64,000 bases of DNA from Loripinus fragilis. Its lineage: Eukaryota > Mollusca > Bivalvia > Lucinida > Lucinidae. This document shows positions 1-64,000 of this stretch, in pieces; positions within the stretch are counted from its first letter, which is position 1; each line of letters opens with the position of its first letter. Where the stretch lies: positions 78,224,831 through 78,288,830 of the forward strand of contig OZ026527.1 of assembly GCA_964019695.1 (NCBI GenBank), written 5' to 3'. The position numbers and the translations under genes were made by a program. The notes under the pieces were generated by a model. That model made no database searches, was not told the DNA's origin, and saw nothing but the letters and a program-made list of their open reading frames with translations.

Positions 1-780
1 TGTATTTAATATTGCTATGCTTTATTATTTGAAAAAAAAACTTGATTTTTTATAAGTTGTGAGTTTAAAAAATAATTTTTGTCAGATTCTTTATTCATTC
101 ATTATTGTCATTAAGATTTCTTTATTGATTAAATCTGGCCCAGAAGTTATACAATTTTTTCATGCTCATCTTAACTTAGCTTAAAATTAATCATGCTTAT
201 AAGTGTTATAATGCCAATAATTGTTAGCATTTTAACATTTATGAGCAAGATAAATACATCTAAGAGTTTGAAAGCAAGAATATCTTACTTTTTATTAGCA
301 GTTAAAAGTTCCTTCTCAGTTGAGTTGAGCATGAAAAAGTTTTATAACTGAGTTCTGATCATGCTGAATAATGCATGCTTTACACCTTTCCCTAATTTGT
401 GTCATTTTAAAATGCTGGATTCAATTTATTGGCATGTTTTTTCACAAACAAAGAAAGTGGAAAAGGTGTGGATCTGGATCAGCTAGGTCTCTGACACCAT
501 CTGAACTTGATCTACACTGTTTTCAAGGTATGATTTATTGGGAGTTAGTGTTAATAAAAGTTCATGTGATTTTTACACTTGATATCATATTTTTCAAAAA
601 TCATTGCCTAAATCATTATATCCAAATCAGGACAGATAAAATTTTAGTCAAGATCTGGATCCAAACTGTTTGACACTGAAAAGGTATTCCTGAAAGAATT
701 TGTTGTAAAATCTGATATTGGAAAAATTTACAGAAAAATCACCCATTAGGTAAAGAGTCATTCTTTAAACTTGCATTTGT
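1..780. other. AT-rich sequence without a recognised feature
   Basis: I see no coding similarity, RNA gene or clear repeat. A 100-codon open frame at 371-673 has low-complexity composition and no recognisable motif; I do not consider it a gene. Confidence 0.5.
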
Positions 781-800
781 AGTGACCCAGTGCGTCTAGA

Positions 801-1200
801 GATGTAAGGTTTTGTCTGACGTTGCTTCTGTCTGTGTGTGAGCAGTGACGGTATTGATGAGACTGTACATTTGTGCAGGCTTGTCTGAATCTCCATTGCA
901 GCAACCTAGTGGATTGTAAGATGTAAGGTTTTGTCTGACGTTGCTACTTTCTGTGTGTGACCAGTGAAGATATTGATGAGACTGTACATTCGTGCAGGTT
1001 TGTCTGAATCTCCATTGCAGTAGCCTAGTGGACCCAGAGATGTAAGGTTTTGTCTGACATTGCTACTTTCTGTGTGTGAGCAGTGACAGTATTTATGAGA
1101 CTGTACATTTGTGCAGGCTTGTCTGAATCTCCATTGCAGCAACCTAGTGGACCTAGAGATGTAAGGTTTTGTTTGACATTGCTACTTCGGTGTGTGACCA
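801..1200. repeat. 119-bp tandem repeat, about 3.4 copies
   Basis: The phrase GATGTAAGGTTTTGT recurs at 801, 920, 1039 and 1158, a spacing of exactly 119 bp. Each unit continues with a TGTGTGTGA stretch, GATGAGACTGTACATT and TGTCTGAATCTCCATTGCAG. The fourth unit is truncated and diverges after about 1200. A 78-codon minus-strand open frame across the array is a by-product of the repeat. Confidence 0.9.
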
Positions 1201-1329
1201 GTGAAATGAGACTACATTATATAGAAGTCTAATAGGCCTATCAGTGCAGGTCTGAGCCTCCATTGCTTGACTATAATGTGATAATATCCAAAAGTTTCTG
1301 TTCTTGCTCACTTTTGTTTGTTAATTGAT

Positions 1330-1570
1330 TTGAACCGTGACATGAGATTTCCAACAATGTGGTATGTGCGACCAGCAAAGGCTCAGACCAGCCTGCACAT
1401 AACCACAGACTGATCAGAGCCTTTACTTGTCGCTCGAATATCCTATGAGTGTTAAGCTACTGACTAAACACCGTTTGAGGTTTCTAAGCCTAAAAGGAGG
1501 CTGCACAGGCTTGTCTGAGTCAACAATTGTCAAAATGTCACATTGTTGGAAATCACATGTCGTGGCTCAA
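1330..1570. mobile_element. Palindromic MITE, family A (copy 1)
   Basis: Element of about 240 bp with long inverted ends: TTGAACCGTGACATGAGATTTCCAACAATGT on the left (first 20 bases TTGAACCGTGACATGAGATT) and its imperfect complement ending in GTGGCTCAA on the right. The interior has GACCAGCAAAGGCTCAGACC and AGGAGGCTGCACAGG. The same family occurs at 1671, 2954, 31481, 31796, 34254, 38537 and 56153, plus a half copy at 9659. No ORF, so non-autonomous; superfamily undetermined. Confidence 0.8.
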
Positions 1571-1670
1571 TATTGATTTACACCATGGAATTTTATATAC
1601 ATTGAAATTTAAAAAAAATTTAAACCCCAAATTTGAACTCTGTTAGAAATACTCACTCATTTGAGCCGCA

Positions 1671-1900
1671 ACATGTGATTTCCAACAATGTGGCATTTGG
1701 ACAAGTCTAGACTCAGACTAGCCTCTGCAGCTTACTTTTGAGCTCAGAAACTCCAAATGGTGTTCAGTCTGTAGCTTAACAATCATAGAATACTCAAGTG
1801 ACTAGCAAAGGCTCTGATCAGACTGTGCGTATGCGCAGGCTGATCTGAGGCTTTGCTGGTGGCACATACCACATTGTTGGAAATCTCATGCACTGGCCCG
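1671..1900. mobile_element. Palindromic MITE, family A (copy 2, reversed)
   Basis: Same family as the copy at 1330 but in opposite orientation: TTGAGCCGCAACATGTGATT at the left and ATTGTTGGAAATCTCATGCA at the right. The two copies sit only about 100 bp apart. Confidence 0.8.
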
Positions 1901-2045
1901 TTTTTGACACAATAGATTCAATTAAAGAACAAGACCTACATATGAACTATTTTATTGATGCATCTACAGTGTATACAAATGTTATATGCCAAACATATGT
2001 TAGATAGGAAAAATACCTGATAATAAACATTTTGGGGATTATATA

Positions 2046-2524
2046 CTGTCAAAACTCTTTATAACGTCACTCGTTATAACAGAATATTCAATATTCAACA
2101 TAAAATTGCTGGGAACGGATCTGTTTCCATTTAAATTCCCTCTTTATAACAGAATATTCACTTAAAGGCACCGACAGTACTTTCTGGGAACAGATATACA
2201 ATTTCTATTGAAAATAAATTCATTATATCAAAATTGTTACCATGTGTCAGTCAATTTTGTGATCAGAACAAGGTCTTTTTGCATGAACAGGTTTCTGTCT
2301 CACTTGATAAGTGGGAAGCTTTGTGCATTTTGATGCAATATGAAATTGACCTAATGTATACATTGGAATAATAGCATTTTAATTCATTTGTACAATATTT
2401 TCTTTTACCAAATGATTATTATGTTGAAATCTGGTAATGGTCAGAATTTCTTTATAACAGCAAATTCACTTTAACGTCAAAGATGGCTTGGAACAAACAG
2501 TGTCGTTATAAAGAGAGTTGACTG
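2046..2524. mobile_element. TA-flanked MITE with TIRs (Tc1/mariner-like)
   Basis: Left end is TA|CTGTCAAAACTCTTTATAAC; the right end, read on the other strand, is TA|CAGTCAACTCTCTTTATAACG. TA dinucleotides abut both ends (2044-2045, 2525-2526), the usual Tc1/mariner target duplication. 479 bp, no transposase. Internal TTTATAACAGAATATTCA copies repeat the terminal motif. Confidence 0.75.
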
Positions 2525-2953
2525 TACTTCTATGTTTACCTCCTTACCCAGCTGGCACACAATGTTGACTTAATATTGATTCAACGTCATGATGTTGAAT
2601 CAACGTTGAATCAATATTGAGTAAATATAGTGTACCTGCTGGGTTATAATGTAAACTACTGATACTGATAATTTGAAATAAAATCTCAATTCCTGATGAC
2701 TTCAAATTAATGAGCTTCTACTGTAAATAAATAAGAGTATCAGATTTTCTCGTTATTTCCAACTGAAAGATCTGAACAAACAGTATAAACCTAGATCAGC
2801 GGGATTCTGAAGGAGCAGACTAATCAGGGTTTGTACTATTTGCCATTCTCACTTTTTACAGACTTTGTCACACGCAAAAAAATGATAAGAAGATCGATGC
2901 CTAATATTTGGAGGAAATATTCTAGCTTTATGTGCAATTACTGTAATTTACAT

Positions 2954-3186
2954 TTGAACCACAACATGAGATTTCCAACAATAGGGTATGTGTGACCAGC
3001 AAGGGCTCCGATCAGCCTGCACATATGCGTAGTCAGATCAGAGTCTTTCCTAGTTGCTTGAATATTTTATGATTCATAGGCTACAGAGCAAACATCATTT
3101 CGAGTTTCTAAGTTTAAATGGAGGCTTCACAACCTCGTCTGAAATGTCAAAATGTCACATTGTTGGAAATCACGTAGCGGCTTAGT
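2954..3186. mobile_element. Palindromic MITE, family A (copy 3)
   Basis: TTGAACCACAACATGAGATT at the left, ATTGTTGGAAATCACGTAGC at the right, with the family interior between. More diverged than the copies near 1.3 and 31 kb. Confidence 0.75.
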
Positions 3187-3635
3187 TGTCATTTTCTATG
3201 CATTATAAATACAAACAAGATCATGTATCTTCTCGCCTTCTATTTTATTCCTCAATTGACACTGGATATATGACCAAAAAATCCACAATCACATGCAAAG
3301 CTCCAGAGTTATCTGTCCATTTTACACTATGACGCTACACTTTTTCGAAGTGTCAACAGGCGGATATTGAAAGCGGACATGAGTAGCTAAATTTTGAGGA
3401 TACTTTCATCCTTTCTAACGATGGGTGTACTTTTGACTTAGAAAATCGAGTCCATACACCAGCCTATGTAGGGTTAACTCATCGCCACCACTGAGCCGAC
3501 TTTTAAAGACCAACTCCATAGCATTGGCGTCGCTCCCATTAAGCAGTATACGCACATGCGGAATAAAAATAGTAACACTGAAGGGAGCTCACCTTATGTG
3601 GTAAAAGTGATCTTTCACACCTTAAGGAACTGCTC

Positions 3636-3680
3636 TTAAAGGAAAGAATTTGCTCCCTCTGGGAGCAAATTCTTTCCTTC
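3636..3680. repeat. Short perfect hairpin
   Basis: GGAAAGAATTTGCTCCC is followed almost at once by its complement GGGAGCAAATTCTTTCC. It lies in an otherwise featureless stretch (about 3190-3975). Confidence 0.7.
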
Positions 3681-3984
3681 AGAGAAGTTCCCATTTTGAA
3701 AAGGTACGTACTTGTAGAGAATCACTGCTTGATACAGTAGTCTCCCTTTGATGTGCGTAACTTTTTCAGCGTTCTGGCTACGCCATTGCATAGCAGCGAT
3801 GGGTTATTATAACTCCCTCTGCCGGTCATTTGCCCACACTATTGCATGTCCCCAAATGTTGTTTTCACACCGCACCTTGCAAGGTATGCAAGTGATGGGC
3901 TGCCGTGTTACAGTTAATCATTTAGTCTACCTCACAGATCACGCCACGAGAAGTTGCTGTATTTGGTGTACCTAATGAGTCATA

Positions 3985-5050
3985 AGTAATTATTTTTAGT
4001 CTGACTAAAAATATTTTTAGTCCAACCAAAATTATATATGGGTGTCACGTATATAAATATACGCCCTACCATAAATGATTTTCAGTCTCACGTATTTATT
4101 CTATGTCAAACTGAAACTTATTTTAATCTGACCAGAATTAATTTTAGTCTGACGTTAAATAATAGTGCAACTCAAAAGAATGATTTTAGTCGAACCGTAA
4201 TTATTTTAAGTTGGAATGAAATTAATTTCAGTTGGTCTCAAATTAATTATAGCTCGACGTAAATTAATGATGATGCGAGTGAAAATACTTATGGTTGGTA
4301 GTATATGTATTTCCGTCGCAGCCGATGATTATTTTTCGTGGTACTTAAAATAGTTTTAGCCTGACGGTAAATTTTTTACTTCTGATCCTTTCAGTACACC
4401 TGCAGAATGTAATGGGTTAAAAGGAAGATTTACCGTCCGACTAAAATTATTTAAAGTTTGATGAAAATTATTATTATAATTATTTAGTCCCACCAAAATT
4501 ATATATAGGTGTCACGTATATAAATATACGCCCTACCATAATTGCTTTTCAGTCTCACGTATTTATTCTATGACGAACTGAAAAGTATCTTATCTGACCA
4601 AATTAATTTAAGTCCAATGTAAAATGATATTGGTGCAACTCAAAAGATAGGCCACAAAAATTATATATAGGTGTCACGCATATAAATAAACGTTTTACCA
4701 TAACTGATTTTTAGTTTCACATATTAATTTTAAGTTGCAATGAAACTTATTTTAGTCTGATCAAAATTAATTTTAGCGTGACGTAAAAGCAATTCTAGTC
4801 CAACATAAAATATGGTAAGACTCAAAAGAATGATTTTAGTCGACACATTAATATTTCAAGTTGGACTGAAATTAATTTCGCTTGGACTTATATTGATTAA
4901 AGTCAAACGTAAACTAATTATGGTGTGACTGAATATATTAATGGTTGGACTATTTATATTTCCGTCTCGCCTATAATATTTTAGTGGGACTAAACACAAT
5001 TTTAGTCAGATGGTAATTCTTATACTTTTGACCCATTTGGTACAAAATAA
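3985..5050. repeat. Degenerate AT-rich repeat field (TTTTAGTCTGAC type)
   Basis: Dozens of variants of TTTTAGTCTGACNNAAATTAATT occur roughly every 30-45 bp. A longer block starting GGTGTCACGTATATAAATAT is repeated at about 4039, 4508 and 4668. Short open frames here follow the repeat and are not genes. Confidence 0.75.
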
Positions 5051-5782
5051 TATGGACAATAAAAATACATGTGTCAATAAAGTATTTATACTTAATCAAG
5101 ATTACGGTAAATGTTTTAAAATTTCGAACACTCTAAAATTAAAAACACCTAAAATTATCGCCGAAAATAATTTTTAAAACATCCTAAAAAATCGAACACT
5201 GACTTTTTTTTGAAAAGTGAATTTCTAAAATTATGAACACAAGTTATTTTCGGAGGAAAAACGTTGTCCGTTTATCTTTTTGTCCCATCATTCTGTGCTC
5301 GGCTTACTTTTAACGTACAGCGCGTGGGCGGTAGCGACATTTGGAAGGTTCCATTCCACTTAAATGGTTACTCTGGCACGTGACATTCTTTTTGCAAGAC
5401 TTTTTGTCTGCTAATTGTGCGATACATGCTTTCAGATAAGATCAAAGGCAAGAGCGCATTAAAAGCACGGACTTTCCTACATGTAGTACGTGACAAAATT
5501 CATGCATGTTATTGGTATCGGCTGTCTATGCATCTATCAACGGAAAACAGTGCAGGCTACCTGCAGCGTGTTCAAATATTTTTAAAACCCTTCATTGGCG
5601 AAATTTTTACCTATAAGAAGCATCCGATCCATCGGAATTCTTTAGCAATGGTCATTAATATGCATTTCCTTTGTCAGTATATTGTCACAGACATAAAACA
5701 GACATGCCTCGGGCAAGGATTAGAAGTTAAAATTACCGCGAGAAAACGCACATCTAAGGTGAAGAACTTAGGTTTTACCAGT

Positions 5783-5784
<2 letters not shown>

Positions 5785-5816
<32 letters not shown>
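5785..5816. repeat. (TA)n microsatellite in a short palindrome
   Basis: A TA run is bracketed by CCAGTGACATA and its complement TATAGGTCACTGG, so the whole is a cruciform-capable palindrome. Confidence 0.85.
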
Positions 5817-6527
5817 TCACTGGTCATACGCTGCCTGGTCGTCAAAATTGAGCATTTGCAAGTAACAGTAGATGTTGTTACTTTAAAAAAGCCATGCAAA
5901 CCACAGCGTTAAATAACTGAGTAAATTTACTTAGTAAGTTTGCTTATACAAACTTATATGCAAACGGGCCTTTTTTCCAAAATAGTAAATGAGTATGATC
6001 AGGAAATACCACAATCACAAACTGCAGACAACCCCGTGGCACCGTGAGGAAGAGCCGCTCAAACATCACAAGACACCAGGAAGACAAATTAAGCAAAGCA
6101 ATCAGCTCTCTCTTCCCCATCAAGATGATTGCAATACTAAAATGGACATAGAGTAATGTACAACAAAACATAGAACAATTACAGACTCCCACAATTGGAG
6201 TAACAATAAACAGAAAGTCAACAACAACAGAACCACCGCCTTAGAACGGACAGCAGCCTAAACCACCGGGGGGCTTAAATGCATTTTACTGGTACCAAAT
6301 CTTCGCCCTAGATTCTGCTGTTGTTGAAGTACAAAAAATGTTCAGCTCGCATGGATCCAAGTTGTGGTTTGAGTCGTGAGACACAAAATTAATGACCCAT
6401 TCAACATAAAAGCGGTGATGCTTGACATTCCTGAGCCATCAATGCTGTATTGAAAATGCACACTTACGCAGGCTCGTCAGAGTCTTTGTCGCACGTTGTA
6501 TGTACCAAAATATCGTGAAATCACATG

Positions 6528-7110
6528 TGCGGATCCAGGTCCGGACCCCCACACTGAAAAATCACAAAAATATAGGGTTTTCTAACAATACAGGTCCAGA
6601 TCCCCTGAAAAATCGCAGCCGCTAAGCCAGCATTCAATGTTGGGCAATTCATCGGCATGCCAGCGAAACGCCTTTAATGGCGTTTCGCTGGCGGGCCGAT
6701 GATGGCCCGCTTAAAGTGGGACATGGATCCTCCCTCCCCCCATCAACTTTAAAAACAAACGTTGTCAAAGTTGGATCCCCTTTGACAAAACTTTCTGGAT
6801 CCGCGCATGAATTATGTTAGTCGACAATTTAATTTCAATCGAGCCGGTTCACACGCACTGCATGCATGCGCTGATCCAGAACATTTAGTCAGAGGGGGTA
6901 GTGATAGAGGACCGAAATGCCACTAAAATTGGACCACCATCGGCCCATCAGCGAAACGCCATTGTCGATAATGGCCCACCATTGAATGCTGGCTGGTAGC
7001 TTTGTGATTTTTAGGGGATCCGGATCAATATTGCTAGGAAACCCTAATTTTTTGTGATTTTTCAGGGGGGGGGGGGGTCCGGACCCCCTGTCCCCCCTCT
7101 GGATCCGCCC
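6528..7110. mobile_element. Foldback element with GGATCC-rich inverted arms
   Basis: Left arm: GCGGATCCAGGTCCGGACCC, a TGAAAAATCACAAAAA motif and AGCCAGCATTCAATG. Right arm: the same motifs reversed, ending GGTCCGGACCCCCTG and GGATCCGCCC. A smaller hairpin around GCCAGCGAAACGCC (6660-6700) lies in the left arm. No ORF. Confidence 0.7.
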
Positions 7111-7263
7111 ATGGCATGCATCGGAAAGAAGGTACTTGTCTGAAATGTTCCTTTCAGCGGACGCAAAGTTGGACTAGATTATAACTCTTGGTATGCATGT
7201 TTGCCCCTGACGATCTTCTAGACCCAAACTGTTTGCAAACTTTGATAGCAGGTCGTAAAAGTA

Positions 7264-7284
7264 GAGAGAGAGAGAGAGAGAGAG
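7264..7284. repeat. (GA)n microsatellite
   Basis: A GA run preceded by GTTTGCAAAC and AAGTAGAGAG. A second run at 7611-7637 has a related upstream sequence, so the two are probably a local duplication. Confidence 0.85.
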
Positions 7285-7607
7285 AAACTGCACGGTGTTT
7301 GCACACGAATCTTTTGTTTTGGCTTGGTTTCTTAGAATATCGAAACGCAATGTTCAGGTCAGTCAATCTATCTTGTTTTACAACTGCTTCCGATGAGGAC
7401 CCAAAACCCAAACTTATCGTGCGCGTCGGCTTTTGTACGGCAAAGTCGGACATTCCACAGTATTACATGTAACGCTTTGCGTACTTTCTACCGTATGCAC
7501 ACATTTTTAAATTGACGAAACATTCTATTCTGAATTCCATTCGGGTCTGATCTGGATCTAAACCGTGTTTGCAAACATCAAAGTAAACATTCCATCGGCG
7601 GATCGAC

Positions 7608-7610
<3 letters not shown>

Positions 7611-7637
<27 letters not shown>
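7611..7637. repeat. (GA)n microsatellite, second copy
   Basis: GACAAGTAGAGAG start, matching the run at 7264 together with its upstream GTTTGCAAAC motif. Confidence 0.85.
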
Positions 7638-7638
<1 letters not shown>

Positions 7639-8546
7639 TGTATGTGTTCTTTTTGAAATTCGCCAGATTTTTTTACTCTGGGAACTCGTCTACATATTTC
7701 AAAGTTTGTGTAGATCTTTGCAAAAAATCTGATCGTACGAGATGTCTAGCGGTTTCAATTCTTGAGTACAATATTAACTGGATAGTGTAGTGATTTATCG
7801 GTGGTCCGAGGCGAGTGAACATAGGAGACCCTGTTTATCGAATAGTTTAAATCAGTGGACTTTTATGACTTGTAAGTAAATTGAGTGACATAATATGCAC
7901 GTGCCTGGCTCTTGACTTGGCGGATACCGCACGCGCTGGACATTTTACTAACTCAGTCCGCATGAATTTAGCGGCGGTTTTAATAAGATTAAAGAAAAGA
8001 AAAAATGAGTAGATAGCGCAGAATCATATCGCCGTGTTTTCAACACGTTTCTACCACATTTTGACATGCATATATACCGTTTTTCTCCTGATAAAGTCCA
8101 CATTCTAAAATTTCGAACACTGGCATTTTTTCATGAACGTAATTTCTAAAATTACGAACAGCGGAAAAAATAAATATTTTTTAGTGTTCGTAATTTTAGA
8201 ACATTTACCGTATTGTTCATCTTCAAGTTCCCCTCCATCAGTTGAACATATGTTTTGGGTGCTCAAAAGGACATTCTCCTTGAGAAAACTCTTAAGAGCA
8301 CACACAATTTATGATTTTGTTGGACGATAGGAAAATTAGAATTGATTTCACCCCTTTATCCTGAGGCCTGAATTTCTTGTCTATCAGAACAGAATCATTT
8401 CTAGTACTCAAAAGAATCATCTCATTGAGACGGCTCTCATGAGTACACACAAAGTACATTATGTTTATCACTGCGCATCACTTTTAACCAACTGATAGGT
8501 CTAGATAAATTAATACACTGGTCTTAAACTTGTGATTATCATCATC

Positions 8547-8772
8547 TGGGCCTTGTCGCGAGAAAACCTGTCTACGGGGTCTCAGACAAAGCGAGTTTCA
8601 AACCAGTCTCCTCAGCTACAGAGACTATCTAGAAAATGGAAATTTCACCTGTAGCAAGTACACATATGCTTCTTTCCAAAAAAGCTAACAACAAAGGCGC
8701 TGATCAGACTGCGCGTATGCACCTGTGTTATTCGCAAACCCCCGAAGACAGGTTTTCTCGCATCGTGGCCCA
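8547..8772. mobile_element. MITE, family B (copy 1)
   Basis: Ends are TGGGCCTTGTCGCGAGAAAA and the complement-type GACAGGTTTTCTCGCATCGT followed by GGCCCA. The interior has CAGTCTCCTCAGCTACAGAG. Copies also occur at 29519-29761 (reversed), 35138-35370 and 48278-48510. About 230 bp, no ORF. Confidence 0.75.
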
Positions 8773-9658
8773 TTTATTCAATTTGTCACCAGTTCCGAAA
8801 TATACTGTTCAACAATAGTTTAGCACGGATTTTAATACGATGCCCCTCTTTGAATGAACATGAAACAATTTTTTTTGGTGTAATCAACATGAACTTATGT
8901 TTTTTCGTGTCCACCAGCAAAAAGGTAACCTGGTTAGGCGTCAGTGGATTAACGTTAAATTTGATATCATGTGCATGTAAAGGATACACGGCCACATGGG
9001 AACATCGGAAATTATAACGTTAAGCAAAAGGTTCTTAAAGATGAAAACTGTTAAAAACGTCAGACTTTGATACCCGTTTATATCTCTTTTTACCGTTCCA
9101 TTATGGCGTTTAGTCAAGTAATCTTAATGGTGCTTGAGTGACACAAGCACACGGAACATTTCTGTTAGTTGATTCTCTGGAAACGTCTTTAGATAGGGTT
9201 ACCGCTTACATTTAGCCTAAACTTCAGATTGAGTTAAACACCCAGATACAACATTTTATAAACTTCCCTTACCCTTAATTGTATTGCCACTCTTTTGGCT
9301 TCCTCTTAAACACAAAAACCCTTTCAATTAACCCTTAAAGCGTCAATCTCAACAAAAGTTGTCTGTTTTTCTCGTCTGCTAAAATGTTTAAGGAGCCTCT
9401 ATGGCAAACAGTTTGGACCCAGATCAAGCTGCTTCTATAGGAGCAGTCTGATCCGGGTCCACCCTCTTTGCTTCTATACTTAAATTCATCAGTAATGTTT
9501 GGCAATTATTTTTTTGCAGCAGACGACTTCAGCAGACGTCATTTTTAGATGCATTTTTTCTTGGCGCTTTAAAAGCTAAGCCTGTCTACATACCGAAAAC
9601 AGTACTGTTGTTTTTGACTTGCAAACGTCGTTATAGCAACAACGTTAGTTGTTTTCAA

Positions 9659-9738
9659 GGCCCACATATGTGCAGGCTGGTCTGAGCCTTTGCTGGTCGC
9701 ACATACCACAATGTTGGAAATCTCACGCGTGGCTCAAT
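9659..9738. mobile_element. Half copy of MITE family A
   Basis: Contains GCAGGCTGGTCTGAGCCTTT, TGCTGGTCGCACATACCACA and ATGTTGGAAATCTCACGCGT, the right half of the family. The left half is absent. Confidence 0.7.
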
Positions 9739-10618
9739 TATGGGTGTATATATACTATAGCGTTTTGGTCAGAGCTATCATCTACACCTTTATGTTTGCG
9801 AGCAGCCAAGGCTCTGGTGAGACTGTGCGATTGCCCTGGCTCACCTAAGCCTTTGCTGTTCTCCAATGTGATAAGTGCCAATGACTCGTTTTGAGGAAAA
9901 GCAGACAATTCGGACCTTGGTCATGACACTGACTATTCGGACTTTGGTCAACTCGGAGCATTTAATTGCCTGTGGTCTATTCGGACTAAAATCAGTGATC
10001 ATTCTGGATCATTTTGTAAAAAAATCATTGGTCAACTCTGAACAACGTTACTACATGTATCACTTCAACTGTGCCAGATCGTGCATTTTCGGACATGATT
10101 AGTAAAGTTATAAAACTAAAGCTACAGTATTTTAAACATGTTAATGTAAAAGTTACATGTCAAAGAGACCCAGAAGTGTATGCGGCATGCCATGATCACA
10201 AAATATATCTTCACACACCAAATTTGGAATTCCTACCTCAAATTGTATACAGATATGCTCTGGGCTTGACCTTGCTAGAACTAAAACCAGAGGTCAAGGA
10301 CACAGTAAGCTGGAAACAGTTGGTGACTCGCCAGGGCCCAAGATGTATCTACATACCAAATATGGAACTGCTACCATCCATAAATAATATAGGCGATCTG
10401 CTGTAGGTGCATTTTTTCAAGACCTGACTCCTGATATCAAGGTCACAGTGGCTGAAAAGAGTGAGCGACATTCCATGACCCCAATATATATCCACAAATT
10501 GAACTTGGGGTTAATATGTCATATAATATGAGACATGCTCTTAACACTATGTTTTTGCTTGCTGTCGGCGAGTTGTCTTGTGGGTGAATTGCTTTTATGC
10601 TAACCAAATATTTATTTG

Positions 10619-10849
10619 TCTTGATCCACATCTGAATTAAGGGTGAGGTTGGCGCCGTTAAACCGGTTTAAGCCCTCCAGTAAAAGTATTTTTACTGACC
10701 GTTCCAAGGCGGTGCTTCTTTTGTGGATCGTTTTTGTTGGTTATGCTTCATGTTGGTGTGTGTTGTTCTTTGTGGCCTTTTGGTCGGGAAAGGGCTGACC
10801 TCTTGGCAGCAGTGTGTGTTTTGTTTTGTCACTTTCCCGGATGTGTTCT
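10619..10849. repeat. Interspersed repeat D, copy a (short)
   Basis: Begins TTGATCCACATCTGAATTAA, then GGTGAGGTTGGCGCCGTTAA, a hairpin made of CCAGTAAAAGTATTTTTACTG, and ACCGTTCCAAGGCGGT. It is followed in tandem by copy b (10847) and by a distant copy at 51827. Copy a has a shorter and divergent GT-rich 3' half. Class unknown. Confidence 0.7.
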
Positions 10850-11150
10850 GGTCCACATCGGAATCAAGGGTGAGGTTGGCGCCGTGAAACTGGTTTAAGC
10901 CCTCCAGTAAAATATTTTACTGACCGTTCCAAGGCGGTACTTCTTTTGTGGATCTTTTATGTTTTTGTTCTGTCTTGTGTTTGCTATGTTTTGTGCGCGT
11001 CTGTTTAGATGTGCTTTGTGGTCACCTGCTGGGAAAGGGCTGACCTCTTGGCTCTCGTTTATGGTGTCTTCTGTGAGTTTGTCACTTTCCCTTTGGTATC
11101 CTGGGTCAGGTGTGGTACTTGATTGTATCGATTCCTGATCTTTGCAACCT
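10847..11150. repeat. Interspersed repeat D, copy b
   Basis: Full-length copy of about 300 bp that matches 51827-52133 almost throughout. Shared blocks are the CCAGTAAAATATTTTACTG hairpin, AAGGCGGTACTTCTTTTGTG, GGGCTGACCTCTTGGCTCTC and GTACTTGATTGTATCGATTC. No ORF and no LTR-like TG..CA ends that I can fix. Conservation of the hairpin suggests a structured transcript, but this is inference. Confidence 0.7.
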
Positions 11151-11645
11151 TATTACTTTACACACGACCGTTATGCTAACAGTATGTTACTATAAATAGA
11201 CAGCCAGGTAGAGGGTATCACTATTCCGAAACAATGGTATAAGTATTCCCGTAGGGGGAATTTGACGATATAGCCAATTTTAGTCTATGTGATGATTTTA
11301 AATAAAAAATAATTATGAAAAATCTCCACCGAGGATGAATTTGAAAAAATAAACTATGTAGGTCGGCAGCTCGGCTCGGCAGGGGGGGCTTTCAGACCCG
11401 ACCATGTCAATATGTCAATGTGTACCACCTCCATTGGGGAGTTTGTCTTCAATATCACTACCGGGGAGTTTAACTGAAGTTCGGTCCTGTATACCATTTT
11501 ACCGATTTTTTCCCCATGACAACCGTAAAACAGCACTAGCAAAATAAGCAGCAATATTTTAGTTTGTTTTTGACCAAATTTAAATAAAAGTAGGTTCGTT
11601 GTTTGGTGGCATGCTGAATGTGCATGCATTACGGCTGAGGACTGT

Positions 11646-12608
11646 GTGAGGTTCAGTTTCTATGATATTTCATATACATGTGCCCTGTGTGTACTTAAAG
11701 CATCACCCTGGGTAGCTATTAATCATAATATATCTCTTAATGTATCAGACACTGACCTTCCCCAACCTGTTCAAAGAGAAGAAGTGAAAGGAGTGAAACC
11801 TTTGAAAGTAAAAGTGACAAAAAAGGAAAAAACGATAAATTCATCAGCAGTGCAAAATTACGAAAAGATTTCTGGAGAAAGTGAAGAAAGGTGTGGGAAT
11901 GTCATTGTAGTTGATAATATTAAAGAGGCCCAAAAGTGGAAATCTTCGCGAGCAATTAAGGAGAAGTTAAATTCCTTTGAAGAATTGAAATCCATAAATT
12001 TTGCATACAGTCTTCCCCGAGGCGGTATTGCGTTACACTGCAATTCCAATAAAGAGGCTGAAGAAGCATTAGAGAAGTGGCCAAAGAAAGTGTTTTCTGA
12101 ACAGGAAAAACCACATCGCCCCAAAGACATAGTGCCTTGTAGAACAGGGTTCTTGAAGAACATTGACATTAAAATTAAAGACAGTGACCTAAAAGATTAC
12201 TTGAATAGTAAAACGTGTAAGGTCCTGGAAGTTAGGAGAGTGTTTCATAGGAACAGTGGTAGACCTATGCCAATACGGAAGGTTATTTTTGCCTCCAATG
12301 CAGACTTATCTAAGGCAATCAAGGTGGATTACATATACAAATTAAATGGAAAGAAAGCATTTTGTGAAGAAGAAAAACAAAAGAAAGTCATTCGTTGCTT
12401 TACATGTCATCGTTTTAACCATATTGCTGCAAATTGTACTTTCACAGCCAGATGTGAAAATTGTGGATCAGAGGAACATTGCTCAACAGGAGAGTGTACA
12501 TTACCAAGTGCCTGTGCCAACTGTGGTGGTAATCACAAAAGCTCATCAAAATATTGTCCAAATTATACTGAAATCTTGCAGAGATTTAGGAAAAATTACA
12601 TGTTTTAA
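11646..12608 (+). CDS. LINE ORF1, Gag-like zinc-knuckle protein
   Basis: Open frame of 320 codons directly upstream of a LINE ORF2. The C-terminal quarter carries three Cys/His knuckles: one canonical CX2CX4HX4C (CFTCHRFNHIAANC), then two variants beginning CENCGSEEH and CANCGGNH. This is the usual architecture of the nucleic-acid-binding ORF1p of LINEs in the I and Jockey groups, which packages the element's RNA. The middle is rich in Lys and Glu. I take the first ATG as start; a later one is possible because the first 40 residues look less conserved in composition. The stop lies 7 nt before the ATG of ORF2, suggesting coupled translation from one transcript. Confidence 0.85.
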   Translation: MRFSFYDISYTCALCVLKASPWVAINHNISLNVSDTDLPQPVQREEVKGVKPLKVKVTKKEKTINSSAVQNYEKISGESEERCGNVIVVDNIKEAQKWKSSRAIKEKLNSFEELKSINFAYSLPRGGIALHCNSNKEAEEALEKWPKKVFSEQEKPHRPKDIVPCRTGFLKNIDIKIKDSDLKDYLNSKTCKVLEVRRVFHRNSGRPMPIRKVIFASNADLSKAIKVDYIYKLNGKKAFCEEEKQKKVIRCFTCHRFNHIAANCTFTARCENCGSEEHCSTGECTLPSACANCGGNHKSSSKYCPNYTEILQRFRKNYMF

Positions 12609-12615
12609 TCTCAAA

Positions 12616-15600
12616 ATGAAATTATTTTCTATAAACTGTCAATCCTGGAAAACTGCTAAATCAGGTTTCAGTGAGGTGGTGGATAGCTATGGAATTGATG
12701 TTTTGTGTTTGACAGAGACTTTTGAAAGTGCTCGAGAGCCTGTCACATTCAGGAAGTGGTCTAAGATTAGCAAACCGAGAAAGGACGGTTATGGTGGTGT
12801 TGCAATTCTATATAAGGATGATGAGAACGGGGTTATTATAGAAAGGAAAAAGGAGCTGGAACTTGATACGGTAGAAGTTATATGTTCTAAAGTAACGACT
12901 AACAAGAATAATACATTTATGTTGGTTGTCGCATATGTGCCCCCTGAAAAGAAAGAGCAGTTGGAAGGGTTATTGGTAGTGCTGGACAGATGTAAAAAAG
13001 ATTATAAACACATAATATTAACAGGAGATCTAAATTCAAAAAGCCTAGAATGGAACAATAAAAAATCAAATGTTTGTGGAAATTTACTTGATGATTACTT
13101 ACATAGATCTGGCCTAATATGCATTAATGATGGGAAGCCAACCAGAAGACAAAGTGATAGTATTATTGATCTGTTTGTTGTAAGCCCAAGGGTAGTACCA
13201 GAAGTAGCCAGGTGTGAAACGATGTCACATGAAGTGATTAGGTCTGACCACATTGGGGTGCTGTTAGAGGTGTATGAAGAATATAGACACACTAATTGCA
13301 TTTTTGAGAAATTCATCATAAATAAGGCAAAGTTCAATATTTGGAGTGAGTGTACTGAGAAAAAGTTCAAAATTTGGAATGAGTCTGATTCTAGGTTTAA
13401 TTCAGTGGATGAGATGGCCGATTCTTTCATGGAAGTCTATACAGAGTGCATGATTGAAGCAGTCCCCAAAAAGGAAATTAGAGTACATAGTAGGAGGAAG
13501 AAACCCCCATGGTGGAACGACAAAGTTTCAGAAGCAAAGCATGAGTTAAATAAAGCAAAAAAAGGGTTTAGAAGGAGAAGTACCCCAGAAAATTTTGAAG
13601 TGTTAAAAAACAGTGAAAATGCCTTTGATGAGGCTGCTGAAGAAGCAAAGGTGGCTTGGACACAGTTGTTATGCGGTAAAATATCTTTCGCCAACTCGGC
13701 AAAAGAAATGTGGGAAAGCCTTAATAAGCTTACAAGTTACCAAGAATTCAATAGTGGTGGGGTTTTGCCATTGAAAGATGAAAAAGGAAAGGCAGTATTT
13801 GATAGAGGAGAAAAGTGTTCCTTACTAGAAAGGGTTTTCTTCGGTGGAAAACACTTGGATGACTGTAAGTTTGATGAGCAATTCAGAGAGGAGGTGGAAA
13901 GGTCTATACAAGACAATGACAATGAGAGGGAAGATAATATATCGGAAAAGAGCAGAGAGGATATGCGTATCTGTGATGAGTTTCTAAACTATGAAATCTC
14001 TATGGGTGAGGTGGAGGCTGCACTACAGCTACTTAAATCTAACAAATCTCCCGGACCGGATGAAGTTTTCACAGAGTTACTGAAAAATGCTGGCGAGGAG
14101 CTAAAATTGGCTATATGTAGACTGTTTCAAAGGTCTTGGAATGAAGCAGTAGTACCGTCTAAGTGGAAAGTCGCAGAAGTTAAGTTTTTACGAAAGAATG
14201 GCAAAAGCAGTTACCATGACCCAGGATCTTACAGACCCATAAGTCTGACCAGCTACTTATGTAAATCCATGGAAAGAATTGTGACACACAGGTTATATGG
14301 GTTTGCAGAACATTTTAATCTTATAGACAAAGAGCAGGAAGGATTCAGAAGATTCAGAGGGACTGTAGATGCCTTGTTACGTTTAACCCAGGACATAATT
14401 AACGGCTTTAATAAAAGGGAAAGTACTGCTGCTCTATTCATAGATATTGAAAAGGCGTATGATAGCATTTGGCATGAGGGACTTTTGTACAAATTGAAGG
14501 AATTGGGAATTAGAGGAAGAGTTTGGGAATGGATAAAGAGTTTCCTTAATGACAGAAAAGCAGTGATCAACTTGGCAGGAAAAAGAGCCCAAGAGTTTTG
14601 CATTAAGATTGGACTTCCACAGGGATCGGTGTTATCACCGCTGCTATTTTTACTATTCATAGTGGATTTTTTCAAGAATGTTAGTGGAAAGAAAGTGAAG
14701 TTTGCTGATGATGGGACTATATGGAAGAGTGGAGAAGATTGGAGATATTTGCTCGAGGAATTGAAGAAGGACTTTAGTCATGTATGTGAAAATGCAGGAA
14801 GATGGAGGGTGAAGATAAGTATGATGAAGACCGAGTTCTGTGTGTTTTCCTTAGATAACCATATCCTTGAAGAGGCAAGAGACTACAATTTTACCATAAA
14901 TGAACAAACTATCAAACATAATCCAACTCCGAAATTACTTGGAGTAACCCTGGACGAAAAATTAAAGTTTGAACTACATACAGAGAAACTGGAACATAAA
15001 GCCCTGAAAACAGTATCATTACTAAGAAAAGTTAAAGAAACAGAAGGAATAAATACCAAATGTATGCTGCAGCTGTATAAGGCCTTAGTTACCCCACTAT
15101 TAGAGTATGCAGCTGCAGTATGGCAGATAGGCAATTGTGCTGCATTGGAAAAAATCCAGAGAAAAGGTTTAGCCGTGTGTCTAGGTGTTCCAGGGACTGC
15201 GAGTTTGGAAGCATTAGAAGTGGAAGCGGGAATCAAGCCTTTAGATATTCGAAGGGAAGAACTTTCAGTGAGACAAGCAGTCCGAATAATGATGAAGGCG
15301 GATGAGGACCACATAAAAGTCAGTTGGGACAATTTTCAGGAAAGAGATGGGACTGAACATAGGATATCCCCTTTTGGAAAAATGAATGTGCAAGTGGCTG
15401 ATATGATGTCAAACACAGGGATTACACTTAACAGCTTAGAGAAGGACTGTAACTACTTAGAGTCATTACAACCAAGTAAACAGAAACCTGAATACTGGAA
15501 TATCCTAGGGTCCTCTAAGTCCAGGACAGGAGAGCAAGAGCAGATGTCTAGAGAGATAATAGGTGGTATTCTTGACAGTTGTGGGGATGGAACAGCAGTA

Positions 15601-16524
15601 GTGTTTACAGATGGCTCCTGTCTTGGAAATCCTGGACCCTGTGGTGCTGGAGCTTGCATCTTTCCTCCGGGCGCAAGTGAACCTGTATTGCTAAAACAGC
15701 CAGTAAGTAGTAGAGGATCAATTCTCCTTGGAGAGGTGGTTGCTATTAAAATGGCCCTGCAGTACCTTTCCCGGTGTAAAGTACAGAGAAACTCAGACTT
15801 CCAGAAAATTCATATTTTCTCAGACAGCCAAAGTGCAGTTGGGCAGCTCACATTGGGTTGGGAAGCAAAGTCACATAAGAATACTACAAAGGAGGTCAAG
15901 TCAGAGATAAGTAAGTTGCATGATTGTGATGTAGAGGTAGAACTGTCTTGGTCACCTGGGCATGCCACTATAAAAGGAAACGAGTATGCAGATCAGCTTG
16001 CGAAGGAGGCAGCTCAGGAGGCGAAGGATGCAGAAGATTTACGAGCAGTAACTTCATTTGGTGATGTGAAATTGGCAGCGAAAGAGTCTGGACTTATGAA
16101 ATGGCAGGAGAGATGGGAGGCATCAGATAGAGGGAGGAACCTGTACACATTCAGGCCTAAGGTGGGACATAAAATTCAACATTCGTTTGTTTCACCAGTA
16201 GGGGAGAGCATTGTATCCCAATTAAGAACAGGCTATGTAGGGCTAAATGAATATTTGCACAAATGCAATATTAAAGAAACTGATCTGTGCAAATGTGGAG
16301 CAAAAGAAACTCTCAGTCATTTCTTACTAGAGTGCCAAGAATTTGAAACGACAAGAGAACTTATGAGAAAACGAATCTTTGATACGTGCGGCATCACACA
16401 TCTGGACCTGAATTTGTTGTTGGATGCAAGAGAGGATGACGAATATAAAGATTGGAGAAGTTTCATGTTAACAGAACTGGAGAACTTTGTGGTTGGAACC
16501 AGGCGTTTCGCCACACGACAGTAA
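12616..16524 (+). CDS. LINE ORF2: endonuclease, reverse transcriptase, RNase H
   Basis: 1302 codons, uninterrupted. The open frame extends upstream to 12346 but there overlaps ORF1; the ATG at 12616 starts MKLFSINCQSW, the first strand of an APE-type endonuclease, so I chose it. Endonuclease at about residues 1-220: LTETF, GDLNSK and SDHIG motifs. Reverse transcriptase at about 475-760: NKSPGPD, YRPISLTS, FIDIEKAYDS, LPQGSVLSP and the catalytic FADD near residue 696. RNase H at about 990-1130: FTDGS, the Glu of LGEVVA, FSDSQSA and SPGHATIKGNEYAD, all acidic catalytic positions present. A CKCGAKETLSHFLLEC zinc motif lies near residue 1225. Endonuclease plus RNase H with a knuckled ORF1 places it in the I superfamily (I or Nimb-like). 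All catalytic motifs look intact, so it may be recently active. Confidence 0.95.
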   Translation: MKLFSINCQSWKTAKSGFSEVVDSYGIDVLCLTETFESAREPVTFRKWSKISKPRKDGYGGVAILYKDDENGVIIERKKELELDTVEVICSKVTTNKNNTFMLVVAYVPPEKKEQLEGLLVVLDRCKKDYKHIILTGDLNSKSLEWNNKKSNVCGNLLDDYLHRSGLICINDGKPTRRQSDSIIDLFVVSPRVVPEVARCETMSHEVIRSDHIGVLLEVYEEYRHTNCIFEKFIINKAKFNIWSECTEKKFKIWNESDSRFNSVDEMADSFMEVYTECMIEAVPKKEIRVHSRRKKPPWWNDKVSEAKHELNKAKKGFRRRSTPENFEVLKNSENAFDEAAEEAKVAWTQLLCGKISFANSAKEMWESLNKLTSYQEFNSGGVLPLKDEKGKAVFDRGEKCSLLERVFFGGKHLDDCKFDEQFREEVERSIQDNDNEREDNISEKSREDMRICDEFLNYEISMGEVEAALQLLKSNKSPGPDEVFTELLKNAGEELKLAICRLFQRSWNEAVVPSKWKVAEVKFLRKNGKSSYHDPGSYRPISLTSYLCKSMERIVTHRLYGFAEHFNLIDKEQEGFRRFRGTVDALLRLTQDIINGFNKRESTAALFIDIEKAYDSIWHEGLLYKLKELGIRGRVWEWIKSFLNDRKAVINLAGKRAQEFCIKIGLPQGSVLSPLLFLLFIVDFFKNVSGKKVKFADDGTIWKSGEDWRYLLEELKKDFSHVCENAGRWRVKISMMKTEFCVFSLDNHILEEARDYNFTINEQTIKHNPTPKLLGVTLDEKLKFELHTEKLEHKALKTVSLLRKVKETEGINTKCMLQLYKALVTPLLEYAAAVWQIGNCAALEKIQRKGLAVCLGVPGTASLEALEVEAGIKPLDIRREELSVRQAVRIMMKADEDHIKVSWDNFQERDGTEHRISPFGKMNVQVADMMSNTGITLNSLEKDCNYLESLQPSKQKPEYWNILGSSKSRTGEQEQMSREIIGGILDSCGDGTAVVFTDGSCLGNPGPCGAGACIFPPGASEPVLLKQPVSSRGSILLGEVVAIKMALQYLSRCKVQRNSDFQKIHIFSDSQSAVGQLTLGWEAKSHKNTTKEVKSEISKLHDCDVEVELSWSPGHATIKGNEYADQLAKEAAQEAKDAEDLRAVTSFGDVKLAAKESGLMKWQERWEASDRGRNLYTFRPKVGHKIQHSFVSPVGESIVSQLRTGYVGLNEYLHKCNIKETDLCKCGAKETLSHFLLECQEFETTRELMRKRIFDTCGITHLDLNLLLDAREDDEYKDWRSFMLTELENFVVGTRRFATRQ

Positions 16525-16718
16525 AGCTAATAGTCCGACCACGCATCACCGCATACCGAGAGTAAATATACAAGTGTTGAAAATACCGTGATAAGAAGAC
16601 CGTACCTGTGGGAATATATGGCCTGATGGCCTGAATACAGAAATACAGAAATCGTTGATGTATGTTGTCTATGTGATCAATTTCGACCTAATATGACCAC
16701 TGGCACCTGTTTTGACGG
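16525..16718 (+). other. Probable 3' untranslated region of the LINE
   Basis: Follows the ORF2 stop. It has no poly(A) tract; a short ATACAGAAATACAGAAAT repeat occurs around 16634. I cannot fix the 3' end of the element; it must lie at or before the start of the next element at 16719. Confidence 0.4.
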
Positions 16719-16879
16719 CTCTATAGGAATCCGGGACGTTTCGCCCCCAAACCATTTCCTCCCCTAGTCGTTTCGCCCCCTGGTCGTTTCCCCCCTGGTC
16801 GTTTCCCCCCTAGTCGTTTCGCCCCTACTAGTCGTTTCGCCTCACTAGTCGTTTCGCCCCACTAGTCGTTTCGCCCCTT

Positions 16880-19800
16880 ATATATGTATATTATATTAAA
16901 GAAGTTCTGGCGTGCCTAATCTGGGTCTTAACTGTTTGCAAACGGCAAAAATCGCCGCTAGCAATACAGTTAAAACGTGTTTTAAGGCGTACCACTTTAA
17001 AATGTTTTGGTGCTTAAAACTTGCATGCACAGCATTTTAGTTGGACTAGAGGACTATCTATCGCCCTCATCTACGTTCCTTCTTTAGGAATATGAGCAGC
17101 CTGCTCTGAAGAGACTGCAATTAGGCACAATGTTCCAATTTGGGCGAGCCAGTACCAAACACAGAGGCTTGAAGTTATGATTTTTGTGTGATTTTAGGCC
17201 TAGGGGAGCGTGATACATGCTTTAAAATGTCAAAAGTTCGACTAGTTTAAAGATCTGATAAATGATCAAATCGAGTATAAGAAAAATGCTTTTTCTATGA
17301 ATCACTTTGGTCAAAATTTTCATTTTTTTCATTGGCTTTTATTTTCTCGAAATTTTTCGAAGGAATTAAAGAGAAGGTCCCTAAGTATCAGAAAGGTAGC
17401 AAATTTTCATAAATTCGAGCACATGTGGTACCAAAGAAAAGAAAATCGAGTTTGAATTTCAGCGCATGTTTCTGACTGCATGATTTTCAATCCTGTAGAA
17501 TACTTGTGGAGGGAAACTGAATAAAATTAAGCAAAATTCAACGTGTTGGCGAAAAAGGGAAACTTAGCATTTCCTGTTAGCTTGTTGTTGTTTTTCTATA
17601 GAAATAGACTCGGTCTTAGCTAAGTTATTAACTTAAATGCCTAATATGAATCTTGCACAGGGAGCAGACTCAGTGGTGTTTTATCAGGTCAAATTAAGCT
17701 CAAACAAGCATGCTCAGCTACTTGGGCTAGTTAAAATACTGAAATTTCGCGTCTCGCTAGTTTAGCTATCGAATTTCGCAGAGTGCGAATAACGAAGGCG
17801 CTGACCAGACTGCGCCGATGCGGGACAGTTCTGCACCTTTGTTTTTCGCATCCAACAACATCGTGTTTTCTCGCATGTAGCCTCATTTTTTTTACATGTT
17901 ACGGTATTGCTATCCATGCAGATCTTAGTCTTTGAGGCCTTATTGGTTATACATGTAAATTAAAGAACACTTAAAACAATACATCATAGGTCCAAAGAAG
18001 GAAACATTTTAATGTAATGATATTTTAAACATGTGTTTTGTATTCTCAAAAGAACCGGCTCATTGCTGTTTCTAGATAGCTTATAACTTTTTAGTACCCA
18101 CAACAATGTTTGGGTTGGGCAAGACCAAAGCTTTTATGCATTAAAGTTAATGATTAATACTATGTTTTTTGCATTGACGTTAATTATTTATGCAAGAAAA
18201 TAAATACGGAATTACTGTTTAAATCAAAACCTAAGCCTATAACCCTTCTAGATAGCTGCGTATACACGCTTAATAATCGTACACCTTCATATATATCTGA
18301 ACTGAAAATTCCTATGTCGCAAATGTGGCATAATCCAACGGCTATTGTATGAATGCAAACAGCGAATCCTCTGACGAGACTGCACAGGCTCGTCTGAGCG
18401 TTCACTATTCACACATGCGATAAGTACCAAAATTTTATGAACTGGCTCATTTAAATTCTAAATATTTTTTCCTCTGTATGCAACTTCTTAACCTGCACTT
18501 TTGGAAACATGAAATGCCGCATAATTTGACATTTCATCAGGGTCTACACTGTTTGTTAAGACTAGGTCCGAGGTAAAGACAAAAATGATCTACAGAGAAA
18601 GAAAATAAACATTTATTTGTTGTATACATTGTTCGTGAAATTTCAGTATTTTTTGTCACGTTCAATTAAGGCTGACACGCGACAATAAACTAATCGATTA
18701 ATTAAATATTGATAATCGTTCACAGGCTTTGATAATCCAATTATCACTGTTGTTGAGTTGAATGGATTATCTTAATGACTTGTCCGCCCGAGAAGTGACA
18801 CTTTTGACGGCTACTATTTTGTTAATATTGGTTTGACCCTACCGAACAGTAACGACTCTGAGAAGACTCTGCAATCTGCAATGCCTCGCCTTGATATTCA
18901 CTTAATTTAATATAAAATAATAAAGTATCAATGCAACCATATATGACGTGTAGAATGGCATGTCCATGAGAACATATAGAAATTGGTTTTCGTTTTTTCG
19001 CAAAACGATAAATGCGCTGATCAGATTGTTCGACTTTTGTATGCAAAAAACAAGGACATATATCAGTCTTCACAACTGTGCAGTCTGATCAGTGCCTTTC
19101 TTGTTAGCTGTCTAGAAATAGCAAATAGCTTTTGTCAGGACGTGGTTAGTTTAAGCCTTTGTGAGTAGGTATGAAGATATTGGCCAACATTTCGTCTGAG
19201 CCTTCATCTGCTATACGTAGTACAGCAAATACTGTGTCCAGATTTTGCAGATGCACTGGCTCGTCTGAGCCTTCGCTGCTCGCCGATGCAAAATTAAAAT
19301 CCAAAATCTCATACAATGTGCATGACAGTCCAAATTGAAAGATATCAAACTTTTTCAATGAAATGTGACCATCGGACCAGGGTTTCCCCAAATATAATAT
19401 CTTTAGACACATACCAGTCCGATTCCACACGTTGGTGCGCCGGACCTTGATTCTGACTGTCTGCAAACATTCTTTTGATTATTTTATCAATTTTACAAAA
19501 TAGGGACATCTCTGAATGTTATACGCCGCATGACGCAACACCTGGTCTTGGTCTGCAATGTTCGCCAAGTCAGACAGACTGCAAACATCGAGAAAGACAA
19601 CATCCTGTAATCGATGTGAAGTGATTTTGATCCAGATAAGCCCCTGTTTCTCGTGTCTGACCTGAGTCAACCTTTTTGCACGTGGCAAGTCAGCACGTGG
19701 CAAAAGTCTCCACCAGCGGCGGTCCGGGATAACGGTCAAGCTGAATGAACATGGGTGTATATACACATGTGTCAAGAATAATTTTCACATTAAAATTCTT
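16880..19800. other. Interior of the 3.77 kb element: non-coding, no recognised gene
   Basis: AT-rich sequence with several short degenerate MITE-like pieces (for example ACTGCACAGGCTCGTCTGAG near 18382). Open frames of 60-106 codons show no recognisable domain. Confidence 0.5.
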
Positions 19801-19829
19801 AGGTCGGTAGAAATCTCAGTGGTCTATTT

Positions 19830-19995
19830 GGTGAGTGAGTTTGTGATAAACGTCCCACCAACAGCTGAGGTCGTGTGGAGATGAGGCCACGACTTAGAGA
19901 CTTGTCCGGCAGACTGGAAGAGCTGAGGATCGAACTCAGGATCCCTGGGTATAAAGCAAGTGGATTATATATCCACTACAACACAATGGCTATAT
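19830..19995 (-). mobile_element. tRNA-derived SINE
   Basis: Read on the minus strand there is an A-box-like TGTTGTAGTGGATAT near 19980, then a B-box-like GAGTTCGATCC (complement of GGATCGAACTC, 19927-19937), followed by a body ending in AAACTCACTCACC. This is the layout of a tRNA-headed SINE. Not a functional tRNA: the cloverleaf arms do not pair. Confidence 0.6.
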
Positions 19996-20099
19996 ATGGT
20001 TATGGACATAAATGGTTCGACATCTACATCTAATTGTTGAGATTCATTCTGTCACCATTGATCATTATGGACCGAATTGTCAAGTGGCCCTATCAACAG

Positions 20100-20129
20100 C
20101 CCCCCCCCCCCCCCCAAAAAAAAAGAAGA
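20100..20129. repeat. Poly(C) then poly(A) tract
   Basis: A homopolymer C run directly followed by A. The length is likely unreliable in any assembly. Confidence 0.9.
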
Positions 20130-20710
20130 AAAATGATTTTTTTGTATTTTTTTAAAAAATAATTTACCATGCAACTTTATGTTAAATTTCTATGAAACAT
20201 ATCAAAAGTATTCTGCGGCATACTGGGGTATCCTGCAGCAATAAGACCGATCCCCGCTCATTCACCCAGTCTGCATGTCCATCCGTCCGCCCATCCATCC
20301 ACCACCCTTCCACCTAGCTATCTATGACAAATAAATCATTAAAAATATTTGGGGGCGAAACGACTAGGGCGGAAATGGTATTGGGGGCGAAACGACTAGG
20401 GTATAGGGGGCGAAACGACCAGGGTTGAAAATAGAGGCGAAACGACTAGGGGGGAAACGACTAGGGGGGAATCGTCTTGGGGGCGAAACGTCTTGTTACC
20501 CTCTATAGTGGAGTAAGCTAATTTCGCCAAGAATGTAATTTCGCCAATTGAACATTCCCACCGTTTTTTCACTTGTAAAGTCATCGCAACACACCCAATT
20601 TACAACAGTCACCTATTTTCGACAAGCCATAGAAATGTACTAAAACACAGCATATTTTTTCTTGGCCTTGGCACTGTGCTTGTGAAGTGCAATATTGATT
20701 TTTTAATCAA

Positions 20711-21184
20711 TCAGAAGCGTGGTAGCTCAGTGTTTAAGTGCCTTATCTCTGGTGCTAGAGGTTTGATCCCCACTCGGCAAGAGGTAACTCAGTGGTTAGG
20801 CACTTGCCTCTGGTGCTAGAGGTCCCAGTTCGATTCCCGCTTGCAGCGAGAAAAATTTCAGTGTCAGAACACGCTTTCTCTAGTGTCATTTGCGGGGATG
20901 ATGCTAGATAAGTGCATCGTCCTTCGGATCGGGACGTTAACTGGATGTCCCCTGTGCAGGGAAAGTCACCCCCTTCAACTTCAACTTCAATGGGTGTACT
21001 CGACAACATCCACTTGTAGACATTTACGTCGAGGACCCTGTGCAGGTTAAAGAACCCTACGGTAATTTAGATATGGTTACTTGTAGGCTTTCATCCTGCA
21101 ACCCGGAGTGTACAAAGTACACCTGCCGATAATACTCGAAAGAGGGTCTGGCAGTATATAGAGAAAGAAAGAAAGAAAGAAAGA
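20711..21184 (+). mobile_element. SINE with two tandem tRNA-like heads
   Basis: The first head has GTGGTAGCTCAGTGTTTAAG (A box) and AGGTTTGATCCCC (B box). A second head follows at once with GAGGTAACTCAGTGGTTAGG and CCAGTTCGATTCCC. The body contains CGGATCGGGACGTTAACTGG and CAGGTTAAAGAACCCTACGG, a core found in many invertebrate SINEs, and the element ends in a GAAA repeat at about 21166-21184. Body fragments recur at 21185-21239, 21558-21600 and 32276-32325. Confidence 0.75.
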
Positions 21185-21600
21185 GGAAAAGTTTCAGGGT
21201 CCAAGCACAATTTCCTTAGTGTCATATTTGCATGGATGTCACTTACTTACTTACTTACTTGGTATACTTGGTAATTAAGCTGACACACTACAGGTCAGCT
21301 CTCAATTTCTGCTTCATTGAAGCCATAGATGGGTCCTTTACAGTTGTGTCTTGTAGGCTGTTCCATGTGTCGACCACTCGGTTTGAGAAGAAGTTTTTCC
21401 TGATGTCTGTGCGGCTGTACTGTTTCATTAATTTTTGAGAATGACCACATAATTCACGAGCAGGCTGTTTAAAATACATGCTAGCAGGAGTTTTGTACTG
21501 GTTATGAACAAATTTGTATGTTTCAACACAGTCTGTGAATTTTCTTCTCTTATAAAAATCGGGACGTTAACTGGATGTCCACTGTACAGGGAAAGTCACG
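21185..21600 (+). mobile_element. Second SINE copy, split by a LINE fragment
   Basis: The left part (21185-21239: AAAAGTTTCAGGGTCCAAGC, TAGTGTCATATTTGCATGGA) and right part (21558-21600: ATCGGGACGTTAACTGGATG, CAGGGAAAGTCAC) are consecutive pieces of the SINE body seen intact at 20850-20975. The LINE fragment at 21240-21557 separates them. Confidence 0.65.
21240..21557 (-). pseudogene. LINE reverse-transcriptase C-terminal fragment
   Basis: The minus-strand frame includes RKFTDCVETYKFVHNQY, TDIRKNFFSNRVVDTWNSLQ and a terminal MKQKLRADL. This is the typical end of CR1/Jockey-type LINE polyproteins (RNFFSxRVxxxWNSLP consensus). The 3' end is an (AAGT)n tail, the plus-strand TTAC repeats at 21240-21260, as in many LINEs that end in a microsatellite. 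5'-truncated; inserted into a SINE. Confidence 0.8.
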
Positions 21601-21694
21601 GGAACAAGACAACTCGATGACAGAACAATTCAGCAACAGTTTTTTTTAGACAATTCAGCGAAAGATTTGAGACAAATAAGCGACACTTTTTGGG
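21600..21694. repeat. GACAATTCGGCGACAC-type minisatellite, left part
   Basis: Degenerate units of GACAATTCAGCGA... about 20-25 bp long. The array continues at 28602-28690 beyond the LTR element, which therefore inserted into it. Related arrays lie at 32150-32275 and 45340-45425. Confidence 0.65.
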
Positions 21695-21698
21695 ACAA

Positions 21699-21979
21699 TG
21701 TTGTAAAACTGATATAAAATAAATAGGGCCGAGGGGGTGTCCGCTGTAATAATACATAAATACTGTTACATTGTGATTCAATGACTGACCTTCCAAAGAG
21801 GTGTCTGTGTTTCCACACTGAGTTCTGTCGTCTGAATGCCGCTCAGTTCTCCTACTTGGCGGGCTTTCGTTGCCTTCAGTCCGTGCGTCTTCTGATTGGC
21901 TGATTCATAACATGTTGTTTCTTCTGCGCCCTCTATTATCACTGGGTTACTCTATATGTCGAAACATCTTTTTACCACA
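21699..21979 (-). repeat. 3' LTR of the minus-strand retrotransposon
   Basis: 281 bp, TG..CA ends on either strand. It differs from the other LTR at a modest number of positions by eye. On the sense (minus) strand it carries a CCAATCAGAAGACGCACGGA block. It reads GGAAGGTCAG where the 5' LTR has GGAAGGTAAG. Confidence 0.85.
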
Positions 21980-21983
21980 CTCT

Positions 21984-21998
21984 TCCTCCTTTGGAAAA
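21984..21998 (-). promoter_or_regulatory. Polypurine tract
   Basis: The complement reads TCCAAAGGAGGAAGAG and abuts the 3' LTR, as expected for the plus-strand primer of reverse transcription. Confidence 0.7.
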
Positions 21999-21999
21999 A

Positions 22000-24900
22000 C
22001 TAATGCTCACATTTAATATTTGTCATAAAATCCACCCCCCTTGACCTAGTTTTCGTTTTAAATCCTTTCTTAAAGTCTATGTAGAAAAAAATGTCCCTTA
22101 AAGTCTTTTGAAAAACACTATGTCCTATTTTATGAAATCCACCCCCCCTTGATTTACATATGGTGGAGTAGTGTAAATACACTATAATTGAACAATTTAA
22201 TATATATACATAATCACAACATCACACGACAACATCCATTCCGGAGATGTTCTAGTTATGTGAGAGCATTCCGGGTAAGGAGAGATTTCGCATACAGAAT
22301 GCAGTATTCCTGTATTGGACAGTTTTCTGCCTCGAATACAGCAATACGGCATTTGTGGACAACCTAAATGCAAACCCGGAATATCCTCAGCACCAAAACA
22401 TCTCGAGCCATATTGTATGTTCATGCATGCATGTAACAAACATGCACACATGTCCATACAATATCGCTCACTCCAAAAGAGTTCCATAAATGGAAATAAA
22501 TTTACATGTACTTCTTTGGTGTGGCATTACACCTTTAAGACATACAATTAAAACAAATGACGTAAATTGACGATTTTGACTTGATATCCAAGATATCATA
22601 TTAAAGCTAAGTGATGGTCCCCTCCCCCTCAAAATATAAATTCTCTCCATGGGCACTCCTTGTATCCATGATGGAAATTTTCTTAAAACCCCATTGGTAT
22701 TCTCCGCGACGATATATTGAAATGCCTCAACATACTGACCCGGAGAACTTTCCAATTTCGCAAACACGAGATAATAATATATGTATTCCTTAAGGATGGG
22801 GCCCACCACGAAACTTTGAATGAATAATTATGAATAATATGACTTTTTACATATAACACTAGAGATGATAACATATCAAAATGATCCAGGTCCATATAAC
22901 CTACTCTATGGTTAGAATACCGAGGAAAGATGCCATTTCTTCCAGAGCCATAATCAAAACATCAAAATGGTATCCTTAGGTTGAAAGTATGCGGACAGAC
23001 ACCGGACCTTTCAGAGCCATAAGGATTCTAAAATTAAAACCTATACTGAAATAATGGTTCCTGGAAAATTTGTATATCTAAGGTGATATGATAATACTTA
23101 TGAGGATATGTGAATGATGATGATTATGATATTACTGATATGACAGGATAATAAACTGATATGTTTAAATTCCGAAGTAATTATAAGGGTTGATAAGCTT
23201 AAATACTAGGTTGGTATGCTAATTTAATAGGTATATATGCCAAGTTGAGAATATTATGGAATGAACTAAATTGAGTGCTGGGAACTTGAAGATTTGAAAT
23301 TTACCAAAAGCATTACATCAACTGAAACTGTTCACTATAGAAATTCAGAAATCTTATTAAACCAAAGAAGCAAATTGAAGATGAAAATACAAATCTCACG
23401 GCAATGCGTATACTTTACAAAGTGTAATGAACAAGCAAAATAAACATTTGGACAATTTGAAAACTTGTTCTGACAGAAATTTATAAAACTAACACAAAAT
23501 AAATGTCATCTAAGAAGATGGAATAAGTTTCCATTCAATAACCAAAATATCAAATCCAATTTTTGGATGATAAGCTTAAACTTCGATATTATACGAATCA
23601 AAATATCCAATTAAAAAGTACTCATTACAAAAGCAAATACTTCAAACTTATTCATGTAACCTTCTCAATAGCTAAAGACAGAATCTGCCATGACATCACA
23701 AATCACGATGAACAGAAATGACTCAAAAGCAAAATGTGCTATGACAAATTAATCAATCTATCACAAATCACTCATAACCAGCATGATCATGTGATGCAGT
23801 TAAAAACAGCATATCAAATACATCACAAGATAATACATGGCAACATATATATTAAATCAATGCCAGAAACCGTACTTTGATTCTAAATTAAAGATAACAA
23901 AAATATATGTTGATGACATAATTGGAGTTCTACAAGGTGATTACCTAAAGATAGTGTTTTATAGCATGATCTTATAAGAACTAATTTTACATTATTTTTA
24001 AATCTAGTATACACATCTAAGCAAGGTTAAGATAATGAAATAAGCAATAAACAGTTGAGTGATATAATAATATACTTATAATACAGCAGTATTGAAAATG
24101 AGTTTTACTAATTTTTGAACACTGCTATAATAAGGATTTATGGATTAATATAAAATATGGAAAATATGAAATGTAGAAAATCCACAAGAAATCCAAGACT
24201 CATTTAGATCATAATAACTTATAAACTGAGGTAAATCTAAGATTTTCAGTTAATATAGAATAGAATATGATAGAATAAATGTACGTACAGGGAATCAAAT
24301 CACTGAATGTTCTTGCACAAAAATGAAATCTGCAGAAGTAAATGAGGTATGAATCTAATGTTACAACAATGTTGAAAGAATGAAAGTTTGAGGTGTGAAA
24401 GTTGTCTATGCCTATGCAACCACGAGGGGCTGACACAGAGCACACACAAAACTCACATCAATTATGATGATAAGTGGATTAATGTATTGTGACATAGCTA
24501 TGATTTCCTATGATGTCAGAATAGGCAATGCCTGTGAAACTAATAAGGGCTAAAGCCCAAACAGAGCACTACCGAAATTCACACTAAATATAGCTGATAA
24601 ACAATGAAAAATGAATTTTTGTCACTAGATTCGGTGACGGCTATGCAGATGCAAAGACCTAGCAACAGCCAGCACAGAATCTGATGTAAGAATTGGTTGT
24701 TAAATAAGGTGACAAAATCTGGTTCAATAAATAAACATTATATTTCCATGCAAAACAAACTATATCAAAAATAAGAACCAGAGGTATACACTAAGATTTC
24801 AAATTTCTATAGATTTACATAATTTGAATAATGTAGAAAAGTTTCATTTGATACACTATAAATTTCGAAACTAGAAAGTATGTGTTCGTTAGAATCTATA

Positions 24901-25820
24901 GAATGGCTTCAGTTTGAAGCTCATACGAGAGGTTCTAAGAAACAGACTATAAGAGACTGAACACAATAAACATTTGAAAAATATATATCAAAACAAAGTT
25001 CAGACACATATGATGATAAAAATTCACATAGTTCCATAATTGCATGGGACCGAAACCGATATGAATTTTATGATGGTTAAAAATGAAAGCAATTTTATGA
25101 ATGTCAAGGATTGGCAAATAACGTACAACTTCAAAGAGATATAATGCAAATCTCCAAAAACGGACATCAAAATATTGCCATTAAATGAATAAAAGTATGA
25201 AGCAATATAATGCGGGTCTGGAATTGGCCAATGTCATACAACTCAGATCGCTGAGCTCTTATGACACGTCCAAAGCAGACAGTCAAAAGATCGCAAGAAA
25301 ATGCTATTGAAAATTGAAGTGAAGTTACCTTTTCATCATGTAAAGGTGGTTTTTCAGGACAGTATAAAATAAATTATGGGTGGTATGTATGTGCGCACAC
25401 CCTTTACTAACTTAAAAAAATGTTGGAAAAAGGGGATAATAAAACATACTTACACAATTAAGCATCTTTATAGCATTGGTATGATACATCATTTCTTCAC
25501 CAGCTGTGGTTCTTCGCCAATGAAAATCGCGCGAATATGCATGCTATCGCGAAATTAAAAGGCAGGCATGCCTATACGCGAAAATAAGATTGGATAAAGT
25601 ATGAGAACTGGGTCATGGTGACCACAAATACTAAATAACTGAGGACTATGAATGCAGTTACAGATATAGGGATAATAGCAAATTATAAACAACCTATCTG
25701 AGCCCCATCGCACAATTTGCAATAACGACATACAAATATGACACGATATGCAAGACAACATGGGCAAGAAATAAAACAAGACAAATACATATTTTAAATA
25801 TAGCAAGAAGTGAGCAAAGC
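22000..25820 (-). other. Non-coding interior of the LTR element
   Basis: About 3.8 kb of AT-rich sequence with stop codons in all frames. The longest open frames are 78-113 codons and lack retroviral motifs. I see no conserved gene. Confidence 0.6.
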
Positions 25821-25824
25821 TCAC

Positions 25825-27266
25825 ATACCCCCGGTGGTAGCCATCAGAGGTTGTAACACTTTCAGAGAAAAGACAAAATTGTCAAAGATTTCATAATCCT
25901 AAATCAAGTAGTTTCTGAGAAAACCTTGATGAAAAATGTCCATATGTGTTATATAAGAGTGACAGAAAGAAAAATTGAAAATTTGAAAAAAGAAGGCAAA
26001 ATGAGGATTAGCACCTTAGTTTTCATTTACACAATACACTTCTCTTACCTGAAAGTACACAAAATGAGCTTTAGCATCTTTATTTTCATTTACACAATAC
26101 ACTTAGCCTACTTGAAGGTGTACACTAAATTTGAAAACACTGGCTCCAATAGGAGCCGAGAGATCTGCGACAGAAATTTTCATTGGAGAGAAAGAAAAAT
26201 GAATAAATAAAGGGACTGATATGCAATATGTGGCTGTTCTTTTGTTACACAATACAACTAATCACTATCAAGCTTTGTACCAAATTTCAGAATCCTAACT
26301 CAAGTAGTTGCTGAGAAATCTTTGACAGAAAAAATGTCCATATGTATTATATATGTATTATATAAGAGAGAAAGAAGGAAATAATGAAAATTTGAAAAAA
26401 GAAGGCAAAATGAGGATTAGCATCTTAATTTCCATTTACACAGTACACTTTGCCTTCCTGAAGGTGTACACAAAATTTGAAAACAATGGCTCAAATAGGG
26501 GCTGAGAAATCTGTGACAGAAATTTCCATTGGAGAGAAAGAAAAATGAACAAATAAAAGGACTGATAAACAGTATGTGGCAGTTCTTTTCTTACACAATA
26601 CAACTCATCACTATCAAGCTTTGTACCAAATTTCAGAGTCCTAACTCAAGTGGTTGCTGAGAAATCTTTGACAGAAAAAATGTTCATATGTATTATATAA
26701 GAGAGAAAGAAGGAAAAAATGAAAATTTGAAAAAAGAAGGCAAAATGAGGATTAGCATCTTAATTTCCATTTACACAGTACACTTTGCCATCCTGAAGAT
26801 GTAAACAAAATTTGAAAACACTGGCTCCAATAGGAGCTGAGAAATCTGTGACAGAAATTTCCATTGGAGAGAAAGAAAACTGAACAAATAAAGGGACTGA
26901 TAAGCAATGTGTGGCTGTTCTTTTGTTACACAATACAACTGATCACTATCAAGCTTTGTACCAAATTTCAGAATCCTAACCCAAGTGGTTGCTGAGAAAT
27001 CTTTGACGAAAAATTTTTCCATTGGAGAGGAAGAAAAATGAACAAATAAAGGGACTGATAAGCAATATGTGTCTGTTCTTTTGTTACACAATACAACTCA
27101 TAACTATCAAGCCTTGTACCAAATTTCAGAATCCTAACCCAAGTAGTTGCTGAGAAATCTTTGACGAAAAAAAAAGTTTACAGACAAACAGACAGACAGA
27201 CAGACAAACATAATTACAGAAAAGACAAAAACTATATACCCCCTATATACTTCGTACCGGGGGTAT
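25825..27266. mobile_element. TIR element with internal tandem repeats (ATACCCCCGGT ends)
   Basis: An exact 11-bp inverted terminal repeat, ATACCCCCGGT (25825-25835) and ACCGGGGGTAT (27256-27266). The interior is a complex tandem repeat: GAAAATTTGAAAAAAGAAGG recurs near 25977, 26385 and 26722, and GGGACTGATA near 26211, 26559, 26893 and 27051. A CAGACAGACA microsatellite lies near the right end. No transposase. Same general plan as the element at 59987-61654. Confidence 0.75.
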
Positions 27267-27269
27267 AAT

Positions 27270-28299
27270 CAAATAAGCATTCAATCATGGCAAATTGTTC
27301 AACGGTTCAGAATGAGGCCTTAACATACGTGATTTTCAAGCGACTTCATGTAAACACACGTTATCTGGAATAGCGTCGCGGTAAAATTGACACGATGCTG
27401 AAAAATGAAGACATATTCAAATACATATGGGTCATATGGGAGGGTCCCTACATTTTATTAATAAAAAAATAATGCAGACTAGCGTGATATGCAAGAATAA
27501 AAAATGCAGACAAGAATGCGCACAAATGCCAAAACGGCATACATGGGTCGAGTACATTATGCACCTGAAGTAGATATATATGCGGAAAAATGGTGAAAAA
27601 CAGACGTTATGCATTCAAATAACCTATGCAGAAATCACGCATTTTATGCAAAAAATAAGAGCGAGACCGCATGCAGTGAGCACATAAAAGAAACCAAAAA
27701 TAATGCAGGAATATGCAAGCGAAACCGCTATATGCAAAGGGAAAGTGCAAAATAGAAAAATCATGGCTGACCTGGGGTATTTTTTGGCATTCGGTGAATA
27801 CATTGCATTGGGTGACATTGGGTAATTCCGACGACACGGACAAAAAGTGTAAACAAAAGTGTACCGGAACTTCTTTTGTCTAATAACCTTTACATAAAAT
27901 ACGTATTACGGACGGAAGTCAAACAACAGAGCGAAGGTAGGACATATTTCAACGGTAAATTTGCAAAATCTAGCGAAACAATTCTAACGTTCATTAAAAT
28001 TCAAAGCCAAATGTCAATTCATGGTGTCAACGGAAATATCAAATATGCAAATAAAATGGCGGACGAATACACAGAATAGTCCATTATAGGTTATGCAAAT
28101 GACGGGCAAATTCGCGAAAAATTCAACGCTAAAACTAAAACGGGGTTATCATGTTCGAGTAAAATGCAATTTTCAAATTATAGAATTTCAAATCCAATTA
28201 AGAATACAGCGGACGTAAAGAAAAAGATCAAAATAACAAAATACACAAGGCCGGGCCACCCACGAAAAAATGCAGAAAAGCACATGGCTAATTTGCAAA
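27270..28299 (-). other. 5' interior of the LTR element, non-coding
   Basis: Leader-side interior next to the primer-binding site. ATG-rich but with only short open frames and no Gag-like sequence. TATGCA-type motifs recur near 27490-27740. Confidence 0.5.
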
Positions 28300-28317
28300 C
28301 CGATTACTGCAGCGCCA
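28300..28317 (-). promoter_or_regulatory. Primer-binding site
   Basis: The complement is TGGCGCTGCAGTAATCGG, starting with the TGGCGC typical of tRNA 3'-end complements and one base inside the 5' LTR. I cannot name the tRNA. Confidence 0.65.
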
Positions 28318-28319
28318 GT

Positions 28320-28597
28320 TGTTGTAAAACTGATATAAAATAAATAGGGCGATGGGGTGTCCGCTGTAATAATACATTAATAACTACATTATGATTCAGG
28401 GACTTACCTTCCAAAGAGGTGTCAGTGTTTCCACACTGAGTTCTGTCGTCTGAATGCCGCTCAGTTCTCCTACTTGGCGGGCTTTCGTTGCCTTCAGTCC
28501 GTGCGTCTTCTGATTGGCTGATTCATAACACGTTGATTCTTCTGCGCCCTCTATTATCGCTGGGTTACTCTATATGTCGAAACATCTTTTTACCACA
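28320..28597 (-). repeat. 5' LTR of the minus-strand retrotransposon
   Basis: 278 bp, matching 21699-21979. On the sense strand it contains GGAAGGTAAGTCC, a consensus-like 5' splice site that is absent from the other LTR (GTCAG there). Confidence 0.85.
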
Positions 28598-28601
28598 ACA
28601 A

Positions 28602-28690
28602 TTCGGCGACCCTTTTATTCCCTAACTGATAATTATTATAATTGATAAAGGGTTCATGGGCAGTTTTAAGACAATTCACCGACATAAATG
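28602..28690. repeat. GACAATTCGGCGACAC-type minisatellite, right part
   Basis: Continues the array interrupted by the LTR element: TTCGGCGACCC just after the target duplication, then GACAATTCACCGACA near 28671. Confidence 0.55.
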
Positions 28691-28729
28691 ATTTATATCT
28701 TTAAAAATCAATACACTAGCAGGGCTTTA

Positions 28730-31210
28730 TCTGCCACACCTGTGGGGTTGAATTTCAGCCCCATTCCCAATTTAAAATAGCCACCTTTTTTCCTAATTGC
28801 ATGTCTATTTTTCCCAATTTTAGACCACTACAACTTATGAGAATCAATGACCCATATCACAATGTTACTTTAACACTTGCGCTTGGCATTAAAAAATCTA
28901 AAATAACTTGATTTTCAGGATAAATTTTGCTCCCATAATTATATTTTATGTCAATATTTTTCCCAATTTAAACATTAAGTCATGGACGTATATATTACCT
29001 GGACTGGAAACACCAATAGATTTACCGATAATCGTTATTCAATCTTTGTCGCCCTGAAATCCAGGTAAGCGGCAGGCAATTTCTGATAAAGTGACGGATC
29101 ACTTTAAGAGAAAGAGATGCGCATGTGTATGGGCATTTGTGTCTTCACCCCTAGCATCTCGGTAAGAAGCGATAGATCTGAAAGAATAGTACCGTTTTAT
29201 GGATCAGCTTCTTAGCTGCAATTTGATACCAAACACGATGTTGTTCCAGTAAAAAGTAAAATAATTCTGCGGAATAAATGAACCTAAAATTACCATCTTA
29301 TCCGCGTCCTGTGATGACACGGATCTTAAATTTACCCCCCCCCCCCAATATACGTCTGTGGTGATGAGCGCTTATTAGCCAAACATCGCTTGGTAAAAAA
29401 AATGAAATGTGAAACTATTCAACAAAAGAAAATGAACTTTCGATGAGAATTAAAAAAAAAAAAAAAAGTGGGTTACAGTTCATTCACTATTGCACGGATC
29501 ATCAATACAGCTATAATATGGGCCTCAACGCGAGAAACCCTGTCTTCGGGGGGTTTGCGAACAACACAGGCGCAGACCAGCCTGCGCATCCGCGCAGTCT
29601 GATCAGCGCCTTTTTATTCGCTTTTTGGAAAGTATCATATGTAAACTTGATGCAGGTGAAATTTCATTTTTCAAGCTAGTCTCTATAGCTGAGGAGACTG
29701 GTTTGAAACACTCTTTGTCAACCCCTCCCCTCGGACACAGGTTTTCTCACAACGAGGCCCATATGATACCAAACAATCTAGTGTTCTCAGAAAAAAAATA
29801 CCCAAGAAAAAAGGTAACGCATCAGGCTTATCTTCATTTCACAGACATGGAAGAAGGCATTTTTTTTCATACAACGCAATTAACCCACATAAGCCTAACG
29901 TCCTTTTTGTGGGGCAAAGGTAAACTGCAGAACCAGATGAGACCCAGCAGAATGCGGTATCTGATCAGGGTCTCCATCGTTTGCTTACAGAATGTTCTAT
30001 GAAAATTTAAGAAAATGACACCCAGCACCCCTTAAAACGAAATCGCCTGGTCCAATTGAGCGGAGAGGGCGTAAATGAATTAAACAGAAATTCAGTATCT
30101 TTTGTTTAATTCTTTAATTGGCTATTATTGTCAGTTGTTGAGAATACCACTTCTAAAATAAGTCGTTTTGGTTGAAGAGATATTTAACGCAGTCGCGGAA
30201 ATAATTACTGCTCACAGCTGTCTTTACCAACTACATTGTTAATTGTTAAACAAAAGCTTTTTAAGGAAATGAAATGAAGTGTATCTATGGTTGACAAAGC
30301 ATCATTTATAATTAAATGTATGTTTTCACGCTTTTAAACCCTGCAATGTGGCTAAATTCCTGGTGTACATTAGAGGCAATGTTAAGGTTCCCAGTGTTGG
30401 GACACCTCCATAGAGTGGAATGTTATGCGAAAATATGAAGGAAAGACGATTTTGCTAGCATCTTATCTGCATGATTTTATTTTGTTTTTGCTAAAAAAAT
30501 TAAAATTTTAGTTCGGAAATGTGTAATTTATGTATTAAGTGTTAAGTATATCAAAAATACTCACATCAATTAGCTCTACAACCGACAATTTCGATGGTAT
30601 AGAATATACAGATGTAGTACGAAAAAGTGAAAATTTTATAATTTTGCCTCTGTTTCATATCGTCTCTGCAACAAAAGTTTGCAATATAACGATATTCTAC
30701 AAAATGCAAATTTAGGACAAATATATAAACGTTCAGGAATTTAAAGAATTACACTCATTGAGCGCTTCACATTGCCACAGTTAAAGTGACAAGTACCTCA
30801 GTAAAATTCTAACTTCCACTATTTTCAAGATGGCGGCTTGTAAACAATGCAATCTGTCCAAAATAACACGAAAATTAACCATTATCCACTGATTTTATTC
30901 CAACATAGCACATATGAGATATACTTAAAAACTTATTCTAGTATATTCCGTAAGAATTTTCTCCACATATATTGAATATTCACGGTTTTAACATTGAAAA
31001 CTTTCCTATGGATTATCGCTATGAACAGCCTCTTTGAAAATGGCGGCAGAAAGGTATTTATCTCGGCGTATACCCGATTTACGCGTAGGCAATAATATTG
31101 ATAAAATAGATAAGAAGCCAATCCCTTCAAGTATACATCCGTGATTAAGTCTATATTTTTTCCCAATTTTGGCCAGGGGCCGCTTCCCAAGATTGCTGGA
31201 TAAAGCCCTG
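28730..31210. mobile_element. Non-autonomous TIR element (CAGGGCTTTATC ends)
   Basis: Left end CAGGGCTTTATCTGCC; right end, complemented, CAGGGCTTTATCCAGC: twelve identical terminal bases. ACTAG stands directly outside both ends, a probable target duplication of 5 bp. CAG-starting ends recall hAT elements, which usually duplicate 8 bp, so the class is uncertain. The interior has no transposase and carries a nested MITE at 29519. Confidence 0.65.
29519..29761. mobile_element. MITE, family B (copy 2)
   Basis: Ends TGGGCCTCAACGCGAGAAAC and GGTTTTCTCACAACGAGGCCCA. CTATAGCTGAGGAGACTGGT in the right half is the complement of the family's interior motif, so it is reversed relative to 8547. Confidence 0.75.
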
Positions 31211-31480
31211 ACTAGACAGAAATTAGTGGAAAAAATTAAAATTCTTTTAACTTACGAATTAAACGAAAGATCTAAAAAAGAAAACAACCTATATAAAATG
31301 ATAATAATATATAAGTAATAATTATAAAAATCTCAGCAGAAAGCTGTAGCAGAGAGTGCACCACCCTAGCTACCGCCCACCATATCTATGCAATATACAT
31401 TGTACTGCAATTTTCATAAGTATAAAAATGAAAAAATTGACAATTTTCTTTACCAATATAGCTTTCACATTTTAGCCGTG

Positions 31481-31710
31481 ACACGAGATTTCCAACAATG
31501 TGGTATGTGCGACCAGCAAAGCCTCAGATCAGCCTGCGCATACGTGCAGTCTGATCAGAGCCTTTGCTAGTCACTTGAATATTCTATGAGTGTTAAGCTA
31601 CTGACTGAACATCATTTGGAGTTTCTAAGCTTAAAAGGAGGCTGCAGAGGCTCGTCCGAGTCTATACATGTCAAAACGCCAAATTGTTGGAAATCTCATG
31701 CACTGGCTCC
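31481..31710. mobile_element. MITE, family A (copy 5)
   Basis: TTTAGCCGTGACACGAGATT at the left, TTGTTGGAAATCTCATGCAC at the right. Confidence 0.8.
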
Positions 31711-31795
31711 ATTAGTAACATCCATGCAGATACAGAACAGCAGTCACATGTAGAAATGATTGATACTGACATTGGCATAGTATATTTGAGCCGTG

Positions 31796-32025
31796 ACATG
31801 TGATTTCCAACAATGAGACATTTTGACAAGTGCAGACTCAGGCGAGCCTGTGCAGTCCCTTTTTAAGCTTAAAGACTCCAAATGGTGTTCAGTCAGTAGC
31901 TTAACAATCATAGAATATTCAAGGGACTAGCAAAGGCTCTGATCAGACTGCGCATATGCGCAGGCTGATCTGAGGCTTTGCTGGTCGCACATACCAAAGT
32001 GTTGGAAATCTCATACCATGGCTCA
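31796..32025. mobile_element. MITE, family A (copy 6, reversed)
   Basis: TTGAGCCGTGACATGTGATT at the left and GTTGGAAATCTCATACCATG at the right. It lies 85 bp after copy 5 in opposite orientation, the same tandem-inverted arrangement as the pair at 1330 and 1671. Confidence 0.8.
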
Positions 32026-32149
32026 TATATTTGATGGCCACAAATAACTCTGTCAAGATACATTCTGATCAATGATTATCCCTAATTGCAATATGATTAC
32101 CAATTATAATTATCAGTTACAATTCAATTGACGAATCAAACAAAGGCAT

Positions 32150-32275
32150 CAAAGAATTGTCTCAAAAAGTGTTGCTGAGTTATCTCAAAATTTGTCTTAG
32201 AATTGTCTCAAAAACCGTGTCGCCAAATTGTTCTGTCTGTCCCCGAGTTGTCTTGATTCCAAAGTCAGCCCCTTT
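32150..32275. repeat. GAATTGTCTCAAAA-type minisatellite
   Basis: Complement of the GACAATTCGGCGACAC family: AATTGTCTCAAAAAGTGTTG, AATTGTCTCAAAAACCGTGT, GAGTTGTCTTGA. Directly followed by a SINE body fragment (GCAGGTTAAAGAATTAACCC). Confidence 0.55.
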
Positions 32276-32339
32276 GCAGGTTAAAGAATTAACCCTCAGT
32301 AGCGGTAATTTAGATACGAGATAGATATAGATAGATATA

Positions 32340-33520
32340 TCCCTAAATATGTCAAATTATTTTGCAAACATTTACTTTGTCCAAAGAAATTACGGTCATT
32401 CTACTCCTTTCTGCTGATTCAAGAAGGGCTCTTGTCAGTTACAAGGGAAAGTATGTGCACAAAGAACTGGTTAACCACTAAGTCAAGCTTGCCCAGGAAA
32501 AAAGTCTGGTGAACTGACAGTGTCCCGACATGACCATATCTGTTGACTGGGACATAAAGGATCAAACCAAATAAATGTGTTTGAAAAATATTGCAAGTTA
32601 TAAGAGAAGACTCTGGAATGTCAGCTGAGGAATTGTTTTTCAGATTTAGGGTCGGGGGGACAAAAAAAAACAATTTTTTTTTTTTTTTAATATCTCCAGA
32701 AAAAACAGTAAAACTGGTAAGGCAAACCAACTGTCTGTTTTAAATTTTTAAATTTTCCTAAAAATCTGGACAGGACAATCACTTTTAACAGTGTCACTCT
32801 CAAAACTCAAAAATACACAGACAGAACCTCAAAAAATTATTATTTTTTTGAACGAAACAAATAATATTAAGAGTCGGCAGATAAAATAAAAAAAATTTTT
32901 TAGAAAATAAATTTTATTTTTTCCTAATTTCCGAAAAATTACAGTAGGAGGGTTTGTAAATCAACTAATAAAAAAATTCTGGCCTGAGCCTGATAGAAAA
33001 TGATGAGTAGTATAGCAAGGAACTTTAAACTTAAGATGGCCTTTTCTTATCAAAGAGCACCATCCTTATTGACAAGCATATGGTCAGAGGCACAGTATTT
33101 CACCAACACAATTTCTAAAATTTGAAATTCAAAACAAACACAGAAGCCAGTACTGAGGATACAATAGATGTAACATTTCAAAAGTTATGGAAAAGCAAAA
33201 ATAGCAAGTGGACTGTTTAAGTTGGCCTAGTTCTTCTCAGTTTAGTACCTGTATGACACTTTCAAAGTTGACAAGGCAAGAAAGTACTGTTTGGTCAACT
33301 AAATACAATTTATTTGAAATGAGAGTTTTAAAACATCACCATCTAACAAATTGGTGATTGATTGTCAGATTTGATTGCAATTTGGCATGATTATATAGTT
33401 GGAGTGTATTTTTTTTATGTTTCTAACAGGTGGTCCTTGGCTGATCCAGTTAGGCAAAAAAAAACTGTGATTAGGGTAATCTGACCCTACCCAAATTTAC
33501 TGGTGAAACTTAGAATTATT
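32340..33520. other. Intergenic stretch upstream of DLEC1, no gene seen
   Basis: Low-complexity A/T tracts (32660-32940) and sequence without recognisable elements. It should contain the DLEC1 promoter and any 5' untranslated exon, but I cannot identify either. Confidence 0.4.
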
Positions 33521-33526
33521 TTTCAG

Positions 33527-33618
33527 GTTTTCTGGAAAAAAAAATATGATTTTATGCACTTTGAAAGGCATTTCGTGAAATGCCTTTCAAAATGCATAAG
33601 AAATATATTTTTTTCCAG
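33527..33618. repeat. 90-bp palindrome
   Basis: TTCTGGAAAAAAAAATATGA ... TTTGAAAGGCATTTC | GAAATGCCTTTCAAA ... TTTTTTTCCAGAA folds back on itself with almost no loop. Probably a miniature foldback element. Confidence 0.75.
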
Positions 33619-33790
33619 AAAAAAAAATAATTAAAAAAAATATGTGTGCCTACCCTACCTAATGGTGGCCTGACACTGTATACTGGCTGAGTTGTTGGGC
33701 CTAATCTAGCCAAACTGTTTGCAAGGGTTATCAGAAGAAACCACTAGTAGTAAAAGATGAATCACTCTTTTTTTATCACAGAGAAAGAAA

Positions 33791-33982
33791 ATGCCTGCCC
33801 AAATTGGCGCCAGAGGGGAAGAACCCCCTATGTTCCTACAGAGACCGTCCACTGGAAAGTCACAAGATGTACGCCATATTTTGGCGAAGACATTTCGAGA
33901 AATATTTACGAGAGATCCTGTTGGTACAGATACGATGAAAAACCTGGCTGTATCCAAAGGTTATGTTGATGCACTACAGAAG
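33791..33982 (+). CDS. DLEC1: DLEC1 exon 1 (first coding exon seen)
   Basis: 64 codons from MPAQIGARG to DALQK, ending AAG|GTATTA in phase 0. SQDVRHILAKTFREIF aligns with the vertebrate block that begins with a similar QDISHLL stretch. The ATG is the first in frame. An acceptor-like TTTTATCACAG ends at 33781, so a 5' untranslated exon may precede it; vertebrate DLEC1 has roughly 90 more N-terminal residues that I cannot find here. Confidence 0.85.
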
Positions 33983-36900
33983 GTATTATACTCAGTCTAG
34001 ATAACCAACAACTGTAAAATTTTCTATGTGTTTTGGATGAGAATTAAGAAAATTAATTTATAATTACCATGTCCATTATGTTGATGCACTAGCACTACAT
34101 AAGGTAATAAAACTTTAAATCCATATCAATAGAAAACAGAAAGAGAAAATTGTTCGAAATATTAGAACATTTACAGTACACAGTTTTCAGCCCCACTATC
34201 ATGTATGACTCCATATTAATAATGTGACATTGATATATTGTTCTTTTGTATAATTGAGCTGCGACGCGAGATTTCCAACAATGTGATATGTGCCACCAGC
34301 ACAGGCTCAGACCAGCCTGCGCATATGCGCAATCTGATCAGAGCCTTTGCTAGTCACTTAAATATTCTATGACTGTTATTCTACTGACCAAACATCATTT
34401 GGAGATTCTAAGATTAATAAAAGGAGACTGCACAGACTCGTCTTAGTCTAAACTGGTCAAAGTGCCACATTGTTGGAAATCACATGTCACCGCTCATATC
34501 AGGGAACAAAAATATTTAAATATTGCACATGTCCTGCAGGACGAGTGATTTACAACTTTCTCTCGTCCTGCAAACGCATGCACATGTCCTTTAAAAGCAT
34601 ATGCAATAAAGAACATAAGAGTAATATGTAATACGTTTTCCTCAAGTAATTCTTCCTAAAGCACTTGTCCTACAGGACGAGTGCTTTGGGAAGAATTGCT
34701 TGTCCTTTCTAGATTTCACTCGTAATTACAAGGGGACGAGTGGAATTTTTGTCCCCTGCATATAATGACATTCTTTTCTTCAGGTATTTGATGAGAGACA
34801 GCGAAGAATGGAGGAAGCAGCCATGTTGGAAAGACATATCATGCAAGCTCAAGCAAGAGCCATGTCTGCTGATGAGAGAGAACTGAACTGAGCCAATCAG
34901 AGTTGCGATAATTATAGTGAACTTGGACTTCCTCCCGGTATGCCATCTTGTGCTATAAGGGTATGGATGGAGCATCCGCACTAATTGTTAAAATATTTGC
35001 CCCATGATCACTAATCAATGAAGGCATTTTCACAAAGATCAGTTTTATTTTCGATATTTTGGGCCTAATCCTTTAATTTTAAGTCACAAAAATTGCTTGT
35101 ATAAAAATAAGGTAATTAATCACTAATCACTATAAAATGAGCATCAACATGACAAAACCTGTCTTTGGGTTTCCAACAAAGCAAGACTCAAACCAATCTC
35201 CTCAGCTACAGAGACTAGCTAGTGAACGCAACTAGTTTAGATTATATACTTACCAAAAAGTGAATAACATAGGCACTCATGAGATTGTGCTGATGCACAT
35301 GCTGGTTTACCCCCTTTGTTGTTCATACAACAGTGAACCCCTAAGACAGGTTTTCTCGCGCGGATGCCCAAATAAGGCTTGTTATCACTTAACCCTTTGT
35401 ATTCTGGAAACCCCTTAATGAGTACTTTTGCAAACAGTGAAGACCCAGATAAAAAGCAGCATGATGCTGCATACACTTTTTTTAAAGGTAAAAAAGATCT
35501 TTAGACAAAAGAATACAATATATTTTGAAAATTATAACCCGGCACCCCTAGATATGTACAATTCCAAGCTTATTGTATCGAACCAGAAGGAAGAATCCAT
35601 CAGGTTACAAAGGGTTAGTTATATGCCCCATCTATGAGCATACAATATTATGCAGTCAGCTATTCTAAAATTCAAAAGATAATACAAGTGGAAAATGCTC
35701 CATCTGACCAAGGAATTCTTGTTGATCATCTCCTGATCAGATGTTTTAGCTCACATGTCAGATTTGAACAATATTCAGTCAAGCAACGGATACTTTCACC
35801 TAATTTTGAGTGTAAAATTATGAATAATTTTTCTCTATTAGTTTTAACATTTGTTTTGGTGCTCAAAAGAACCCTGTCATTAAGATTGTCTTTTGAACAC
35901 CCAAAACATATGTTTTTGTTGAGAAATAAGGAAAAAACTAGTTTCATAAATGAATCGTTATGAATTATCCTTTTTTTTATATGAATTAAATGTTCTGTTT
36001 AATCATCTTAGGCAGGTCCAACTTCCGCTCATGCATTGACACAGAACTTCTCAAGAAGCACAGACTGCTGACACCTAGTGACTATTCCACTGAGGAGCCA
36101 GCCCCCATTCCACCACCTCTCGGTAAGCTATTCTCTTCTTCTCAAGAATTATTGATACACCTCCATTTCTGTATGGGAATTACCTATACAGTCGACTCTT
36201 GTTAACTCAACTATGCATATCCCAATACTATCGCTTATCTCGACTCGATGGCCCGGTCCCGGTATTTTTCCCTATATATTATGGCAATTCCACAACGTTT
36301 ATCTCGACAACTGCTAAGTCAATAAAACTGATAACTCGGTACGAAAAACTGGTCCCGCTGATCAATTTTAGTGTATTTTACAACGCCTAACTCGATTCCA
36401 ATTCAAAAGAAAAAGACAGTCATTAACTTACCTTTTTACCTGAATGTGTCTCCAATTAATCCACCGCTTTGAACGTTAATTATCCCCATCTTATTTAAAA
36501 ACCATCAATTGATTGATCACTTGATCCACGTGTGTGACACATGCAGTTGTAAATTTACATAATTGACCGCGGTCGGTGAATTCTATTGATCTATTGTGTA
36601 CAACTTCAAAGCGGGTCTGTAAGTGACGGTTTGAGCTAATGTGTCATATTTGAGCAATCTACTGAGTATTAAGTCTGTCTGATGACTGCTCGTTTTAAAT
36701 AAGGCTAAAGTATAATTTAATTGTTTCTGGGGCCATTTTTTATTTTGAAAACAGATGCAGCGTTTTATTTCAGGCACTGGACAGTTGTGCGTGTAAGGCT
36801 ATTTCGGACATTGGGCATATCATGACAAAAGCTGACGAAAATTAAAATGTGCATGTACACTGTCTGTTGGGGCTTAAACATATGACGACATAGGAAATGG

Positions 36901-39900
36901 TAAAACCTGCAAGTGCGGGACCAGTCGCGGATACTTACTTTGAACTGAAAATGCTTTGTTTATTTTATTTTGCCTTAGAAGGTGAAAAAATGGCCATAAT
37001 GTCGGGACTGCAGTGGCACTTGAAAAACGATTCTATTTTTCCCCTTTTTATTCTTATTTTTTTTATTTCAACTCCCAATGTCAATTGATTCTTGGATCAA
37101 TTCATCCCGCAGTTCATTAATGTAATAGCTACCAATTATGATCTATTAATGGACTAGTTGAACGTGAGTTATTTTGCCCCAAAATTGTGGCTATACGTCA
37201 TGATTTCGTTACCTCGAATTACTGACAAATCGACACATTTTGCTCAGTCCCTTGAAATTTGAGGTATCGAGAGTAGACTGTATATAAATTTGTTTGTCTT
37301 TTTTAACCCTTCGGCTATGATAAAAATGTAAAAATGTTGTCTGCTGAAGTTGTTTGCTGCATGTAAATGCTTATTGAAAATTAAGGACAAACAGCTTAGA
37401 TGTCTCAATATTTAGAGTACAGGGGTGTGGAAATAACATGCCCTACTTGTCCAACCTGGCCCCATTTCAATTAGAACAAATTAGAAAATTAAGGACAAGT
37501 ATAAAGGAAGTCAATCCAATTTGGTATTTCATTTTTTTAAAACTCAAATGTTGTACGGAAAACAGTGTGGAACCTGGATCTACACTGTTTACTTGGGAGT
37601 TTTATCTGGTTTCATGCTGTTTTTTGATCTATGCCTATTCACCTAAGTGATATATTTTTATATATCCAGGGCCAAAGATTCCAAGCTATGCCAGAGAGAC
37701 AATGACATCTCGTCAGCATACATGTGAAGATTTGTTTTCATCCAGAGAAATTCCAAAGCCAGATGCCTTAGAATTGAAGCGAAGTAGATCTGATCTCGGC
37801 GGAAGTATGATATCAGAGGAACCTCTTATAGATCAGGAGAGGAGAAAAGATGAAGAATACTTGGTAATTATTGCTTTTATTTTTGTTAACCTTACAAAAA
37901 CAACAACATAATTGAAGCGAAGTAGATCTGATCTCGGCGGAAGTACGATATCAGAGGAACCTCTAATAGATCAGGAGAGATGAAAAGATGAAGAATATTT
38001 GGTAATTATTTCTTATCTTTTTGTTAACAATTAGGTTAAATTGCCAGTCATACATCACCACATGGAATCCTATCAATTAATTGGATAATATTTGGGGGAC
38101 GAATGGAGTTCATGAAAATATCCTGTTAGTCCTATGATGTCCTATGAGCAGCAAAGTCTCAGACTAAAAGGTTGACCTATGCAAGATATGTCAGCATGAA
38201 TGGTTAACCCTTTACTCCATTTTAGCGCATTTTGACACCTTTGAAATATCATGTATTTGAAAATATTATGAAAAATGGAGCATTTGCTCTTTTTGAGCAA
38301 CTGCTCCATTTTCCATAATATTTTCAAAAGTATTCAAAACTTAACTTAAAACTTTCTTGAATTTTTTTCAATATTGTCTAAATATAGAAAATGATGTCAT
38401 GATTTTAAAAAACAGCAAATGGCGTAAAGAGTGAAAGAAAGTCTTTGCGCATGTGCTGGCCCATATGTTGTGGATACTTATCGGAAGCACCTCACTAAGC
38501 ATCATATTAATCATTTTCATGTAAATATAAGGAATTTATGAGCCGCGACATGAGATATCCAACAATATGACCTTTAGACAAGTGTAGATTCAGACAAGCC
38601 TATGCAGCCTCCTTTTAAGCTTAGAAACTCCAACTGATGTTTGGTCAGTAGCTTAATATTCATAGAATATTTTAGCAACTAGCAAAGGCTTTGAGCAGAC
38701 TGCGCATATGCGCAGGCTGGTCTGAGCTTTTGCTGGTTGCACATACCACATTTTTGGAAATCTTGTGTCCCGGCTCAATTATGTCCTGTTTTAATAGAAA
38801 AAACCTCCATGTCTCTATACAGTGGAATCTCATAATTTTGAAGTCCTAGGGACTAGAGATTTAATTTCGAACTATTGAATTATAGGGAGGTAGACATAAG
38901 AATATATAACTCCCCTAAAATGATTATTATCAGTTTTTTTCCCTATCAAACATATGTTTATGTATGTAAAAGAAGCATCTCAGGGACACGAAAATGAAAA
39001 CATGTGTATTATTAAGGATAGCATTTAAAATAGTTCATAAATATGACATTTTCTCTTAAACCATTGTGTCCGAAAATTATTTCGAATAATCGAGTATTTT
39101 GAATTTTAGAGGTTTTGCTGTAATTCTCTATTCATTTTGTAGGCCAAGTTTCCTCGCAGCGATGCTTGGAAGCAACAGATGCGAGAAGATCAGCGAGAGC
39201 AGGAAAGAACCAGTCTCAACAATTTACAGGCCATGACTAACTATTCTAGAAACCCGAGATTTATCCCCCCTTCAGCCCCAGGGGCTGGCAGCAGATCCCT
39301 CATTAAAGCTGAAAAATCCAAGCCAAAACAAATTGGAATACAAGAAAAACAATTAGAAGAAATGAAGTAAGTGTTTGATACTTTTCTTATTTTGAGATGG
39401 TGCTCATTGGAAGCATCTCTATGAGACAGTTCAAATGAGTTTAATACAATACAACTTGACCTTGCCTATGAGATCACGGTACTTATAGCGTATACACAAA
39501 CAGGCTTAGATTAACAAAATTTTTTTTACACAAAATTGTAAATATTTTCTTACCCATCAGTAAAACCATATGTTTTGGGTGCTCAAAAGAACCGTCTCAT
39601 TGAGGTTTTAGTTGAGAAATAATAAATTAATTTTTTTTGTACACACTCTAACCATACTTTAAATGTCCATACTGATCCAACTATCCAGTTGGGCCAGAGA
39701 GCTGCATTTTGGTTCGAGCTTCCACCTGCTTCCACTTTGAAATTGTGTGAAGGTTTGTAATTTTATTGTACAATTGCAGAGGCTCATCTGAGCCTTAGCT
39801 GGTGGTAAATGTAAAATAAATACCATAATCTCATCTGCCATAAATAGCTTGGAAAGTCAGAAAAGTAAAAATAATAATATTTTTACCCCTCCCCCCCCCC

Positions 39901-42900
39901 CCCCCCCCCCACACACACACCATTTTCAATGGGAGGAGGGGATGGGGGGCATAAAGCATCACCCTTGTCCCTGTGTTTCAGAAACTTTAGGAAAATTGAA
40001 AAATGGTAATTTTTTTTTTACTGATTTCTTTGTGAAAACGTTGATTGTGGTGCTCTCAGGATGCTGCTTCATGAGAACCTACAACAATTTGTCAGCTTTT
40101 TTTCAGACCCAAACCCAGACATCTGTCCCCATTTGGTAGCTGCATATATGCTAGTTAATAAATCACATATCACATAAATGCATCAGTAATTGGTACTGAT
40201 TATGTTCAAAAGTGTTTGCTCTTTGTCAAAATCCCAGTGATTGATATATAGTAGAGTAAAAATGTCACGTTATGTGATCTGCTCTTCAGAAAAAGAGAAT
40301 TGAAGTCCACGGTATTGCTCACTATTGTGTTGTACTTGCTATAAGCATACCTGTATGTTTAATGCAATAAAATTATGTTATGTTATCTTATGTTATGATT
40401 GCAAAAACCCTGATTGCATTGCAACAACAATTTCATAGACCAGCCTGCGCATGCATGCAGGCAGAAGATAGAGGATATTTACTTTTTTGAGGTGAATACC
40501 AAATATATTTCATCGAGTGCGGTGAAAAAATCAGTATTTTTCACGAGTGCGTAGCACGAGTGAAAATGCTGATATTTTCACCGCACGAGATGAAATATAT
40601 TTTGTATTTGCCGTAAAAAAGTAAATTTTCTTTTTATTTTATACTCAAGGGAAATACAGAAACCACAACCTTACTTTTTACTTGGTCGTTTCTCGTTCGA
40701 TTTGACTTTTGCAGAGTGTTTATTGGGTATAACATTTGGTGTAAACGTACAGTCGAACTTCGTTGGCTCGAACTCGTCGGGAGCGTCTGTGCGAGTTCGA
40801 CCCATCCATGTGTTCGAGCGATACCTAGCCTGACAATTTTCAAGTTGGTTCATGTGTACTCTATGTCATCACGGACATCACGTTTGTTATCGACCAAAGT
40901 TGCAAAGCGCACGTGACACCTGTCACTGATCAAAAACCCTATGCACGCTAGAGATAAAATGATAAGCCGCATGTGTAAGCATATGAACCTGTTGAAAGTA
41001 AATACATTTATCAGCATGCCCATATGCGCAGGCTGATCAATGCATTTGCTATCGAGTAAGCTTAACTGCTTTTCTTTCTAGTGGGTGAATGTTCCTGTTT
41101 ATGTGTCGCTACAGTTTATGTTCGGTTGTTTATCGTTTCCTTTAGAACAATAAACGAAAAAAAAAGTTTGTTTCTTATTATTTATTCACAATGTGCAAGA
41201 TTCAATGAATAACAACAAATAAAACATGAAAAAAATGACAAACTCCTCAGGATTTCTACAAAAAAGACGCGGATCAGACGGTACCGCCGCTCAATCCGAT
41301 GCCTTTCTTTATCCAGCCAGGCATGTTTTACTCATTTTGACACGCGAATTCTTGATTACAAAACATCTCATTAATTGTCTTCAATCATTTTCGGCCGCCC
41401 TACTTAGTGGTGACAAGTGAGAACTTACTCAAATCTTTGATCTGGTAAATTGCCGCTAATTGCTTCACACGTTCCGCTCGCCAGTCAGGTAACCCAAGGG
41501 TGAAATCATCATTGTCACGGAGCGCTTATGGAAATATTAATGAACTTAAATCTAGCGTGTGACTGATTCATGTAAAGAAATATTTGGTTCGAGCCACCAT
41601 AGCGTTTTTGCATGAAAAATCGCCCTGCGGACTGTGCTTTGAGTTCGAGAGTTCGAGCCATCACTGTTCGAGCCTGGGGTGTATTTTAACATTAAATGTA
41701 TAGGGAAATTGCCGGGACCGACGAACGAGTTCGAGCGATCCCTGGTGTTCGAGACAGGCGAGTTCGAGCGACCAAAGTTCGACTGTAGTTTGCACCTAGA
41801 AAATTGCTTAGAATCATATTTTAACGAATGAAACGCAAGAAATCAGCATTTAAAGAAAGTCTATTGAGTGTGCCTTACGGTAGGCGTCACGTGCAAACTG
41901 GCGCTACGCCATGTCAAACCGTGACGTCATTATGTTTGATGTTGACGTCACAACATGCGTAGCGTTATTTTTGATTAATATACTTCACTTAAAACCTTAT
42001 GCTAAAAAATCCCAGTCACAGAAATGCCAAGAAAGCCTTGTTTTGCTACAGTTCTATTCTATTCTACAGTGAAAATATAAATCGTATCAGTCACTAGTGA
42101 AAAAATACGATATTTTTTCACTGTAGAAAATACCAATTTTACTCACATTTGATATGCATTGAATTCACTGCTTGTGATAAAATAAAACTTTTTTCTTAAC
42201 TTGCAAATGACAAATATTTCAATGTCACTAGCTTTGAAGATACTGTTAACCATTGCCCTAAAAGCCTTGGATTTAATCCTTTTTGAAAACTGTAGATCCA
42301 GACCAGCTGGCTTTCAGAGATTTCATCTCATAAGGATCCCCATTATTTTCCAATCTTGCATAAAAAATGCTAAAAACTGAAATGCTAAATTAGGAAAGAG
42401 TGAACAGTAAAACCTGTCTTAAGCGGCCACTAAAAAGAGGACCAAAATTGGTTTTCAAGACTGATTATCACCTAATGCAGGTCAAAAGCATTGCAGAATG
42501 CATTCTGCAATACTCTCTATCTACATTAAGCTACTAAGCTATACTTCCACAAAATGCTTTACGGTGTGACTGACTGACTGTGACTGTAAATATATTGAAT
42601 GAATAGAGGGTCATTACTTAGAGGTTGTCATAGAAGTATACCATCTGTCTTTAAGACCTTTGTTTTGTCTATTTTTGACTGGCCGCTTTTAAGACAGGTT
42701 TTATAGTAAGTAATAGACAAAACAAATATCTTATTGACAAATGGTAGCTTAATGAAGGTCAAAAGTATTGCAGAATGCTCCCCTTCACTGTTTGCAAAAG
42801 GACTCATTTAGCAGTTTACCACATACAAATTAATGGTTAAATTGTTAATATTTTTTTTAACTATCAATTTTAACATTTGTTTTCAGTCCTCAAAAAAACC

Positions 42901-45900
42901 TTCTGATTGAGATGGTTCTTTTGAGGACCTACAACATATGTTTTAGTTGAGAAATAAAGAAATCTATTATTAAGGGCTCCAACCTAAAGTATATTTGTAC
43001 TGCTCTTTTTAGGTCTGAGGAACATTCCCAGGTATTCCTTGTGTCCCCGCCAGAAGTGGTTTTCTCAGAATACAAAGTTGGACAAGTTTACGAGGTAAGG
43101 CCCTAAGAGTCTATAATCATAGATGTGAGGGGTGAGGGTAGAAGTAACATTCTGAGAATGCTCTGCTGAAAGCTCTAATATCATTTCTATAAATGAGTTG
43201 CACTCTCAACAAGGATCTTAGAGCCAGAAAATGGTTCAACATATTCTTAGAGCCCATTACCAGGCTACAGTCTAATAACTGTTTTTAATATCAAGACAGC
43301 AGCTAAATTCACTTATTCAGAATGGGTGGCAGAGAGATGAAGATTGTCGTCAATTAAAACCTCTTTTTAAAATTATTTATCCAGTCCTTCAGACCTGTGT
43401 GTATTTAGTTGGCTGTGGATGCACTTAGTGATGTTCAATCGTGATACATGTATGTTCATGTCGCCAGGGATGATGAGCTGCACACCTGCATGTTCTTTTG
43501 TGGACAGTGTGTGCTCAATCTCATATAATGAACAGTGAAGTAATGTTAAAGGGACTGTTTACTTATGATATGGGGCTTCTGTTTGATTAAACTAACGAGA
43601 TGAGTGAACTCAGTGAAAATTCAGATCAGTCTGGGCATCTGCTTAGTCTATTAAACATCCTCTCCTTGCACTTAGTAAACATCCAAGGGTCCTCTAAGCT
43701 TTCATCTTGTCTTTAGTAAAGTTTCTGGTTAGACTGGGTGAATGCCATGGCTGATTTTGTCAGGCAACTGCTTATATTTCAAAGGATTGTATATGCAGTG
43801 GAAAAAAATATAAGCAGTGATACTTAAGTTTATAAGTTGGTGTACTTTGGACATAAATATATATACTGAGGGAAAAAAGTTTAGCAATTTACTTTGAGGA
43901 TTCACAGTTCAGAACAAAAAAGACTTTTAATTTCATAGTGTCAAAAATATATGTTGACAAACGTTCACGAGTATGATGACATTAACAGGTTGACATTTTA
44001 CATTATGTAAAGTCTGGTTTTATTCCCCCCTTGTTAAAACAGCTTATCTGGCAATAGTGTGAATAGTTTTCGACTAAAAGTTTCATTTTTATGTCCAATG
44101 TTTAGATCTAAAACCAAGAAAGTAAAAAACGGTTTAAAACTGAATGTTATGTTCACCCTTTTCGTACAGCGTTTTGTTGAAAATCGTATTTTTCCAAATT
44201 ACCTCCCTTTCAATTGAATAACGTTTGAAATTAAAATGCTCACCAGATCAAATCCTCACTATGAAGTCGGATTTTGTTTCTTTTGACCACTTGCGGGTAG
44301 CCATTAGGTCATTTTCAAACAACTGACATGTTTGCGAACCTGCCAATTAAAACAAGAAATATCTTTAAAAAAGATATTCAGCGGCATTCAAAGGAGAACA
44401 TACATTTAAAGTCCTGTTGTAATGAGAAGATGCTTTTATGCACAATAGATTGGTTTTAGATGTTGATTGATTGAATGAGGTGAAAATTGAAGGTTGCCAA
44501 CGTGAAAGTTTGACTCAGAGTATGTGAATGATGTCTTTTGCAGATCATAGGGATAAAGCGTATTGTAAGCCTGTTGTATGGACACGGTGAAAATTTGTAA
44601 TTAGTCTGGAAAGTCAGTTGGTGGAGGATTTGCATTGTAAAAGAGAAGTGCAAGTTTAAGCATTGATCTGGCTGCAAAGGTTTCAAAGCCCCTGTTACAC
44701 TATTGCAGAAGTAGTTCATAACTAAGAAATTAGTAAGAATGTTTGGAGTTATGGTATATTTTGTATATTTCATGTTTAATATTAAATATAGGGATTAAAA
44801 GTATAAGAGAATGTGTAGTGGGAAAAACTTTAAATACAAATGGTAACTGGAAATCACTAACTATGAAAGCACCTGATATGTTTAACAAATACAACATTAA
44901 TTGAGATCATTGTCTAAATAAGTAAATTGTATACACTAGAAATTAGATAGTTTTAGCCTCATTAATAATGATATTAATCTGGCATTCATCTACATGCGTA
45001 GGTAGAGGTTACAGTTAGGGGCCAACTGCAAGTAGAACCTAGTGATGGCTAGAGCTGTGCTGGTGGGACTACCATACCCCTTAGCGGTCATCGTAGCCAG
45101 ATTGGTCTAGTTTGAAGGGTCGAAAACACACTTGGAAATCTTTCTTTAAATTTTCTTTCTTTCCTTATTACTGATTTCTATCTTTCCTATAGTTTCTCTT
45201 TCTCTACCGCCTACAGTATCATAATGGTCAATGTTGACAGACGATACTTAACTGTTAGATGTAGATGTAGGCTATTTATATTTACTACAAAGAAACTTGG
45301 TGGCAGAACATACCGAAATATACCGGAATGTCGCCGACGGCGACACGTTTTTTGAGACAACTCGTCGACAGATTTTGAGACAATTCGGCGACACTTTATG
45401 AGACAACTCGACGACACCTTTATTCTTAGCGAGGCACTTGAAGGGTTTTATGGATACAGAGATATTGGCCAAAACATTAAAGGGATATAAAGAAAATCAC
45501 ATACCTATAATCAATAGGTTAAAACAGTGACTATTCGGTAAGTTCGGTAGGTTGGGCCGATTTCGGTTCGGTTACAGCTTTTAGACGCAACCGGGTGAAA
45601 TGGGCAACCCGGGCTGAGCCGGATACCACAAAACAAATAGCCCCAACATCTTTCAAACAAAAGGTGATTATGTTGAAAAAGTTTTGCGTTTTATTATATA
45701 AACAAGCAATTCCAGACAGAATAAAATTCTTTTAAACAGGACCCAAAGAAAACTGCTGTGATTTTCTTGAAATTATAGTCCGTTTCAATGAGCATAGATA
45801 GCAGACTTGCACACACCGTACAACCAGCTGCTCTGATGACAGGTTACTAACAATGATGACAGATACCGGATTTTATGTCCTATGAAGGGTAGGTTATAAT

Positions 45901-48900
45901 TTACGGTTGGCAAAATTGTAAGAGAAGCCCTATGGTACTCTGTGGTTGATGAGAACACTTATTAGTAATGAGAGATCCTACAGATACAAGCTGGCGTTAT
46001 ATCTCTCACAAATAAAGCCACACTCGATCACTATTTCAGAGGTTTCCTGAGAAAAGTCGCAAAAAACGGTTATCAGTTCATGTTGTGCTTCTCTACGTCA
46101 AAGTCTTCACTTATATACAATAACACTTCTATCATTCAGCTACATTTCTGCTAAATTTGAAGCCACAGTTTTATTTTATCAAGATATTGGATCCCATCAA
46201 AGATGACAGGTAGAGCAAAAACGGCTGCCTTTGTCAACAGATCAATTTTGAAGTGGCTGTCTATGATGACAGGTCATGAATTTCAGTGGCAAACATTGAT
46301 GACAGGTCTTAAGTCTAGAAAGTTACGTTAAATCAACATATTTCTTCAGCCTTTGGTCTCAACTGAGAGCATAAAGCATCTTCCTTATTGCATTCAGGTC
46401 AAAATAATCTTATCTGTTATTTGGTTAACTGATATTGATCATAGGTAAACAGTCTAGATCCAGACCATACACTTAAGAAACAGGGTCCATACTGTTTCTT
46501 AGAGAATTAAGATACCAAAAATATGCTCAAAATGATTTATGCTCTCAGTTGAGACCAAAGGCTGAAGAAATATGTTGGTTTAAAGTAACTTTCAAGAATT
46601 ATGACCTGTCATCAATGTTAGACACTAAAATACATGACCTGTCATCAAAGGCAGCCACTTTAAAATTGATCTGTTGACAAAGGCAGCCGTTTTTGCTCTA
46701 CCTGTCATCTTTGATGGGCTCCAATAACTTTATGAAATCTAACTGTGGCTTCAAATTTGGCAGAAATGTAGCTAAATGATAGAAGTTTCATTGTATATAA
46801 GTGCAGATATCAGTCTTTGATGGAGAGACGCACAACTTGAACTGATAACCGTTTTTTGTGACATTTCTCGAGAAACCTCTGAAATGATGATCAAGTGTGG
46901 CTTTATTTGTGAGAGATATAACGTCAGCTTGTTTCTGTAAGATCTCGCATTACTTACCAATTTACTCATCCACACAGAGTACCAGCGGCCTTCTCTTACA
47001 ATTTTGCCAACCAAAAATTATAACCTACCCTTCATGGGACATAAAATCGCTTATCTGTCATCACTGTTAGTAGCCTGTCAGCAAAGCGGCTGGTTGTACG
47101 GGGTGTTGCAGATGTAAGATATATTCTGATTGGTGGATAATTTAGATAGTCCGTTTCAATGAGCATAGAAAGCAGACTTGCAGATGTAAGATTGTTTCTG
47201 ATTGGTGGATAATTTAGAGTAAAGTTGATTATAGACAGCTCCCGCTGAAAAATATAATGCTTTGAAGATCACCTATGGGAAACCCCATTATAAATAATTG
47301 CTAAACTATTTTCCCTCAGTATATATTGACAATTGCAGTTTATTAAAGTCACATCAGTCTCAAACTTTGCAAAGGATATTTGGTCAACATTCTAAGTAAC
47401 CTGAGAAGAACCATGATATCAAAACTATTGGCTGGTAAAAACATATATTTCAAATCGAAAATTAATTATTTTAGGATCAATGCAAAGAGAAAGTGATGCT
47501 ATTTTTGGCTTTTATCAAGAATGCTTCAAATTACTTTCAGTACTTTGATTCTTATTTTTTCATTACTTTTAGTGCTGAAAGGAAGCAAATCATTTTTTAA
47601 ATCTTATTAGTACAGATACACTGTACCTGATTCTTTTTTAGCTTAAAAGCAGTTATTGTTTAAAATTTAAGACTTTAAGCTTTTTTGCACTCCATGACCT
47701 ATGACTTTTACCTTAACAGCCAATTACAAATCAGCAAACTGGCCAGGCATTAGTACAGATTCACATTAAAATTATTTCTGGCCTGGTGTTTTTTAAGCTC
47801 AAAAACAATTATTGCATGAAAAATAACATTTAGGCACTTTTTGCACTCCATGATCTTTAACCTCAGTCTTGACCTAAATAATCAATTGCAAATCTGCAGA
47901 CAGGCCTAGCTCTGTTATATAGACATTGGGCAAGCAGAATAACATTGTCTGCATCCATTAACAAGCCGGCCACCCATGTCTGAAAAAAAGAGATTGGACC
48001 ACCAGACTATAAATTAATTTCGAAATTATCAAGCAAAACATTTGTTTAAGGTGGTTCTTTTGAGTGCTCATAACAAATAGTTAGACTGGTACATAAAAGA
48101 TAGTGGCATTTGTATACCTGAATTTTTCTCCATTGATTTGATTAATAATGGTCCTCACAGCTCACATTATTACAGCTGACCTTGACTTTGAAAAATGTGT
48201 CATCCTGTATACGGCAGTGCAGGGCTCTACCAGTCTCCACCCCTTACTTCTCACTTGGTCTTGGTAAGTAGATTAAATGGACCTTGAACCCACAAAACCT
48301 GTCTTTAGGGCTTTCGACATAACAAGACTTAAACAAGTCTCCTCAGCTACAGAGACTAGCTTGAAAATTTGCTTGTAGCAAGTTTGGATAAGGTACTTTC
48401 CAATAAATGAATAACAAAGGTTCTGATCAGATTGCACGGATGTCCAGGCTGGTCTGTGCCTTTGTTGTTCACATACAGTGAAGACAGGTGTTCTTGCATT
48501 TGAAGCCCAAATGATTTACATTAGGCTAGTTCTGTTGCATTTTGATTCAAATATGAAGCTTTATAAAATGTTGCTATTCCCCTCTGCATGAGGGTCTGAA
48601 TGGGGAGTTGGGAGATGCAGGTCACCAGGGGAATGGAAGTATCGTGAAACCTTCTTTTTTTCCTTGCTAAAGACAACTTTTGTCGTCTTCTGATATTTAC
48701 CTTTGCAAACAGTTTGGACCCAGATCAGGACCCAAACAGTTTAAACTCTGATAGTGTTCCTGAAATTTTTTTTATAAAAAAAGTCAGCAGACGACAACAA
48801 AAGATGAGCAAAATTACCCAGCATGCAAAGAGTTAATCATTTTAAAGTTGAGAAAATAACATGGGTAAAGGTGGGAGAAAAAAAAATCATCATAAGAGCG

Positions 48901-51900
48901 TTAACATTTGATTTCTGGGTTTTGGGGATTTAATCTTTGCTGCAGCACTCATTGTAACATTGGCCTGGGCCACAAAAAATGTTAAATTTCTGTAAACCTT
49001 ATTATCACGTGACATTGCATCTGGGAATGATACAAATCCATGTATGAAAGTCGTTAAACCACTAGTAGTTGTTTACATATTTAGAAACATTATCTAATAA
49101 TGAGAATAACAATTTCACATATATCTGACAAAAATCTTAAGCAATTGCAAAGTACTTTTATCTAACATTCATGCTCATGCAAGGTTGGGCGGTCGAAACC
49201 ACCCCGGTTTTAATCAGTTAAAACAGCCCTGGTCAATATGCCAAAAAGTGGTCAATACGAATCTGAGTGGTCGATTAAAATTTTTAAATGGCCGTTTTGG
49301 TGGTGGATTGAGTTATTAGGTCAGGTTTTCATGAAAAAAATACTGTTTCATCCCTGCCAAGGGCACTATTTACCTTGGCAGTTAGCATGGACTTCTTCAT
49401 TTCAGTCCAGGCACCTAACACTAGTCTTTTTTAACCATCAAGGGCAGAAAAGAATAAACATACAGCCTAACAGGCCGAGGGTCTTTTTTTTTTTATTATT
49501 TTGAGACAATAACTTTTATGAATTTATGACACTGGTTAAATTATTAACTTAACTTAACAGGAGATAACAGAATGACCACACTTTCACACCTCTATATTAA
49601 CACAGATGCCAGTGAGTTAGCCAATGCATTTTAAGCTCAGTGATTGGATAGTTCTAATAAACTGGACACACCTGCTTTAGTCTGAGAGACATGTCCAGTA
49701 TTTTGACAGTTTTGTTTGTTCTAACTCCTTGATATATAGTTAAACATCTAAGTGTTTTCTTAACAATTTTCACACCTTCGCCCTTTCAGGTGAGAAGTCA
49801 ATTCAATTTGCATTTTAACTAATAGAGCAAAGACTAATTCGTTCATGATGACCCCTTTGATGATCAATTTGAAGTAATGATTGATTTTTTGTACTTTCTT
49901 TCATTTAATAATTCACTGATTAAAAAAATATGACTTTGAAACGGCTATAGTTTTAAAATTTATTTAATTTCATTGCTTGCATTTGCTTTACTTTAATGAA
50001 TCAAAGAAAATAAGTTCAAGTCTTAAGTCTGAACTGAAAGTTGTGGTAATGATTCAGTTTGACTGAGACTGAAGATCCAAAACTATTGACTTTCATTTTT
50101 GATTGTTTTACAGTCTATTTAATTATCAATACATTTTTAAGGCAAGATCAACTCATGAAACACATTTTCAATTAAGCCTGTATTCCCGCCTGTATTATCT
50201 TATAAATATTAAAACTATTTCAAGTCTGTTTATAGAGTTTAGTAAATAGGGATAACTAATGCTAAGTATCTTAACATCGACCATGTTTTTTCAATTGACC
50301 AATCGACCACCAATCAACCAGTAATGACCAGTTAAAACCAGTAATGACCACTGGTCTGGTCAATATGCATATTGACCGGTCGATTGCCAACCTTGTGCTC
50401 ATGTATTAATCAAAACCAAACTCATTTTGAAAAAGTGATATGTCACTTAGTGTCAATTTTGTCCAATAGATTAATAAAATAAAATTATAAAAATTAATAA
50501 AAATAATAATAAACATGAAATGTAAAAATGCAACAAATAATTGTGAATATGTATGTGTCACATAATTTCAGGTACATTCATTATTCATAATGTTTTGATA
50601 CTCTATCAAAAATGCAAAGCTTATTTTATTCCATAAATAATTTGAACTTCTTCTAAAATTTTGCTTACAAAGTCATCTTTCTAATTTTTTTTTATTGCAC
50701 TGTATTTGCTAACAGGCACATTGATTTGCATCAGTTGATCAAAGGAAGTAGCATTTGACACCTTGTGCTTATGGTCATCTTAATTATCATTATTCAAAGA
50801 TTGATTTGATAGATAGTGAAACTTGGCACATTTACTTCCTGATGTTCATATTATCTTTAAAACCCTATTCTTCTAAAAAGGAAATTGGCATTTACAATTT
50901 CCTTAAGGTATTTGACACTTTTGGACTCAAACTCATATTTAAGCTGAGGTAAAATAATGCTTCTTCAGTCTAGTCTGGAACTTCATAGTGCAAACAGTAG
51001 GTCTAGGACTCAGTCATCCATTTCAACATTTTTGCATGTTGGGATGACTTTATGAACATTTTGGAACTAGTGTTTTCATATAGGATTATAAACATAACTA
51101 TATTTGGAAACTTATTGAAGAATTTCAACTATTTAGAGAAATATTATTCTGAACCCAGGGACAATGAGGAAAGTAGCATTAGGATATTATGACAAGTTTG
51201 AAATAATCTCTCTACATAGACATTTTGAATATTATCAACAAATTAATATTTTAGAATGTATGAAGAAGATTTAAACAAAATCTATGGAACATTCCATCCA
51301 AATCAGTGGTTCACTGTTATAGTATAGTTGTCATTGCTTATTATTGCTGAACTTTTAAATCAAGAAACATTTTATTAAATTTGGAAATACAAGAACTCTT
51401 TAGACTTTTTAGTTTGAACTATGTCTGATTAGCTGAACACAAACAGCTAATTAGTCAAAACCCTTTATGCGTATTTATGGGGTAAATTAAAGACTGGGGT
51501 AGAGGGTAAAAGCTAATTCCCCATTGGCTCAGTATTTATGGTATAGAACTGGAATAGATGCTTACCACCAAAGACCCCATCCACTGACCCCAGGTGAGGC
51601 AGCGAACCCCCTTGGTGGCCGAGACAAGGTAGGGGCCTGATGCTTTGGCTGTTTGTTGGGCCCATCAGGCTTTACCTGTTGGATTTCTATTGCTCCGGTA
51701 TTCAGTTTAATTTACTGTTGAGTCCTTATCTTTGCCTTATCTCCTTTTTATATCTTGATTTATATGTTCTAGGAGATGATGCATTGATAAGTTAGGGGTC
51801 TTTCATGCAAATAAAAGATCTATGTGTCTTGATCCACATCTGAACTAAGGGTGAGGTTGGTGCGCCGTTAAACTGGTTTAAGTCCTCCAATAAAATATTA

Positions 51901-54900
51901 TACTGACCATTCCAAGGCGGTACTTCTTTTGTAGATCTTTTATGTTTTTTCTGTCTTTTGTTTGCTATGCCTTTGAACACGTCTATTTATATGTGCCTTG
52001 TGGTCACCTGCTGGGAACAGGCTGACCTCTTGGCTCTCGTTTGTGGTGTCTAACTGTGAGTTTGTTACTTTCCCATTGGTATCCTGGGCCAGGTGTGGTA
52101 CTTGATTGCATCGATTCCTGATCTTTGCACCCTTACTTACTAAGCAAACCTTGCAATTGATCTTTCCCGCTAACTTTTTAAGATCCTCTATATTAAGTCA
52201 TATTTTGTTTGCTTTATTTTAGGTCAGTTTCCTGGGGAACATGGTCTTGTTGCACCAGGAATGAGTTGTCACTATGCTGTAAGATTTGCTCCAGACTCAC
52301 TGCGAGATTTCCATGATGAAATTAAAATACAGACCCAGTCTACTGTACCCATCACAGCTCCACTGTTGGGAAGAAGACCACCACCCAAACTTACATGTAA
52401 GAAAATGTACAATAAGTTAGGCACATGTGGTCTAGAATCAGTGGCAGGCAGCTGAGGCTTTAGTTAAGAATGTCTAACGATAAAATAATTTTCTTATTTC
52501 TCAACCAAAACATATGTTGTGGGTACTCAAAAGAACCGTCTCAATGAGATGGCTCTTTTGAACACCCAAAACATATATTAAAAATGGAGTACAATTGTAA
52601 GCTGAAAAATTTTGTTTATCAAAACCAATGAGTGATCTGTTAAAAAATGCTTGATGTTTTAGTTTCTTATTGCATATGGAGGAACTGTTCAGAATAAGAA
52701 ACCAGTGCAATTTTGCACATGATTTATATTTTGTACATCTAAGGAGCACAGTGGCTCAGTTGATAGAGTGTTAGACCTGGGATCGAATGGTTGCTAGTTT
52801 TAGCCTCACTGCTGTTGTGTCCTTGAGCAAGAGACTTTATCCACTACTCATTACTGAATCAACCCAGGAAGACCTGTCCCTACATGACTGTAAAATTGTT
52901 GACTGGGATATTAAGAATTAAACTAAACAAACGGACAAAAATAATTGTGCATTTCTATTGTATATTTTAAACTTTGGGTGTTTGTATCTAGGCCAAAAGA
53001 ATAAAAATTTTGTTCCAGTTAGGTCTACAATATTTTTAGGATCAAAAGGTAGGTAAATTTTTTTAAAAATAAATTATGGTAAAAGTATAAAAATCCTTTA
53101 AAAAGTTTAGTAATTGACTTTAATATTCCATAAGACTTCAAAATGACTAAAAACAATTATGGTAAAAAGTATGAAAATCCTTTGAAAAGTATAGAAATTG
53201 ACTTAAATATTCCTTAAGACTTCAAAATGACTAAATAAATATGGTAAAAAGTAGAAAAATCCTTTGAAAAGTATAGAAATAGACTTAAATATTCCATAAG
53301 ACTTCAAAATCTTTTGAGTAGGCCCCAAAATATTAGGGTCGGAAACAAGATTTTTTGTCCCCTATTTAAACAGTGAAACTTTGGATATTTCGTATATATT
53401 TAAGGTAATTGTGCTAGTGTCTAGTTGGAGGTTGTCATGTGACACAGCTGGTAGTAAAGAATGAAGGTGGTCCAGGAAGATTCTGTATTATGCCAAGTGC
53501 TGTATGGCCTACAACTAACTTTAAGGTAATTGTGCTATTGTCTAGTTGGAGGTTGTCATGTGACGCAGCTGGTAGTAAAGAATGAAGGTGGTCCAGGAAG
53601 ATTCTGTATTATGCCAAGTGCTGTATGGCCTACAACTAACTTTAGGGTAAGTGTGCTATTGTCTAGTTGGAGGTTGTCATGTGACGCAGCTGGTAGTAAA
53701 GAATGAAGGTGGTTCAGGAAGATTCTGTATTATGCCAAGTGCCGTATGGCCTACAACTAACTTTAAGGTAATTATGCTATTGTCTAGTTGGAGGTTGTCA
53801 TGTGACACAGCTGGTAGTAAAGAAAGATGGTGGTTCAGGAAGATTCTGTATTATGCCAAGTGCCGTATGGTCTACAACTAACTTTAAGGTAATTGTGCTA
53901 TTGTCTAATTGGAGTTTGTCACGTGACACAGCTGGTAGTCAAGAATGAAGGTGGTTCAGGAAGATTCTGTATTATGCCAAGTGCTGTATGGCCTACAACA
54001 AACTTTAAGGTAATTGTGCTATTGTCTAGTTGGAGGCTGTCATGTGACACAGCTGGTAGTAAAGAATGAAGGTGGTCCAGGAAGATTCTGTATTATGCCA
54101 AGTGCTGTATGGCCTACAACTAACTTTAAGGTAATTGTGCTATTGTCTAGTTGGAGGTTGTCATGTGACGCAGCTGGTAGTAAAGAATGAAGGTGGTCCA
54201 GGAAGATTCTGTATTATGCCAAGTGCTGTATGGCCTACAACTAACTTTAGGGTAAGTGTGCTATTGTCTAGTTGGAGGTTGTCATGTGACGCAGCTGGTA
54301 GTAAAGAATGAAGGTGGTCCAGGAAGATTCTGTATTATGCCAAGTGCTGTATGGCCTACAACTAACTTTAGGGTAAGTGTGCTATTGTCTAGTTGGAGGT
54401 TGTCATGTGACGCAGCTGGTAGTAAAGAATGAAGGTGGTTCAGGAAGATTCTGTATTATGCCAAGTGCCGTATGGCCTACAACTAACTTTAAGGTAATTA
54501 TGCTATTGTCTAGTTGGAGGTTGTCATGTGACACAGCTGGTAGTAAAGAATGAAGGTGGTTCAGGAAGATTCTGTATTATTCCAAGTGCTGTATGGCCTA
54601 CAACAAACTTTAAGGTAATTGTGCTATTGTCTAGTTGGAGGCTGTCATGTGACACAGCTGGTAGTAAAGAATGAAGGTGGTCCAAGAAGATTCTGTATTA
54701 TGCCAAGTGCTGTATGGCCTACAACTAACTTTAAGGTAATTGTGCTATTGTCTAGTTGGAGGTTGTCATGTGACGCAGCTGGTAGTAAAGAATGAAGGTG
54801 GTCCAGGAAGATTCTGTATTATGCCAAGTGCTGTATGGCCTACAACTAACTTTAGGGTAAGTGTGCTATTGTCTAGTTGGAGGTTGTCATGTGACGCAGC

Positions 54901-57900
54901 TGGTAGTAAAGAATGAAGGTGTTTCAGGAAGATTCTGTATTATGCCAAGTGCCGTATGGCCTACAACTAACTTTAAGGTAATTATGCTATTGTCTAGTTG
55001 GAGGTTGTCATGTGACACAGCTGGTAGTAAAGAATGAAGGTGGTTCAGGAAGATTCTGTATTATGCCAAGTGCTGTATGGCCTACAACAAACTTTAAGGT
55101 AATTGTGCTATTGTCTAGTTGGAGGCTGTCATGTGACACAGCTGGTAGTAAAGAATGAAGGTGGTCCAGGAAGATTCTGTATTATGCCAAGTGCTGTATG
55201 GCCTACAACTAACTTTAAGGTAATTGTGCTATTGTCTAGTTGGAGGTTGTTATGTGACGCAGCTGGTAGTAAAGAATGAAGGTGGTTCAGGAAGATTCTG
55301 TATTATGCCAAGTGCCGTATGGCCTACAACAAACTTTAAGGTAATTGTGCTATTGTCTAGTTGGAGGCTGTCATGTGACACAGCTGGTAGTAAAGAATGA
55401 AGGTGGTCTAGGAAGATTCTGTATTATGCCAAGTGCTGTATGGCCTACAACTAACTTTAAGGTAATTGTGCTATTGTCTAGTTGGAGGTTGTCATGTGAC
55501 GCAGCTGGTAGTAAAGAATGAAGGTGGTCCAGGAAGATTCTGTATTATGCCAAGTGCTGTATGGCCTACAACTAACTTTAGGGTAAGTGTGCTATTGTCT
55601 AGTTGGAGGTTGTCATGTGACGCAGCTGGTAGTAAAGAATGAAGGTGGTTCAGGAAGATTCTGTATTATGCCAATAGCCGTATGGCCTACAACTAACTTT
55701 AAGGTAATTATGCTATTGTCTAGTTGGAGGTTTTCATGTGACACAGCTGGTAGTAAAGAATGAAGGTGGTTCAGGAAGATTCTGTATTATGCCAAGTGCC
55801 GTATGGTCTACAACTAACTTTAAGGTAATTGTGCTATTGTCTAGTTGGAGTTTGTCACGTGACACAGCTGGTAGTCAAGAATGAAGGTGGTTCAGGAAGA
55901 TTCTGTATTATGCCAAGTTCTGCATGGCCTAAAACTACTTTTAAGGTAATTGTGCTATTGTCTGGTTGGAGGTTGTCATGTGACACAGCTGGTAGTGAAG
56001 AATGAAGGTGGTCCTGGAAGATTCTGTATTATGTCAAGTTCTGTATGGCCTACAACTAACTTTAAGGTAATTAGCCAGCATCCTGAATTACTGGTCGTTT
56101 AACCTTTTTAGACCAATGAAAATTTCTGTAAAGTTTGATACAGTTATACCATTTGAGCCATGACATAAGATTTCCAACAATTTGGTATGTGCGACCAGCA
56201 AAGGCTCAGACCAGCCTGCACATACATGCAGACTGATTAGAGCCTTTTCTGGTTGCTTAAATATTCTATGACTGTCACAGCAGCCTAGATAAGCAGTGTA
56301 TTTGCGTAAATACGCAATTAAAATCATCAAAAAAGCAATTAAAATTAAATGTGTGCCTAAAGAAAAGCAATTCCGTCGATAGGTATGTAATTACATGCGA
56401 TGACATTGCGTACCATTTGGTCCATTTCGTTTCCATTTGTGTGATATACAAATAATGTTCGGGAATTGATTTTTTTTACTAGCGAGCGCACAGTATAATT
56501 CCAATTTTATGAATAAAATATCGGCGCCAGTCAAGTATTTTAGCGGAAAAGTGGTGGTGAGCAACTAATGTCAACAAGGCGATGAGATTTGCTTCAAGTA
56601 CAATAAAAATCCACTAGTTTGATACTCAGAAAGGCAGACGATGAGAGTAAATATGTAGGCACATTCGGGATGGCTTCATTCAATAAGAAAATGTATGTAA
56701 TCACTACCAAAAACATGGCGTAAAAATATATAAAAATACGCAATTGTTTTTGCAAGTATGCAATTGAGGATAACAAGGTTGTGTAAATACCCAATTGACC
56801 AAAAAGCTTATCTGGGGCACTGCTGTTAAACTAGTGACCGAACCTCATTTGAGGCTTCTTAGTTTAAAAGGAGGCTGCACATGCTCGTCTGAATCTACGC
56901 TTGTCAAAATACCACATTGTTGGAAACCACATGTCACAGCCTATTTTCTATTTTGAGGGTCATGTGTAATATTTTCAGGTTCACTTTAAGTTATAACACA
57001 TTAATGGACCCCAAACAGCATTATAAATGGACTGTCTGTACATGCTAACGACTATCAGGATAAAAATTTAAAAATCGGGGAGGAGTGCAGTACATAAAAG
57101 TGTTCAGTTAAAGCTGCATAGTCTGTAATTTTTTATCTTTTAATTTTAGAAATTTTGTTTCTGTTTTTCAAGAACACAGTAAAAAAACTAAAATTCAGGT
57201 ATACATTTTACTATTTTCATAAATCTTAGCAAATTATCAGTATCCAAACAACAGAAATTATGTTTAAATTAGCTGTCTATAATAATTGGAGGGATGCAAA
57301 TAATTACCAACAAGAGAAAAAAAACACCTGTTTTGTAAGATAATTCACTTTTCCATGCAGTTTCCAGCTAAAGTGAACAGATTTATTGTGAAAACATTAC
57401 TTAATTCTACTTTTACAAAGATTTAAAAAGAAAAAAGGAAATGTTTCGAAAATGTTCATAGTTGCAGACTTAGTCTCTTTAAAGTAATTTTCTCTTCAGT
57501 CTGTAGTCCACAATGGGAATGTGCCTATTCCTCCATTTGATATAAGACCTGCTGTGTTAGAAATTGCCAAAGATGACACAGTTGTCATGGATATAGTATT
57601 CCAGCCTCCACAAGTGAAGAGTTACTCTGTGGACATGTGTATGGTGTGTGATAATTGTAATGTGAAACATTTCTCCATTAAAGGTAAGTATTATTGTGAG
57701 CCATGATGATACAGTTGTCATGGATATAGTATTCCAGCCTCCACAAGTGAAGAGTTACTCTGTAGACATGTGTATGGTGTGTGATAATTGTAATGTGAAA
57801 CATTTCTCCATTAAAGGTAGGTATTATTGTGAGCCATGATACACTTGTCATGGATATAGTATTCCAGCCTCCACAAGTGAAGAGTTACTCTGTGGACATG

Positions 57901-60900
57901 TGTATGGTGTGTGATAATTGTAATGTGAAACATTTCACCATTAAAGGTAAGTACTATTGTGAGCCATGATGATACAGTTGTCATGGATATAGTATTCCAA
58001 CCTCCACAAGTGAAGAGTTACTCTGTGGACATGTGTATGGTGTGTGATAATTGTAATGTGAAACATTTCTCCATTAAAGGTAAGTATTATTGTGAGCCAT
58101 GATGATACAGTTGTCATGGATATAGTATTCCAGCCTCCACAAGTGAAGAGTTACTCTGTGGACATGTGTATGGTGTGTGATAATTGTAATGTGAAACATT
58201 TCTCCATTAAAGGTAAGTATTATTGTGAGCCATGATACACTTGTCATGGATATAGTATTCCAGCCTCCACAAGTGAAGAGTTACTCTGTGGACATGTGTA
58301 TGGTGTGTGATAATTGTAATGTGAAACATTTCACCATTAAAGGTAAGTACTATTGTGAGCCATGATGATACAGTTGTCATGGATATAGTATTCCAACCTC
58401 CACAAGTGAAGAGTTACTCTGTGGACATGTGTATGGTGTGTGATAATTGTAATGTGAAACATTTCTCCATTAAAGGTTAGTATTATTGTGAGCCATGATG
58501 ATTCAGTTGCCATGGATATAGTATTCCAACCTCCACAAGTGAAGAGTTACTCTGTAGACATGTGTATGGTGTGTGATAATTGTAATGTGAAACATTTCAC
58601 CATTAAAGGTAAGTACTATTGTGAGCCATGATGATACAGTTGTCATGGATATAGTATTCCAACCTCCACAAGTGAAGAGTTACTCTGTGGACATGTGTAT
58701 GGTGTGTGATAATTGTAATGTGAAACATTTCTCCATTAAAGGTAAGTATTATTGTGAGCCATGATGATACAGTTGTCATGGATATAGTATTCCAGCCTCC
58801 ACAAGTGAAGAGTTACTCTGTGGACATGTGTATGGTGTGTGATAATTGTAATGTGAAACATTTCTCCATTAAAGGTAAGTATTATTGTGAGCCATGATAC
58901 ACTTGTCATGGATATAGTATTCCAGCCTCCACAAGTGAAGAGTTACTCTGTGGACATGTGTATGGTGTGTGATAATTGTAATGTGAAACATTTCACCATT
59001 AAAGGTAAGTACTATTGTGAGCCATGATGATACAGTTGTCATGGATATAGTATTCCAACCTCCACAAGTGAAGAGTTACTCTGTGGACATGTGTATGGTG
59101 TGTGATAATTGTAATGTGAAACATTTCTCCATTAAAGGTTAGTATTATTGTGAGCCATGATGATTCAGTTGCCATGGATATAGTATTCCAACCTCCACAA
59201 GTGAAGAGCTACTCTGTAGACATGTGTATGGTGTTTAGTAATTGTAATGTGAAACATTTCTCCATCAAAGGTAAGTATTATTGTGAGCCATGATGATACA
59301 GTTGTCATGGATATAGTAATCCAGCCTCCACAAGTGAAGAGCTACTCTGTAGACATATGTATGGTGTGTGATAATTGTAATGTGAAACATTTCTCCATTA
59401 AAGGTAAGCATTATTGTGAGCCATGATGATACAGTTGTCATGGATATAGTATTCCAGCCTCCACAAGTGAAGAGTTACTCTGTGGACATGTGTATGGTGT
59501 GTGATAATTGTAATGTGAAACATTTCTCCATTAAAGGTAGGTATTATTGTGATTCATGTCTGGGAAATTATCTTTGGTCTAGATAAACACATATTTTGAG
59601 CGTAATCTTGTACATCAGTTTAACCCCAGGGATTTTCTTACCTTTCTGAAGTCCGGACCAGGGGCCTGGTTATTTGGGAAAAAAAAGCATTTGGATCATC
59701 AAAGTTGGGAAAACTGGATGCAGTCTAAAAGAACTGGACCGCAATTTTAAATTGATTAAAACCATGGATTTAAGAAATTAGCTGCTTCAATTGCCCTTCA
59801 TAAAACCTCAAGAAAGTTTGTATAAAACTGTGAATGAAAGCATGTTTTCATTCACATTTTTATACAAATTTTCATGCATTTATAACTTTGCTATTTTTGT
59901 TCAGATTTTCATGAAATTTTCACCAAAATGTAGAACTATTAAATTTGGAATGATACACACCATTTTGGGAAGTTTTTGCTCTTTTTATACCCCGCCACAC
60001 TTTAGTGTGGGGGTATTATGTTATACCTTTCGGTGTCTGTCCGTCTGTCCGTCCGTCCATCCGTGCTCACCATTTCCGATCGATAACTTGAGTATTTATT
60101 CACGGAATTTTTTCAAATTTTGCATACATATTGTTATCGGCGATGAGTGGTATGGGATTGTTAATGGGCAAAATCCGTCCATTTTTAACGGAGTTACTGC
60201 CCTTTTTCGTATTGGAAAAATGGTTTCTGGCCTGTTATTCCTTTACTGTTCATGATATCTGAATGAAACTTCACAGATATGTTGCACATCAAAGGTTACA
60301 TATTGTGACTAAGGACCCTCACTCTGACCTTCCCAGTTTGTGAGTTATCCGCCCTTGATAGGTCTGAAAAAAGGTTTTTGACCTATTGTTCCTTTACTAT
60401 ATGGAATATCTGAATATAACTTCACAGATATGTTTCACATCAAAGGTAACATATTGTGACTAAGAACCGTCACTCTTACCTTTCACGTTTGTGAGTTATC
60501 CGCCCTTGATTGAATTAAAAAATGTTATTTTACCCGTAGTTCCTTTACTATGTGGAATATTTAAATGAAACTTTACAGATATGTTTCACATCAAAGGTTA
60601 CATACTGTGACAAAGAACCATCACTCTTACCTTTCCAGTTCATGAGTTATCTGCCCTTGATTGATCTGAAAAATGGTTTTTGACCTGTAGTTCATTTACT
60701 ATATGGAATATCTGAATGAAACTTCACAGATATGTTGATCATCAAAGGTTACATATTGTGACTAAGGATCGTCACTCTTACCTTTCCAGATTGTGAGTTT
60801 TCCACCCTTGATTGATCTGAGATTTGGTTTTTGGCCTGTAGTTTCTTTTACTATATGGAATATCTGAATGAAACTTCACAGATATGTTGAACATCAAAGG

Positions 60901-63723
60901 TTACATATTTTTAGTAAGGACCGCCACCCTTACCTTTCCAGTTCATGAGTTATCCGCCCTTGATTGATCTGAAAAATGGTTTTTGACCTGTAGTTCATTT
61001 ACTATATGGAGTATCTGAATAAAACTTCACAGATATGTTGACCATGAAAGGTTACATATTGTGGGTAAGGATCGTCACTCTTACCTTTCCAGATTGTGAG
61101 TTATCCACCCTTGATTGATCTAAGAATTGGTTTTTGACCTGTAGTTCATTTCATCTGTCCGTGCTCACTGTTTCCGATCGATAACTTGAGTATTTATGCA
61201 CAGAATTTTTTCAAATTTTGCATACATATTGTTATTGGGGATGAGTGGTATGGGATTGTTAATGGGCAAAATCCGACTATTTTCGATGGAGTTACTGCCC
61301 CTTCTCCCTTTAAAAAATGGTTTCTGGCCTGTTATTCTTTTACTGTTTATGATATCTGAATGAAACTTCACAGATATGTTGAACAGCAAAGGTTACATAT
61401 TACAACGAAGGACCGTCACTCTTAACTTTCCAGTTCATGAGTTATCGGCCCTTGATTAATCTGGAAAATGTTTTTGACCTGTTGTTCCTTTACTATATGA
61501 AATATCTGAATGAAACTTCACAGATATGTTGACCATCAAAGGTTACATATTGTGACTAAGGACGTCATATCACTGTCTATCTCAGTTCTGTTGCTATTTA
61601 GGCATTTTATATCTCACAAAATAACTTTTGGTGCCCCCAGCAGTGGCGGGGTATTGTGCAGTGCTTGCGGTGCTTTTAGTTTAATTGGGAAAGGGCTGAT
61701 ATTCAGACCCAATCAGACCTAGGAAAATCTCTGAACCTTTTGTATTTGAGAAACCCTTAAACAGGTACTTTTGCAAACAGTGAAGACCCCGATGGAATGC
61801 AGCATAATGCTGCTTTTCATCAGGGTCTGCACTTTTTGCTGAAGCCAAATCAATTTTCAGGGACAAAAATACATAAACGTTTGGAGATTTGTGACCTGTG
61901 ACCCCTTAAGATATATAAAGGACAATATCATCTGCATTTATACGAGACATATGAGAGGACCCATCAGAATACAAAGGTTTGAACATTTGTTTTGAGTTCT
62001 AGTTGAGACTGTTCTTTTGAGTGCACACAACATATGTTTAGGTTGAGAAATAAGAAAGTTTATTTTTTAATTACAAATGCTCACTCAAACCATTATGTTG
62101 AGCCCCGATTTATCATTTTTGAATACACTGTAGATTCAGCTTGGCTGATCAAGGCAATAGCTAAGGTCAATTTTGTTATTCAATGGTGGATATCAATGTT
62201 AATTTCAATAAAACAATAGTCATTATCTATTTTATTATATATATTGTGATTTTCAAGTAAGTACATGGCACATGCACAGAGATGACATTACTACAGATAC
62301 TTGATACTTACCGGCTTGGATGCAAATTAGTCACTTTTCAATCGGGAAAATCCCAGGTCAGTAACTACAACGTAGTGGTATCACAAATTACTAGATAGAC
62401 TGGAAAGACTTCTGAGCCAATGAAAATCTGTTTTAGGTCATGTAATAATGTTTAGTATACAAAACAGCTTTGATTGACTTATTCCATTCTTTCAAGGTGA
62501 AGCAGAGAAGGCTGGTGTGGATTTAGTTTCCGTGGAGCGAGGCACAACACAACCACTGCCTGGTGAATTGACAGATGCTACGGCCCAACATCTGATAAGA
62601 TTTGATAACCTCAATCCCTTCACCTATACTGACAGATCTTGTGTTGTTAAGAATGTGACGTAAGTAATACCTACCATATTTGTCTAAATTTGTCAGTGGT
62701 GCCAGTTGGTCGTACTATAAATCCTAACAGTGTTGGTTTAAAATGTATTTATTGCATAAATTAGTTATATACATTTCAAAAAGCATAGTATAAAAAGTAT
62801 CACGATTGGAGAACAAGCTAGGCAGCTTATAAGTATTCACTCTTGTTTCAATGTTGACCCCTGTTTTGAAAATTGTCTAAATCCAGATCAGCTGGCTTTG
62901 AGAGGCATAGTAGATCTCATACCTGATTTCCAGGTGCTCCTTTCTTGGGGTCAACTGTTTTCACTCATATCAGTCCTTCTCAGTCAACTTTTTCCATGCC
63001 AGCTTGGGCCTCCCTGGCCCACATCTGCGGTCAGCCTGTATATTACATGCTGTTCTGGCTGCACCACTAGAAAGCCCCACATGTTTAAACCAGCAAAGCC
63101 TTTTCTCAAAATGAGGTCAAGGTCTTCAAGCTCAAGCTTTGCCAGTAGCTCACTTGACCATACTGTGGCCACATGCTCTGGCTTAATACTGCAGATCTAT
63201 CTAATAATGGCCAAGTCATTGCGCTGCATTGGCACTCCACATACAAGAGTTGTACACATGGCTGCAGGTCTTGTAAGAGAGGTGGCAGGACGTGAGAAGA
63301 CTAAGCAGAGTCATATGTTGTGGGTACTCAAAAGAACCATCTCAGTTAGACAGTTCTTTTGAGCATGCAAAACAAATGTTTAAACTGATGGATAAGAAAA
63401 TGTTCACACTTTTACTTTTAATGTTTTTGTTTATTTGGACCTGTGTCATGAAGAAATACATGTATTCCTAATCTTGTGCCTGCTTTTTGCTGATTTTCAT
63501 CAAATAAATATCATGTTTTTGTGATCTGTCTTGTAGAAATGTCAGCCTTCCATTCCAATGGATGATCTACAAGCCCCAGTTTGATAGTCCGGGTTCCAAC
63601 TCAGCCAGTAAGAAATATGACCGGGTACCAGATGTAGACTCTGTCTTCAGTATTCACCCACCAACAGGAGTCCTACCACCAGCGGAACAAATGGAATTTA
63701 AGATTACATATGCCCCTCCCATT
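33791..63723 (+). CDS. DLEC1: DLEC1 / CFAP81 orthologue, 5' third, twelve exons (3' end outside window)
   Basis: DLEC1 is a ciliary protein, also called CFAP81, built from many immunoglobulin-like ASH/MSP-type domains and needed for sperm flagella in mice. I identified it from several blocks matching vertebrate DLEC1: MLERHIMQAQARA, SCIDTELLKKH, NPRFIPP, STPYFSLGLG, VAPGMSCHYAVRF, RRPPPKLT, GRFCIMP, MVCDNCNVKHFSI and PGELTDATAQHLIRF. Exons by position: 33791-33982, 34784-34937, 36012-36122, 37670-37863, 39143-39366, 43013-43094, 48176-48263, 52223-52396, 53425-53525 (or another repeat copy), 57500-57683, 62497-62659, 63537-63723. All junctions have GT/AG sites and matching phases. The twelve exons total about 618 codons; human DLEC1 has about 1750. 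Two oddities: an in-frame TGA in exon 2 and an uncertain exon 9 start. Introns hold many transposons. Confidence 0.9.
34254..34496. mobile_element. MITE, family A (copy 7) in DLEC1 intron 1
   Basis: TTGAGCTGCGACGCGAGATT at the left, TTGTTGGAAATCACATGTCA at the right. Confidence 0.8.
34644..34706. repeat. Hairpin in DLEC1 intron 1
   Basis: AATTCTTCCTAAAGCACTTG, TCCTACAGGA, then the complement CGAGTGCTTTGGGAAGAATT. Related CTGCAGGACGAGTG motifs lie at 34532-34570. Confidence 0.65.
34784..34937 (+). CDS. DLEC1: DLEC1 exon 2, with an in-frame TGA
   Basis: Acceptor TTCTTCAG|GTATTTGATG; donor CCCG|GTATGC, phase 1. MLERHIMQAQARA matches vertebrate DLEC1 nearly residue for residue. Codon 36 of the exon is TGA (34889-34891), after RELN. 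Past the TGA the same frame stays similar to DLEC1 (LGLPPG against LVRLPP) and joins exon 3 in phase. So the stop interrupts an otherwise conserved exon. It may be a null allele, a base error, or an undetected splicing difference; no GT donor lies between the conserved block and the TGA that would skip it in phase. Confidence 0.8.
35138..35370. mobile_element. MITE, family B (copy 3) in DLEC1 intron 2
   Basis: TGAGCATCAACATGACAAAA at the left, CAATCTCCTCAGCTACAGAG inside, GACAGGTTTTCTCGCGCGGA at the right. Confidence 0.75.
35846..35937. mobile_element. Hairpin MITE, family C
   Basis: ACATTTGTTTTGGTGCTCAA is followed by the near-complement TTTTGAACACCCAAAACATA, a self-complementary element of about 90-110 bp. 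Other copies or parts: 8237-8305, 39556-39640, 42870-42962, 52492-52582, 61975-62056, 63312-63396. Confidence 0.75.
36012..36122 (+). CDS. DLEC1: DLEC1 exon 3
   Basis: Acceptor CATCTTAG|GCAGG, donor CTCG|GTAAGC; enters and leaves in phase 1. Encodes GRSNFRSCIDTELLKKHRLL, which aligns with the vertebrate CIDSELLRKH block, followed by a proline-rich PAPIPPPL end. Confidence 0.9.
36189..37280. mobile_element. TA-flanked element (Tc1/mariner-like), 1.09 kb
   Basis: Left end TA|CAGTCGACTCTTGTTAACTC; right end complemented TA|CAGTCTACTCTCGATACCTC. TA stands at both borders. The interior repeats motifs such as CTCGAC and AACTCGAT. No intact transposase. Confidence 0.7.
37670..37863 (+). CDS. DLEC1: DLEC1 exon 4
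   Basis: Acceptor TATATCCAG|GGCCAAAG, donor TTG|GTAATT, phase 1 in, phase 0 out. 64 codons, charged and probably disordered: SYARETMTSRQ, LELKRSRSDLGG, QERRKDEEYL. Recognised by position and splice phase between two conserved exons rather than by strong similarity. Its last 91 bp and the start of intron 4 are duplicated immediately downstream. Confidence 0.8.
37911..38048 (+). pseudogene. Tandem copy of the 3' end of DLEC1 exon 4 plus its donor
   Basis: Repeats 37773-37910 with a period of 138 bp and no indels through the donor: ATTGAAGCGAAGTAGATCTG, then TCAGAGGAACCTCTAATAGA, then TTTG|GTAATTATTTCTTA. Relative to the exon, AGGAGA has become AGATGA, which puts a TGA in the reading frame. No acceptor precedes it, so it can only act as an alternative 5' splice site or be inert. 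Confidence 0.9.
38264..38332. repeat. Palindrome in DLEC1 intron 4
   Basis: TTGAAAATATTATGAAAAAT GGAGCATTTGCTC ... GAGCAACTGCTCC ATTTTCCATAATATTTTCAA forms a near-perfect hairpin. Confidence 0.75.
38537..38778. mobile_element. MITE, family A (copy 8, reversed)
   Basis: ATGAGCCGCGACATGAGATA at the left, TTTTTGGAAATCTTGTGTCC at the right. Confidence 0.75.
38820..39120. mobile_element. TA-flanked MITE, 301 bp
   Basis: TA|CAGTGGAATCTCATAATTTT at the left; complemented right end TA|CAGCAAAACCTCTAAAATTC. TA borders at 38818-38819 and 39121-39122; Tc1/mariner type. It ends 22 bp before exon 5. Confidence 0.65.
39143..39366 (+). CDS. DLEC1: DLEC1 exon 5
   Basis: Acceptor TTCATTTTGTAG|GCCAAG, donor ATGAA|GTAAGTG, phase 0 in, phase 2 out. 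The DQREQERTSLNN stretch and the motif YSRNPRFIPPSAP match the vertebrate FLKNPRFFPP region, followed by a basic SLIKAEKSKPKQIG segment. Confidence 0.9.
39882..39920. repeat. Poly(C) and (CA)n tract
   Basis: A long C run then CACACACA. A 96-codon open frame over it is a repeat artefact. Confidence 0.9.
40479..40624. mobile_element. Palindromic MITE
   Basis: TTACTTTTTTGAGGTGAATA, AAATATATTTCATCGAGTGC and CGGTGAAAAAATC, then the same in complement, ending GTAAAAAAGTAAA. The central loop is GAGTGCGTAGCACGAG. Confidence 0.75.
40750..41785. mobile_element. TA-flanked element (Tc1/mariner-like), 1.04 kb
   Basis: Left TA|CAGTCGAACTTCGTTGGCTC; right, complemented, TA|CAGTCGAACTTTGGTCGCTC. TA stands at 40748-40749 and 41786-41787. 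GTTCGAGC motifs recur inside both ends. No transposase recognised. Confidence 0.75.
42410..42708. mobile_element. TIR MITE (AAACCTGTCTTAAGCGGCCA ends)
   Basis: The left AAACCTGTCTTAAGCGGCCA and the right GGCCGCTTTTAAGACAGGTT are inverted. The neighbouring bases are TA-rich, which fits Tc1/mariner-type insertion. About 300 bp, no ORF. Confidence 0.65.
42870..42962. mobile_element. Hairpin MITE, family C
   Basis: AACATTTGTTTTCAGTCCTC ... GAGGACCTACAACATATGTT, self-complementary. It ends about 50 bp upstream of DLEC1 exon 6. Confidence 0.7.
43013..43094 (+). CDS. DLEC1: DLEC1 exon 6
   Basis: Acceptor TGCTCTTTTTAG|GTCTGAGG, donor TACGAG|GTAAGG; phase 2 in, phase 0 out. SQVFLVSPPEVVFSEYKVGQ aligns with the vertebrate segment that opens the first ASH-like domain ([20 protein letters not shown]). 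The last residues, VYE, continue in exon 7. Confidence 0.9.
45345..45425. repeat. GACAATTCGGCGACAC-type minisatellite
   Basis: Units GAGACAACTCGTCGACAGAT, GAGACAATTCGGCGACACTT and GAGACAACTCGACGACACCT, about 27 bp apart. Confidence 0.75.
45800..47110. repeat. Inverted repeat with arms of about 580 bp
   Basis: The left arm (about 45800-46380) and right arm (about 46535-47110) are reverse complements over nearly their whole length. Examples: GAAGGGTAGGTTATAATTTA against AAATTATAACCTACCCTTCA, and GCAAAAACGGCTGCCTTTGT against CAAAGGCAGCCGTTTTTGCT. The spacer is about 150 bp. GATGACAGGT recurs in the arms. Just outside, TAGTCCGTTTCAATGAGCAT occurs at 45776 and again, in direct orientation, at 47147. 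Confidence 0.85.
48176..48263 (+). CDS. DLEC1: DLEC1 exon 7
   Basis: Acceptor CATTATTACAG|CTGACC, donor CTTG|GTAAGTAG; phase 0 in, phase 1 out. Encodes LTLTLKNVSSCIRQ and then CRALPVSTPYFSLGLG, matching vertebrate RVLPPSTPYFALGLG. Exons 6 to 8 together form one ASH/MSP-like domain. An alternative AG 15 bp upstream (CCTCACAG at 48160) would add five residues in frame; alignment favours the one chosen. Confidence 0.9.
48278..48510. mobile_element. MITE, family B (copy 4)
   Basis: TGGACCTTGAACCCACAAAA at the left, AAGTCTCCTCAGCTACAGAG inside, GACAGGTGTTCTTGCATTTG at the right. It begins 14 bp after the exon 7 donor. Confidence 0.7.
49180..50395. mobile_element. Non-autonomous hAT-like element with perfect 8-bp duplication
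   Basis: Left end CAAGGTTGGGCGGTCGAAAC; right end, complemented, CAAGGTTGGCAATCGACCGG. TGCTCATG flanks it exactly on both sides (49172-49179, 50396-50403), the hAT signature. The ends are rich in TGGTCAATATG and GACCAGTAATGACCA motifs. 1216 bp; no hAT transposase in the interior. Confidence 0.85.
50404..51826. other. DLEC1 intron 7 sequence without recognised element
   Basis: AT-rich, no clear repeat or coding similarity. A GGTGAGGCAGCGAACCCCCT block near 51592 may be part of an unrecognised repeat next to the repeat D copy. Confidence 0.4.
51827..52133. repeat. Interspersed repeat D, copy c
   Basis: Matches 10847-11150 along its length, including CCAATAAAATATTATACTG (hairpin slightly broken), AAGGCGGTACTTCTTTTGTA and GTACTTGATTGCATCGATTC. 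It ends about 90 bp before DLEC1 exon 8. Confidence 0.75.
52223..52396 (+). CDS. DLEC1: DLEC1 exon 8
   Basis: Acceptor GCTTTATTTTAG|GTCAGTT, donor ACAT|GTAAGA, phase 1 on both sides. GQFPGEHGLVAPGMSCHYAV, then FAPDSLRDFHDEI and LGRRPPPKLT, is a strong match to vertebrate DLEC1 ([30 protein letters not shown]). Confidence 0.95.
52492..52582. mobile_element. Hairpin MITE, family C
   Basis: CCAAAACATATGTTGTGGGT, ACTCAAAAGAACCGTCTCAA, then GAGATGGCTCTTTTGAACAC and CCAAAACATATA: a nearly complete self-complementary copy. Confidence 0.75.
52741..52936 (+). mobile_element. tRNA-derived SINE
   Basis: An A-box-like AGTGGCTCAGTTGATAGAGT head, a degenerate B-box region GGTTGCTAGTTTTAGCC, then GTGTCCTTGAGCAAGAGACT and a TTGTTGACTGGGATATTAAG tail. 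The tail also occurs at 32540 (CTGTTGACTGGGACATAAAG), so another copy probably lies around 32420-32580. Confidence 0.6.
53078..53312. repeat. 80-bp tandem repeat, 3 copies
   Basis: GGTAAAA...AAAATCCTTT, AATATTCC and TAAGACTTCAAAATGACTAA recur three times with a spacing of about 80 bp, just upstream of the exon 9 array. Confidence 0.8.
53405..56066 (+). repeat. Exon-derived tandem array: 22 units of 121 bp
   Basis: Units start (at GTAA) at 53405, 53526, 53647 and so on to 55946, with the last donor at 56067: 2662 bp = 22 x 121 with no net indel. Each unit is the 101-bp DLEC1 exon 9 coding part, its donor, and a 20-bp linker GTAATTGTGCTATTGTCTAG that itself begins GT and ends AG. Units differ at a few sites (ACA/ACG, CCA/TCA, GCT/GCC, ACT/ACA before AAC, AAG/AGG at the donor). 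These define types that recur in blocks, for example units 3-5 resemble 19-21. 121 is not a multiple of 3, so reading through shifts frame. Confidence 0.97.
53425..53525 (+). CDS. DLEC1: DLEC1 exon 9, first copy in the array
   Basis: Encodes GGCHVTQLVVKNEGGPGRF and CIMPSAVWPTTNFK, a clear match to vertebrate DLEC1 (RFCIMPKTSWPPLSFK). The donor is AAG|GTAATT, phase 0. With the acceptor GTGTCTAG|TT the phase fits exon 8, but about 11 residues found in vertebrates before GG (ending DCGYCLI) would be missing. The 12 bases upstream encode a similar CLV and, in later copies, YCLV, so the true exon may once have extended further. Any of the 22 copies could serve as the exon. Confidence 0.7.
56153..56943. 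mobile_element. MITE family A (copy 9), split by a hAT-like MITE
   Basis: Left half 56153-56279 (TTGAGCCATGACATAAGATT) and right half 56823-56943 (ATTGTTGGAAACCACATGTC) are the two halves of the family, separated by the element at 56280-56822. Confidence 0.8.
56280..56822. mobile_element. hAT-like MITE nested in family A
   Basis: Left end GCAGCCTAGATAAGC; right end, complemented, CAGTGCCCCAGATAAGC. Flanks CTGTCACA and CTGTTAAA agree at 6 of 8 positions, a likely 8-bp duplication. The interior has repeated AATACGCAATTAAAATC and CGTAAAAATATATAAAAATACG motifs. 543 bp, no ORF. Confidence 0.7.
56944..57499. other. DLEC1 intron 9, no recognised element
   Basis: AT-rich. Ends with AATTTTCTCTTCAG, the exon 10 acceptor. 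Confidence 0.5.
57500..57683 (+). CDS. DLEC1: DLEC1 exon 10
   Basis: Acceptor TTTTCTCTTCAG|TCTGTA, donor AAAG|GTAAGT; phase 0 in, phase 1 out. IPPFDIRPAVLEIAKDDTVV and the end MVCDNCNVKHFSIK align with vertebrate PPFGILPSVFELAPGHAILV and IMCDNCQIKE. Forms part of the second ASH-like domain with exon 9. The last 105 bp or so, with the donor, are the source of the array that follows. Confidence 0.95.
57684..59536 (+). repeat. Exon-derived tandem array: 14 units of 133 or 130 bp
   Basis: Donors stand at 57684, 57817, 57947, 58080, 58213, 58343, 58476, 58609, 58742, 58875, 59005, 59138, 59271, 59404 and 59537. Eleven units are 133 bp and three are 130 bp (the shorter ones read CCATGATACACTTG instead of CCATGATGATACAGTTG). 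Each unit is GTAAGTATTATTGTGAGCC, then exon 10 from about GATACAGTTGTCATGG to ATTAAAG. No unit contains the exon's acceptor. Read-through from exon 10 meets a TGA about 22 bp past the donor. A five-unit period of 662 bp is visible (units 4-8 resemble 9-13). Confidence 0.97.
59550..59986. other. DLEC1 intron 10, no recognised element
   Basis: A TGTATAAAACTGTGAATGAAAGCA ... TTCACATTTTTATACAAATTT hairpin lies near 59818-59872; otherwise unremarkable. Confidence 0.4.
59987..61654. mobile_element. TIR element with 151-bp internal tandem repeats (ATACCCCGCCAC ends)
   Basis: An exact 12-bp inverted terminal repeat: ATACCCCGCCAC (59987-59998) and GTGGCGGGGTAT (61643-61654). Inside, CTTCACAGATATGTT recurs at 60269, 60420, 60571, 60722, 60874, 61025, 61366 and 61517, spacing 151-152 bp except across one restart. 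The leader CCGATCGATAACTTGAGTAT occurs twice (about 60076 and 61175), so the tandem block itself was duplicated. GTCCGTCTGTCC microsatellite near the left end. No transposase. Confidence 0.85.
61660..62496. other. Rest of DLEC1 intron 10
   Basis: Contains a family C hairpin remnant at about 61975-62056 (AACATTTGTTTTGAGTTCTA ... CACACAACATATGTTTAGGT). Otherwise no recognised feature up to the exon 11 acceptor TTCTTTCAAG. Confidence 0.5.
62497..62659 (+). CDS. DLEC1: DLEC1 exon 11
   Basis: Acceptor CATTCTTTCAAG|GTGAAGC, donor GTGAC|GTAAGT; phase 1 in, phase 2 out. PLPGELTDATAQHLIRFDNL matches vertebrate [20 protein letters not shown] very closely; RSCVVKNVT begins the next ASH-like domain. Confidence 0.97.
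62660..63536. other. DLEC1 intron 11
   Basis: Holds a 154-codon open frame (62898-63362) with no recognisable domain, which I regard as chance, and a family C hairpin copy at 63312-63396 (TCATATGTTGTGGGTACTCA ... CTTTTGAGCATGCAAAACAA). Confidence 0.5.
63537..63723 (+). CDS. DLEC1: DLEC1 exon 12 (last in window)
   Basis: Acceptor GATCTGTCTTGTAG|AAATGTC, donor CCCATT|GTAAGT; phase 2 in, phase 0 out. NVSLPFQWMIYKPQ matches vertebrate HVELAFYWQIMKPN, and VFSIHPPTGVLPPAEQMEFK matches AFSIMPRKGVLSPHTDHEF. The gene continues to the right of the window. Confidence 0.95.
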
Positions 63724-63837
63724 GTAAGTTATTTGGTAGTTTCTTACATCTAGATAAGTAGACATTTTAGCATTAAATTGTGACTATTTCCTTATACCCA
63801 TCTGTGTAAACCTGTGTTTAAAAGTCCATACTTGAAA

Positions 63838-63912
63838 AATTATTTTCTCATTTCTCAACCAAAACATATGCTTTGGTTGAGGAATGAGAAATGAGAAATA
63901 ATTTTTCAAGTA
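63838..63912. repeat. Near-perfect hairpin in DLEC1 intron 12
   Basis: TTGAAAAATTATTTTCTCAT TTCTCAACCAAA, a short loop, then TTTGGTTGAGGAATGAGAAA and TAATTTTTCAAG. The ends resemble the outer part of family C. Confidence 0.8.
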
Positions 63913-64000
63913 TACACTCTTATCTGGAGGGTAGATAGTAATTTGCGTAATTTAAGGAAATGTGGAAGGGACAGTCTCATCTAATTGTGCAGTCTGATCT

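Follow-up and report, generated by a model that had tools for sequence, protein, structure and literature searches.

Tandem repetition of the end of exon 9 and its donor in DLEC1 of the bivalve Loripinus fragilis: a probable splice-site 'mirage'

DLEC1 is a cilia gene, and the 64,000-nucleotide stretch of Loripinus fragilis DNA analysed here (the window) carries a run of its exons on the forward strand. Exon 7 (48176..48263) and exon 11 (62497..62659), each with one copy in the window, were placed by alignment with DLEC1. Exon 8 (52223..52396, donor GTAAGA at 52397) and the 184-nt exon 10 (57500..57683, donor GTAAGT at 57684) were placed by their match to the same protein. The original prediction had named the gene correctly, and its positions for the donor of exon 8 and the acceptor of exon 10 agree with these borders. 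The peptide of exons 8, 9 and 10 matches the entry 9ijj_O, 'Deleted in lung and esophageal cancer 1', with E=8e-33, and the product of exons 7–11, once 11 missing residues were restored, matches residues 388–635 of that entry with E=7.5e-67. The exons follow one another in the order of the protein, and their product, taken with one copy per exon, aligns with a single one-residue gap. A putative upstream exon, exon A (37670..37863, forward strand; GPKIPSYARETM...DEEYL), was recognised by its open frame and AG/GT borders, with the donor GTAATT at 37864. It probably belongs to the same gene as exons 7–11; a search for matches to its peptide gave nothing convincing (best E=0.35, unrelated).

Between exons 8 and 10 lies array 1 (53399..56072, forward strand), delimited by TRF and by comparison of its units. 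The prediction of an exact 121-bp array of 22 units that differ by point variation only was borne out: all 21 spacings measure 121 bp, and TRF reports a period of 121, 22.1 copies, 95% matches and 0% indels. Each unit consists of ~112 nt from the 3′ end of exon 9, a donor (GTAATT or GTAAGT) and ~9 nt of intron. As had also been predicted, every unit carries DLEC1 coding sequence and a donor, since 22/22 are open over 101 nt and 22/22 keep the GT. The units fall into 16 sequence types and encode a near-identical peptide. On its left the array adjoins an intronic minisatellite of three 82-bp units (53067..53310, forward strand; TRF), which has ~23 units in a sibling locus (L013). A second array (array 2, 57572..59552, forward strand; TRF and sequence) is built at exon 10 from 133/130-bp units, with 15 donors in a row and no acceptor; its unit comprises the terminal ~112 nt of exon 10, the donor and ~21 nt of intron, so that the units at exon 9 and at exon 10 both cross an exon–intron boundary. 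A two-unit 138-bp tandem at exon A (37772..38028, forward strand; TRF and translation) contains the 3′ end of the exon, its donor and ~46 nt of intron, and its second copy has an in-frame stop. Neither array 2 nor this tandem figured in the original prediction.

Each unit of array 1 had been read as a complete 101-bp exon between an AG and a GT, the whole forming a bank of potential cassette exons. An AG does precede 20 of the 22 units, all except units 5 and 22, but it is not the acceptor of the exon. Left flanks were compared in 26 stretches, a stretch being one retrieved piece of the genome (L012 and L013 are opposite ends of a single locus, and two loci fall within L030). In 22 of the 26, exon 9 starts 33 nt upstream of the 101-nt segment, at the acceptor TTTCAG; the true exon is 134 nt long and the 101 bp are its 3′ part. 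The AG of TCTAG is coding and falls in the codons CTA GTT, which give the Leu-Val of GYCLVGG. The 33 nt between TTTCAG and this segment encode conserved DLEC1 residues, and exactly those 11 residues, absent from the first DLEC1 alignment, were restored by the 134-nt exon. A candidate branch point in the upstream unit (CTAAC, found by eye 27 nt before TCTAG), which might have supported internal acceptors, became moot because TCTAG proved to be coding. The 20-bp linkers were rightly judged too short for introns. In contrast, the expectation that inclusion of 4 or 7 copies would keep the frame failed: later copies would be read in another frame, and hence joining 4 or 7 of them would give no open frame.

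The window copy itself is exceptional at this junction (53391..53404, forward strand), where sibling loci have the TTTCAG acceptor and the initial ~22 nt of exon 9 and the window has neither; a search of the rest of the window for the missing part, with up to 6 edits, found no match. Because the true acceptor is missing, this copy of DLEC1 is probably damaged, and probably no longer normal. That it now rescues exon 9 by way of the 20 cryptic AGs that lie in frame in its array, which would give an exon 11 residues shorter, is conceivable though unlikely.

The exon 9 unit is not confined to the window gene copy. A search of the genome reported 282 matches, and inclusion of every place listed gave 275 raw units, or 267 distinct ones because those of L012 and L013 overlap. 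At least 267 distinct units are thus present at at least 26 paralogous loci (26 being a lower bound), with 1 to 53 units per locus. Exon 8 adjoins the array in 20/25 sibling stretches and exon 10 in 18/25. A dispersed mobile element carrying the unit was considered; the accompanying exons 8 and 10 at most sibling arrays fit duplication of the gene or of a segment better. Inflation or collapse of repeat copies by the assembler would be another source of such arrays. A 200-N gap does adjoin the array of L011, the locus pairs L027/L029 and L021/L022 are near-identical, and the two 7-unit arrays of L030 share the order of their unit types. Against this stand the 16 sequence types of the window array, the absence from the window copy of unique flank that a simple collapse would have left, and the spread of 1 to 53 units, as counted in the assembly, over the 26 or more loci. 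Since the unit recurs at so many loci with differing copy numbers, an assembly artefact made from a single exon copy is disfavoured, and an assembly origin of the arrays is very improbable.

Selection was assessed on the raw set, restricted to units of 101 nt or 108 nt (265/275 at exon 9 and 89/93 at exon 10). Among the first units of exon 9 (n=23; the window, L012 and L011 do not enter this class, their left edge being missing, cut or N), distinct nonsynonymous and synonymous variants (N:S) number 7:16, versus a mean of 23.2:18.6 for later units drawn one per stretch from 22 stretches; 0/2000 resamples were as low as 7:16, and removal of three near-duplicate stretches left the result unaltered. 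At exon 10, where 17/19 first units were used, the first units gave 11:12 versus 34.5:13.5 for later ones, again with 0/2000 resamples as low, and stops occurred in 0/17 first units versus 12/72 later units. Exon 7 (12 copies, 2:10, neutral expectation 2.4) and exon 8 (19 copies, 11:36, neutral expectation 2.7) are constrained. Raw cell counts for the middle units (N+X:S 449:408) are not neutral either, given a neutral ratio of 2.96, and count against free drift of the later units; the departure may stem from homogenisation and from variation handed on by a source under constraint. At exons 9 and 10, signs of constraint are limited to the unit that adjoins the true acceptor. This concentration of constraint suggests that splicing probably takes the first donor and that the remainder is intron, in agreement with the alignment of the DLEC1 product with one copy per exon. 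In 21/24 multi-unit stretches, reading past the first donor meets a stop ahead of the second, and at exon 10 of the window the stop comes 20 nt past the first donor. Because, among the units listed, 230/267 keep the AG of TCTAG and 261/267 the GT donor, cryptic use of these AGs or of internal GTs in later units may nevertheless occur.

These results bear directly on the cassette interpretation, in which each unit would be a mutually exclusive or alternative 101-nt exon, entered at TCTAG and left through its own donor. The AG and GT around most window units, the open frame of all 22, the in-frame fit of the 101-nt form between exons 8 and 10 (minus 11 residues) and the lack, in the window copy, of any acceptor other than the AGs of the units are all compatible with it. 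The bank nevertheless has little to recommend it, as in 22 of 26 stretches the true acceptor is found 33 nt farther upstream and the intervening 33 nt code for conserved residues, the units of exon 9 have no acceptor of their own, arrays of this type at exons 10 and 11 lack an acceptor in the unit, and later copies show little constraint and no diversification, with a higher N:S than first copies and nearly one peptide. Mutually exclusive clusters of the Dscam type consist of many head-to-tail copies of one exon. The DLEC1 arrays share this arrangement and differ in the missing acceptor, the lack of protein diversification and the weak constraint on later copies.

Arrays were also found at other exons of the family. 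In L010, exon 7 has an acceptor-side array of four 117-bp units. The gene copy at C16:76.78 Mb (L035) has an exon 11 array of 13 donors, all GTAAGT, and the Ig6 exon of L034, whose peptide matches residues 935–1030 of 9ijj_O with E=9e-12, is followed by 38 donors, also all GTAAGT; its 37 later units show N+X:S of 22:13 versus a neutral 2.78, and only 1 stop, which counts against free drift of later units. The four-unit array at exon 12 (L036) contains acceptor, exon and donor in every unit and, unlike the others, does look like a cassette array. Arrays thus occur at five exons matched to DLEC1 (7, 9, 10, 11 and Ig6) and probably at three further ones. Read by eye, the repeated segment ends ~8–47 nt past the donor at 7 of the 8 arrayed exons, the eighth being exon 7 of L010. 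With exon 9 excluded, a rough binomial for overlap of arrays with exons gave P of 0.0001–0.001 for the gene at 76.77 Mb and 0.01–0.02 for the window; it is indicative only, because the numbers of arrays and exons are the author's estimates. To see whether such arrays are a general feature of this genome, two control families were inspected by eye for matches that cover one profile range repeatedly at the spacing of an array. None was seen among 74 Myosin_head matches (65/266 candidates scored) or among 95 DHC_N2 matches (103/125 candidates scored). On C19, two myosin matches share part of their profile range (83–138 and 94–136) but are 687 bp apart.

Many copies, including that of the window, might be dead or partial, with arrays growing in junk, an explanation compatible with a mirage. 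The missing acceptor of the window copy, a stop in the first unit of L023, the absent donor G of L032 and changes in exon 8 length in L014 and L028 point this way. So does the fact that all 20 Ig6-domain matches listed lie at C16:76.80 Mb, because of which other DLEC1 copies may lack the later half of the gene. Purifying selection across the set, on exons 7 and 8 and on the first array unit of both exon 9 and exon 10, argues against a family of pseudogenes. Moreover, the copy with the Ig6 domain (L033–L037) itself bears large arrays, so arrays are no sign of gene death. Taken together, a pseudogene family is possible and somewhat doubtful.

The interpretation that we hold with considerable confidence is that array 1 is a minisatellite of splice-site 'mirages', of which the first donor is used while the later units are drifting intron. 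The founding event would have been a tandem duplication of a segment that reached from inside exon 9, over its donor, a few bases into the intron, and the duplicated segment would then have grown and shrunk as a minisatellite. Since the multi-unit loci share one linker, the founding duplication probably preceded or accompanied the spread of the DLEC1 copies; copy number would have changed afterwards locus by locus (1 to 53), and other exons would have acquired their arrays independently. In intact sibling copies, exon 8 is predicted to be spliced to TTTCAG and the exon to be left at the first donor, the units beyond it being intronic and drifting. Nonsense-mediated decay would presumably remove transcripts that read on to a later donor, because read-through brings in a stop. 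It is conceivable, though unlikely, that DLEC1 is in addition a hotspot of duplications bracketing exon ends and that the window copy rescues exon 9 through the cryptic AGs of its array. If DLEC1 is such a hotspot, the duplication process would be tied to its transcription or splicing rather than to random slippage.

Minisatellites at exon–intron boundaries were termed 'mirages' in amphioxus, where they are described in Adh3, the globins BflGb6/BflGb9, troponin C and PGBD5, with many extra copies bearing GT/AG signals and reportedly no disturbance of splicing (PMC3087553, PMC3902484). BflGb6 is described with 6 units, versus up to 53 in DLEC1, and the present case differs further in affecting several exons of one gene at at least 26 dispersed loci of a 1.99-Gb genome. 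In human segmental-duplication genes, internal minisatellite expansions differ between recent paralogs, some lie at exon–intron boundaries and novel introns were suggested by the authors; the mean unit there is 30 bp in 4 copies and half lie in coding sequence (PMC2812944), whereas the DLEC1 arrays have units of 100–138 bp, up to 53 copies and whole splice borders at several exons. A boundary-crossing tandem duplication that turns former exon sequence intronic has likewise been described (PMC4974935). Exon sequence has similarly been moved into an intron in DLEC1, with the difference that no new intron position is seen and an existing intron gained exon copies. A literature search, with most subscription papers outside its scope, found no boundary repeat in DLEC1 or in a mollusc.

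Mirages had been reported as minor oddities in a handful of amphioxus genes, and DLEC1 extends them to several exons and at least 26 loci. The result is a natural series in which the same exon is followed by 1 to 53 donors. The choice by the spliceosome of the first among near-identical donors thereby becomes testable by RNA-seq alone, as does the conversion of former exon sequence into intron and, possibly, into new exons. For annotation the arrays carry a warning, namely that mirage arrays mimic exon banks.

The 22-copy array of exact 121-bp units described in the original prediction was confirmed at positions 53399-56072 of the window, where all 21 spacings are of 121 bp and the units differ by point variation only, with no indels. 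The units fall into 16 sequence types, and because some types recur in the same order, blocks of units were probably copied within the array. To its left lies an intron minisatellite of 82-84 bp, present in three copies in the window (53067-53310) and in about 23 units to the left of the exon 9 array in L013, one end of a sibling locus of the same genome. The identification of the gene as DLEC1 was also correct, since the peptide of exons 8-10 matches DLEC1 (9ijj_O, E=8e-33); it also matches FAP81 (7n6g_4C, E=1.5e-22).

The exon 9 border, however, had been misplaced. Where exon 9 was originally drawn to start, the window peptide lacks 11 residues that 9ijj_O and 7n6g_4C both have. Ahead of their first unit, the sibling loci have TTTCAG/TACCAAGTGTTGTTGATGTTGGCTATTGTCTAGTTGGAGG..., whose translation, (L)PSVVDVGYCLVGGCHVTQ, runs in frame from exon 8 and restores the 11 residues; TCTAG, formerly taken as the acceptor at the start of each unit, is actually part of the codons CTA GTT. 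When one copy each of exons 7-11 was combined with the 11 residues, the score of the DLEC1 match increased to 228.8 bits (E=7.5e-67), and its only gap was of one residue. The AG of the true border was found in 22 of the 26 compared stretches. It was not found in the window, in L011, where an N gap intervenes, in L012, a cut end of the locus that truly starts in L013, or in L025, whose flank differs. It follows that each unit comprises the final ~112 nt of exon 9, the donor and ~9 nt of the intron. The array of exon 10 in the window (57572-59552) is built on the same plan of exon 3′ part, donor and intron start: its unit contains the final ~112 nt of the exon, the donor and ~21 nt of the intron, giving 15 consecutive donors without an acceptor. 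A two-unit array (37772-38028) was located at exon A, whose membership of DLEC1 is unconfirmed.

Of 24 multi-unit stretches read through from the first donor, 21 encounter a stop before the second donor; in the other three, the stop is just beyond the second donor (two stretches) or inside the first unit (L023). In the window it occurs 57 nt past the first donor of exon 9 and 20 nt past that of exon 10. For this reason, intron is the only form in which most arrays can be tolerated. If the real end of the exon lies in the first unit, which is joined to the true acceptor, and all others are intron, constraint is expected on the first unit. Relative to the consensus, 23 first units of exon 9 showed 7 distinct nonsynonymous and 16 synonymous differences, versus means of 23.2 and 18.6 when one later unit was drawn from each of 22 stretches, and none of 2000 resamples of later units was as low. 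For exon 10, the ratio was 11:12 in 17 first units versus 34.5:13.5 for later ones (0/2000 resamples as low), and in-frame stops were present in none of the 17 first units versus 12 of 72 later units. Single exons 7 and 8 gave 2:10 and 11:36, versus neutral ratios of 2.4 and 2.7. The last units (34:19 in 20 units) displayed no first-unit-like constraint. Two counts run against unconstrained later units. The 218 middle units gave 449:408 in raw cell counts, below the neutral 2.96, a low ratio for which shared ancestral variants may partly account, and the later units of L034, on contig 16, gave 22:13 with one stop in 37 units.

The window copy is probably damaged. Its left flank matches the siblings to about 53391 and then switches to array sequence (TATATATTTAAGGTAATTG), so the true exon 9 acceptor and the first ~22 bases of the exon are gone; neither was found elsewhere in the window in a search at up to 6 edits. 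Collapse by the assembler would alter the unit number and is not expected to delete unique flank. Three options are left for this copy: skipping of exon 9, which at 134 nt shifts the frame; splicing into a TCTAG; or silence. Thus, the earlier proposal that the units form a bank of cassette exons could apply, by accident, to this copy alone, which has no true acceptor. Elsewhere in the window, overlapping long open frames of 344 and 1392 aa (11574-16524) look by eye like a non-LTR retrotransposon with zinc knuckles, endonuclease, reverse transcriptase and RNase H. A short 15-23-bp tandem array of CGTTTCGCCCCCTAGT (16737-16877) has a reverse complement array 3.5 kb on (20377-20495), and the pair may form the inverted termini of a single element.

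A search of the same genome (1.99 Gb) with the exon 9 unit returned 282 matches, and all places among the matches listed were then fetched. These contained at least 267 distinct units at at least 26 loci. The final 18 Mb of contig 16 hold 13 of these loci, the window among them; contigs 12 and 13 have one apiece, and the other 11 are on smaller contigs. Ten loci carry 1, 1, 2, 2, 2, 2, 3, 3, 3 and 4 units (the last cut by the contig end), and 16 carry 5, 6, 7, 7, 7, 9, 10, 13, 13, 15 (adjoining an N gap), 17, 20, 20, 20, 22 (the window) and 53. Besides the window, 20 sibling stretches contain exon 8 and 18 contain exon 10, which indicates that segments of the gene were copied. Among the 19 stretches with exon 10, its array ranges from 1 to 15 units. 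With half of the loci at 76.77-93.97 Mb of the 94-Mb contig 16 and 11 of 26 on small contigs, this chromosome end looks as if it were a duplication-rich region. Two seven-unit exon 9 arrays on this contig (L030; 82.100 and 82.108 Mb), 7.1 kb apart and with the same unit-type order, either stem from a local duplication that is very recent or were duplicated by the assembly.

All 20 matches listed for the later DLEC1 domain Ig6 map to 76.80 Mb of contig 16, on the same strand as the exon 9 array of L033 (ten units) and ~25 kb downstream of it, from which we infer that this is the most complete DLEC1 copy. TRF, run across its 47-kb stretch (L033, L035, L036, L034 and L037), reported arrays at exon 9 (10 copies), exon 11 (12.9 copies of 100 bp), exon 12 (3.8 copies of 116 bp, each unit with acceptor and donor), exon 13 (2 copies of 102 bp; four donors in total, spaced by 128, 102 and 120 bp) and the Ig6 exon (38.4 copies of 121 bp), exons 12 and 13 being numbered by this analysis and putatively assigned to DLEC1 from their position. 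The Ig6 exon and a neighbouring exon match DLEC1 residues 935-1030. This copy has only one unit of exon 10, and the window only one of exon 11; therefore, the arrays expand and contract separately in each gene copy. In the sibling stretch L010, exon 7 is repeated four times on the acceptor side at 117-bp spacing, with a donor in the last copy only. In the exon 12 array (L036:3925-4361), the units of acceptor, exon and donor are separated by 22-nt linkers and the exon of the final copy ends differently (GGAAAG/GTAAGA); this could be a true cassette array.

No arrays were seen by eye among 74 Myosin_head and 95 DHC_N2 matches of the same genome and so, as far as this small sample goes, the array habit is not general in it. 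One pair of myosin-head matches on another contig (G000:C19:11382442-11383248), 687 bp apart and with overlapping profile ranges (83-138 and 94-136), is possibly a duplicated alternative exon. Tandem repeats over exon-intron borders, with few units and apparently normal splicing, are described as 'mirages' in amphioxus (PMC3087553, PMC3902484), and human paralogs in segmental duplications are reported to carry variable minisatellites at such boundaries (PMC2812944). The DLEC1 arrays follow the same plan, but they are larger, affect several exons of one gene and are present in many gene copies.
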